From Diphasiastrum complanatum (lineage: Eukaryota > Streptophyta > Lycopodiopsida > Lycopodiales > Lycopodiaceae): a stretch of DNA of 64,000 nucleotides. The notes beneath the pieces were generated by a model. The model saw nothing but the letters and a program-made list of their open reading frames with translations. It ran no database searches and was not told the origin of the DNA. A program made the position numbers and the translations under genes. The stretch's first letter is position 1. Every line of letters begins with the position of its first letter. The stretch is taken from the NCBI GenBank assembly GCA_029204225.1, contig MU832076.1, positions 1 through 64,000 of the forward strand. Direction: 5' to 3'. Of the stretch, positions 1 to 64,000 are shown in pieces.

Positions 1-769
1 TAACAAAATCTTTGAAGCACATTGAAAGTCAGCAGACTTTGGCCAATAGAAGATTTTTCAACTCTAAGAAGGGATTATGGCCCTGATAATCCTTTATGCT
101 AGGGAATGGAATTTGTTGTGATGTTTCCATAGCGTTCACCGACCCACTCATCATGGCCTTTCTTATATGGCCCTTGTCATAATTTTATATTCAATTTACT
201 TGGTGGAATTGTCATGAAAAATTTCATTCTCTATGTCATGCCCATGATTGGTCTCGAGTAGCGTGTCCACGCTAGGGACCGGTAGACCAACAACCCGTAA
301 GTTAATTGTGACTATAAGGGAATTGGGGCCCTTATGTGTACATGGTCATAATTAATGGTTGTAGGCCTAAAACACTTGATGGTGGATTTGTATGGGTCTA
401 TCAGTGAGTCATTAGGGAACTGGATGACGTGGCCCAGATAGGCTGCAGAGGTGTCTAGTGAGGTGTCACAGTGCACTACTAGTGGTGCATGGGCCTTGGA
501 GGGTATAAGTATACCTGTTGGGCTCTCACTAGTGTATGCTTGATAGCATGACCGGTGGCAGGATGCTGCTGGTGTGATGACTCTTGTATCGCCTGATTTC
601 TATGCACATTCACAACAAAATATTACTGATTTTGGGCCTCATTTCTATGTCGTCATGCATGGGCAAATTTCCAACCTTACGGAAAGGAAAGGAAGTCCTA
701 AACTCCCAACCAATGCTTGATAAAAATTGGCAAATACAAACATGCCAATTCTTTCAAATTTTACCTTTT
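1..769. other. Gene-free left edge
   Basis: I see no supportable gene. Short ORFs are isolated, without a recognisable domain or splice partner. The text looks like ordinary moderately AT-rich plant intergenic DNA. Confidence 0.4.
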
Positions 770-1025
770 AGTTTTAGATTTGTAGGTTGTATAAAACTCA
801 GCTAGCTTTAATTTTACATTTAAGATTCAAAGATTCACTCCACTCTTTTATAGATTTCATTAAAATGTGGAAGGATTTTTATAACATACATTTAGCTTTT
901 AGTTTTAAATTTGTTAGTTATATAAAAGTCTGCTAGCTTTAATTTTAAATTTAGGATTCAAAAGTTTATTCCATTCTTTTATAGATTTCATTAAAATGTT
1001 TGAGGACTTTCATAAGAAACATTTT
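770..1025. repeat. Tandem duplication of a roughly 130-bp unit
   Basis: Two consecutive AT-rich units, about 770-900 and 901-1025, start with agtttta and share the blocks gctagctttaattt and tatagatttcattaaaatg. They differ at scattered positions, so this is an old local duplication. No coding meaning is apparent. Confidence 0.75.
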
Positions 1026-1171
1026 CTAAGGATCACTCTAAGCACCTCACTTATGGGGGATAAGAAAATCTATAGATTGTTGTGGCCCTTGTGGGGTTTC
1101 TCTTATAAACGATACTAGTGAAGTTGGCCCGTCGGGCGGCCGATGGTGTGTTTGTGTGTGCGTGCGGGTGC

Positions 1172-1205
<34 letters not shown>

Positions 1206-1221
1206 GAGAGAGAGAGAGAGA
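1172..1221. repeat. (GA)n microsatellite
   Basis: About 50 bp of GA dinucleotides with one interruption. It produces artificial Arg/Glu and Ser/Leu ORFs on the two strands, which should not be annotated as genes. Confidence 0.95.
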
Positions 1222-1239
1222 TAGAATGGAAATATTGGG

Positions 1240-2080
1240 CCCCCCCAAATGAAAAAAATATTCAAAAAAAAAAGGTGGGAGGGGGCATGGGGTACAATGC
1301 CCCCGCCCCCCCCCCCTTCCCCGTCCTTTTTTCCCTCCCTCCCCCCTACCTGCTCTCTCCCCATTCGTAGCTCGCTCTCCCACCCCCCGGGCTGCTAGCC
1401 CGATTGGGGGCGCAGCGGTCCGGGGCACCATGGCACACCCCCCCTTCCAAGAAAGCGCGGGGAGGTTCCCGGGCAGCGTGACCGACCTGTGAAACACTAA
1501 AATATTAATTAATATAAATTAATTGAAAATCACTCTAACCAGCTCACTATTATTGGAAACAGAATCAAAAGATTCAAAAATCCTTGTACAAGAATTCAAA
1601 TTTTACAAGCTTTTAAAAGCCTTGCAGAATAGTATTACCATACTCTTGGGATCATGAGTCCTGATGAGACTGAGGAGTCAGGACTCCTGACGCTGAAAGC
1701 GAGCTATTTTGTGTTTGGGGCCCAGTTTGGAAAGTGGGCCTCGTCCAATACCCAATAATTTCGGACAGCGGGCCTGGCCTGGCCTGGCCTGGGTGCGCGC
1801 CCATTGGCTCAAGGGGATGGGTGCGTCCGCCCCCTGCCCACGATCCCACCTTGCGCGGCCCATGTGGCGACTAAGACAGCCCCCGCAAGCACCGTGCCGC
1901 ACGTCAGGTGCCGGGTTGGGGTTAAGGCTGAAGCGCGGTGCAGAGTCCACAACACACAAGAGTCAAGAATGAAGGATGAAGATGGAAGGAATGGGTCCCA
2001 GTTCTTCCGCCTCCGCTGCGTTATATTAGATAATCTCTACTCCGAAACGCCCAGAGACAGTCGCTGTTAATCGACTGCGC
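1240..2080. other. Two GC-rich blocks without a recognised gene
   Basis: About 1,240-1,490 is C/G-homopolymer rich. About 1,690-2,080 is GC-rich and contains a short tandem ggcct-type pentamer run near 1,766. Both contrast with AT-rich flanks. ORFs here on either strand have compositional bias and no domain. They may be LTR or transposon fragments, but no termini were found. Confidence 0.4.
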
Positions 2081-5058
2081 AACGTACAGATGTCATGGCC
2101 GTGGTTTTTGTCATGGATTACCACTTGTACAAAAAGTTAAATCGCATTAATCTGGCAGCGCGTCCTGCGCTTTTGCCAAGAGATTAGGATTCAGATTCAT
2201 TGCAAAAAGCTCACTCGAGTGGATCGTGATTCGTAATGGCAAATTGCAATATTGATTTGTCAAACCTCATGAAGAGTTAGTTTCGTATAATGGGACATTC
2301 GGATGATTTCGGATGGGTCCAAGGGGATACTTATTAACGATTGCCTGAGCTGGAGGAGGGGCGGCGTTACTGATGATGAAGAATGAGAATGGAGCTAAAT
2401 GCCAGATGCTGCCTGAGTTGAGGAGGGCGGCGTTACTGATCAGGATTCAGGAGCCAGCCAGAGCCAGGTGCTGGAAAGGAAAGGCTGCAGTAATTTTTTA
2501 AGACAATCATGTGGCGACTGTGGGATCATTGCTTGAGGACAAAATGATTTGGACGGACGTTGTACACGCAAGTCAACAACGAATAGGTTTTTACAAGGTG
2601 ACTAGTCTGTCCAAAGCAAAACGCTTTCCCAAGTCTTGACAAGTCGGCATTTCTTCACAAAAATGCATTTTCATTCTCACCTTTTTGGAAGGTGATTGAT
2701 TATAATGCGTATCCACTCAAACACTGACATTAATCAATGGTTCAGATGTCAGTTTGGCGATCATTTATTTTCTTTCCAAAGTGTTGGGACATGATAATAA
2801 AATCTCATTGGTTTTGCAAATTTATAAGGCTAGTTTTATCATTTAGAATAAAAAGTTCTCATGAATGAAATTTAAAAATTACATACTATTGATTAGTGCT
2901 CGTAAAAAAATTTCAAATTAACCTTATAAAAAATTCACAACTATTATGGAATTGATAAAAGGTTAAAATAAAACCTTAAAACCTAAGATTTATAACTAAA
3001 ATCGACTAATTTTGTGCCATATAAAAAACCTATAAATCTAAAATAAAGCAGTAAAAAAAATGAATTTTCACAATTGGGTTGCTTGTATTTGTCGAGTTTT
3101 GGGGGGCACTGCTTGATGAATGGAATATCAAAACTACTTAGCTCTTTAACATAATTTTGAAAATGATTGTTTTTTATTTTTTGTGGCACATTATGTACAA
3201 TAAAGAGAGTATTTCAACCCATGGAGGTAATGATATAATGGTTTGTCTTCTAGTGATGTGGTCACATCAAGATGAAGTTATGGAATTAGCACCACAAAAG
3301 AAATTGTCATAATATACTTATAATGGGACACACCCTAAACCATTATCTAAATAATATCCTTATAGTAGGACTCCAAAAGATCATTATCTAAATGCATGAG
3401 CTTAGCTTTATTATATATAAGGGATTGACCTTAAAAAGAAGCTAATAGCACATTTATAAAAATGAATTTTTTGTTTTTTTTACCACCTTCAATAAAAAAG
3501 TACATACATGGCCTTTAAAACACAGGCCTGATCCAAAGGTAGAGGCACTTACATTGCATAGCATTGTTCGTGTTAATCTACTTAAAAACTTATTACTTTT
3601 AAAATTTGTAGATTTTGTTTCAAGTTGGGCTACTATTGGTCCTAGTTTTAACAGTTACATAACAAAGTTTCAATGCCATGGGAAAGAGAGGAGAGTAGAG
3701 GGAGGCTGAGGGCTGTTGTGGAAGGGCTGGTGGGCGGATGAAGTCTGCAAGCTGGTGAAGGCTACATTGGGTCCCTGCTTAGTTGTACCTTGTATAGTTG
3801 TAGCTTGTAGGCATAATGCTTTTTTTCAGCAAATTAAAAACTACAACTACAATTTGTTTTTACAATAGGTTAAAAATGTATTAGCCCTTTAGAATAGTAG
3901 CTTTAAGAAACTACACTATAAAATTATAGGTTAAACATGTATTACCAATTTAGATTAGTAAACTTAATAAACTACAATTAGTAGGTGAATATAAATTTTT
4001 CTAAAATGAGATGATAAGGCTTTGTAGGTTTTTCCGAGCACTGAAAGGAATTAATCAGCTTAAGGCACCAAATCATTCAAAAGATCTTGCTAATACATGT
4101 TCATCTTTCACAAAGCATTCGAAAGCTCTTGCTAATGCATGGTATCGTTCAAGTCACAATTCACAAGAGAATATACTAAGAGCATCCGGAATTCATACAT
4201 GGCATTCATCTTACAAACATAATCAAGCAATACTAGCGGCATTGTCAACGATAATACCATAAGCCCGTCAATCTCAATTTAGTTAATTGTTTTACAACTT
4301 ACATGAATCAAATTACCATCTGTCTTCGTATGGAACGTAGAGTTTCCCCGAATCACATCAGTAATATACTTCGTCACATCTTGCTTGTATTACGAATTTA
4401 GTTACCTTCTTTGTTGACTGTTTATCAGATTTTTCTGCGTTGGTTGAAACATAAAACATGAACTTGTTGCATTAGCCAAAGCAACATGTAAACCCTCTTG
4501 CATCGTATAATCATGTGACAGCTCCCGTTGTGTACTCGTCATTGTGGTATAAGTACCGTCTTTAGGTACCTAGCATCCCTTGACCACCGGTCTTGATGTT
4601 GTTGGGGCTTCAAATGCTCTCTGTGGAAGTTTACCAAGTAACAAGTTAGCTGGAAATAATCAATCAAGGTAAATTCATGTCATCTTAAAATCTTCAAACG
4701 GACTCTAGAGAACTAAAAAATGAACAAAAAAATCTAACCAGAACAAATTGTATATCCCATTGATGCCAAATTCACCGAATAGACTGGGCAGACGGTATTA
4801 CAATGGGCTGCCTAAATCAAGTTCATACTCAGTAATCAACTAAGAAGGTTATTTATTCCAAATCTCAAAAGCAATGGAACAATCAACAAGAAGCCAGCTT
4901 CCATAAGAAAAGTCGCTACCATATGCCAGTCCGTTTGATCGGTTATATCAACTTCTTAAGCTCTTTGTAATCAATAAAACCGTCTCCACTATGTTCAGCA
5001 TCATTAGTAAGAGTTGCCATTAAATAATTCACTGTTTACAAAGAGTAAAGTAGAGACT
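2081..5058. other. Intergenic stretch
   Basis: AT-rich DNA with no supportable coding region. A small duplication around gcggcgttactgat is visible at about 2,343-2,373 and 2,411-2,440. An 83-codon ORF at 4,011-4,262 (+) has no recognisable domain and is not called. The right end may include the 3' UTR of the minus-strand SOSEKI gene. Confidence 0.4.
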
Positions 5059-8000
5059 TTAGCACCTTTCATCGACTTTTGGCAGACGAGTATCTCGATT
5101 TATAGGGCTCAGATCCTTCCACTTAGACTCCGCTGGATTTTGGAGATGTTCTGTTGAATTAAACTTGTTCTCTACAATGTGAGCTGAAATGAGTTGTTGG
5201 CCTAAATTACACTGCCAGCTTTCCCTGTCACCTTCCGACGACGGAAGACGGATCGGGGAAACAACGCGGCTTGCATGTGCACTCTTGTACAATCCCGAAG
5301 GAATAGGGGAGCCCCCAGGGGTCTTGCATGGCGTTCCGAAAGCAGTTCCTATGTCTTTGATTTTCTTGTCCTGCTGAATATCGAAGTCGGTACTGCGACT
5401 AGACCTCCTGCAGATGTTAACCAGATCATTTTCCTTGTTAGAGAAGCGTCCCTCGTCAGAGAATCGGACGTTAGACGGGTTAGCAAACAAAATTTGTTTT
5501 CCCCTAACCGACTTCTGCAAATTGCTAGTCATTTACCATGTCAACTCCTTGTTCATACGATCAAGACTTAAAACTACCTCGAAAGTGCCTTGGAGAACAA
5601 CAACTGGGCCAGAAATGGAACAGAACCTCACTTCGGTGCTGCAAACTTATTCATTACGTCGATGAGTGTTGCAACAAGAATAAACGTATTACCTATGAGT
5701 CAGGAACAAAAATGAACGTACTTACGAGTCAGAAGTTTTGGTTACCTGCTTGAGAAAGATGAACATCTGCTGACAATCTTTGATTCGTGACAAGGAGAAG
5801 GTAACGCGGTAACGACTTCTTCGACCTCGGAACTTCGGGATTTAATAGTATGACCAAAAGCCTCATGATTGTTTCCAGTATCCAGTTCGAGCTCGCAACT
5901 ATACGTGATTGGTGTTCCCATTCTAGAATCGAAACTCTCAGGTGATCGAGGGCCTCGAGGAGTCACAGGCTTGCTTCTCACTCTGCTGGAGGGTAGGCTC
6001 TGACGGCCAGCTGGTTGTTCACGAGGGGCATTATTTTCTAGCGCAGTTTCTTTTGTATCAGCAGTTGGATTATTTTCTTGAACTTTGGTATCAACTCCAC
6101 CACATGACAAGATCTGAAGAAAAACTCTGGAGGCCGTTGTGTGCTTCAATCTGACGTTTGCACCAGAATCTTTGTCATGCAAATGACCAGAATTGACAAC
6201 TTTGCATTGTTTCTTTTTAGAACTCATGTTTTGATCTGATGTAAGCTCGCCAGATATCATCGACAGAAGCGACGCTTCAGCTTGATTAGGCTGTAGCCCT
6301 TGGTGCTCGTTATTAAAAATCTTCCAAGGCTTTGAAATTTCGTTGTTCGCTTTTTCTTGTTTTGTTAGACTTTCGTAGTATCTGCTATTGTCTAAGTCAG
6401 TCTGTGTAGCAGCATCACAACCATGACGAGCAGGCACTACTGTCGACTTGATCTGTAAAACTTTGATATCGTTCATGATTGTTTGAGTGCTTGAATCCGA
6501 AAGATCGCTGGAACTTGAGATTTTGTTGTCAGCAAGAAAGTCGTCCGGTGCTGAGAAACCATGTATTCCTCTCTTGCTCAATGCTTGGGCATAATCCGTA
6601 GGAAACGATTTCTTATGGCTGCCATTTCTCACCGCGTTAAGGTTTCCTTGAGAAATGCCATTGCACTTCTCAGAGACTTCGTGCTTCAGAGAACTTGGTG
6701 TGTACTGGTCAGAGCTGGACTTCGGCGGGTCTTGTTTGAGCCAGGTCTCTGCCCCGCGGTACTTGGTTTGAAGAACCTCTGGATGCTTGCGGCTATCAGA
6801 TTCTTGGCTAGAGACATACTTCATCATTTTATCTGCGAAACAATATTATGCAATAACTTAGCTGTCTTTAAATTAACTGATAAGGTACGGAACGTCTCCC
6901 CCTTGGATCTTCCTGGCCGTGATCTACTCCTATACAATCTGGAAAATATATTGATGACTACATTACAGTGACTATTGTAATCTTGTATAGGAGCTAGTGC
7001 TACGTATAAGCTAATGCCTATAGATTTATCCAGCTTCAAGGCTATAAAGGCACGTATCACACGTGAAATGAAAATCGTGTTATGCCTACCGATTAATCCA
7101 CGCTACAAAGTTACGTAGCGTACGTGAAATCCATATCCGCAACAACAAGCACATGATTTACACAGGAAAATCTAAATAAAACCAAAACTAGCAACTAGGA
7201 TCGTGCTCTTTGAATTGATTGAGAAACTCGTAGTAGAAGCGATTATATGCTTCAGAGAGTACCTTGACAATCGTCGAACAATTCAGAACCTTTCAGAACA
7301 TACTCTCCACCGCCTCCAGGAACGATGGCATCTTCATCTGACAAGTCTAGCCATATATATTTGTTCTTGTAGCTTCTGCATAACATGGAGAAAAACAAGT
7401 GCACGTACCAGTTGGACACATGAAGAATTGGAAATTATCCTTTGAAATACACGTACTTCTAACGAACATACACACAGAAATTTCAATTCCCTGTGCTCGG
7501 AGCTTTGTTAAGAAATGCATTATTTTGGTAAGACTATATTTGAAATCTCAAATGCTGGACTCATCATTATAGTAAATATTTGTTGTTATCAGCTTCTTAC
7601 CAATGATATCGAAAGAAATGCGCAGAAGACTTACCGTTTGTAAGACCAGGAAAACATGTTCCCCGCCGCGTTTCCACGAAGCACAGTCAGTCTGCGCTTC
7701 ACATCTGCTAGAACAAGAAGTTAAACTTACCATTATAATTTGAACACTCACATTTCACCTTCTTTAAACGCTCTGAAGTTATTTTCTTTACTGTCACAAA
7801 GAATGTGAGATTCTACAGTCTACTGCTGGAGGCCTCCCTTTTTGAGCAAAATATGCGGCTTTGACAATATCACTGAAGACCGTGCGAGTAATGCAACTGG
7901 ACAAAAACCACATACCAAAGGATAGCATACTCGAGGGCTTCCCTTCTCACAACATGCAGGCATTTGTCCTCACAAAACAGATAATGCAATGCAAGCAGGA

Positions 8001-8234
8001 TAGTTTCTCAGGCAATAGCAAACGTTCTGGACTACATTAGTCGAAGGCAAGTTACAGCAAAGCCAAACAGCTGTCATAACTTATGCGTAAAATAATTGCT
8101 ACTTTACCCATCAATCGCAGTCCTTCATTAGACAGATACGGCACTTCTATCATGTGAGGAGGTTCCATCTTTCCATTTCTACTGAGATAGTAGACCACCT
8201 GCGCTTTAGAAATGTTTCCTGCATTGGGCTCCAT
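5059..8234 (-). CDS. SOK-like: SOSEKI-like DIX-domain polarity protein (DUF966), 5 exons
   Basis: Exons on the minus strand are 8234-8108, 7704-7635, 7375-7263, 6832-5746 and 5524-5059. Each junction is GT/AG and the summed length is 1,863 nt, a whole number of codons, giving 620 residues. Exons 1-3 encode the DIX-like SOSEKI domain (about residues 12-97), with VVYYLSRNG, a PHMIEVP block, FSWSYKR, LSDEDAIVP and EYVLKGSEL in family order. Exon 4 is long, Ser-rich and low complexity, with AATQTD. Exon 5 has GTPCKTPGGSPIP and ends in Cys. SOSEKI proteins of land plants polymerise through the DIX-like domain and localise to polar cell edges. The start is the ATG at 8234; upstream in-frame codons are non-ATG. 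The last intron's acceptor (before 5524) was chosen by frame and could shift. No disabling change was seen. Confidence 0.9.
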
Positions 8235-8650
8235 GAACGCTCGGATCAAATACTAGACTGTAGCTACAGAATCCTCAAAACATGCCGTGTGTGTCTGTAT
8301 GTGCATATGAGCGACAAAAAACAGAAAAATGGAGAGCCCACACCAACCCAACACCCCCCGATGATCGATCGCAGAAGTAAGAATGATAAAAGGTCGGCAA
8401 TGCGAAGCCCAGAAGAGGAGAAGCAACGAGCACGCCCACAAACGTAGAAGAAAGAAGAGATTCTGGCGAGCAGGCAAGCTGCAATGCAATACCCTGACAG
8501 CTCTTTGCATTTCAGAGGAAGGCAAAACAATCTGCTGATTGTCACTTGAAGGCCAGCAATGAAAGGTACGCGCCAATTTTAAAAGCTAAATGAAGAAGTC
8601 ATACTTCATCTGAAAGTCAAAATTCTCCAAAACACACTTTATAAACGTGT
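8235..8650 (-). promoter_or_regulatory. Probable 5' UTR and proximal promoter of the SOSEKI gene
   Basis: This is the sequence immediately upstream of the SOSEKI ATG on the minus strand. A TATAAA-like element lies at about 8,636-8,644 (minus reading tttataaag), roughly 400 bp before the ATG. The assignment is positional only. Confidence 0.3.
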
Positions 8651-8714
8651 CGTGAAATGCTTTGAAGGCTTAGTGTATGTACATTTCATTTGAAAGGCAA
8701 AAGATGTATTAATT

Positions 8715-8812
8715 GGATTCCCATGGTAACATTATAAGTATTCAGGATATAATGGCAAGGAATGGATTCCCATGGTAACATTATAAGTATTCAGGATATA
8801 ATGGCAATTCCT
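8715..8812. repeat. 49-bp tandem duplication
   Basis: Two nearly identical adjacent units start with ggattcccatgg at 8,715 and 8,764. The high identity suggests a recent replication-slippage event. Confidence 0.9.
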
Positions 8813-8819
8813 TTTGTAG

Positions 8820-11124
8820 AGCTGCTATAGGAGCAACTAGACGAGAGGACGAGTCCATTACATCCCTATCATGCGCTGACAAACACCCATTATTGTACAT
8901 ATTGTGTGTCACCAAAATCTTAAAAAAAAATATCATTTTCAATATTATGTTAATGATTCTATCTATGAGTGAGGGCTGCTTTTAAGATTCCATCCATGAG
9001 GGTTATGTAGTTTCAAATTTCCACCCATGACTCTCAACTTTTAATTTTGAGGGCTGAAAAATTAAGACAATCAAATTTGTAAAAAATAATGAGGTCCTAT
9101 TACTATGCTCTAGGCGTTGGTGGCTCACAAACTTAATCTAGAGTCTAGACTATTTGATTCATGTCACTTTAGTAGACACACATCATAGATTAATAGCACC
9201 TCCATCTTCAAAGGAAAAAAAGGTCCTTAGAATATTGTGTCAAAATAATGAATGATGGAGAATTGCCATGATTCCACTTTTCACATATTGCACTACCCAT
9301 CACCAACAAAACTAGAAGTAGAGCTTCAAAGTCCACTTTTATGGTCATCCACCAACTAAAGGAAAAGTGCACCTCCAAGTAAATCCAAGGTCCACTATGT
9401 CCAAAACAATAGGAGTAGCTTTATACAAATATCATGTGTACCTTGTGGCAAAATATTGGTTGTTTGAGTCTCTCATGGAATTCCCAAAATGCTCCCAAAA
9501 GAGCATCTGCGTGACACTCCCAAACACCCTTCTTGGTCAATGATGTCCCAAGAAAAGTATGAGAGGCAAGCGTCTATAAATTTGGCCAAGTCTTCTATGT
9601 GTGCATAGTGGATATGATTAACTCGAGCCTATGACCTCTAAATGAGCTAGCCATTTAGCTATAGGAGAGGAGCTAGCTCTGGAATTTGTGTTTATGTAAT
9701 GAAAACTCCTGGTGCATGTTGTCGAGGAGCTAACAACTCTAATAGTGATTGTTGCCCAAGAGCATTGATGACATGTCCCAAACACCCGAATATAAACTCT
9801 CGAACCCAAAAATGCATGCATAATTAACAATGCACTATTATTTGATCGTGAGGAAAATATGAAGTGATAAGCAAATCTCGATAATTATGAGTAATTTTAG
9901 AAGACTAGCCTCATGTCTAAGCTCCCCTTTGTCTAGTATGTGTCAAGCTTGATGCCAAGCTCACACTAGTGGCCTAAATAAGAGAAATAAACATTGCACA
10001 AAGAAGGTTGCATGTGAGAGGCTTCATATTTGCCCCATAAGCACCCACATATGAGACGGAGATGATCCTTCACACTCATTCTTGCTACCAAGCTTTTTGA
10101 GAATACCCAAGTCACATAACACAACCCTATGAGGTTACGAAAAACGTCTAGGTGTTTGTGGTGGTCTTCTCTAACATGGGACATTAAAAGTAAGTGGTAC
10201 AAGCAGAAGGGCACACGTGAGGGGCCCCGTAATTGTCCTTATAAGCAATAATCAAGCTTGTAACCACCCACCTATGAAGTGTCTATGATTTTCACTCTCA
10301 TCCTTGGTACCAAGCTTTTGGAAATACTTGAGTGGTAGGTGCCTAGGTGATTTGAGGTGGGACCCCAACACTCAACTCTCATAGCCAAACAACCATATCT
10401 TGACATCCTTGAGACCAAATCCATGTCTAATTGGATGTGACCCTATCATGCTTGAGGAAGGATGAACCGTTGAGGTCTATCACCATCAAGTTTTGATCTC
10501 AATATTAGGACCAATTGAAGGACCGTTTTCAAACCTTTAAAGATGCACAAAGTTTGAAATATATGCTAGGTCATCATCTAATTGTTGTTTCTTACTTAAG
10601 GGAGTGGATGCTTGGTTAGCTTTATGTTGAGTTGTTATAGATTGTGATAAATGGCTAGGCTAATTCATCTTAAGTACAAGCCTTATGTCCGTTGGAAGTA
10701 GGCAAGCTAAATGCTAAGCTTGAAAATTCTTATGCCCTTGAGACATTAGGACAACATCTAGTACTAGATCCTTGATCGGTCAATGGTGGGGACTGAAAAT
10801 GGGCATTGTTATCAACAAGTGCTACAACAACAACTTGTTGAATCAATGTGCTTCCTATGAAAGTGTAAAGAAAGTAGGCTTGTGATCATAGTGGTTGGGA
10901 TTGAATGGAAACCTGATGAGTCAATGTATTGCCATGCTAGTGGGTGTAAGCACAATAGATCTCGATGTTTTAGGTTGCACAAAAGTCAATGCGGCAAGTA
11001 TTACCTTAATAGGTATAACCATGGTTGATGCTTTCAGGGTGCTGAGTTGCATGATACATGAATTGTACGAAGGGACTAGTGATTATTTATGAGATGCTCC
11101 CTTGAGGGGTGCTGCCTTTTTGGT
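8820..11124. other. No recognised gene
   Basis: Low-complexity intergenic DNA. Some phrases recur in diverged form (for example ttgctaccaagctttttgagaa near 10,082 and a variant near 10,310), suggesting old repeats. None of the ORFs shows a recognisable domain. Confidence 0.4.
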
Positions 11125-11356
11125 TTAGGTGAGATGGTGAGATATATTGTGAGATGGTGAAAGCATGAACATGTTAGATATTGCTTTGGCTCCATTGGTA
11201 AGTGAAGCATGAGAACTTTGACAAGTGCAGTTGCGCAAAGTTCTTGAACCCAACCTCAAGGGTGGGCCTTCAAGTGCTTTCCATTTCCTCTTGATACTTA
11301 GCTTTTGCATGTGTATGGTATTTGATGTCCCGAAATCAACCACACTCTGATACCAT
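11125..11356 (-). other. PBS and leader-like sequence left of a copia LTR
   Basis: The minus strand reads tggtatcagag at 11355-11345, the usual tRNA-iMet primer-binding site of plant copia elements. The 200 bp to its left looks like an untranslated leader. It lies outside the left LTR of Copia-C, where a normal single insertion would have flanking DNA. Confidence 0.5.
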
Positions 11357-12598
11357 TGATGGAAACCGTGGGATCTCGGGTTGAGCCGGAGATGAAGGCC
11401 GGATAGAGCCGACTTCGCATCCGTAGCTACTGCTACTAACTACGGTCTAATTCTCTTCCAAGCCCCCAATTGCTTCTGACTATCTGTTGTAAAATTAAAC
11501 TTGTAAACAATGTTGAGTAAAACAACAACAAAAAGTTATCTACTGCTAGCATGCATTCCAATATTGTAGATCATAAACATTATAGAACAGAGCATTGTGG
11601 AAATCGCTTCTATTATCAGAACTAAGTTTACAATATTTTTCTTGAGCGCTGTCTGTTTCCTAGATCAACGTGTTGGCGCAAGAGAGATGTTCTCTCTCAC
11701 GAGTAATATGACTAGCTATTGCTAATCTGTAAACTCACTCTAGAGCTATCTCAAACTTTTACAGTTCTGCTTGTTTTGTATCCGTGATCTCTATTCTCTG
11801 ATCTCCTCATGTGATCTCCCTTCTCTTGTTTACTGTATCCTTCATTGATCCTTTCATGTGATCAATCTAGGAAACTGATTAAGTTAAAGCTCTAATCAAA
11901 ACTGATTCTAGTTTCCTATCACTGTCCTTCGTGCATTAGCCGCATTCTGTCCGTTACTTAACGTTGCAGACCTTCGCAGTTTGCTAAAAGATGCCTTCGC
12001 GATTTTAAGGGCAGTGTTGCATTTTCAAGAGCAGTGTCGCATTTTTCCGAAAGGCATTTGGAGACAGTGTCGTTTTTCTGAAGAGCGAAAAACCTGATAA
12101 TGTCATTTTTTTTTGAAGGGTGAAAAAGTGCGACAGGCTTGAAGAACATTTTCTAAGGCATTTGGAGACAGTGTCACTTTTTCCCGAAATGCAAAAAATC
12201 CGACAGTGTCACTTTTTTCTGAAATGTGAAAAATGCGATAGTAGGCCAGAAAACGTTCCTAAGGCATTTATAAGACAATGTCACATTTTTCCAAAATGCG
12301 AAAAATGCGACAGTGTCGGGACAGTTGGCCAGAATTATTTTCTGATAAGAGATCTGGTTAAGAAAGATAGGCTGAAGACCAAGTTTGTTCCAACCAATCA
12401 TATGGTGGCTGATATCTTCACGAAGCCTCTTGACAAGGCAATTTTTGAGAAGCAGCGTACAAGCCTAGGAATCAAAATAATACCAGCTTTGAGAGGGAGC
12501 TGAAGAAACTAAGAGTTTTTATCCTTTAAAGCCTTAGTATTTTTCTTAGTCTTTTCTTGTTGTTTTTCCTGAGTGTTGCATTTTGAACTATGTTTCGC
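11357..12598 (-). mobile_element. Left LTR region of Copia-C, internally rearranged
   Basis: This is interpreted as the LTR at the 3' side of the minus-strand Copia-C. About 11,997-12,345 matches, in the same orientation, the right copy at 17,935-18,305 and carries short repeats around gacagtgtc. The LTR start (TGAAGAAACTAAG) is at 12,501 but on the plus strand, because the 12,341-12,598 piece is inverted. The left end is set by TG at 11,357 next to the primer-binding site. Confidence 0.6.
12341..12598 (+). pseudogene. Inverted 3' end of Copia-C (RNase H tail, PPT and LTR start)
   Basis: Reading plus, the segment encodes the copia RNase H tail (FLIRDLVKKD then VADIFTKPL), a stop, a purine tract (gagagggagc, 12,491-12,500) and the LTR start at 12,501. 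The rest of the RNase H domain lies next to it on the opposite strand, ending KHIAIRY at about 12,600. The matching LTR sequence at 18,386-18,483 is on the minus strand, so this 258-bp piece was inverted within the element. A shared attattttct at the left breakpoint is a plausible microhomology. Confidence 0.7.
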
Positions 12599-13365
12599 GA
12601 TATCTGATAGCAATGTGTTTCATCCTAGGATGAAACACTAGATCCTTCGTCAGATATATGGTAGATGTGTTATCCATGAGTAGCAGCGGCTCATTGGAGT
12701 TCTCTCCCAATGCATCAAGGAGCTATTTGAGCCATGTAAACTCATACGCCATCTTGGCTGCTGCAACATACTCTATTTCGCAGGATGATTGCGCAGTCAT
12801 GGTCTGCTTCTTGCTGACCCATATCACAGCTACACCGACTGCTATTGTGCATCCTTCTGAGATGCTTGTGCAGTCATCTTTCAAGGATGCCCAACTTGTA
12901 TCGTTGTAGGATTTGATCAAGAATCCTTCATGCTGAGAGAAATACGGCCCATAATCCTTCGTCTGTTGAAGGTACTGTAGAATTCTCTTTGTTATCTTCC
13001 AGTGCATAGGGCCTGGATATTGAACTGGCTCATTATGAAAACTGCATAAGCAATGTCAGGGTGTGTATTATCTGCCAAGTACATGAGTGATCCGATCAAC
13101 CTCCTGTAGGGCACGTTCTGCATGGCTTCCTACTCTTTTGCATTTTGCAGGCAGTCCTTTTTTGTCAGAATCGTTTCAGACACCATTGGTGTGTTAGCTC
13201 CCTTGCAGTCTGTCATTTGAAAATCATCAATGAGTTTTTGGATGCATCTTGACTGGTGAAGATACAACTTTCCTTCGTCAAGATCTTTGTCAACCTGCAA
13301 TCCTAGGTAGCATCTTGCTTCCCTTAGGTCTGATATCTCAAAATGTTGTGAAATATCATGCTTCA
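12599..13365 (-). pseudogene. Copia-C reverse transcriptase end and RNase H
   Basis: The minus strand encodes KHDISQHFEISDL and ARCYLGLQVD, typical of the RT thumb/connection region of copia polyproteins. The RNase H region follows (SYNDTSWA, WVSKKQTMTAQSS, HPRMKHIAIRY). Stops and frame changes near 13,008-13,130 show it is inactive. Its frame continues directly from 15,360 once Copia-D and one CTTCA target duplication are removed. Confidence 0.85.
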
Positions 13366-13983
13366 TGTGAAAGATTCAACTAGTTTGATCATATTTGCTA
13401 TATTTTCATATTTGGCATATTGAGGCCAACTTTGTTTTTAGACTTAGAGATTGGCTTTTCAAAGTTCATTAGTCTAAATGTCATTTGAATAAACACTTTT
13501 TGAAAGTGTTGGAAAGTTAGAAGGCGAGTTTGAGTAGATTCAAATTTGAATGTTGGGTACTTTGAATCTAGACCCAAAAATAATAGGGTTAGCATTTTGG
13601 AGGGAAAGCCAAGTGGCCAAATAGGGTTTGGACCTATTATGAAGGACGTATCTCGTGGAGAGAGTGATATTCTATCTTTTCTATCTCATTTCATGCTTAT
13701 ACATGGTTCTCTTGGAATCTACTATCCATTGGTGCACTCTACTTGTGATTGCATGCAATTCTATGTGTAGAATGATCTATATTTGCTATTTTTGGATCCA
13801 CACATGTGAAATAAAGTAGCTTTCTGGTTTTGTATGGATGGCAACAATACTTTATCATTTCATTCAAGTTTGATCAAGTTCTATTAGTGTTTGCATCTCA
13901 TTTTGTGTATATGCTGATTTTTTCTACAATGGTGAGATTGCTAGTGTATTTCTCTTTCTAACCAAAGATCTTTTAAGTGGATT

Positions 13984-14805
13984 AGATGAAGTGTATGATG
14001 TCTTTGTCAAGTTCAAGAATGCAAGGGAGAACCAATTTTCCACAAAGATCAAGTGCTTGAGAGGTGACAATGGTGGTGTGTACATATCTAACAAGTTCAA
14101 GGCCTTTTGTGATGAGCATGGGATCAAGAGGGAGTATACAACATCAAGGACCCCACAACAAAATGTAGTGGCTGAAAGGAAGAATAGGGCTCTATGTGAA
14201 AGTGCTAAAGCTATGAGGTTAAGTGCTAATCTTGACAAACCATATTGGGATCAAGCTTTGTTGTGTGCCAATTTCTTGTGCAATAGGTGGCCGAGTGCTA
14301 TTTTGGATGGAAGGACACCTTTTGAGATGCTATTCAAAAGGAGGCCGAGTGTAAATTTTCTAAGAACCTTTGGAGGCACATGCTATGTCAACATTACTCT
14401 TGATGATAGGACCAAGGAGGATCCATCTTCAAGAAGAGGTATTTTTGTTGGATATAGTGAGGTGCGTAAAGCCTACAAGGTTTACATTCCTTCTACTAAC
14501 AAAGTGATTGTTGGTAGAGATGTCATCTTTGATGAGGAGAACATTCCAAAATTGTCTAATGTAACATTCTTGATGTTGGTGAAAAGGATCCTACTTTGGA
14601 TGGTGATGATGATGGACCTTCATCAAGTCAAAAGCCAAGGAGAACATCAAGGGAAAGACAAGTACCTGCAAGGCTCACATATAATCAAAAGGGTAAGCAA
14701 ATAGTTTTTGGAGATTATGTTGCTTTCCTAACCTATTTGGATGAACCTACAAGTGTAGATCAAGCAAGGAAAAAAGAGGAGTGGATCCAAGCAATAGATC
14801 TATGA
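13984..14805 (+). pseudogene. Partial copia integrase and linker inside Copia-D
   Basis: The frame starts at DEVYDVFVKFK and runs through the integrase core (KCLRGDNGGVYIS, TPQQNVVAERKNR), the FVGYSEV segment and the linker before RT, ending IQAIDL just where RT should start. It is closely related to the equivalent part of the intact element at 27,829-31,779. The usual GGEY is GGVY, one frame change occurs near 14,570-14,600, and the HHCC region is missing. It is non-functional. Confidence 0.9.
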
Positions 14806-14924
14806 AGAGTGGAACATCTTTTGGAGGATCTTCTTGTGTAGATGGAGCTATGGAAGTGGATGGATGTTATCTTGTTGTAAAATAAAGTAATGTATCTGGA
14901 AAACAAAGTTTGTTCAATGACTTT

Positions 14925-14970
14925 GAACAATACCATTGGTCCTCATGCACGAGGACCAATGGTATTGTTC
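14925..14970. repeat. Perfect 20-bp-arm inverted repeat
   Basis: Arms 14,925-14,944 and 14,951-14,970 are exact reverse complements around a 6-nt loop (atgcac). The right arm and the following roughly 75 bp recur near 18,620-18,720; the left arm does not. This suggests the arm was created by a local inverted duplication at the 3' side of the Copia-D internal region. Confidence 0.9.
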
Positions 14971-15359
14971 TTATTTGGATGGATTGTGACTTGAAATACA
15001 TATTTCATGCTTGACTCTAGAGTTTCATGCAGTTGACTCTCTATCTCATTTCATGCTTATACATACTATCCACTGGTGCACTATACTTGTGATTGCATGT
15101 AATTTTATTTGTAGAATAATCTATATTTTTTATTTTTGGATTCACACTTGTGAAATACAGTAGCTTGTTGGTTTTGTACGGATAGCAACAATAATTTATC
15201 ATTTCATTCAAGTTTGATCAAGTTCCATTAGTGTTTGCATCTCATTTTGTGTGTAGATGCTGATTTTTTTTACATTGGTGAGATTGGTAGTGTATTTCTC
15301 TTTCTAACCAAAGATCTTTTAAGTGGATTGGAAGGCTTAATGATATAAAATCTTTCACA

Positions 15360-17925
15360 CTTCACCTGAGCAATTAGGTCACCTCTTCTGGACAGAATCA
15401 AAGTGTCATCAACATAGACAACAATGATTATGATTTCTCCATCTGTGACCTTTGTATAGACATTGTAGTCGGCCCTCAATGGTTGAAATCCTAAGGATCT
15501 GAGGGTGTGATCCTTCTTCTTATACCACTGCCTGGTAGACTCTTTCAGTCCATATATGCTTTTTTGCATTTGGCAGGCGTAGTTGGCAAAGGATGTACAA
15601 ATGAATCCTGGAGGTTGGTCCATGTAGACCCCTTCATTCAACTTGCCATGTAAGAAGGCGGTCTTTTCATCCACTATTGGATCTTGAGATTGTATGCTGT
15701 TATATATGCAAATAGTAGGCGCATGGATGAATGCTTTATGACTGGAGAAAAGGTTTCAGTATAGTCAACACCATACTTCTGAGAGAAACCTTTTGCTACC
15801 AATCTGGCCTTGTACTTTGATACGTTGCCATCAGGTCCATACTTGTATTTGAAAACCCACTTGCACTTTATAGTCTTCCTGTCTATTGGTAATGGCTCCA
15901 GACTCCAAACTTTGTTTTGCTCAATGGAATTCATCTCGTCTTCCATTGCTTTAATCCACTTGTCTTTATCTGGACAGTTGATAGCTTTCTCATACTTTTG
16001 AGGTTCTCCGCCAAATCCACAAAACTCTTGTGATACATAAGCTGAGCTATCAAGCACAAATATGATAGGTGCTCTTCTTTCTCTCATGGATCTTCTTGGA
16101 GAATCTGCAGTCAGAACGATGGCCTTGCCTTTGTTTTTGCCTTTGTTGACTGCTGAACTATGGTGAGTAGTAGGTATCCTAGGTACAGGTTGCACGTCTT
16201 TCTACTCATCGTCTGAATAGTCTTTCTGTCCATTTGGAATTTGAACATCTTGTTCTGGATACTTAGGGTCTGTTCCTTTCGTTGATGTTGGTAGATCATA
16301 GTAGTCTCTAGTCAGAATTTTGTAGTCGACTCGATCTCCGTCAGCCATTGTCTTTGACTCATCAAATATGACATCTCTGACAGTTTTGATTTGTCTGTTG
16401 TAGGCATGTAGATCCTATAGTATAATGAGTGAACATCATATCCTATGAGGAATCCTTGCTCCACCTTTTCTTCTAGCTTCTTTCTTTTTTGATCTGGAAT
16501 GTGGGCAAATGCGATGCATCCAAAACTGCGGACATGTGTCAGACTTGGTTTGTTGCCCCACCAAACCTCGTGTGGCATGGTATGTGCAACACTAGATCTA
16601 CATGTCCTGTTCTGCAGGTAGTTGGCTGCAGCTACTGCTTCAGCCCATAAAATTTTTGATGCATTTGAATAGGCCATCATGGATCTCGCAGCTTCCATGA
16701 GAGTTCGTTTTTTCTTCTCTGTCACACCATTGTGTTGTGGTGTGTAGGCTGCAATCTTCAAGTGAAGTATGCCTTTGCTGGTGCAAAACTCTGCAAAGCG
16801 TTTGGAGACATATTCTCCTCCTTTGCCCGTTCTCAGTTGCTTCACCTTCTTGTCAGTCCATTTCTCAGCCCAATTCATGAACTTAGTGAATTTGTCTAGG
16901 GCCTCTGACTTGTTGTGGATAAAGTACACGGCTGCAAACTTGCTAAAGTCATCAATAAAAGTGATGTAGTAGTTTGAACCTCCCAAGGAGACCACATCAA
17001 ATGGTCCACAGATGTCAAAGTGTACCAGTTTCAGGAGTTCTTTCATTTTGAAAGAGTCCTTGGTGAATGCTATACATGACATCTTGCCTTTGTTACATGC
17101 ATCACAGGACTTCAAGCATGCGGCATCTTTGATATTGACTCCAGTGAATGCTCCACTCCGGCTAGCATTGTATAGACCAACTGTATTCATGTGATATAGT
17201 CTCCTGTGCCATATAATATCCATCGATTCATTGATCTGGTGAGCTTGCTTTGAAGGTACTCCGATCCTGAGGTGATACAAATTCCCCTTTTGCTTTCCTG
17301 TGGTGACAAGCTAAGTGGTTGCGGATTCAACAACTTTGCAAGTATCACCTTCAAAGGTGATTGTTAGTCCTGCATCTATTATCTTAGCAATAGATAGTAG
17401 GTCCTTCTGAAGAGTGGGCACGTATAGAGTGTCATCAAGCCTTCTGTCTCTTCCTTTGGTGCTTAACCACAGTGCTCCTTCTGTGTGCATCTCATGTAGG
17501 TCTTCTTCTCACCATACTGTTGTCTCGGTTTATTTTTGCTTTTCCATTTGCCTTCTTTGGCTCACTCTGACTACTACTTTCAATCTTGTCTTTGGTCTGG
17601 CTCCCTCTTAGGCTTGAAATTCTTCTTTTTCTTCTCTTTGTTGCTTTAGAGAACTTGATCAGAGCTATCCTTGTCATCAACGTGTTCAAGGGCTTCCACC
17701 TCTTCTCTGATCTCGATTATAGCCTTCTCAAGGGTCATCTGTGGATTTTTAGCAAGCAATGTTCGGGTGGTATGTGAGCTGCTTTTCTGCTGAGACTACA
17801 TTCTCTGTTCCGGAGTTGTGTAGTATAAGGAACAGGTCCTTCATTCTTCTGATGAAGGAGGTGAGGTCTTTACCATCCCATCTCAGCTTGGTCAGCTGAT
17901 CTTCAAGAAGCATAATTTGGCTTTG
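15360..17925 (-). pseudogene. Copia-C gag remnant, integrase and N-terminal RT
   Basis: On the minus strand, a gag remnant (DQLTKLRWDGKDL near 17,900) is followed by the GAG-pre-integrase HHCC region (WHRRLYHMNTVG, CDACNKGK), the integrase core (HFDICGP, TPQHNGVTEKKKRTLMEAARS) and RT (KCKWVFKYKYGPDG, AFLHGKLNEGVYMDQPPGF, YVDD). Long frames are 17,280-16,312, 16,195-15,674 and 15,674 to about 15,360. The second catalytic Asp of integrase is replaced by Gly (LRTGKGGEY, codon 16,825-16,827). Stops and frameshifts break gag and the integrase-RT linker. The primer-binding site and gag start are deleted, so gag adjoins the truncated right LTR. Confidence 0.9.
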
Positions 17926-17934
17926 TGACTCAAG

Positions 17935-18483
17935 GGCAATGTCGCATTTTCAAGGGCAGTGTCGCATTTTTCTCGAAGGCATTTGGAGACAGTGTCGCTT
18001 TTTTCGAAGACCGAAAAATCCGACAGTGTCACTTTTTTCCGAAAGGCGAAAAAGCGCGACAGGCCTGAAAAACATTTTCTAAGGCATTTGGAGACAATGT
18101 CACTTTTTCCCAAAATGCAAAAAAATCCAATAGTGTCTCTTTTTCCCGAAATGCAAAAAAATCCAATAGTGTCTCTTTTTCCCGAAATGCAAAAAATGTG
18201 ACAGTAGGCCAGAAAACATTTTTAAGGCATTTATAAGACAGTGTCGCACTTTTTTGAAATGCAAAAAATGCAACAATGTCGGGACAGTTGGCCAGAATTA
18301 TTTTCTAAGTGTTTTGACTTAGTGTATTTTCCTCATGACCAAAATTGCGAACTGTGTGACGAAACAATTCAAAAATGCAAACTGTTCGAAACATAGTTCA
18401 AAATGCAACAGTAAGGAAAAACAGCAAGGAAAGACTAAGAAAAATACTAAGGCTTTGAAGGATAGAAACTCTTAGTTTCTTCA
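17935..18483 (-). mobile_element. Right LTR of Copia-C, truncated
   Basis: In minus orientation it begins TGAAGAAACTAAG at 18,483, like the piece at 12,501, and continues through a repetitive region matching 11,997-12,345. It ends abruptly at about 17,935 against gag, so LTR end, primer-binding site and gag start were lost together. A 36-bp unit at about 18,108-18,183 is tandemly duplicated in this copy only. Confidence 0.75.
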
Positions 18484-19440
18484 TTTGATACACATTGTTT
18501 GAAAAACTCACATGTAGTTTATCTATTGATTTAAGATGGATTGAATTAGGTGAAGCTCAAAAGGAGAAACTTTCTTTTGGCAAAAGCTATATGAGATGCC
18601 ATGATTCTTACATGGAGCAACTCATGCACGAGGACCAATGGTATTGTTTTTATTTGGATGGATTGTGACTTGAAATACATATTTCATGCTTGACTCTAGA
18701 GTTTCATACAATTGACTTTCTTTGAAGTAATTGAAAAACTATTGCAAAGTGTTTAACCTACTCTTCACAAGAACTCAATGAATATGTACATTAATGACAT
18801 TGTTCGAGAAGTCATGAAAGATATCCTCATAAGGGCTAAAAGTTTTTTGACACTTTGTTGGGACAAATGGCATCATTAAAAATTTGTGGGTCATGTATTA
18901 GGTCAAGAAGGTTTGACATCTCTCTTTTGCAATATAAATTTGGCAATATCTACATCTAAGATCTATCATACTAAAGAAATCTTCTAGCTTTATCTAGTCA
19001 AATAGATTGTCGATCTTGAAAATTAAATATCAAATTTTGATGACAGTCATGCTCACAACTTGAAAAGTCTTATCATTCTTTTTCTACAAACAGGACAAAT
19101 CTAAATAGAAAAACCCTTGTTCTAAATCAATCCATTAAACTCCAAAATTTAGTTTTCTAACATTCTAGACAACACACACAATGTAGGGACACCAACTCAA
19201 TTTTGTGATCTACAAGTATTTCTAGGAGATTATTTTGTGAGTCATTCCTTTGAAAAAACATTAGCAAGCTCTTTAAATCAATCCTCAATTTTGGTTGGTA
19301 GCACTTCTCTCTGGTCTTTTCACCATCTTCTATATGCTAGAAGTTGAAAAGATGGTATCAAAGTCCTTCATCCATTATCATGTTGTCCATTAGTAATTCT
19401 GTTACTAGATTTTGTTCAATGTCAAAACTTCAAAGCATTG
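18484..19440. other. Intergenic or decayed repeat DNA
   Basis: No gene recognised. About 18,620-18,720 repeats the sequence at 14,941-15,043 (gaggaccaatgg, ggattgtgacttgaaatac), indicating another fragment of the Copia-D family. Confidence 0.5.
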
Positions 19441-19600
19441 ATGGAGAATCAATCAGGTGCTAAGATCAAAGTGCTTAGGTGGTGAGTATCGATCTACAAC
19501 TTTCATTGATTTTGGCAAGGAACATGGGATTAAACATCAACTTGCACATGTTGATACATCCCAACATATGTCCTCAAATCACTATCAAAATAGCAAGTTT
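19441..19600 (+). pseudogene. Decayed copia integrase fragment
   Basis: The translation contains CLGGEYRSTTFIDFGKEHGIK and then a degenerate TPQQNG-like segment, the order seen in copia integrase cores around the second catalytic Asp. It is short, with the key Asp lost. Confidence 0.6.
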
Positions 19601-20132
19601 ACTATTTTTGGCCACCAACCAGCTCTAATACTATGTGAAAATTCTAGATCCAAAGATCTCAGGCAAGAATTATTGCACTAACCACTGATTTATCTATGTT
19701 AAACAACTCATTCGCTAGCTTGCTAGGTTGATCAGTCATTAGAGGAGTTCTCAATATCAAAAAGACCCTTTGTAAAAATACTTTTATTTTTTTTCTTTAG
19801 TTTCGACCGTCATCAGGCCCAATCAAAATGCACAGATTTGAAATCTACGTAACGTAGTTCAAATTAACTAAAAAAAAAAAATGCAATATAGAAAACTTTG
19901 AAATTTGTGTCCGGGCAGCATGGACGTATCCCATTGGTTTCTTCTTCCTGTCCGACACATGCTAATCTGCCCGACGTCAATAAGTCAAGTTAAATTTACT
20001 TGACTATGCTGGTTAGTATAATGAAAATTTCTAACTATACTAGTTACAGTTATAGAAATATAGTATGTACAGTTACATAAAATATGGTATACGCAGTAAC
20101 TGTGACTATGTTGGCATTACATTAGATTAAAT
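19601..20132. other. No recognised gene
   Basis: AT-rich DNA with no domain-bearing frame. Confidence 0.4.
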
Positions 20133-21294
20133 GTGATACGAAAAATTGAAATTAAGTATCATATCAGAGAGATTTTTGGCGCCCAAGCTTTGAAAATAGC
20201 AATGGCAAGGAGACCCAGATCTACAATCGATTCTGTGATTCTTTACAATGAGAAAGATGGAGCTGATAACTGGAAGCCAACAAAACATATGAAGAACTCA
20301 TGGGTATTGCTGCATCCATCATCAAAGGGCAATTTTCGACAAAAGAAAAGAGCAAAAATGTGAATGGGAACCCGCACAATCACTTGCAAGAATATTAGAC
20401 ATGATTCACTCTGATGTTGGAAAGCTGCAATACAGAGGAAGATGTCCAAAGGAACTTGCAGATTGTGGTATCTATTTTTATGAATCATTATATACGCCAC
20501 AAACAGATGGATGTTTTGGCAAGCTCGAAGCAATTCCATTGCCTATCTTTCAAAGTGATGAGTGGCCTACTCCGGACAACATTGTTTCTGAATCCTTCAT
20601 ATGCAAGCTACTAATTGATATTAGAAATGCTATGAAGATAAGCATAGGCTCGAAAATTGTTCACCTAAGTTGGTTTATCTCATTACATATATTTGTTGAT
20701 TTTTTCTCGAGTGCTAGTGTTCGTAGGACACCAACTTTATTTGTTTGCAAGGATTTATCAGATGAGACTTTGTCAGATCTCATGGATCAAGGCTGGGATA
20801 GTAAAACAAATAATGACATAGAATGCAGGATTAAAAAGTCCTCAATGATCTTTCGTTATCATATCGAAAAGCAAATGCTCAGTCTCACATTTAGCTACTA
20901 GAGATACAAGAAAATTGAAGGTACATGGCTACCACTGGATCAAGATTTTGAACTAAATGGTCACACAAACCGAATGGAGATAAGCATTATCTACACTGAG
21001 GAATATTTTACTATGGTTGAGGTGGAAGAACATTGGAAGTTTGATTTTATCAGAACAGAGCTCATGCTATTACAAACCAATCTACCAACATATTTCAGAT
21101 TTATCATCAACGAAAGACTCGTAAGTACTTTATGTTTATTGCCATGTCAAAATAGAACAAAATAATAGACAATGTCATGATTTACAATAGCACATTCACT
21201 AATATTTGTCATGTCACAGATGAGAAAAAGACAGAAGCTGATAACGTGCTGCAAAGATCTACCTACAACAATCATCATTGTGGGAGAACAATAG
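20133..21294 (+). pseudogene. Unknown family A, copy 1 (decayed)
   Basis: I do not recognise a named family. Translations in 20,133-20,363, 20,368-20,901 and 20,902-21,120, plus a final small exon at 21,220-21,294, align in order with the second copy at 37.1-38.1 kb. Shared features are G(I/V)YFY, a GS(K/R)VY/VH segment, IRYHI...FSF and a C-terminal P-x-x-F-x-F-x-IN block. Both copies have their last intron after this block (GTAAGT donor) and end in a short basic exon (here RKRQK). Copy 1 has a frame change near 20,350-20,365 and an in-frame TAG at 20,899-20,901. The C-terminal block (LP-x-x-FRF-x-IN) loosely recalls ubiquitin-like modules, which is inference. Confidence 0.6.
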
Positions 21295-21489
21295 TTTCAA
21301 ATAAACTTTAGTACAAATCTGTGTATACACTCTTTCATTCAATAAATGAAAGCCCAATTTGGGCATCAATACATGTATTTTGTGCTCCCAAATTCATAAA
21401 ATGGAACAACATTTGATATATAAATGTATATTTTTCTATGAATTCTATACATGTATTTTTTTTCTATGCTATCTATATATGTTCTGATC
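21295..21489. other. Short AT-rich spacer
   Basis: Convergent 3' ends of the plus-strand family A copy 1 and the minus-strand peptidase remnant. Nothing else seen. Confidence 0.4.
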
Positions 21490-21831
21490 TTAATTTAGTA
21501 CTACTACATCATCCTTTGCACCATCATCAATAAAGGGAGGCTGAAGCCTTGCCCTAGCCAGTATACTCAGGATGATTTCTTGTCTGAATCTGTACACCTG
21601 GCTTGATGTGTACTCAGGAAGTGTAAACTGCAAAATAGAACATTCATGTATTAGTAATGGCTAAAAACATCAACAAAATAGAAAACTAATCATGATTCCA
21701 AAAATAAAAATAAACATAATTTATTACCTTAGAAATATCAACATTTTCTTGAAGGTTGAACCACTCAAAAAATAACTTGGCATTGTATAAGTGTACCACC
21801 CACAACTGAATGAATCATTTTGCTGTGGTGA
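21490..21831 (-). pseudogene. Ulp1-like (C48) cysteine peptidase C-terminus, decayed
   Basis: Two minus-strand exons, 21831-21728 and 21627-21490, have TTTTGCAG acceptors and a GTAATA donor. The first encodes PQQNDSFSCG, matching the Ulp1/SENP catalytic-region pattern Q-N-x(3)-C-G. The frame then shifts by one at that Cys-Gly and continues as WVVHLYNAKLFFEWF, a hydrophobic helix as expected. The second encodes about 45 residues ending in a stop. The catalytic His and Asp region is not found. Ulp1-type peptidases are SUMO proteases and are often carried by eukaryotic DNA transposons. The frameshift and missing N-terminus make it non-functional. Confidence 0.6.
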
Positions 21832-21912
21832 CTGCAAAATAATTTAGCACAAAAAAAATCAATTATCAAACAAAATGAATTAGAATGAAACAATTACATT
21901 AGAATATCGATT

Positions 21913-22392
21913 TCAACATGCCGGTTCAGGTTTCACAAAATCTGTGGTGTCTACGATCTTTGCTCTCTTTGGAGCTCTCTTGGGGGCACTCTGCTTCCTA
22001 GGACGCTTCGTAGGAAGATCAGTCCTATCTACAGGTGTTGGCCTGGGAGCAGAAGGCTGAGATACGTGCAACCTACAGAACCTATCCCTCATTCTCATCA
22101 AGATTTGAAAATCCTTGGGCATTATTGTGACTCTCTTGGAATGAATGGCAAGCAAAAATGAATCTCCAAAAAAAGGACTAAGGTAATCTTCAGCAGCCTC
22201 CTGAAGGCACCGAAGAGCACTGGGTGTAAATCTGACCAGCTGTCCGAGATCATTTCTTGTTATGTTTTGGACAGCACGGTAGAATGGAGCCCTTGGGATC
22301 AATAGCACAGTTGATCTTTGGTACTTGCGTATCTCAGAGAGCCACCTGCTGCGGTTGCACGTTCTATGTCTAGCAGGAGTGGTAATGGCCAC
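21913..22392 (-). CDS. Histone H3-like protein, short tandem copy
   Basis: An open frame of about 159 codons contains the whole H3 fold: EIRKYQRST (alpha-N), PFYRAV, a Leu-rich alpha-2 with LQEAAE, then AIHSKRVTIMPKD (loop 2/alpha-3). It stops soon after VKPEP, so it lacks the C-terminal extension of its neighbour. The first codon of the open frame is GTG, not ATG. A preceding acceptor (tcctcag) and a further upstream ATGGATAGG suggest a spliced first exon, but I could not phase it. It shares 638 bp without indels with 23,074-23,711. It may be a recent truncated duplicate or a pseudogene with no disabling lesion. Confidence 0.65.
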   Translation of the reverse strand: MAITTPARHRTCNRSRWLSEIRKYQRSTVLLIPRAPFYRAVQNITRNDLGQLVRFTPSALRCLQEAAEDYLSPFFGDSFLLAIHSKRVTIMPKDFQILMRMRDRFCRLHVSQPSAPRPTPVDRTDLPTKRPRKQSAPKRAPKRAKIVDTTDFVKPEPAC

Positions 22393-22560
22393 TGCAGGGG
22401 CTGAGGATGAGCCAAGAGAGAAGAAGTCCTTCCTGGTCTACTTTCTCCTATCCATGGATGTGTACTATGGAATAGCGGACTTGCGCGTGACGGGGAGGAT
22501 GAGAACAGAAGGGTGACAAAAATCTCACAGAGGACCGATATGTACGAAAGGAATGTATGG
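21923..22560. repeat. Left unit of a 638-bp direct duplication (pair at 23,074-23,711)
   Basis: It aligns to 23,074-23,711 at a constant offset of 1,151 bp, with about two dozen mismatches and no gap by eye (roughly 96% identity). It spans the 5' part of the H3-like gene and its upstream region. Confidence 0.9.
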
Positions 22561-22592
22561 TGCATAAAACAGGAAGAATCACTTAATATATC

Positions 22593-23543
22593 TTACTTGG
22601 TATGATAAGAAATGACCAGATACTTTGTTGCTGGTGTGAATCCACTTGTCAGACACTGTGACAATGTGTCATTATTCTTCTTGAAGGCCTGGAGCAGAAA
22701 ATTACTCAGCACCAACAACTCGTTTGATGAATCTCTTGCAATGTCAAATTGCAAGAGTGTTAGCCCGGACTCTATCACAGGATCACTGATAGAAGTCCGT
22801 CTGTCTTTGAGATCCAAGCAATCTAAAACTCTAAAATTAATACTAAAATCAAGTTCATCTAGTCTAAAACAAAAAGGAGTACCAATTTTATCTATAGCAT
22901 CCGATATGTCTTTCTCAAATCTAAGATACTCATCCGAATCTGTATATGTATAAAGAATTGGAGGAGGAGGAGGAGGTGGATGTGTAGTATCTACAAGAAT
23001 TAAAGCAATATCCAAAACAACTGTAGCTATATTTACAGCATTATCAACAACAGCGTTATCTACAATTGATTTTGGTTCAGGTTTCACAAAATTTGTGGTG
23101 TCTACGATCTTTGCTCTCTTTGGAGCTCTCTTGGAGGCACTCTGCTTCCTAGGATGCTTCGTAGGAAGATCAGTCCTATCTACAAGTGTTGGCCTGGGAG
23201 CAGAAGGCTGAGATACGTGCAACCTACAGAACCTATCCCTCATTCTCATCAAGATCTGAAAATCCTTGGGCATTATTGTGACTCTCTTGGAATGAATGGC
23301 AAGCAAAAATGAATCTCCAAAAAAAGGACTAAGGTAATATTCAGCAGCCTCCTGAAGGCACTGAAGAGCACTGGGTGTAAATCTGACCAGCTGTCCGAGA
23401 TCATTTCTTGTTATGTTTCGAACAGCACGGTAGAATGGAGCCCTTGGGATCAACAGCGCAGTTGATCTCTGGTACTTGCGTATCTCAGAGAGCCACCTAC
23501 TGCGGTTGCGCGTTCTATGTCTAGCAGGAGGGGTAATGGCCAC
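22593..23543 (-). CDS. Histone H3-like protein with long C-terminal extension
   Basis: The 316-codon frame carries an H3 fold at about residues 16-105: EIRKYQRST, LLIPRAPFYRAV, RFTPSALQCLQEAAE, LAIHSKRVTIMPKD. It is canonical-H3-like at alpha-3, but loop 1 is one residue longer than in canonical H3. The usual 40-residue N-terminal tail is absent. After the fold comes a basic stretch with PRKQSASKRAPKRA (131-144), then a proline run and an acidic, hydrophobic C-terminal domain of about 110 residues that I do not recognise. The frame opens at GTG 23,543. A tcctcag acceptor (exon from 23,551) and an ATG at 23,606 imply an unresolved first exon. It is divergent to the gene at 23,874. Nucleosomal use is unproven; a DNA-binding or mimic role is possible. 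Confidence 0.75.
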   Translation of the reverse strand: MAITPPARHRTRNRSRWLSEIRKYQRSTALLIPRAPFYRAVRNITRNDLGQLVRFTPSALQCLQEAAEYYLSPFFGDSFLLAIHSKRVTIMPKDFQILMRMRDRFCRLHVSQPSAPRPTLVDRTDLPTKHPRKQSASKRAPKRAKIVDTTNFVKPEPKSIVDNAVVDNAVNIATVVLDIALILVDTTHPPPPPPPILYTYTDSDEYLRFEKDISDAIDKIGTPFCFRLDELDFSINFRVLDCLDLKDRRTSISDPVIESGLTLLQFDIARDSSNELLVLSNFLLQAFKKNNDTLSQCLTSGFTPATKYLVISYHTK

Positions 23544-23873
23544 CGCAGGGGCTGAGGATGAGCCAAGAGAGAAGAAGTCCCTCCTGGTCTACTTTCTCCT
23601 ATCCATGGATGTGTACTACGCAATAGCAAACTTGCGCGCGACGGGGAGGATGAGAATAGAAGGGTGACAAAAATCTCACAGAGGACCGATATGTACGGAA
23701 GGAATGTATGGTATATCGGACCTGTGCGAGTTGAATATAACAGAAAGATATTAGTTCTGAAGAAACGCGCACAAGTGTGATACAGGGGGACACGTAGGCA
23801 GGTGTATCAGACCTGTGCGCATGAAAGGCGGTAGGTGGAAATTCGAGTGTGTGTACTTTTTTTGTTAGTTCAG
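23544..23873. promoter_or_regulatory. Divergent intergenic region between the H3-like and acidic genes
   Basis: This roughly 330-bp interval holds the presumed first exons and promoters of two head-to-head genes. It is GC-richer than its surroundings, and its left half is duplicated at 22,393-22,560. No clear TATA box was assigned. Confidence 0.35.
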
Positions 23874-25000
23874 ATCCCAGATGATGATGAAATTTTTGTT
23901 GCTGACCCTCCCTTTTCATCATCCTCCATTCAGTCAGCTATTAAGGACATCAGTCACTTTCTTATCGACACTCCTGATAAGGAAAGTGACTTTATAAATA
24001 TAAATACTGATTCTCTACGGGATTCATTTATTGGCCAAAATACATCTGCTGATGAATCCAACCCTACAAAGGATTCTAAATGTCTATTCAATTTGTCTGT
24101 ATATTATATTAATGACGATGTATATTTTACTACTGCTGATTTATGTAAGTTTTTTGACTATCGTGAAGAAGAGGTTCTATGTTTATTATCCGGCACAATT
24201 TCCGAATTCTCCAGCTTCGTAGATTTTGAAACATATGATCTTGTTGCTGGTATTGATTTTGATGATGAGGAGGGAATTATGACTGCTGAAGAATGCTTGA
24301 ATAAGACTTTCTCAAATATAACTGAGGATGGGCGAGGCAGACCATCCGATGAAGAATTCACGGCATTTCAATCCCATATGGGCTTCCCTCGTCCATCATT
24401 ATTGCATTTCACAGATGATTCCAGTTCAGTACGTGGTCATTATATTGATCATCCTGATCTGGTTGCTGCTGAAGATGAAGAATGTGTACGTGTTTAAACT
24501 TCCTTGCATTACGATATTTCTAATCATTGAATGTGTTTTTGCTAACAAATTTCCTATTGTAGGATGCTCTCATAATAGATGATTTTGCTGCGAGACGAGG
24601 TGGTTTCAGACAACATGCATCATCTTTCCAGAGGGATAGTGGACCTGGCCACTATCTTAGGCATTTCCTGAAGAATGAGATCTGTATTGCTCATTCCACG
24701 CTGAGCCCGGTCGAGGAGACTCTTATGATGGCAGTTAAAGCCTTATCATTTTACCTAGGAGGACATAAATTTGTAAAGACAAATAAGATCATTTTTGTCA
24801 AAAGATCTTATGTTTTGAACATTTTAGGCTTTACTGATGGGAATGTTCCTTTAAGGAGCTCCCATTATTCATTGTATTCCACTTATATTGAGCTTAGTGG
24901 AAATAAGAATAATGCACATCTATTAGATGCATACGCTAGCAGAGAATTTCTTCATGACAATACTGCCATAGAATCTGACACAAGATCTGATGATGAATAG
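23874..25000 (+). CDS. Unknown acidic protein, at least two exons
   Basis: Exons 23874-24485 and 24563-25000 join in phase (donor TGT|GTACGT, acceptor ATTGTAG|GAT), giving 349 residues to a TGA-independent TAG stop. A further 5' exon is implied, because the first exon opens at an acceptor (gttagttcag) rather than an ATG. The protein is rich in Asp, Glu and Ser. A globular segment reads DVYFTTADLCKFFDY, and the second exon contains YLGGHKFVKTNKIIFVKRSYVLNILGF. The first motif faintly recalls viral BRO/KilA-N proteins, too weakly to name it. No in-frame stops were seen. The strong acidity would suit a histone-binding partner of the neighbouring H3-like gene; this is speculation. Confidence 0.6.
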
Positions 25001-25204
25001 TTGACACTTTGTATTTTGGTATAATACAATCAATACATTTACATTGAGTATTTCTTCTTTCTTGTTCAATGAATTTGCAAAGCGATTCTGAACATGTCAT
25101 GATTTGATGATAATGATGATCTTGCACTCAACAATCATCTAATTTTCTCTTTCTGTATGAACTTGCATGCTTTTCTAAACTTGTTGTATTGTGTGGACTT
25201 TGTT

Positions 25205-26561
25205 ATATGTCAAATTTGAATTTTGCGGTAGAACCACTGAAACAATTGACAAATGTAGTTTCGGTTTTCATTGGTTCCTCCATGTTGTGTATTTCGATGA
25301 AATGCTGCTTGTGCTTGCCAATGTGGCTTCTCCATCCCTTGTGATGACCATACACTCAAGCTTCCATATGTATTTGCAAAAAATGTTGTATGATCTCTTA
25401 GTATGTGATGCATATGTCAAAATCATAATGTTAGTCTTATGTTTGGATCTAAATATATATTTAAATTTGAAAGCATTTTAAGAATTTAATACTAACCATG
25501 TAATGAGTGATGTGATCATCTCCCCATGCTTTTGATACTGCATTAACAAACTCGACACAAGTCCTTTGGACAGCTTGCTTATCAATATCAGAGTATTTTT
25601 TTTCTTAAAATAGCAATCATACTATCAAGCTTTTTCCATACATCAACTTTTAGTACTCTGATTTTGTCGTCTTTCTCGAAGTCCTGAGTAGCAGCAATAA
25701 TATCTGTCCAGACTGAGTGTTGAATATTAGAAGCCCTACCAGTACGATTTGATAGGAAATGACGTGCTTTTGCTCCTCCTATGTTGGCTTAGTTGGCATG
25801 TTCCCATTCTTTCCTGAAAGCTTTTCATCTTTTTGAATTTTGACATGTCCTTTATGGAGTCTTGATTTTGATAAAACATCTTCTAATCGAGAGATAACTT
25901 CCTTTGCTAATGATGCTGGCTTAGTATTCCAAGCAAAAACTATATGAAGATAAATGATCTTTTCTATTAATCTAACTTCTGCACGAAGAGTGCAAACATG
26001 CACATTTTGTAAGGGGATAGGCAGCACAGGCTTCCAGTTTGGATCTGCATATTCTCTAGTAATTACTGTGCTCCTAGTTACATCTTTTGCCATTTTCATA
26101 CAGTACAAACAAGGGTGTTTTGATGTAGCACCGTGAGATACATTATACATACATTTTAATGTTTTCAAATCACCTGCTAAGTGCCATTCAACATTGAAGT
26201 CTCCAACTCCTAGAACATTGAGAAGTCCTCCATCCATATGGTCCTTGATGATCCTAGGATAAGATGTCCTTGAGAATATCCATGATAATATATCATTATT
26301 CTCTTTTAGAACTTGTCCAAAAAAATTAATCAGACTTAATTTACAATGCATTAATACTATTTAATGAATGTAATGTAATAATGAGGCTAGTTACCTGAAA
26401 CACTGCCAACCACCATATATCATTTTCTGGCTGGACACTAAATCTGAAATCTTCTTGGTTCTCTGTTTGTGATAGAGCACCATTCATGAGAGTTATACTA
26501 ACCCTCTCCATCTTCTGCCCTTTCACAATTTCTGACTCATCTAATTTAAGTACTATGATTA
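25205..26561 (-). pseudogene. Transposase-like gene, 3' half (interrupted by Copia-A)
   Basis: This continues the minus-strand gene from 33,623. From the insertion point the frame reads LDESEIVKGQKMERV, then WWLAVFQ with a GTAACT donor near 26,396. A second block (26,300-25,785) carries NVEWHLAGDLKTLK and HGATSKHPCLYCM. A third, in another frame (about 25,785-25,600), continues GGAKARHFLSNRTGRAS, and a final part near 25,400-25,210 has WSSQGMEKPHW and NTQHGG. The pattern of an Asp after a hydrophobic strand, GD-x-K, then CxxC matches uncharacterised transposase-like proteins abundant in invertebrates, which probably have an RNase H-type fold. At least two frameshifts are present. I cannot name the superfamily. 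Confidence 0.6.
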
Positions 26562-26566
26562 TTTTG
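26562..26566. repeat. Left target-site duplication of Copia-A (TTTTG)
   Basis: TTTTG directly precedes the 5' LTR and is repeated at 32,428-32,432 after the 3' LTR. Confidence 0.95.
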
Positions 26567-27219
26567 TGTGAAAAATTGTCAACTAGTAGTATTTTCCTAA
26601 CTTGAGATTTTGTAGGCCTATGGCCAAATAAAAGTTAGAGATAGGTTCATACATGTATGTAGAGGCCCAAAGTATGTGTACACTACTTTTGAGGTCACAT
26701 TAATTAGAGGAGGTCGAGTGTGGAGCTCTTCTATTGGCTCATAATTTGGTGCATTCCTATTTGACCAAATTTCTAGGTATATGGGTGAATCCTATTGGAC
26801 CCCAATTTTAGCCTATCATAAGACAAGTGGCCAAGAGGCACTATGGCTGCTATAAATAGCCATCTCCACGAGTATGTACACATCTCATTTTCATTCTATT
26901 GAATGAATGTTATGCTCTTTGAAGGTCCATCTTCTTCTCTCTCACTTTTTTGTTCATATCTTGCATTCTAGCCACTAGAATTGTGATTTCTTTGTTGCTA
27001 TGGCTTCACACGTGTGAAATGCAGGTTGTAGGCTCTGAAGTACGGACAGGGACAGCAAGTTTCTGTTTGTGGAAGCTTATGATCAGATTTTGATGTTTAG
27101 TTGATGTTTAGTATGCTTAACATCACAATTTCTATCATTTTTTCAATCTAGATGTGCATAACTTCCATGGCCAAGATCTTTATGAAACTTTAGCATCTTT
27201 TGGATCTGAGTTTTTCACA
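26567..27219 (+). repeat. 5' LTR of Copia-A
   Basis: 653 bp from TGTGAAAAATTG to TTTTTCACA. It contains a TATA box (tataaata, 26,851-26,858) and a cacacgtgtg palindrome at 27,008-27,017, a G-box-like core found in several LTRs of this window. Confidence 0.97.
26851..26858 (+). promoter_or_regulatory. TATA box of the Copia-A LTR promoter
   Basis: tataaata lies mid-LTR at a normal position for the U3/R boundary. The identical copy in the 3' LTR is at 32,059-32,066. Confidence 0.7.
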
Positions 27220-27231
27220 TGGTATCAGAGC
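27220..27231 (+). other. Copia-A primer-binding site
   Basis: tggtatcagagc lies immediately after the 5' LTR and is complementary to the 3' end of plant initiator Met-tRNA, as is usual in copia elements. About 600 bp of untranslated leader follows. Confidence 0.9.
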
Positions 27232-27828
27232 ATTAGGCGGCCAAATGTGCAGGTTTTGCCAGATTTAGAAGAGATTTGTGGGCGAGTTTGCTTTTGTAGC
27301 ATTCCAATCAAGTTTCTAGCTAAAAATCTTGTTGATTTATGTGTAGAAATTGGATCTTTGTGATCAAAACATCATTTGTATGCATTTCAATTGAAGTAGG
27401 GCGAATTCCCTCTGTACTTATCAGAATAAGGAGACAAAAATTGTTTTGGAAAGAGGGAGATGCAAGATCCAACAAGATCCTATTAGTTTTCCATTCTAGC
27501 ATATAGTTTTTTGATTCAATTTCTTGCTTCTTCATGTCAAAAACTTCAAAATTGATGTAACCCTCTGATTTTCAGTTTGCTGAATGATTCAAGAGTGTAT
27601 TTCAATCTTAGGAGTGAGGGAAAAGCAAGTATATTGAGGTTTGGTCTTGGTTTGATCAAGAAATCATAAAACTAGTGGCTAAAATTAAGGAAAAAGTGAG
27701 GAAAAGAGAGAAAAAGTAAGGTTTTAGGTTCCAAATCTTTGTGATTTCTTCTTGTGTTTCATTTGTTGATTCAAGAGAGTGCTTAGTGCATTGGAACAGG
27801 TCAAAGATCAGAGATCAATCATTGCAAC

Positions 27829-30800
27829 ATGGCTACAAATGGAGGCTACATGTTGGAAAGCAATGATAGGCTTACCTCCCTCAACTATTCTACTTGGAAA
27901 GTAAGGATGGAGTCTTTGCTTGAGATGAATGAGTTGATGGATATTGTTGTAGGTGTGGAGGAGAGACCTTTGGCACCTCAAGAACAATTGAGGTATGACA
28001 AGAGGGCAAAGAAAGCCCTTCACATGATCAAGATGAATGTGACAAATGAGCTTATCAAAGAGGTTGGTAAGTGCACATCATCTAGTGAAGCTTGGGAAGC
28101 CTTGAAGAAGGTTTATGAATCCAAGTCTACTTCTAGAGTGTTGACTTTAAGAAGGCAAATCTTTTCTTGTATGCAAAAGAAGAGTGAGAATGGACATGCT
28201 TTTGTTTTGAGAGTTAAAGCATTGAATGATGAGTTAGCATGCATTAATGATGGCATAAATAATGAGGAGCTTGTTCAAGTGATTCTCAATGGCTTGTTGG
28301 ATGATCATGCTAATCTTGTTCAAAGTTATGCTATCCAAAAATGTTTACCAAGTGTTGGAGACTTGCAAGAGGTCTTGTTGGCTGAAGAATTCAGGTTGCA
28401 AGCAAGAGTGGGAGCATCTTCTACATCTCAAGGAGGAGAAGAGGAGGCAATGTTCTCTAAAGGCAAGTTCAAGGGCAAAGGTAAAAGCAATTGGTCTAAA
28501 GGGCAAGACCAAGGTGAGCACTCTACTTTTGGCAAAAAGAAGGATAGATCTAAGCTAAAATGTTTCTATTGTGGAGTCAAAGGGCATTTTGCTAGTGATT
28601 GTTTTAAGAAAAAGAGGGATCAAGGGGAAAAGCAAACCAATCTAACTATTGATGAGGGTGGGGATGAGCTTCTTTCAAATGATGCTTTTGTTATGTCATC
28701 TTGCTTGTTGGCTAATCATGGAGACATTGATCCTTGGTGGATTGATAGTGGAGCCACTTCTCATATGACATATCATAAAGAGTATTTTTCATCTTTAATG
28801 GCATTTGATGGTGATAGGAAGGTAATCTATACCGCAAATGATGGTGAGTGTGCAATCAAGGGGATTGGCACAATTCCTATTTCACTTTCTACAAATAGGA
28901 ATATAGAATTGAAAGATGTTTTGCTCATTCCATCCATTACCAAGAACTTACTTAGTGTAAGCCAAATGCTTGACAAAGGATTCAAAGTTGAGTTTGATGG
29001 TGATGCTTGCTTGATCAAAAAGGGGTGTAGTATCATTGCAAAAGGGAAAAGGCAAGGGAAATTGTTCAAGCTTGATGCATGTGTTGTTGCTAACCAAGTT
29101 GGATGCATGGCAAATGAACAAATGTCAATTCAAGAGGTATGGCATAAAAGGATGGGACATCTCAACTACAAGGCCTTGGAGGTAATAGCCAAAAAGGAGG
29201 TAGTAAGGGGACTTCCCAAGTCTCTTACTTGCTTGAATCATGTTTGTGAAGAATGTGCTTTGTCTAAATCACATAGATTGCCATATACTAGATCTATATC
29301 TAGATCTAAGATGCCTTTTTCTCTCTTGCATTCGGATATTCATGGTGTTACTACAATTAGCAATGGAGGTGCTAAGATGTATGTAACTTTCATTGATGAT
29401 TTTAGTAGATTTTGTTGGGTTTATCTACTAAAGAGCAAGGATGAGGTGTTTGATGTGTTTGTCAAGTTCAAAGTTGCTATTGAGACTCAATTTACAACCA
29501 AAATCAAATGCTTGAGGAGCGACAATGGTGGTGAATACATTTCTAACAAATTCAAAGCCTTTTGCGATGAGCATGGGATCAAGAGGGAGTACACATGTCC
29601 AAGAACACCACAACAAAATGGAGTGGCCGAGAGGAAGAATAGAACCTTGTGTGAGAGTGCAAAGGCAATGAGATTGAATGCTAATCTTCCTAAACCTTTT
29701 TGGAGTGATGCTTTGTTGTGTGCAAATTTCCTATGCAATAGATGGCCAAGTGTTGTATTGGAAGGAAAAACCCCTTTTGAAGCTTTGTTTGGTACGAAGC
29801 CTAATGTCAAGTTTCTAAGAACTTTTGGATGCATTTGCTACTTCAACATTACTCTTGATGATAGAACTAAGGAGGATCCATCTTCAAGAAAGGGCATTTT
29901 TGTTGGTTATAGTGAAGTAAGCAAAGCATATAGGATTTATGTTCCTTCAATCAAGAAAGTGTTCACAAGTAGGGATGTCATTTTTGATGAAGGTAACATT
30001 CCAAAAGTTGTTTCAAGTGATGATGGTGTTGTTGCAACTAATGTGCTTGATGACAATGGAGTTGATGACACATTGGATGTGGATGTTGAAGAAGCCTCTT
30101 CAAGTCAAATTCCAAGGAGAACTCCAAGGCATAAAGTGAAACCCTCAAGGCTCACTTATGATGGCAAAGGTAAGCAAGTGGTGGATGGATCCAACTATGC
30201 TTTCCTAACTTCTTTTGATGTACCTTCATGTGTAGATGAAGCAAGGCAAGAAGAGGAATGGATCCAAGCAATGGATCTTGAGTTTGAAGCACTTATGAAG
30301 AACAACACATGGAGATTGGTGGAGCTTCCAAAGGGCAAAAGTGCAATTGGATGCAAATGGATCTTCAAGGTAAAGACAAATCAAGATGGATCTATCAACA
30401 AGTTGAAGGCAAGGTTGGTGGCTAAAGGTTATGCTCAAGAGCATGGCATTGACTATGAGGAAACCTTTGCACCCGTGGCAAAGATGGTGAGCATAAGAGT
30501 AATCATTTCCCTTGCAACTCTTTATGGATGGGATCTTTGGCAATTAGACATTTCTAATGCTTTCTTGAATGGTGATCTTGAAGAGGAAGTCTACATGGAG
30601 CAACCCGAGAGCTATGTTTCTCATAGCAAGCCTAATCATGTGTGTTTTCTACAAAAAAGTTTGTATGGTCTTAAGCAAGCACCAAGGAGTTGGTATGCTA
30701 GGCTTAACTCTTTTCTACTTTCTCAAAACTTCACTATGAGTGAGTATGATCATTCACTTTACTTTAGAATTAGTGCTAATGATGTTACAATCCTTCTAAT

Positions 30801-31779
30801 TTATGTGGATGACATTATTTTAAGTGGAGGGAACAAGGAAGATATAGAAGATATCAAGAAAGCACTAAAAAAGGAATTTGAAGTGCATGATCTTGGTCTT
30901 TTGAGCTATATCTTAGGAATAGAAGTAATTAGAACTTCTCAAATCACTTTTATTTCACAAGAGAAGTATGCTATTTCTATTCTCAATAGATTTCATATGG
31001 TAGATGCAAATCCTATTGATACACCTATGGAATCACATGTAAAGCTAACTATAAGAGGTAATGAAAGATCCTTCGAGGACATTACTCTCTATAGGAAGCT
31101 AATAGGTTCTCTTATATATCTAACCATCACAAGACCTGATTTATCTTATTGTGTTGGTAAATTAAGCCAATTCATGCAAGATCCTAGCATAGAACATTGG
31201 AAACTAGGAAAGAGGATCTTGAGATACATCTCGGGAACAAAAGATTTTGGCATTGTTTATAGAGGCTCATCACCTAACTTATTTGGTTTTTCAGATTCAG
31301 ATTTTGCAGGAGACCTTATGGATAGAAAATCCATAAATGCACATGCTATTTTCATAGGTGATGGAGCTATCTCATGGATGTCGAAGAAACAAGCAACTAT
31401 ATCACTTTCTTCTAGTGAGGCCGAGTACAAAGCTTTGACATCATGCACAAAGGAGATGGTGTGGATCAAGAGGATGATTATGGAGCTTCATTTGCTGGAT
31501 TTTTCAGAGAGTCCAATCATCTTTTGTGACAACCTTTCAGCCCAAAGTCTAGCAAGCAATCCGGTTTTCCATGCAAGGAGCAAACATATCGAGGTGGCTT
31601 ACCATTTTGTGAGAGAACAAGTGTTGGCAAAAGAGATCAAGCTTGAACATGTCCCATCAAAGGAATGTGTGGCTGATATCTTTACCAAAGCATTGGGAAA
31701 GGACTTATTTTTCAAGCATAGAACAAGTCTTGGTGTACTTTCTAAATCTATGCTAAAACTAGTTGAAGAGGGAGTGTGA
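27829..31779 (+). CDS. Ty1/copia Gag-Pol polyprotein, intact
   Basis: 1,316 residues in one frame. Order: gag with a UBN2-type N-terminus (about 1-230), a CCHC zinc knuckle (245-258, CFYCGVKGHFASDC), aspartic protease (WIDSGATSHM, catalytic Asp at 306), GAG-pre-integrase (HKRMGHLNY), integrase with Asp 503, Asp 565 and Glu 601 (D,D35E spacing), reverse transcriptase (YVDD at 992-995) and RNase H ending with a VADIFTKAL motif. No stop or frameshift occurs. The stop codon lies 3-5 bp inside the 3' LTR. It carries out reverse transcription and integration of the element. The first ATG gives a normal gag start. Confidence 0.97.
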   Translation: MATNGGYMLESNDRLTSLNYSTWKVRMESLLEMNELMDIVVGVEERPLAPQEQLRYDKRAKKALHMIKMNVTNELIKEVGKCTSSSEAWEALKKVYESKSTSRVLTLRRQIFSCMQKKSENGHAFVLRVKALNDELACINDGINNEELVQVILNGLLDDHANLVQSYAIQKCLPSVGDLQEVLLAEEFRLQARVGASSTSQGGEEEAMFSKGKFKGKGKSNWSKGQDQGEHSTFGKKKDRSKLKCFYCGVKGHFASDCFKKKRDQGEKQTNLTIDEGGDELLSNDAFVMSSCLLANHGDIDPWWIDSGATSHMTYHKEYFSSLMAFDGDRKVIYTANDGECAIKGIGTIPISLSTNRNIELKDVLLIPSITKNLLSVSQMLDKGFKVEFDGDACLIKKGCSIIAKGKRQGKLFKLDACVVANQVGCMANEQMSIQEVWHKRMGHLNYKALEVIAKKEVVRGLPKSLTCLNHVCEECALSKSHRLPYTRSISRSKMPFSLLHSDIHGVTTISNGGAKMYVTFIDDFSRFCWVYLLKSKDEVFDVFVKFKVAIETQFTTKIKCLRSDNGGEYISNKFKAFCDEHGIKREYTCPRTPQQNGVAERKNRTLCESAKAMRLNANLPKPFWSDALLCANFLCNRWPSVVLEGKTPFEALFGTKPNVKFLRTFGCICYFNITLDDRTKEDPSSRKGIFVGYSEVSKAYRIYVPSIKKVFTSRDVIFDEGNIPKVVSSDDGVVATNVLDDNGVDDTLDVDVEEASSSQIPRRTPRHKVKPSRLTYDGKGKQVVDGSNYAFLTSFDVPSCVDEARQEEEWIQAMDLEFEALMKNNTWRLVELPKGKSAIGCKWIFKVKTNQDGSINKLKARLVAKGYAQEHGIDYEETFAPVAKMVSIRVIISLATLYGWDLWQLDISNAFLNGDLEEEVYMEQPESYVSHSKPNHVCFLQKSLYGLKQAPRSWYARLNSFLLSQNFTMSEYDHSLYFRISANDVTILLIYVDDIILSGGNKEDIEDIKKALKKEFEVHDLGLLSYILGIEVIRTSQITFISQEKYAISILNRFHMVDANPIDTPMESHVKLTIRGNERSFEDITLYRKLIGSLIYLTITRPDLSYCVGKLSQFMQDPSIEHWKLGKRILRYISGTKDFGIVYRGSSPNLFGFSDSDFAGDLMDRKSINAHAIFIGDGAISWMSKKQATISLSSSEAEYKALTSCTKEMVWIKRMIMELHLLDFSESPIIFCDNLSAQSLASNPVFHARSKHIEVAYHFVREQVLAKEIKLEHVPSKECVADIFTKALGKDLFFKHRTSLGVLSKSMLKLVEEGV

Positions 31780-32427
31780 AAAATTGTCAACTAGTAGTAT
31801 TTTCCTAACTTGAGATTTTGTAGGCCTATGGCCAAATAAAAGTTAGAGATAGGTTCATACATGTATGTAGAGGCCCAAAGTATGTGTACACTACTTTTGA
31901 GGTCACATTAATTAGAGGAGGTCGAGTGTGGAGCTCTTCTATTGGCTCATAATTTGGTGCATTCCTATTTGACCAAATTTCTAGGTATATGGGTGAATCC
32001 TATTGGACCCCAATTTTAGCCTATCATAAGACAAGTGGCCAAGAGGCACTATGGCTGCTATAAATAGCCATCTCCACGAGTATGTACACATCTCATTTTC
32101 ATTCTATTGAATGAATGTTATGCTCTTTGAAGGTCCATCTTCTTCTCTCTCACTTTTTTGTTCATATCTTGCATTCTAGCCACTAGAATTGTGATTTCTT
32201 TGTTGCTATGGCTTCACACGTGTGAAATGCAGGTTGTAGGCTCTGAAGTACGGACAGGGACAGCAAGTTTCTGTTTGTGGAAGCTTATGATCAGATTTTG
32301 ATGTTTAGTTGATGTTTAGTATGCTTAACATCACAATTTCTATCATTTTTTCAATCTAGATGTGCATAACTTCCATGGCCAAGATCTTTATGAAACTTTA
32401 GCATCTTTTGGATCTGAGTTTTTCACA
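31775..32427 (+). repeat. 3' LTR of Copia-A
   Basis: 653 bp, apparently identical to 26,567-27,219, and followed directly by the TTTTG duplication. It provides the termination region for the element. Confidence 0.97.
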
Positions 32428-33623
32428 TTTTGCCATTCACCTTTTCATAGGTTATATCATAGAATGTGATGATGTATCTCAGCAAGTAATTTAGATCAAC
32501 AAATAAATTGTTTGATGAATTATAGAATATCGATCTTCCATCAGTTTCATACACCTCCTCAATATGAAATGGAGTTCCAGTGATCTTATGCATACCTATG
32601 TTTAATGTATCCCTCTCTTTCTTCAAGTGATATGTCCTAGGGATTGGGACTTTTTTAATTTGAACTTGCTTAAAAGCTTCTCTAATTAGTTTAAATATTG
32701 TTGCATATGCTTCCCTGCTAATACCCGCAAAATCACAAGCATCCTGAACTATAGTCTTATCTAAATTTTTTTTAATGTCCACCATCAAAGACTCTGCAAT
32801 TTTACACTTTACATTTGAAATCCTATTGTTCATCATGATACGCTCAGTGGATTTGCAAGTCAATATTGTGCCCAATGACATTCCTAGTGAAGCATTGTCT
32901 TTAATATTTCGAGGAGCTACTAATGCAGATCTGCAAAAAAAACAGATAGTTAACAGAATATCACCATAGCTGAAATTAAATCCAAATGTCATTGAAAAAC
33001 TTACAAAAATCAGAATATGCTTACTTGAATGCACGGATCCTTCTATTTTGATAACCTCCTTTTGAAAGCGTTTGAATATCCTTGCAACTTTTTCACTTTC
33101 GCTTCTTACTTTCAGCCTTCTTCTTTGCCAAATCCACATCCTTCGATAATTGTAAGTTTTCAATACGAATAGACTATAAGAATGATTGCATTTGCTCTAG
33201 TTCTGATTTGATATCGATTGTTATCTTCTGTAATGATTCATTATTTTTTTTAAGTTGTTCATTTTCTTCTAATGTCTTTTGGAGATGAAAATCTCTATTT
33301 TGACAATAAGAGGATATCCGAATTAACTCACCTTCTAAAAAGTGAACTTTATTCATATAAATTTGTTTTCCCTGGTTCTGCAATCTTTCACAATATCCTA
33401 GTAATCCACTATGTCCATTGCATATCCATGTAACTAAATGAGTTATTGAAGAGAACTTGGGATGTGTCAAAGTGCTTGGATCTTGTGGATATAATGTTCC
33501 ATCTATCCACAAATCCAAGTTTTTTTTTCCTTCTGCCCTGTAACGAGAATGATCCTCAACAGATATTTGAATTCCTTTGCCTCCTCTTCTCTGCAAAGGT
33601 GCCAAATCAATAGGGATATCCAC
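32428..33623 (-). pseudogene. Transposase-like gene, 5' half with two nonsense codons
   Basis: From 33,623 the frame encodes about 149 residues with a predicted coiled coil (QKTLEENEQLKKNNESLQK). In the same frame lie TAG (33,174-33,176), 26 further sense codons, TGA (33,093-33,095), then a segment ending at a donor (exon end 33,025). The next exon starts at 32,930 and continues ALVAPRNIKDNAS, then runs to NGK at the Copia-A insertion. After removal of Copia-A and one TTTTG copy the frame continues uninterrupted into 26,561. Both stops predate or are independent of the insertion, so the gene was already decaying. It pairs with 25,205-26,561 as one locus. Confidence 0.65.
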
Positions 33624-36622
33624 ATGCAGATGATAGAGAAATCAGTTGTATCAAAGTACTATGACCAGATTCTATGAAGCAAAGCAAAGTACTAATCTTT
33701 GATTATATTATATACTATGTACGATCAATCCAAACTCCATGCTTGTAAGCTTGATTCAAATTTGAAAATGCCGCTCATTTTTTCATTCCAATAGGTAGTT
33801 GGCGCTCATATTTCCATTCCAAAGTAATGATGATCTATTGAAAATATTGCCCTTTTTGTAACCAATGGAGGGAATATTTTTGAATTTAGTAAGTTATACT
33901 GCGAACTGTTAACAGTTTTTAACTGTGACTATAGACACTGTGGTTAGATCATTGGGAGTTGGGGAGGCCTTGGGAGTGGTGTGGGCAAGCAAATAAACAA
34001 TATTGTTTTTTAAATTTTGATATTTTTCTATATCCTACATGGCATTCCTTAAAGCATCTTTTTGATATTGAGAACTCCTCTAATGAACACTTACCAAATG
34101 GAAATAGAATCAAAAGATAATCAAATGATACTTAAATTTGATATTAAGCATCTATTTATTGTCTATAAAATAGTAAAATCATAGTTAATTCATCACCTAT
34201 ATGCACATCAATCAAAACACACCACAATTCTTACACAAATATAAAAGATAGCCAAAATGAGATGATAATATTCCTCCAAAAACTTTTCCAAACCAGATAT
34301 AGACAAAGGATTCACTTTTCTGAATAGGAACTCATGCTGACTACAAAAGTACTTAAGAGGCTGGTGATTTGCATACACTATAGACTTACTACCATACAAG
34401 TATTGTCTCCAAGTTTTAAGCTAAACATGCTACCACAACTGCTCAAAATGTCGAGTCAAGCCTGGCCCCTAATGATGACACATTTTTTGATGTTGTACCA
34501 TTGAAGATGTTGTACTTGAAGATGATTTAGTGAATGAAGAGCCAGGATCAGAGGATACGGTAGTTGTCTCAATTCCATTAAGAGCAGCCAGTGCGTCAAC
34601 AACAACATCACTAGATTCAATAGATGTCCAAGGAATTTATCAACACCTTGGCATTCTGCTTATCTAGTTGCTACAAGAGAAACAAAACCTCGGTGATCGC
34701 CTATACAAGCTAAGTATAGAAGGGAAATTACAAGCACAAGAGTACATAGGTTAAAAAATGAGCTGGAGGTGACACAATAGCATGAAAGGGCTGCACAAAA
34801 ACAGTTACAACAGGCCCAAGAAATGGAATTGACCTGGTGATCCTACATGCAACAAATTCAAAAGAGTTTAATGAATGCCAGTGGTCAAGTTTCCCAAGCA
34901 GTGCAACAACAAGTGCCCTTATTACAAGCACAAGTCAACATATAAAACTGTTGTAGAGAAGGAGCATCTTAACAAAATGGTAGCAGATCTTACTATTGAA
35001 TGTGATGAGATCCTCGTAGCTCCACTATCAATTCTAGAGTACCTGACACTCCACAACTTATTGGTCCTTCAGCAAAGGGTGGCCAGGTACAAAATGACAC
35101 TAGTGAAATTCCAATCCTAGTTTGAGAGTTACAAGGGGTTTGATGTTGTAGCACTCCAAAAGGCAAAAACTGTATTACAAGCATAGCAACGACAAAGTCC
35201 CATTCCAATAGTGGTAATCTCACCCCCACCACTTCCACTAGATACCAACAAGAAGGGCCAACCCATGAAAACTTCATAGAATCAAGGGCCTGATGCTGGA
35301 GAGACAAGACTAGAGGAAGTAGCACCATCTAGCATGGCATCGACCCCATCAAGGCTTGCTTCACGAGCCTTTGCAAAGCCAAAGACGTCGACCAAAGAAA
35401 TAAATGAATTATTAGCTATCCATACCCATGAGTCTTCACGTGGTGGTTGGTCGCTAAAGTTCACGGCGGAAGAAATCAAGAACAAAGAGATCCAATCCAT
35501 ACCAGCACTGGATGATCAGCCGGCTTGGCACTTATGAATCTTTGAGAAAAATCCAAAGGCCCTCACACATTACGCATAAATCCATGGTATGTTCTCATGT
35601 CATGATGCAAGAAGTGTGGGCAGACTTTGGTCCAAGGGTCAAAATAAAAACTCCGATATGGTCAAAGATAAAAGCACCACATGGCTAGGCGACAAATGTG
35701 GACTTCATCAAGGCCTTGCGGACCAATGGAAAGGAGAGCATGCATTCACTCGATCCCACAATAATAAAAAAAATAGCCGATTATGCAACAGGTCTAGCAT
35801 ATTTAGTTGGCGTAAAGACCACTTGGGATAATTGCATGTCTCCCATTGCATTTAAAAAATCAAGATTTCGTCTTAGATGCAGTGTTGGATCAATTACCAT
35901 TCGCACAATTTGTCATGTATTTTAGTACATCCATGCTTATACAAGCAAGATAATATCCAATGTAAGCTTTGTAGGCCCAAAAGGAGTTATTAGCTTTAAC
36001 AACAAGGCGATTCCGTCAATAGGCCCTTCAAAGTAACTAATAAGGATAATAGGCCAATAAGGGCCCAATGTAGTTTAAATAATACTTAACAAGGGATAAC
36101 TATCCCTCAAGATAGTTATGTTCAGTTCAGTAAGAGCATTGTCTATAACTAGGCAAGAGATGTCAATTTGTGAATCTTTTGGCTCATTTGCAAGTGAGAG
36201 CTTTTAGCTTCCTTGTGAATGTGAGCCATAGGGATCTCCATTGCTAGGTCTCATGTGCCCTATCCACATGAATCAATGCTCATGTTCATATCTTGTACTC
36301 TTTCTTTCATTACTAATGTGATTCTATGCATTAGGGCCCTTTTTGGACTCAAAAAGGGCCTCTTCACTAATCATGATTAGTTTTAATGACGACACGTGTG
36401 CCAATAAAAGAATGACAATTGAGCAGCAATGGCCCATATGACATGGCAAATTGCATGGTGAAGATTAAATCAAGTGTGGGACCACTAAGTACACCTCTAG
36501 CATTAACCCTACATCAACTCTACATGGGAGGCTAACTACATATGTCACATAGCTAACTAGACCCAACATACCTGCACCTAATGGCTAGTTTATCTACTCA
36601 TTCAAAATATTCAACCTATACA

Positions 36623-36653
<31 letters not shown>

Positions 36654-36870
36654 AAATGACCTCCCACTCTACTCATTCTCCATATTGACATAGGCAATCT
36701 TTCCTCTGTATTATACACTCTCTAACTCAAGACCAGACACATTGTCTTTTCATATATCATGACTTCTAGTCAACAAGAAGAACAAAGATTCAATTAAACT
36801 TCATTGTTGCACCAATCAAAGACTCCAATGACCATTGGGTGCCTACGACATTTTTGACTCTTAATTGAGT
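33624..36870. other. Spacer with weak Gln-rich coding remnants
   Basis: No intact gene. About 34,460-35,130 (+), read with many stops and frame changes, gives a Gln-rich coiled-coil-like segment (VSQAVQQQVPLLQAQV). About 35,330-35,530 and 35,690-35,925 (+) give short open frames without domains. These may be one decayed gene of unknown type. A (CT)n tract lies at about 36,627-36,653. Confidence 0.35.
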
Positions 36871-37116
36871 ATATATGCAATCCTCTGGTAAAGGAATTCA
36901 TAGGCTTGCAAAGAGAAAATGTGACAACAAAGAGCACCATTGGAGAGGAAGAATTCACGAATTCAAAGTCGATTGCAATGGAGATTACCTAGCCAGAGTG
37001 CAACATGTCTACATGCGTAGAGATATTTTGTTGGACACGGTAGTTGTTGATAGAAAATACTTTCGCATTGTAAGTCTTACATCTTTGAATGTCAGAGATA
37101 TTTTACTTGTAAATTA

Positions 37117-38060
37117 TTGTTGCTTCATTCTATTACCTCTTGTCCAGATGTTTTTCCTTCAGATAGCTATGACTGGCAGCACGTAAAATCGTTTACGGGA
37201 AAGTTCTCTACAATATATGCAAAATATGGAGTACTAATATATGATGGGCTCAAGTCTTCTGCGACCATAAGATTGGGTGTTTACTTTTACGATCACATGT
37301 ATGAAGTTCCAAAGAAGAACTTTGGGACTGGCAAATTATTGTTTCTTTTGGAGCCTACAATCGATTCTCACGATTGGCCTTGTGTTGATGAATTGACCAT
37401 CGAATTGACAAAATTCCAACTCGCCAAAGAGATTACAATGAATATGAAGCCAACATTTGGATCCAAACGTGTTTACACTAGTGTCAGCATGCCTATCGTT
37501 GTATTTGTTGCCATATTTAAAACAATACCATTTAGAAAAAGAAATACATTATGGGTATGGAAAGCGATAGAATCCTCATTGTTGGACAATGTATCTACTT
37601 CTTGGGACTCATGGAATGTAGATCACAAAGGTGATTTAATAAGGTGTGATATTTGTCATGAGACGATGACAATAAGATATCACATTGCACGCCAAACGTG
37701 CTCCTTCAGTTTCGTTTATAGGCGGTTCAAGTCTCACGGTCGATGGGATAGCTTGGATGTAGAGACGAGACATCAAGAATTTGAACTATCCATCCATATG
37801 CCAAATGATGAAGGGCGGAAAGTCTGTGTTAATGGTGAATGGAGTCTGGAAGATGTACGGGCTATGGTTGGTTTAATATATGCTGATGTGCCCACAAATT
37901 TTGTGTTCACTATCAACGGACAAATCGTAAGTGTAAACAATAAACGTGCTTCCAAATTTGTAAATGGCTGTTGAACACATATATAAAATGAATTTTAATA
38001 TCGATATGGTGGTGTTTGATTTTTCAGATCAGGAGACGCACAGAAAAACACCAAAAGTGA
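37117..38060 (+). CDS. Unknown family A, copy 2
   Basis: A main exon (to 37,926) and a terminal exon 38,028-38,060 join at GTAAGT / tttttcag. The readable protein starts around DVFPSDSYDW and ends RRRTEKHQK. It aligns along its length with the decayed copy at 20.1-21.3 kb, including the conserved last intron. It contains a Cys/His cluster (IRCDICHETMTIRYH) that could bind zinc, and a C-terminal WSLEDVR, then P-x-NFVFTINGQ block. An upstream frame at 36,875-37,069 with a GTAAGT donor may be the first exon, but I could not phase it to any acceptor, so the 5' end is unresolved and a lesion there is possible. Function unknown. Confidence 0.55.
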
Positions 38061-38550
38061 GCATCATTTTTAGATTTGGTCACCGTAAAAATAATTGAAC
38101 TATGAGATGCTCTTATGTACTAGCTTTAACTAATAACATTGATCTATTCGATGGGATTTCATCAAAAATTTGGTTCTATCGTTTCCATGTTTGTTAGGGC
38201 ATGAGCTATGGTTTGGTTTGATATGCAATTGCAATGTAAATGTTTGGCTAGACATTTTTCATAAGAAATTGTTAATAACATGTTTTGAAAATGTATAGAA
38301 TTTCATTGTGCTTACTTTACTATTTTTAAACAATCGAGAGATCTTTTTGGAATGCCTGCTATAATTGGAAAGGCACACTATATAAGGGTGTGTGGGTCCC
38401 CATTTTGCCATTTCATCCTTAGTGTCCGAGAGCTTCCTTTGTTTTTCATAGGTTGATATCATCCTTCTATGCTCACACAAGTGCAAATTAGTGTCATTAT
38501 TGCAATTCCTATACATTAGTACTCTATTATATCTGCATGGCGACCTAGTT
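38061..38550. other. Spacer
   Basis: AT-rich intergenic DNA. No coding frame supported. Confidence 0.4.
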
Positions 38551-38551
38551 T

Positions 38552-39610
38552 ATGGCACGTATGAAACAAACATCAAGGAGGAATCCAAGGGAAACAATGT
38601 TATTGCACCAAGCCACTTTACAAGCAATAGAAGCACAGAAAAGGTGCTCGAGGAGTACGAGTAGGAGCAAAAGTAGCAGCATTGAACCTGTGGCATTGAA
38701 AATGGACCAGAATCAGGATGAGTGGGCAACAATGGATGATCCTAGGGAGGTTCCCATGGATTGTGAGCAGGTGCAGGGGCAGGAGCAGGGGCAACAACAT
38801 GTGGCAATGGAAGAGCTTGGGTAGCAGCAAGCAGCTATGGATGAGCAGGGGCAGGAGCAGGGGCAGCAACAACCACCTCTAGATGAGCAGTAGATGGCCA
38901 GAGCAGTAGAGGATGTCCTACTGCATGATTTTGGTGTGAGGTCAGTGCTGAAAAGCCCCTCTTCAACATAGAGCCAGCGCGAAGCCACTCAGGCTTTTCT
39001 GAATAGTGAGGTAGCTGCTTCTAGGCCGATTCCCAATGATTTCCTTGGGATCTTTGACGATCAGGGTCTCAAGAAGAGGTGCCTCTTGATGGCTTTGTGG
39101 TTTGTTCGTCAGGAGTCGGAGCAGCTTCAGGGGACTCCACTCCGACACAATTACTCGGACATGTGCAAGGGCCTGTAATGGGGCCCATGATATCCTTGCT
39201 CGTCGGCTTAGACCAGACACCCCACACAGAAGACGTTGGGGAGGCTTCTCAGCATGTCAAGCCCACATCACGGCCGAAATCTAAAGTTGTTCGTCAAAAG
39301 AGAGGTCACTCGAAGCCTCGACGCCTTCCGCATACCATCCCTCAATCACAGCCACAGCCGGAAGCTCCCCAGGTGCCTCGAGATCAGTCAGCACCAGAGG
39401 TGCCGCAGGACCCCCCCACGGGACCCTCCCATGCAAGATGAGGCAGGTCCTAGCCAGCCAGCAACACGGAGTAGGGCAGCCAGACCGCCACCACCCCGGC
39501 AAGGCAAGGTCCTCAGAAGGATGCAGCCTCCGCAACCACGCCGCCAAAGACATGGACATGTTTTCCAAGAGATATGTGTAAGAAGTACTTTGTGGGATTG
39601 GAAAGCTTGT
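38552..39610 (+). pseudogene. Decayed Gln/Pro-rich protein with an H3-tail-like start
   Basis: The first frame (38,552-38,824) begins MARMKQTSRRNPRE and becomes Gln/Gly/Glu-rich with short tandem repeats (gcaggggcaggagcagg). Stops follow. A second stretch (about 38,910-39,180) reads REATQAFLNSEVAASRP and KKRCLLMALWFVRQESEQLQ. A third (39,079-39,441) is Pro/Gln/Arg-rich. Frames switch several times, so no intact protein exists. Such architecture (basic tail, charged repeat, Pro-rich) is common in plant transposon ORFs, but I cannot name it. Confidence 0.45.
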
Positions 39611-39816
39611 TAACTTACCAATATATAATCTAAATGTTGTATGTGAAAAGTCTACTTACTAACATGATGTACTACTTGGTGTTGTAGCATTTCTTACAAA
39701 CCACACTAGCATCTATGTTTCATATATCTCTATAAACATGAATTTAAAATGGTGTGACAACATGGTATATGCCATTAGCCAAAAAAAAATCTCTTAAAGT
39801 TTTTTATATTTGAGGT

Positions 39817-42131
<2,315 letters not shown>

Positions 42132-42642
42132 TGTTATGTCCACGTCCTGAACATAGGATTCAGTATAGTCCTAGACTTGGATACATGATACTCTAGTGAA
42201 TCAATTTTATTAGTTATGCCACATCATACTGGATGTGACCCTCAAGTAATTAATAACCTTGTGAGGCCCAGACACACTAATTGGAGTTAGTTGGGACCGT
42301 ATATGCATGTGTAGAGTATCAATAGTAGTCTATGTATAGAATCCATGTATAGGAAATCCATGCATAGTGAATCTATGTATAGGGGAGTTAGGACCTTGCA
42401 TTACCACATGCACAAGGGGTTCTAGAGCTTATATAAGGAGGCCAAAGTCGCCCTACTACACCATCATTTTGGTTGATTCATTGCCATGATCTCTCTCTAC
42501 TCTCATGCTTCCTTTTCCTTGGCTTGGGGGTGAAGCTTCTAGACATTGATTGGTTGCTTCTACTTGGTTGGGTGGTTTCTCCAACACTATGTCCTCTATT
42601 ATTTTGTCTTGTAAACAGAATCTTGAGGAGGCGTCTCTTACA
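42132..42642 (+). mobile_element. LTR (Element E) with adjacent primer-binding site
   Basis: About 511 bp from TGTTATGTCC to CTCTTACA, followed by tggtatcagagc (from 42,644). A TATA-like tatataag lies at about 42,430-42,437, and the sequence just after it is pyrimidine-rich. This is a 5' LTR in plus orientation. Its internal region is only partly present (to about 44,206) and shows no recognisable gag; no 3' LTR was found. Confidence 0.65.
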
Positions 42643-44206
42643 TTGGTATCAGAGCAAGGCTTACGAAGATAGGAGAACTTGGAGAAGTGCTACTTTTTGT
42701 CGAAATTTCGGTGTGGATCAATTGGAATTCTCTTCCAGGTGGATAGCAAGATTGCAAGTGGGTGTACTATTCCGGTTTCCATTTGCATTGCTAAGACATT
42801 TCTCTCGAATTTTTTTTTGGGTTTTATGGAGAATTGTCCTAGAAAGCCAAGCATTTTTGGAGCTTTTCCTTGTGTAGCTCAAATCTTATGTAGATCTGAA
42901 TTATACAACAAGTTTACTTTCATTTTAGGGATCACTAATGATGAAATCAATGATGCATGCCGGTTCTTTTCACGATTTATGATTCTAGGCTATGTTTTGT
43001 TCAAAATTGCTTGTTTTTTCATGCTTTTTGACTCAAAATTCATAGTAAGAACACAAATGTAGCAAGATCGATCAATTAGATGGCTATAATTCTATAAATT
43101 GGTTTTCATGTGCTAGAGAAAGAGTTGCATGTCGTGAATTTCCACTTTATAGTGAAGAAAAAACCGGAAAATAGCCAAAAATCATCATTTTTGCTTGTGT
43201 TTTTTTTTTTTTTTCATAAAGTTGGATTGTAGGTGGTTGTAAAACACCATGTAGAGCTTGTAAAGAGTTGAACCAAAGTCTTTGAAGCTCTCCCTGAAGT
43301 TAGAGCCAAGAATTCCATGAATTGGGCTTGTAGAAGGTAAAAAAGACCAAAAAATAGTTTATTATTGTGGTTTTTGGGGAATGGGTTGCTCCCAATCCAT
43401 AAGGAGATCATGCTGGAAACTTTTATAGCATGATTAGCATTCCTTTGTGCCTTCCCAGCAAGCTATCAGACCTATAAATTGATGGCCGGTGGCTTATGCT
43501 TCACCTCCATCAAGTTTGAAGCTATTTTGACTTTTACAAACAAAGAAAATCTTCATTCTCAGCCTATACCGCTTCTTAGGACCAGTATGAATGCTTCACA
43601 AAAGTCTAACAGACCATTTAAGACTGTTGGTAACATCACTTTTGGGCTTGGGGTGGTGTTTGCATGTTTTTACAACATATGGCCTTGAGGAAATGCACCC
43701 TACTACAAAATTTCCGATGCTCTATTCTCACACGTGTTAAGCCTAGGTGGCAAGATGATGTGGCAACCATCTTGGTCACTTGTCTACCTCCGTACTGTGC
43801 TTTATACCACCTAATTTGTTTTGTTGTAGCCAAAGTTATGGCCGTTTGAAATTTTGGTAGTTTTGTGAGCAAAATGGGCAAAATCTGTAATTGTTCTGAT
43901 TGCATGCTAATCTTTTCCCTAATTTGTGGTACAATGCTTGCATGGATTGATTACATGTTGATTTTGAGTGCGATTCTAACATGCATGAAGGATTTACAAT
44001 CAATTTTTTTTTTTAGTGGTCATATGCATGTGCTATGACGATTGGGTCACAAACCAGTGATATTGGTTGACAAATTCTGTAAAACTGAAGTTTACATAAA
44101 AAATTCCGTAATGGCATTTTGTGACTGATGTAGTGTGCTTTGCATGCCAATTAGACAGTGGCTTAGTAACATTAGGCATCAAACAATATTTTAGCTTGAT
44201 ACAACT
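42643..44206 (+). other. Internal or leader remnant of Element E
   Basis: Sequence between the E primer-binding site and the truncated copia on the opposite strand. The ORF at 42,679-43,062 lacks gag or pol motifs. The boundary with Copia-B is estimated from where copia RT similarity is lost. Confidence 0.4.
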
Positions 44207-47200
44207 TCCACAAAGAATAATGTCATCAACATAAATTAGAAGAATGACAATATTGCTATCAACAAACTTTAGATACATGGAAGGATCATAGTCACTAAGA
44301 ATAAATCCTAGTGAGATAAGAAAAGAGTTAAGTCTTGAATACCATGATCTTGGTGCTTGCTTGAGTCCATAAAGACTTTTGAAGAGCAAGCACACTTTGG
44401 ACTCATCCTTGATGAATCCTTGAGGTTGTTCCATATAGATCTCCTCCTCAAGATAACCATTTAGAAAAGCATTGGATACATCTAATTCGAACACCTTCCA
44501 CTTGAGAAAACAAGCAAGAGAAATAAGAATTCTTATTGTCACCATCTTTGCAACGGGTGCAAAGGTCTCCTCATAATCAAGACCATGGATTTGAGCAAAT
44601 CCTTTGGCACATAATCTTGCTTTATGCTTGTTGATGGTGCCATCATGATTGAACTTGATCCAAAATACCCACTTGCAACCAATCACATGCTTGTTGGATG
44701 GAGGCTCCACAAGCTCCCAAGTATTGTTGGTGATCAATGCATCATATTCTTGCTTCATGGCATCATACCACTCCTTGGTATTGAGTGTCTCTTGTACATT
44801 CTTTGGCTCTTCATGAGAGACATAAAAAACATAATTAGTGGAATCAAGATCCACTTCTTTGCCTTTGTCAACATATGAGAGCCTCTTAGGCTCGGATCTA
44901 TCTCTCATGGATCTTCTTGGTGAAAAAATCCGAGGAGAGTCTTCATCAAATCTCGACCCCATCACATCATGATTGTCTTCAAAATCAATAATTGATGATG
45001 CATCCATATATTTCTTGATCTCGGCCTCTTCAAATGATGAGTGTTGATCTTCATGAAAGACAACATATCTACTTTCAATAACTTGAGAAGTAGAGAGTAT
45101 AAAGACTCTATAGGCCTTCTTGGTGGATGAGTATCCAACCATGATCCCTTTGCATGCACTAGGATCTTCCTTCTTCCTTGTTTCCAAGGGAATATGGACA
45201 AAGCATAAGCATCCAAAAACTCTAAGGTGATCAACCTTAGGCTTCTTCAAAAATAAGATTTCATATGGTGACTTTCCTCCAAGAGCTATATGTGGGAGCC
45301 TATTGCAAAGATAATTTGCACAATTAATGGCTTCTCCCCAAAAATCTTTGGGCAAAGATGCCTCAATTCTCATAGATTTTGCACATTCACATAGAGATCT
45401 ATTCTTTCTCTCGGCCACTCCATTTTGAGATGGAGAGTAGGCGCAAGAAAACTCTCTTTTAATGCCTTCAAGCTCACAAAAATCTTGAAATTTATTGGAG
45501 ATATATTCACCACCTCCATCACTTCTAAGAGCTTTAATCTTGAATGAGAATTGCTTCTCTACATAAGCTTTGAAAATAAGGAAATGATCAAACACCATAG
45601 ATTTTGAAGCAAGAAGATATATCCAAGTGAATCTTGTGCAATCATCAATGAAAGTAACAAAACAAGTGGCTCCTCCCTTGCTTGTAGTTGATGAGAAATG
45701 CACATCCAAGTGGATTAACTCCAAAGGATGCTTGCTTTTGATAGAAGATCTTGTAAATGGCTTTTTGTGAGATTTAGCAATAGCACAAGCCTCACAAGGC
45801 TTGATCTTCTTGGAGAGTGACTTTGGCAAGCCAATAGCTTTGGCTTCTTTGATCATAGAGATCATGGATTTGTAGTTGGGATGTCCCAACCTCCTATGCC
45901 ATAATTCCTCCATAGAGAGCTTGTTCACAAGAGCAACATTACAAGCATTCACATACTCATTTGGATCTAGTTTATAGATGCCACCAAATCTAGATCCTAA
46001 TGGAAGTATCTCATCATTCTTCTTGATAGTGCAAGTATCAACATTGAATTTTACATCAAGGCCATTATCAAGCAATTGGCCAACACTAATAAGATTCTTG
46101 GTAAGCTTAGGTACATAAAGAACTCTAGAGAGAGAAAGAACTTTAGAGGATGCAAGCTTCAAGGGAATGTTCCCTATGCCTTCAATAGGACATTCAAAAT
46201 CATTTGCAGTGTATATTGATTTCTTCACTCCATCATAAGATGCAATAGAAGAGAAAGAGTCCTTGGAGCTACACATATGTGAAGAGGCTCCACTATCAAT
46301 ATACCATAGGCCATGCTTCTTGAAAGGAGTAGATGAGAAACTAGAGACCATAAGAGATCCCTCTCCATCACTTGCAATAGTGTCTTCCTTCTCATTGGTA
46401 ATATTGGCTTGCTTGAGTTGATTCTTCTTTTTGAAGCAATTGGTGGCATAATGACCTTTCTTGCCACAATAAAAGCACTTGATCTTCTTCTTCTTGAGCT
46501 TGGATGATGAAGCATTAGAGGAATCATCTTCCACCTCATCTTTGTCTTTGGATTTGACTTTGTCCTTGCTTGAGGATTGTTGATATTGGTTCTTGCTTCT
46601 CCCTTTGTGCTTATCCTTGGCAAAGAGAGCTTTGCCATCATTATGAGTGAGAGAAAGCTTGTCCATCCTCAAGAGCTTGTACTCTTGTCTTGATTCTTCT
46701 GAAATTAGCACACTTTGGAGAGCCTCCAAACTTGGTAGCTCCTCCTTAATGGCATAGGATTGGACAAGGTTATCAAATTCACTTCTCAAGCCATTGAGAA
46801 TGACTTGAACTAGCTCATTTTGATTGATGGAATCCCCAATGCAAGCAAGCTCTCTATGAATATCTTTTACTCTAAAAACATAACTAGATGCACTCTCATC
46901 ACTCTTTTGGCTACTTTGAAAATTTTGATTCCTAAGAGTGAGAAGCCTAGAGGTATTCTTAGCCTCATAGATAGTCTTGAGACAATCCCAAGCTTCTTGG
47001 GCTATTGTACAAGTACCTATCTCCCTCAATATCTCATTAGAGACATTCATCTTAATGTAGTGGAGAGCCATCCTAGCTCTCTTTTTGTATTTTTGAACCT
47101 CTTGAAGAACTTGTGGTTCTTCTTCAAGGCCAAGAACTATGTACATCACGTCTTGAAGGATCAAGATGGACTCCATCCTCATTTTCCAAATTAAATAATT

Positions 47201-47308
47201 TGAAGTGGTCAACCTTTCACTTGGTTCCAACAAGGATGAACCCATTGAAGACATTTGAAGTGAAGAAAACTCAAAAGATGAACAATAAATGTCGTTACAC
47301 ACTTTCAA
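44207..47308 (-). pseudogene. Copia-B Gag-Pol polyprotein, 3'-truncated in RT
   Basis: One open frame from 47,308 includes gag, CCHC (CFYCGKKGHYATNC), protease (WYIDSGASSHM), HHCC region (WHRRLGHPNYKS), integrase core (IHLDVH, LRSDGGGEYIS, NGVAERKNRSL) and RT through LLIYVDDIIL. Just after YVDD the frame runs into unrelated sequence (to a stop at 44,033), so the RT end, RNase H, purine tract and 3' LTR are missing. Initiation is probably at the internal MSSMGSSLLEPSERL, matching the start of related gag proteins. No stop or frameshift precedes the break, so truncation is fairly recent. It cannot transpose on its own. Confidence 0.92.
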
Positions 47309-48010
47309 TAGGATCCAATAATTGAGTACTATCTCCTCCTATGAAAGATCTTGCAACTATTTGTGAATTGATTCTCACTAGCTACTCAAATCTCTCTAAA
47401 ACAAGATCTATTTCACATCAAATGATGGAGTATAGGCATAGTTAGGATCTAACACTCTTAGCACGTCTGAAATACACTAAGAAACCAAATTTGACTCAAA
47501 TACAATGATATTGCATGAAACAAAATGGCTAAGATCTCAAAACAGTGCCTAGATCACATATAGATGAGATTGGCAAGCATACAACTGTGATTTTGGATCA
47601 ACCAAGCAATCTCTTGACCAAACCAAATGTGTCCACCCAGGTCTAGGTGCCCTACCTAACCCTCTTCAAAAGCTTATAACTTTTGATTGGCTTAACCAAA
47701 TGGAATGAAACTGATTGCAATAGAAACTAGACAAAAATAGCTTCAAAAGAAGCTATCAAGCAAGATAAAGGGATCAAACATGAGAGAGAATTTCCAAATT
47801 GAAATTGGATGTTCCTCACACGTGTCTGAGCACCTGATTCCGTACAATACCAGGTCAGACCCAATCAATGTCCTTTTGATCTCTTTTGATCCAAGATTGA
47901 ACAAGATAGCTAGTAAAATGGGCCTTGACAACTTCTAGCTCAAGATTGATGAGAATTTTTCACTTAGATGGATCAAAATGCATGGTAACCTTAGGTAGGC
48001 TCTGATACCA
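47309..48010 (-). other. Copia-B leader and primer-binding site
   Basis: The minus strand reads tggtatcagagcc at 48,010-47,998 beside the LTR, followed by an untranslated leader of about 690 bp before gag. Short ORFs here lack domains. Confidence 0.8.
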
Positions 48011-48669
48011 TGTTGAATTTCACACGTGTGGATTGTCCAGTACATGTACTTGTGATCTCCTAAGTGTGTAGATACACCAAGATCAAGACTAGATTGAGAT
48101 TCAAGATCAATCTTAGATCCTATGGCAAAAACACACTACTACATGCATTCAATCACTTCCAACTCTCACTCACACGTGTGGGAAGTATTCAAAAAATAAT
48201 CTAAGTAAAAACAAGCTGCTCTCCTCGGGTAGAGAGAGAAAATGCATCATGAGCTCTCGGGTAGAGAGAGAAAGCTAGAAATCCAATAACTCACAAAATC
48301 CATGAAATCACCAAATCAATTAGATTCAAAATGAGGAGTACAATGATACTAGTAGGTCCACGAGCTACCACTATGCTTAACTATGATTGGACCATATTTT
48401 GTCACCTCTTGATCCTATTGGATCATTGATCCATGCACCTCTTAATTCTATTGGACTATATTCAAGCACACCTCAATTTCCTATTGGACCTCACAAGGTT
48501 CCACCTCTAAATCCTATTGGAACTCTTGGAATTCATCAAACAAAATTTTTACACTTGTCTACACTCTAATTGGCACATGTTTAGCCTCTTACTCTATTTT
48601 GGCTCAATAGTGGCATTACAAGTGGAAATGCATAATTTGCCATCTATGCCAAATTTATTCCTATCAACA
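48011..48669 (-). repeat. 5' LTR of Copia-B
   Basis: 659 bp, in minus orientation TGTTGATAGG to TTCAACA, directly followed by the primer-binding site. It contains two cacacgtgtg palindromes (near 48,021 and 48,173), as in the Copia-A LTR. The partner 3' LTR is not in the window. Confidence 0.85.
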
Positions 48670-49085
<416 letters not shown>

Positions 49086-49254
49086 AAGATTTAATTTTTT
49101 TTCTTTTCTGTTATATTTCAAGTTTGGTTAAAATTTGAAATTAATTACTTGTCATATATTTCTAGTTGATACAAATCATTAGAAATGGGTCAAGTGAATG
49201 TTTGTGCAAGATACTCGTCAAAATTGAACTAAAAACGTCAAACAATATAAAATG

Positions 49255-49348
49255 GCCAGATAGAATTAGTGGTGACAGAAAGAACTCTTTATCCAAGTAG
49301 TGAATACTTGTTGGAGAAAGAGTTCTGTCACCACTAATTCTATTTGGC
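49255..49348. repeat. Foldback (hairpin) element
   Basis: The left arm 49,255-49,294 and right arm 49,313-49,348 are reverse complements, differing by two mismatches and a short (roughly 4-nt) gap, around an 18-nt loop. Core: tagaattagtggtgacag. The size suits either a MITE-like foldback or a small-RNA precursor; no TSD was assigned. Confidence 0.85.
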
Positions 49349-50063
<715 letters not shown>

Positions 50064-50346
50064 AATGATAATCTTGTGCCCATTTAAGCCTCAATTTCTT
50101 GATGACCGATTATTGTTGTAGAAGATGAATGTAATTGTATGGCATGTGTGTTTGAGAGTTGCATATCTTCTTTATAGATCATTTTTTTCTTTTGATGTCA
50201 TCATTGAGGATCTAGAAGGAAGTAAGAAAATAGTCCACCTAACTGTAAATGGTCTACTGAAGAATACAGAGGAGGGATTTCTTGTGTGTCATATTTGACG
50301 TAGGCAAATGCCAAAGTTGCTTGGGTGATATTAAAATTTAGCAATA

Positions 50347-50518
50347 ATATATGTTTAGAGACCACATGTTGTATGAAGCTTTGTGTTTTCTTTGCGTAAA
50401 ATATGGAATAGATCAGGCTACATTTTGAAAGAATCATATATGTTTAGAGACCACATGTTGTATGAAGCTTTGTGTTTTCTTTGCGTAACCTATGGAATAG
50501 ATAAGGCTACATTTTGGA
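50347..50518. repeat. 89-bp tandem duplication
   Basis: Units start with atatatgtttagag at 50,347 and 50,436 and run about 83 bp nearly identically (few differences), indicating a recent duplication. Confidence 0.9.
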
Positions 50519-53177
<2,659 letters not shown>

Positions 53178-53599
53178 TTTTCTTTTCATAATCTATCAAT
53201 CTTTCAATTTTCAATCCATTGTGGTCAACTCTTAAGTCTTTAAGCAAATGTGCTAAGATGTTTTTCATCAATGAAAGCAAGTACTTATTTTAGCAATATA
53301 AAGCTTATTTTTGATATGATAAGTTCAATGTGTGTTCACATATTCCTACTGAGAACCTGTGAACACAATTCGCTCTTCCACTAGTTGATTTCTTATCTCT
53401 AAAATCGGGTGTTTCTTCCCGTTCCATGCAGTTGGCTCGTTATGCGTTATCTTCTTGGTTCAAAGCTAGATCAGGTAGAAAGGTTATTGCTCATTATAGT
53501 ATGTTTTCCAGCCTGTCAATGGAATGCTCAATAATCGGTCACTCCAATACATGCACACAATTACACATGCAACTGAAAACCATTCATCTACAGATCTGA

Positions 53600-55190
53600 G
53601 ATCCCTTCATGGTTAGGGTTGGGTTGGTCAGATATCTATCAGGAGAATGGTGAGGTGGTGTTAGTCCAAAAAAAAAAGGGTTGATGGGGACGTGAAGGTG
53701 GCAATGGTGAGAATGGAGGGATGACGTTAGTTGAGATGGTGGTTGTGGGAATGATGGGTGGAGTGGTTAGGGCTGTGGTGGTGACGCTAGCTAGTGGGAT
53801 CTGAATTCCCCCCGACTGATTTGCTTTGCCATCTTCATCGTCACTTAGCTCCATCAGGTCCACAATATCAAAATACGTCTGGGCCTGGTTCAGTTGTGGT
53901 CGGCTATTGTATCCTTGGGAATGATATTCCCATCTCCCTCCCTTCCCAAAATTTGTGCCTTTGGTGAGTTTGGCAACGTCGACACTGTAACTATTATGGG
54001 GGGAGTTGTCACCGTGACTGGTTGGATAGCTTGGGAGTCCTTGTCAGTGTCTGCTGCTACAGATGTATATGCTCCAGCACCCCCATCAATGATTGTGTGG
54101 GAAATGCTGCTGGGATGCCGTATCGGAGGTGGAGCTGCCATCTTGAGAGTCTATCGAGCTCAAGGATGTCGAATGAGACTATGTGGCTTGGCTCGTGGCT
54201 CGTGGTTTCCTCTTGAGTGGCTCACCTTCAGATTCTGACTCATTTGTCCTGCTACCATATGGAGAACGCCTCTTGGCCATCAATTTTGTTCTGGTTCTCT
54301 GCTGGCATGTTCAGAAAGCTTGGCCTTGGAGGTATTAGCATGTTGTGCCGCAGAAGATCCTTCAGTTGGTGAATCTTGTTGGGAACCAGTTGGTTTCGGC
54401 TGCTTCTTGACTGTCAACTTCATTATATTCATGTTTGGTCTCTTAGGGGGTGGCCCCTACGGTGACAATGTTTGTTGTCTGGAACGCTTGGATTTTTTTG
54501 ATTGAACTGGTATTCACAAGCATTGTCGGCCATCCACAACAGCTCTCGGAGTCTCGATTCGTTAGTAGCTTGCTGGAGTGTGATATCTGTCATCATGTAA
54601 CCCAGCAAAGTGGAGGGTTGCTTGGTCTTTATGCACTCATGAATGCAGTTCGAAGCAAATTGGGCCCAATCATAGAGATTTTGGCCATGCCATCATGTGA
54701 AACAGGGACATGTGTATTCTCAGGATCTTGGTTCTGGGTCGTTGTGTGTACTTGGTTAAGTAGGCACAAGCAGCAGCCAGAGGTTGGTCATTGATGGCTT
54801 TGAACCGATACCCGTCTTTGTTCTTCCACTTTGCCATAGATGGATCTATAAATTTGAAATAGGTTGTCGTCTTGATCTTCTACAAAGTTTTTGTAACTGT
54901 ATTCGGTCCCCAAAAAAATCCGAAGGTATTGAAATCAACTGCAAAAAGATATATGTTATAGATATAATATTTGTCAGGAGGTACAATAAACTGGCATGAA
55001 CTTTTGTAGGAGGCATAGGCCATGTGCAATAGGTATGGACTCTGATAACCAGTCAGAAAAAAGATCTGAAACTCAATTTGAGTCAAGAATTGACTTGCCT
55101 GCTGGTACCAGGTTGTCATTTCTATACTATCAAGCTGACCCATATGGATATCGATCTTGTTTGCATTTGGATCGTCAGAGCTAGAGGACT
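53600..55190 (-). pseudogene. Decayed minus-strand coding remnant, family unknown
   Basis: Several minus-strand frames look coding but do not join: a segment with MTTWYQQASQFLTQ (about 55,120), one with FIDPSMAKWKNKDGYRFKA and AAACAYLTKYTQRP (about 54,870-54,740), one with TLLGYMMTDITLQQATNES (about 54,620-54,550), then Ser/Thr/Pro-rich stretches (54,141-53,890 and 53,863-53,639). Composition suggests a transposon-encoded or gag-like protein with a disordered C-terminus. Multiple stops and frame changes; no known domain recognised. Confidence 0.4.
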
Positions 55191-55297
55191 AGTGGGAAGA
55201 CATGACTAGAAGCTGTTAGAAATGGTCTCTCCAAAATAGAACTTGGTTGAGATCTATAACAAAGTTCTGGTGGGGTCCGATTTGGTCGAGATGGGAA

Positions 55298-55480
55298 CAG
55301 TCTGTCGAGATGTTGATGAAAATACTTGGCCGAGATAGTGAGGAAGATACTCCATCGAGATGGTGATGAAAATACTCTGTCGAGATGGTGAGGAAGATAC
55401 TCGGTCGAGATGGTGATGAAGATACTCGGTTGAGAAGGTGATGAAAATACTCGGTCGAGAAGATGATGGAGACACTGGGT
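55298..55480. repeat. Minisatellite of roughly 27-bp units
   Basis: Imperfect tandem copies of a gatactcggtcgagatggtgatgaa-type unit alternate between variants. It generates a repetitive minus-strand ORF (55,216-55,626) that I do not count as a gene. Confidence 0.85.
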
Positions 55481-55772
55481 TCAAAGCTGAGGAAATGACT
55501 CGAAGGAGACGAAAACGATGATGCTCGGTCGAAAACGGAAGTGAAAGGACTCAATAGAGAACTGAGCTCAGGATTTTGATGAGAATGGAACAGCTGACTT
55601 GGTTGAGAGCGTTGAGTGTAAAGCAATGGCTATGAAGAGAAAGTGCTGGAAAATGGTTGTAGTTCCGGAAATGATGGATGTGGAATGGAAATGTGGTTCG
55701 CAATAGTGAAAACACAGTATCAATTAATTTTGGACTTTGGCAAAACAATTGGACTTTTTTGAGGAGTTTGCA

Positions 55773-55862
<90 letters not shown>
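55773..55862. repeat. Compound microsatellite C(n)(CT)n(CA)n
   Basis: A poly-C run, then about 32 bp of CT and about 50 bp of CA. Confidence 0.97.
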
Positions 55863-55864
<2 letters not shown>

Positions 55865-56657
55865 GGATAGAACATGGAAATGAAATTTGGTTTCACATTG
55901 ACCACATATTTAAATACACTTGTTTTAATATTTCAATTCTAATTTTATATTCTTATATATGAATTTAGTGTATCGCTTATAAATTACATCCACTACCTAC
56001 AATTATGACATCTTAAGAGACATATAACATTGGAATCTTCAAATTAGTTGTGTAGACTTTAAGGTTCATGAAATGAGAGAAAGAAACTAATTTGAGATGT
56101 TATTGTAACAATCAATATGTTGCAACATCATCCAAATTCTCATAAGTCTAGCATCATTTTAAATTTGCATAGTTAGAAGACACAAAATTGCAATTAAGAC
56201 ACATGGATTCAGTAACCGAAATTTCAAAATAAATTTTTTTATTGAAAAGTATGTTCATATGTACATGGGCGAGGATTGCTTTCTAATTGTTGAATGACTA
56301 TTACAAAATGTGCATCTCTTTGGTGCAATTTTAGAGCTTGAACCAAGTTGTACGATCATATTGCACATTGTGCATTTTCCAAGACCAAAGAGTAGAATAT
56401 GCACAAGTTTAACCTTTTAGACTAGATTATTCTATTCTAAAGTTTGCAAATTTGAAGCAACTAATATTTGGATCCTTTAGAATCTCTAAAAGTCGTTAAA
56501 CTTTCCACATTACAACTTCCTCATGGTCTTACAATACACATGCCATGGAATAGAATTAACTTGGGGTGACATGCCCACACTCTAGCATACAAAAAACCGG
56601 ATTTTTACAAAATTGTTAGGCTAGAACTGCAACTCTCAAAAAATTTACAACTTCAAC
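55863..56657. other. Spacer
   Basis: AT-rich; no gene seen. Confidence 0.4.
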
Positions 56658-58415
56658 CTAGTACTCATCAACATTAGCTGCACATGCATCAACCAATTTG
56701 TACAAATACTCTTTGATGTGTGCTCGAGAGATTTCTAGAATAGATATTGATCTTTCGACATCATATCCATGTTTCTTTACCATCTTTTTTGCCTTGGTTT
56801 TCCATGCATAAATCACATCATCGATATCTACATCTTCTACACTGTCATTGTTTGGAACCCAGTCTTTTGAAAGACAGTCTTCGTATAATTCTTTGTTGTC
56901 AATTGGATTGTTTCCACGTCTTCGAGTGGATTTAGGTTCTTACCATAATGCTTTGAGTGAAGTGACCATACCATCAGCATTGGTCCCTACTCTGACAACC
57001 TTTGCCATCCAAAATGAGGCTCCCACTGCAACATCTTCATCTGGAGGTTGTATTGCAACAAATTTGTTCATTGCAACCTCTCTATTGGATATGAATTTCG
57101 ATAATGGCGCATCTCCTTTTCGTCCGCAATAACGATGAGGTAAGAGTTCTATTGTATCCATTTCAACTTCAGTGTTCACATTAGAAGGCATGCATCCTGA
57201 AGGTTGAAAAGCAATCATAAAAGATTGTGGCCAAAAAGTTGTTTGGTTGTATGTTGATAATGGCAAATTCTTTTGCTTTGTGAGGTACTCAAGAAGTTTT
57301 GTGGTTTCATCCACAGATGAGAAATTTTGGTCTTTGTATTCTGAATACTTCTCGCACATATATTGTCCGTATTTATGAAAGGATATCAATCCTTTCATCT
57401 CATCATTGTCCAGTTCATTTGTGGGTGCCAAAAAGATCGCTTTCTCTTTTGAAGGCAAAGAGTGCAACAATCTGAAAGGTTCACTCCAGGTATCGTCTCC
57501 ATCAGCGCAATAATACTTCCACTGCATGGTTGGTTCGCCATTCAACATTTGAAAACGAAAGTAGTGAGGATTGGTATGTCCTTCTAGACCATCATTTCCA
57601 CGAACAATAAATGGCTCTATGAATCCTTTCCAATCCACCATTTGTTCTAACAACTCTACTTTAGTACTTTCAGTACGACCACCACCTACCTTCTGGCCAA
57701 TTCGTCCCAACATTTTAGGCATAGTAAGAACAAATTTACATTTCAATGCCCTAGAGATTACACTAAAAACTTGATCGATGTCTTCATGCGTGTGTCCGAC
57801 CATCAAAAGCCCCATTTCAATAGTCTGAAATATGTTATGTGCCACAAGCATAGAACAAAGAACAAAGATGAACCTATTTTTATTTTCCCTCCAACAGTTG
57901 TCAGCCTGAATACGTAAGATGGGAGGGAGATTGCCGCATACAAGTTGCACCTTTTGTATTGCTCGCATAATGGATGTGACCACTTAATTGCTGTCATGCA
58001 GATGCAAGGTGTCTATCCACACATCACAGAGCAATTTGAATCCATGAACTAGCACTCCACAAACATGCGTTTTCAAAAAACGGTTACCCTCCAATCTTGG
58101 AGGAGTCTTTTTTGAATGGGGCAATGTTGTTGTATTTTGATCCATGCCATCAATAATATTACACAATGATTTCTCTGGATGTGATCTTGATTCTTCTTTC
58201 CGATATGTGTATAGCTTTCTCGAGTCAAAAACATGCAATAAGTGCCAATTTCTCGTTGCAATATGGCGATCTCGCACCTTGATATTAGTAGAAGTTTCTA
58301 TCGCATTTTTTAGCTCATCACAAGTCTTGCATTTGGACATTCTTTGTTTTGTTGGAGTCTTGACATATCGAAACTCATGTCTCCACAACCGATACAATGT
58401 ATTTTTGGAGATCAA
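56658..58415 (-). pseudogene. DUF7869-domain gene with two in-frame TAA codons
   Basis: The minus-strand frame runs from about 58,415 through RMSKCKTCDELK and VHGFKLLCDVWID to HDSN, then TAA (57,984-57,986), then VVTSIMRAIQ, LPPILRIQADNCWRENKN and VGHTHEDIDQVF, the hallmark block of the DUF7869 family. A second TAA at 56,940-56,942 is followed in the same frame by RRRGNNPIDNKELYEDC and an acidic/basic C-terminus ending at TAG (56,658-56,660). The conserved Asp and His-Glu-Asp residues suggest a transposase-like RNase H fold (inference). Everything but the stops is in one frame, so decay is young, or the TAAs are read through. The 5' end is cut by a GC-rich repeat cluster. Confidence 0.8.
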
Positions 58416-58960
58416 AGGACCGTAGAGACCGTAGAGGCTTGCAGAGGTCATAGATGACCACAGAAAACTGTATATGACCTTAGAGGTCGCAGATGGCCTC
58501 AAAACCTCCCACTGTGACGGGAGGATTCCAGACGACCACAACCGGACTGCACCAGGGACCGTAGAGGACCGCGGAGACCGCAGAGGTCGCAAATGATCGC
58601 AGAGGACCACAGAGGACTACAGAGGTCGTAGATGGGCTCAGAACCTCCCGTTGCAACGGGAGGACTACAAACGACCACAACCGGACCTCACTAGGGACCG
58701 TGGAGGACAACAGAGACTGCAGAGCTCGTAGAGGTTGTAGATGACCGCAAAAAACCATATATGACCGCACTAGGGACCGCATAGGACCCTAAACCCTAAA
58801 ATCGTGTGGGCAGATGACCGCAGAGAACCGTATAAGACCTTAGAGGTCGCAGATGGCCTCAGAACCTCCCGTCATGGTGGGAGGATCCTAGACGACCACA
58901 ACCGGACCGCAGAGGACAGTGGAGACCGCAGAGGTCAAACTAAACAACATCGAAATGACA
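58416..58960. repeat. GC-rich dispersed/tandem repeat cluster
   Basis: Three long imperfect copies begin near 58,485, 58,625 and 58,846, each with an ggtcgcagatggcctcagaacc-type start, a cctcccg...cgggagg inverted repeat and acgaccacaaccgga. They are embedded in shorter gaccgcagagg-like units. The inverted repeat at 58,644-58,663 is a perfect 20-bp palindrome. Two telomere-type ccctaaa units lie at 58,788-58,801. The cluster adjoins the DUF7869 gene and the Ty3-like element. Confidence 0.85.
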
Positions 58961-61900
58961 AAAGACGAAAAAGTACATGCCTATATTGAAAGATTTAAAT
59001 GATTAAAAAGTCAGGTACAAGAACAATCCATTGAGTCCATGCTTATCATCTGGTTTATAGTCGGACTTCCCAGATGGATCAGGCATGAACTCAGATCTAC
59101 TGTTGAATACACATCATTAAAACAAGCCATGTCTGATGCCATCCGAGAAGAGGATGAGGGATCAGATGTTGATGAAGCAAGAGAACATAGAGCACATTGT
59201 GCTGTCCATGACTCTAGACCAAACAAGGAAACTCGAGAACAATTATGAAAAACCCAGATGGAGTTGCTTAACCAGCAACACCAACAAAGATGGAGAAAAC
59301 CACTCGAGTTTCAAAACACCCTAAAAACTATACAGAGCTGCATGCCAAGTCAGTTACTCACTGGCCAAATTCTTCATAGATGGGATAATATCTGGTGCCC
59401 TCATTGTAGAGGTGCATACATTGGCAATGAGTTCTCATTATATCAACCAGTCCCAAATACTTCCTTGACTAAATGCGACATTTGTGACTTCATGGGCCGG
59501 AACCCATCACATCCATATCCTCTATGAAATAATCCAAGAGTTGCCAAGACAACCCAAGCAAGCATGAACCTCAATCTCAATTGGCACTCTTAGGTCCACC
59601 TCCAAGGGGACATCCAAATGTAGGAGCACAAAAATATAGACACCATAAAGACTCTGCACCAACACATTTTGTCGATCACTCTTGCAATCAAACATACCAT
59701 CAGAATAACACACCCACTTCTGGTAGTTCTCAACACTATCATGAAGTTAGCTCATTCTCATGCAAACGAGATGAGTATTCCACAAATCCGGAAAATCCAG
59801 AATAGCTAGCCATCCAAGATGGCTATGCAATTGCCATGGGGCCCATGAGCAACAGATGTTTTATCTGTGGCAAAATGGGACATTTTATGGTTGATTGTAA
59901 AGTAAAAAACCAATACCATGCTGAATGTCCGGACTGTGTTTGCAAACACAGTTTCAAAGATTGCCCAAAGCAACCTAACAGGATCCTACCAGCACGACAT
60001 ATCTCTTCTGAACCTATTAGAGTCCTCACTAGAACTCAATGCCAAAACCAACAACAGCAGCTAAACATAGAAAAATCAGCTGACCATACAAAAAGCTCTT
60101 TGACAGCTTCCACATTACCAAGAGATTACTTAGACCCACGAGTGGAACAAAGGCAATACAACGAATTCCGAGATGAGTTTCTATAGGAGGAACAAAACAC
60201 GGGACATCCGTTATCTGCTCCGATCCTCACAATAGAGCAACCCCTCCAAGGACTCAAAGCTTTCTCTGAACTTCTGTAGGCTCAAATCACAATGTCATTC
60301 CATAGTGCCATAAAGTCTTCCACCGGCCTCTAAAGCTATATCCATAGAAGTTTTCAGCTACCCAATATCCCAGATGAGCACCAAAAACCAGATGAGATTC
60401 CAGAATCTCAGATTTTCATGAATCTAATGAATATAGGTGTTGCTAAGGGGACTAGCATCACCTTATCTATGCACTATAAAGATTACCTAGCAAAATCCGC
60501 TATCCTTGATAGTGGATCGAGCGTCAACATAATGGCTTTGTCACTAGCAAAGTCATGGAGGTTCAATGCCTTAGAATAGCCACGTTACAAACTTCGTAAG
60601 ATCGATCAGTGAGTAACCAACCCTATAGCTCGCTTATCGAATATCCTAGTACATATTGCAAGAGTCAAATTTACCATAGATTGCATCATTCTCGATCTAC
60701 CAGATGATGCAAATACATATAAACTCCTTCTTGGCACACCTTGGCTAGAGATGGCAGACATTGTCCAAGATTGGAAGCGTAGCAAAACAACCTTTGGCAA
60801 CAGCAAAAAATGAGTCACTATTGACTCTACTGGCCACGTAAAGCCAGCCAAAGTTTATGATGATTGGTCATCTACAACATATGACAAATCTGATAGTGTT
60901 CCAATCCAACCGAAAGGACACTATACAAGATCAACTAATAGTATAAATTGGGGTCAAGCACTGGCCACTATGGATTGTGCCGATTCCAACTGATGTCCAA
61001 TAGAAACCGTCGCAGAAGACACATATATTCTACCATTTTCTACAGACATAAAGATGCCCATCATTCCATTAATGATGATAGACCCAATTCCTATAGCTTG
61101 GTGCCCAGGAGGACCTAGTATCTCTGTCACCTACATTTCGGAAGACGGTATTCTTTCGTTGAATGATGAAGTCATGAGTGACGAGCACGTTCTCCTATAT
61201 CTCAATGAAAAACGTTATACACCGAAATCAATTTCCAAAGAGATTAAGTCACCAAGGCCTCTAGCCCATGTCCAACTCATGTCCACAGTCATGCCAACAC
61301 AATGACCTATTGGCCAAAACCTAAGATCTACCAACGGGACATGTATCCAAATGAAGTCTGGGATACAATAAACGAAGAATTGATTCGAGAGGCAGCCACA
61401 CCACCTCCTCAACAAACTAGAAAACCTCGGTTACAAAAAAACAAAATCATCGACACAAAACTCACCGAGAGACAAAAACAAATGCGTGAAAAGTTTAAAC
61501 AACCCATCAAGTCATTATCCGAACAACAAAAGGACCATCCTTTTGATAGAGCTTCGACATCTGGTAGCGCATCCACATTGATGATTCCCAAAGTTCTAGA
61601 GAGCTTTGTGGAACCTCCTTTTGAACTACCCAGAAAATTCAAAGATTTCACACTTGATGAAGTCATCATCCAATTGCCACAACCCCAACGGGAACCTACA
61701 CAAGTTTTCCAGTCCTTTGAAGGACCAACCAAGACCATAGAGCTCAATCTTAAAGATCTTGATGAGGACGTGGATCGCATTGTTCACGTTGGAGCCCACC
61801 TCACACCAGGTTAACTTCTTGATCTAGAAACCTTAGTACGCAAATACAGGGATGTATTTGTCTCGAATTATACAGAAATGAAGGGGGTCCCACCCAAAGT

Positions 61901-62981
61901 AGTCGTCCACACTATTCCTTTAGAGGAGAACGCTAAGCCTATTCGGGTTAAGCTGTACAGATGTAATCCTGCTTATCATGAGTAGATCGATGAAGATATT
62001 AAGAAATTGCTGGATGTTGGCTTCATCTATGAAGTCCAACATACTGATTGGGTATCGTCCATTGTGGTAGTACCCAAGAAAAATGGCAAGCTTCATATCT
62101 GCATTCATCTCAAAAACTTAACGTGGTTACTAAAAAAGACCACTTCCCATTACCCTTAAACAAATCCTAGAAGAAATGGCAGAGCTGAAGCTTTTAGCTT
62201 CTTAGATGGTTTTAGCGGCTATTTTCTAGTTCAAATAGCCCCTGAAGATAAACACAAGACAACTTTTGCCACAAAAAACGGCGTTTATGCTTATAATGTC
62301 ATGCCTTTTGGCTTATGCAATGCCCCTTCCATGTTCCAACGCGTCATGCAAATGGCGTTTCAATATTTGTAACATCGAATTGTCGAGATTTATCATACAA
62401 CAACCGAACAAGAGACACTAGACATGATCTACACCGTACAACAACTCAGACACTATTTACTAGGCCAAACCTTTGCCTTCTACATAGACCATCAAGCATT
62501 GTTATATATTGGTAATAAATCTTGTAAAAGTGGATGCATAGCTCGATGGCTCTAAATACTTGAGAAATTCAATTTTCGCATGGTCGTCAGGAAATGAACA
62601 CAACATTTCATGGCTGACCACCTTTCTAGACTTCCCAATGCTGAAAAGGCTGATGCACCAGTCAACGATGATCTACCTGTTACATGTCTTTTTCAGATTG
62701 ATGCCACTCCCCTATGAGCTGAGGAAATCACTCAGTTCCTCACCACAAGGTAGATTAAAAGAAGGCCTAAATACAGTGGAAAAAAGGAGATTTTGCTCAA
62801 GGCAACACCCTTTCAACTAATTGCTGGACAATTTTGTAAAAGGGACGCTGACGATATTATATGTAGATGCACTTATGAATCTGAGATACGACCTATCATA
62901 TCTCAGGCACATGAGGGCATTAGTGGCGGTCGCTTCTCTGCCGAAGCGACTACTAAGATTATACTAAGAGCGGGCTTATGA
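58961..62981 (+). pseudogene. Decayed Ty3-like retrotransposon
   Basis: Plus-strand remnants in order: gag (QEQSIESMLIIWFIVGLP, about 59,010), a CCHC knuckle (CFICGKMGHFMVDC, about 59,860), protease (LDSGSSVNIMAL, about 60,510), RT entry (WVSSIVVVPKKNGKLHI, about 62,050; FLDGFSGYF and MPFGLCNAPSMFQRV, about 62,200-62,345), a jump to the end of RNase H (FAFYIDHQALLYI, about 62,475) and the integrase zinc-binding start (about 62,870). The RT YxDD part through most of RNase H is deleted. Frames shift and stop repeatedly. No LTRs were identified. It is cut off by a copia insertion at 62,982. Confidence 0.85.
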
Positions 62982-63672
62982 TGTGAAAAGTACAGTATTA
63001 AGGACCATAAATGGATCTTTGAATGATCCACAAGGTGATTGTATGCTTGTTAAACAATCTATCAGAAACTAGTCATCAGAAAACAAGATCTAGTTTAGCA
63101 GCTTGATAGGAAACAAGTAGAGACAATCAAAGCATTGATCAAATAGTATAATCCAACTCCACACGTGTGGAAATAAGGTTGTAGTACGGCCTGTAGACAG
63201 TGTTTACAAAGTGCCAAAGCTGGGTTTCATTGGAAATCAAGAGTAATCACCATACAATGAGAGGAAACTTGAGTTTCTCCTTGAGGCTCCAAAAAGTTTC
63301 TATCTTCTCACTATGGAGAATGAGAATACATAGTAAAACACACTTCCTTTGAAAAGTTAGGTGAAAATCCAGCATGTAATAAGGAAGTAGACTCCACTTT
63401 CTTTCCCTAATGTGAAAACCCTAGCCTAGATCCAAGAGTCATGTTTGGTAGGTGCATGGTAGGTACAAATCTCATCATAAATCATGGTCTAGATCCTACA
63501 AAGTAGGAATCACTACCAAATAGACACAACCACTCCTCTTGACTCGTGGTAACCTACTTTAGGTGTGTATGTACAAGTGGCACTTTGGCCATTCAAGTAA
63601 CCAACAAACAATATTGACAAAATATACAATATTCTACATGGCTAGATTTGCCAATGTAGGCAATTTTTCACA
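62982..63672 (-). repeat. 3' LTR of Copia-F
   Basis: 691 bp, in minus orientation TGTGAAAAATTGCC to CTTTTCACA. The outer flank 62,977-62,981 (tatga) would be one target duplication; the other lies beyond the window. A cacacgtgtgg motif occurs at about 63,162. It is inserted in the Ty3-like integrase region. Confidence 0.85.
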
Positions 63673-64000
63673 CTCCTCCTCAAATCTAGCCTTGGAGATC
63701 ACAATGCTATTATCAATAACTCCAATTGAAGATCTAAGCTTGACAAATGAATCTTTAGATAAAGGTTTAGTAAACAAATCAGCCAAGCAACTTGATGATG
63801 GCACGTGTTGGAGCTTGATCTCTTTAGCTTGCACTTTTTCCCTCATGAAATGATGAGCAATTTCGATGTGTTTGCTCCTTGCATGGAATGTAGGATTATT
63901 TGAAAGTGATTGGGCTGATTGGTTGTCACAATAGATGATAGGGATCTCCTCCTCCATGACATGAAGCTCCACCAATAGCCTTTTGAGCCACAAGACCTCC
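63673..64000 (-). CDS. Copia-F RNase H, C-terminal part (runs off window)
   Basis: On the minus strand the frame enters from the right edge with WLKRLLVELHVMEEE, IIYCDNQSAQSL, HARSKHIEIAHHF and ADLFTKPLSKDS, the end of a copia RNase H domain. It continues slightly into the LTR, ending at 63,634. A purine tract (gaggaggag) lies directly before the LTR. No lesion is seen in the visible part, so this could belong to an intact element. Confidence 0.9.

Follow-up and report, generated by a model that had tools for sequence, protein, structure and literature searches.

Introduction

DNA demethylases, histone methyltransferases and factors that oppose silencing are among the known cargo of transposons, according to the accessible portions of two articles (PMC12730594, PMC13317346). 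The VANDAL elements of Arabidopsis, which are non-TIR MULEs, provide one such case, since those that carry KIU (VANC with Ulp1) are described in the available text as inducing hypomethylation of related elements (PMC13317346). TET/JBP dioxygenases carried by transposons in fungi and SET methyltransferases carried by transposons in oomycetes are likewise read as counter-silencing in the part of the source at hand (PMC12730594). As far as its available text extends, the open-access literature yielded no histone-encoding transposon, and in the accessible portion of a 2026 review on gene capture by plant transposons the word "histone" is absent and "CENH3" occurs twice, in one reference (PMC13317346).

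Here, we describe a locus of the lycopod Diphasiastrum complanatum (assembly GCA_029204225.1, contig MU832076.1, positions 1 to 64,000 of the forward strand; this whole 64,000-nucleotide stretch is called the window) in which a DNA transposon carries two decayed, tandem copies of a gene whose predicted product, in open copies elsewhere in the genome, joins an H3 fold to a Ulp1/C48-type protease domain. Like VANDAL with KIU/VANC, as the accessible text presents it, the element is a DNA transposon of a plant and has an accessory protein bearing an Ulp1 domain, whereas the partner of Ulp1 in KIU is VANC and not a histone, and VANDAL is a non-TIR MULE (PMC13317346); no Pfam match to a VANC domain, as far as Pfam covers it, or to a MULE transposase was obtained in our element. 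Ginger1 elements with Ulp1 or OTU C-terminal domains are alike in being TIR elements with an Ulp1 protease domain and introns, but in the available description their Ulp1 sits on a Gypsy-integrase-like transposase, whereas here it sits on a separate H3 protein (PMC2836005), in which Pfam recognizes Histone and C48 and no integrase core. With the TET/JBP and SET transposons, the element shares a chromatin-acting cargo of the sort thought to oppose silencing (PMC12730594, accessible part); theirs modify DNA or histones, whereas the element described here encodes a histone itself.

Results

A tandemly duplicated histone H3 frame

Both frames under study (Table 1) matched the Pfam Histone family PF00125, with E values of 8.4e-26 for the 174-aa frame and 1.2e-27 for the 331-aa frame, and the longer frame also matched a solved H3 chain of the PDB (2.8e-23), in an alignment that spans alpha-N to alpha-3 and gives the element a loop 1 one residue longer than that of H3. 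The original prediction, made from the sequence alone, had read the H3 fold over this same span in both frames, with the longer loop 1, and these readings hold; the profile search that it had proposed as a check returned a histone match. What it took for two genes is one gene in tandem duplication, with 96.2% identity across 639 bp and a truncated downstream frame.

The fold had also been described as lacking the H3 tail, a point that the first residues correct: MDRRKQTRR, read directly against the H3 tail start ARTKQTAR, shares R2, K4, Q5, T6 and R8 (H3 numbering), and one copy from a sister family starts with exactly MARTKQTAR. In both window frames, MDRRK is followed by a TAG stop, and this codon 6 specifies Gln in 8 of 10 other aligned loci, His in one and TAG in one (C8_46.8). 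The element protein is nevertheless not a canonical H3, its sequence being divergent and its tail recognizable at the first residues only. Among the residues that we take to contribute to H3-H3' and DNA contacts, H113, R116, T118 and D123 are retained in 11/11 copies, R83 in 10/11, and R69 and R72 in 8/11; the altered contact positions are R49 (Ser in 11/11) and R63 (Pro in 10/11), together with C110, A114, A127 and I130. AlphaFold models had a pLDDT too low for use (33 for exon 1 and 31 for gene 4).

Recent retrocopying of an ordinary H3 gene of the host, the outcome that the original prediction had set against itself, would explain the H3 fold, and the host genome does contain at least 13 normal-type H3 matches. 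The identity of 47 to 48 of 87 residues with H3.1 in the three element copies compared, the C48 fusion, the downstream introns and the many diverged copies all run against it; identity and structure together refute a retrocopy of canonical H3.

TABLE 1 Features of the window described in this work (forward-strand positions)
Feature	Position	Strand	Remarks
H3 frame, longer	22593-23588	minus	331 aa
H3 frame, shorter	21913-22437	minus	174 aa
H3-C48 exon 1, upstream tandem copy	22597..23606	minus	fold at about residues 36-125; TAG at codon 6; donor GTAAGA (by reading)
H3-C48 exon 1, second tandem copy, truncated	21913..22455	minus	TAG at codon 6 too; fused to downstream element sequence
H3-C48 exon 3-4 remains	21493..21843	minus	PQQNDSFSCG region and C terminus; residues 387-470
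Gene 1, candidate DDE transposase	25497..33641	minus	in pieces 33174-33641, 32426-32932, 26395-26565 and 25497-26360; interrupted by the Copia insertion
Gene 2 (MASSSGSSRDS... in another copy)	23814..25000	plus	two exons
Gene 4 (MARRPRSTIDSVILYNEKDGADNWKP...)	20202..21123	plus	in-frame stop
Whole family-1 element	19737..34085	minus (H3 gene orientation)	TIRs at both ends; same boundaries in genomic copies
TIR, gene-strand 5' end (CATTAGAGGAGTTCTCAATATCAAAAAG...)	34051..34085		2 differences from pattern
TIR, other end	19737..19771		exact match to pattern
Copia retrotransposon inside family-1 element	26566..32428	plus	ORF 27787-31779
Family-2 gene 4	37174..37929	plus	homologue of family-1 gene 4, 31.6% identity
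Family-2 H3-variant gene, tail only	38549..39613	plus	start MARMKQTSRRNP; decayed

A predicted spliced product with a Ulp1/C48 domain

In the C7 copy, four exons, delimited by reading GT-AG borders and frame, give a predicted product of 470 aa that runs from MDRRKQTRR through the H3 fold and a basic linker to a Ulp1/C48 protease domain. Pfam places Histone at residues 27-123 (1e-27) and Peptidase_C48 (PF02902) at residues 316-442 (1.1e-10; 42.2 bits against a cut-off of 20.7), and the C48 part also aligned with yeast Ulp1 (4.6e-4). The C-terminal extension reported earlier does exist, at about 345 residues after the fold in the spliced product instead of about 200, and the domain held to be new has a known protease fold, although in a histone-fused form. 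In the window itself, matches to the product cover residues 1-328 and 387-470 only, and exon 2, with the catalytic His, was not found there.

In the 15 loci plus the window (16 copies), C48 keeps its catalytic His in 13/13 covered copies, three of which have a stop immediately after it; the Gln is retained in 11/11 and the Cys in 9/12. The likely site of the catalytic Asp reads Asn in 14/14 readable copies, a pairing that follows the Ulp2 alignment and that two other alignments shift; to judge from this residue, C48 activity may be reduced, or the domain may be purely SUMO-binding.

A TIR DNA transposon without target-site duplication

The gene belongs to a TIR DNA transposon, as identified by inverted ends and dispersed copies. 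A sharp-edged block common to 10 loci, each taken with 20 kb of context, carries at its two edges a 35-bp TIR of sequence CATTAGAGGAGTTCTCAATATCAAAAAGACCCTTT. Both TIRs are present in the window and in 7 of the 15 fetched loci; in the remaining eight, the fetched stretch contains a single end, an inverted fragment or neither end. Among the seven other complete loci, six have an element of 8.0 to 9.3 kb and the seventh one of 14.2 kb with an insert, while the window copy reaches 14.3 kb because of a Copia insertion, which is recent since its 655-bp LTRs are 100% identical, and because of the tandem duplication. When searched against its own 1.74-Gb genome (5176 contigs), the 331-aa frame gave at least 121 scored matches, window included and some possibly assembly duplicates, out of 9617 first-look candidates; their identity ranges from 78 to 100%, and most are full length, C-terminal part included. 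The suspicion that the H3 fold rides on a mobile element is supported by these ends and copies.

Most known TIR superfamilies make a target-site duplication upon insertion, whereas no direct repeat of at least 3 bp is found at the junctions of any of the eight complete insertions (8/8). An empty-site comparison with the eight joined flank pairs gave one usable match, L032, and one other match that lay inside its own locus. In agreement with this, the joined flanks of L032 align over 599 positions, at 79% identity, with a Copia relative located in the window; the junction shows neither an added nor a missing base, and the Copia reading frame continues across it. The Spy group of PHIS transposons, as described in the accessible text, also consists of DNA transposons without target-site duplication, but Spy prefers AAATTT, which is absent at the eight junctions here (PMC4482050), and gene 1 of our element has no Pfam transposase match.

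The family-1 element contains four genes. The "transposase" label of gene 1 rests on motif and context because no transposase family of Pfam matched its exons, which were scanned piece by piece. With uncovered rows set aside, both D residues and both Cys of a C(2)C motif are present in 10/10 copies, the two His of an H(4)H motif in 11/12 and 12/12, and the Glu in 12/12. This is the motif order of the CMC clade, since EnSpm, Mirage, Chapaev and Transib are defined, in the part of the source available, by C(2)C and H(3-4)H motifs that lie between the second D and the last acidic residue (PMC12730594); scanned exon by exon, gene 1 shows no Pfam homology to CMC transposases. Genes 2 and 4 contain no known domain, their Pfam lines being sub-threshold only, and the N-terminal part of gene 2 was not found in the window.

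Viruses encode histones, and the element could in principle be the remnant of a virus or provirus with a histone of giant-virus or virophage type. Its size of about 9 kb, its several genes and its cysteine protease would fit, as would the adenovirus E3 family of Pfam, which a piece of gene 4 matched below threshold (E 0.12; 12.9 bits, cut-off 35). One scan of viral contigs, in contrast, gave 11 pattern matches with 0 confirmed and hence no relative, which speaks against the viral carrier that had been contemplated, and the frames scanned contain no Pfam match to a capsid, polymerase or packaging protein. The TIR ends, the many dispersed copies, the introns (by splice-site reading) and the plant-CENH3-like fold further make a viral source very improbable.

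Sister families and other H3 variants

The window holds a second element, of family 2, at 36.3-39.6 kb. In a by-eye comparison with L039 and L035, the similarity of its H3 frame to L039 ends before the histone fold. The same gene starts with MACTKQTARRNP in L034, another family-2 locus, where part of gene 1b is recognizable at 42% identity across 152 residues and H3-C48 had no match. In five further family-2 loci (L035, L036, L039, L042 and L043), the frame ends directly after the fold, with no C48, and in one family-2 gene a single frame starts with MARTKQTAR and continues through a long tail, rich in Gln and Pro and interrupted by one TAG, into the H3 fold. A third group of H3 variants is represented by a MAHTKQTS start in L038 and by a basic C-terminal extension in L037. 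Four proteins of family 2 and the third group matched Pfam Histone at 3e-24 to 1.5e-28.

A genome search with rice CENH3 gave at least 150 scored matches of 5560 candidates; those listed comprise 13 canonical-type H3s, one of which (L041) reads as a plant-type canonical H3, and 137 other H3-fold matches, the window's family among them. Among the matches listed, 34 of the 137 non-canonical H3s have a family-2 gene 4 no more than 8 kb away (at least 129 gene 4 matches), against 0.16 expected; all 34 are on the strand of gene 4, and 26 sit 1.30-1.52 kb downstream of it. The host CENH3 was not found in the genome, the two matches taken up for it being family-2 element H3s, and the host gene likely has introns.

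Selection on the H3 fold

Purifying selection keeps the H3 fold. Over 15 loci and the window, pooled pairwise dN/dS was 0.17 for the fold, 0.38 for the N-tail and 0.51 for the linker (120 pairs, not independent of one another), and for C48 it was 0.33 in the first part and 0.36 in the catalytic part (91 pairs). An earlier subset of 11 copies and 55 pairs had given 0.17 for the fold, 0.61 for the linker and 0.35 for the C48 part, and the other genes of the element have values of 0.46-0.72. Fourteen of the 15 loci were chosen from matches without internal stops, and open-frame counts are uninformative for the family as a whole. Of the covered copies, 2/10 are open for gene 2, 2/6 for gene 1b and 2/12 for gene 4; because these three genes mostly carry stops, autonomy of any fetched copy is unsupported.

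These values bear on passive capture, by which a piece of host CENH3 or H3 and a piece of C48 would simply hitch-hike, functionless, in the transposon. Such events have precedent, since plant transposons do capture gene fragments (PMC13317346, accessible part), and stops are present in many genome matches. Functionless cargo does not lead one to expect a dN/dS of 0.17 in the fold against 0.51 in the linker, a reading frame maintained across diverged copies, or sister-family H3s at a fixed place after gene 4 (34/34 on the same strand and 26 at 1.30-1.52 kb, among the matches listed), and we consider passive capture distinctly unlikely.

Affinity to CENH3

Seven positions are invariant in three reference plant CENH3s and differ in H3; at these, the element agrees with CENH3 at 63P, 65A, 75T, 85T and 89L and with H3 at 87 and 131, with one or two of 11 copies deviating at some positions. 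In a tree with family 1 only, the elements group with plant CENH3 at 83/91; with all three groups included, they do so at 68/53, and the three groups fall on one side at 63/20. Constraining the elements with canonical H3 gave a p-AU of 0.059. We favor the view that the H3 part descended from a plant CENH3-type histone, a view to which these residues and trees point. The earlier opinion that alpha-3 is not centromeric-like fits its H3-like sequence, but for the protein as a whole such a reading is doubtful, given the CENH3 residue at 5/7 diagnostic positions and trees that lean to CENH3 without firm support. Plant CENH3 and canonical H3 have in common with the element protein the histone fold, many putative contact residues and an ARTKQT-like start; the element copy differs from them in being transposon-borne, in having about half of its residues identical, and, in family 1, in its C-terminal protease.

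The CENH3-type residues and the lean of the trees would also suit a role in centromere seeking, in which the CENH3-like histone would steer the element to centromeric chromatin, be loaded there, or confer kinetochore-like retention. The 137 listed matches are indeed clustered, with 31 pairs at most 1 Mb apart where 10.7 would be expected and 5 at most 100 kb apart where 1.1 would be, and six matches lie at C15:31.0-31.9 Mb. Repeat nesting alone would give clustering too, however, the matches are scattered across 39 contigs, and the CENH3-specific residues are missing at 87 and 131, so that we hold centromere seeking to be unlikely.

Discussion

We propose, with a probability of roughly 0.6, that the transposon encodes an H3 variant which, partnered by host H4, docks in chromatin and thereby delivers a C48 deSUMOylase, aiding escape or transposition. 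The H3 fold of the element would pair with host H4 and become incorporated into chromatin, or attach to it, either at the element itself or at its target. The C48 domain would thereby be delivered and could strip SUMO from silencing or repair proteins, and this removal of SUMO might help the element to evade silencing or to transpose. The proposal leans on analogy with KIU-bearing VANDAL elements and with the TET/JBP and SET genes of transposons, as these are presented in the accessible portions of their sources. The H3-SUMO-protease cargo is unusual and suggests a jumping gene that makes its own chromatin protein.

Taken further, and more tentatively, a superfamily of plant DNA transposons may have adopted a CENH3-type histone as a core gene with which it builds or marks its own nucleosomes, the SUMO-protease fusion of one family then providing element chromatin with an eraser of host silencing; we find this broader reading conceivable, short of an even chance.

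If true, a transposon-encoded histone that is under selection and occurs in a sister family as well would mean that mobile elements can intervene in host chromatin at nucleosome level. The natural fusion of an H3 variant and a deSUMOylase-type domain would offer a testable system for the part of SUMO in transposon silencing, and the H3s of transposons may be a source, or a trap, of centromeric histones.

Neighboring features in the window

Since its LTRs are identical and it carries a long open frame, the Copia element that splits the family-1 element must have inserted very recently. The DUF7869 frames probably represent another transposon-type gene, and the frames at the opposite end of the window possibly belong to a normal host gene. 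In the window's copy of the second element family, the H3-variant gene is broken off ahead of the histone fold.

Features of the window (- and +, strand)
Feature	Position	Strand	Details
Long open frames	5059-6845	-	No Pfam match
Copia element	26566-32428		655-bp LTRs, 100% identical; 1330-aa open frame
Second element family (same superfamily, divergent)	36327-39613	+	Own H3-variant gene
Two frames with DUF7869 match	56940-58616	-	1.6e-43; other 2.5e-4, under its cut-off

Copies of the H3-C48 gene and other H3-fold hits

In the window's own genome, 6 of the 137 non-canonical H3-fold hits listed fall within 0.85 Mb (contig C15, 31.0-31.9 Mb), a region that is possibly centromeric or composed of nested repeats. 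Codon 6 of the H3-C48 gene at locus L019 (C8_46.8) is TAG, making it the third such copy after the two in the window; either the three inherited this codon from a common ancestor, or the C-to-T change arose more than once.

In a comparison of exon 1 of the H3-C48 gene across copies, synonymous divergence (dS) is 0.39 in the H3 fold, versus 0.17-0.25 in the remainder of the gene, and is also lower, at 0.07-0.13, in genes 1 and 4 of the family-1 element; perhaps modules have been shuffled between lineages.
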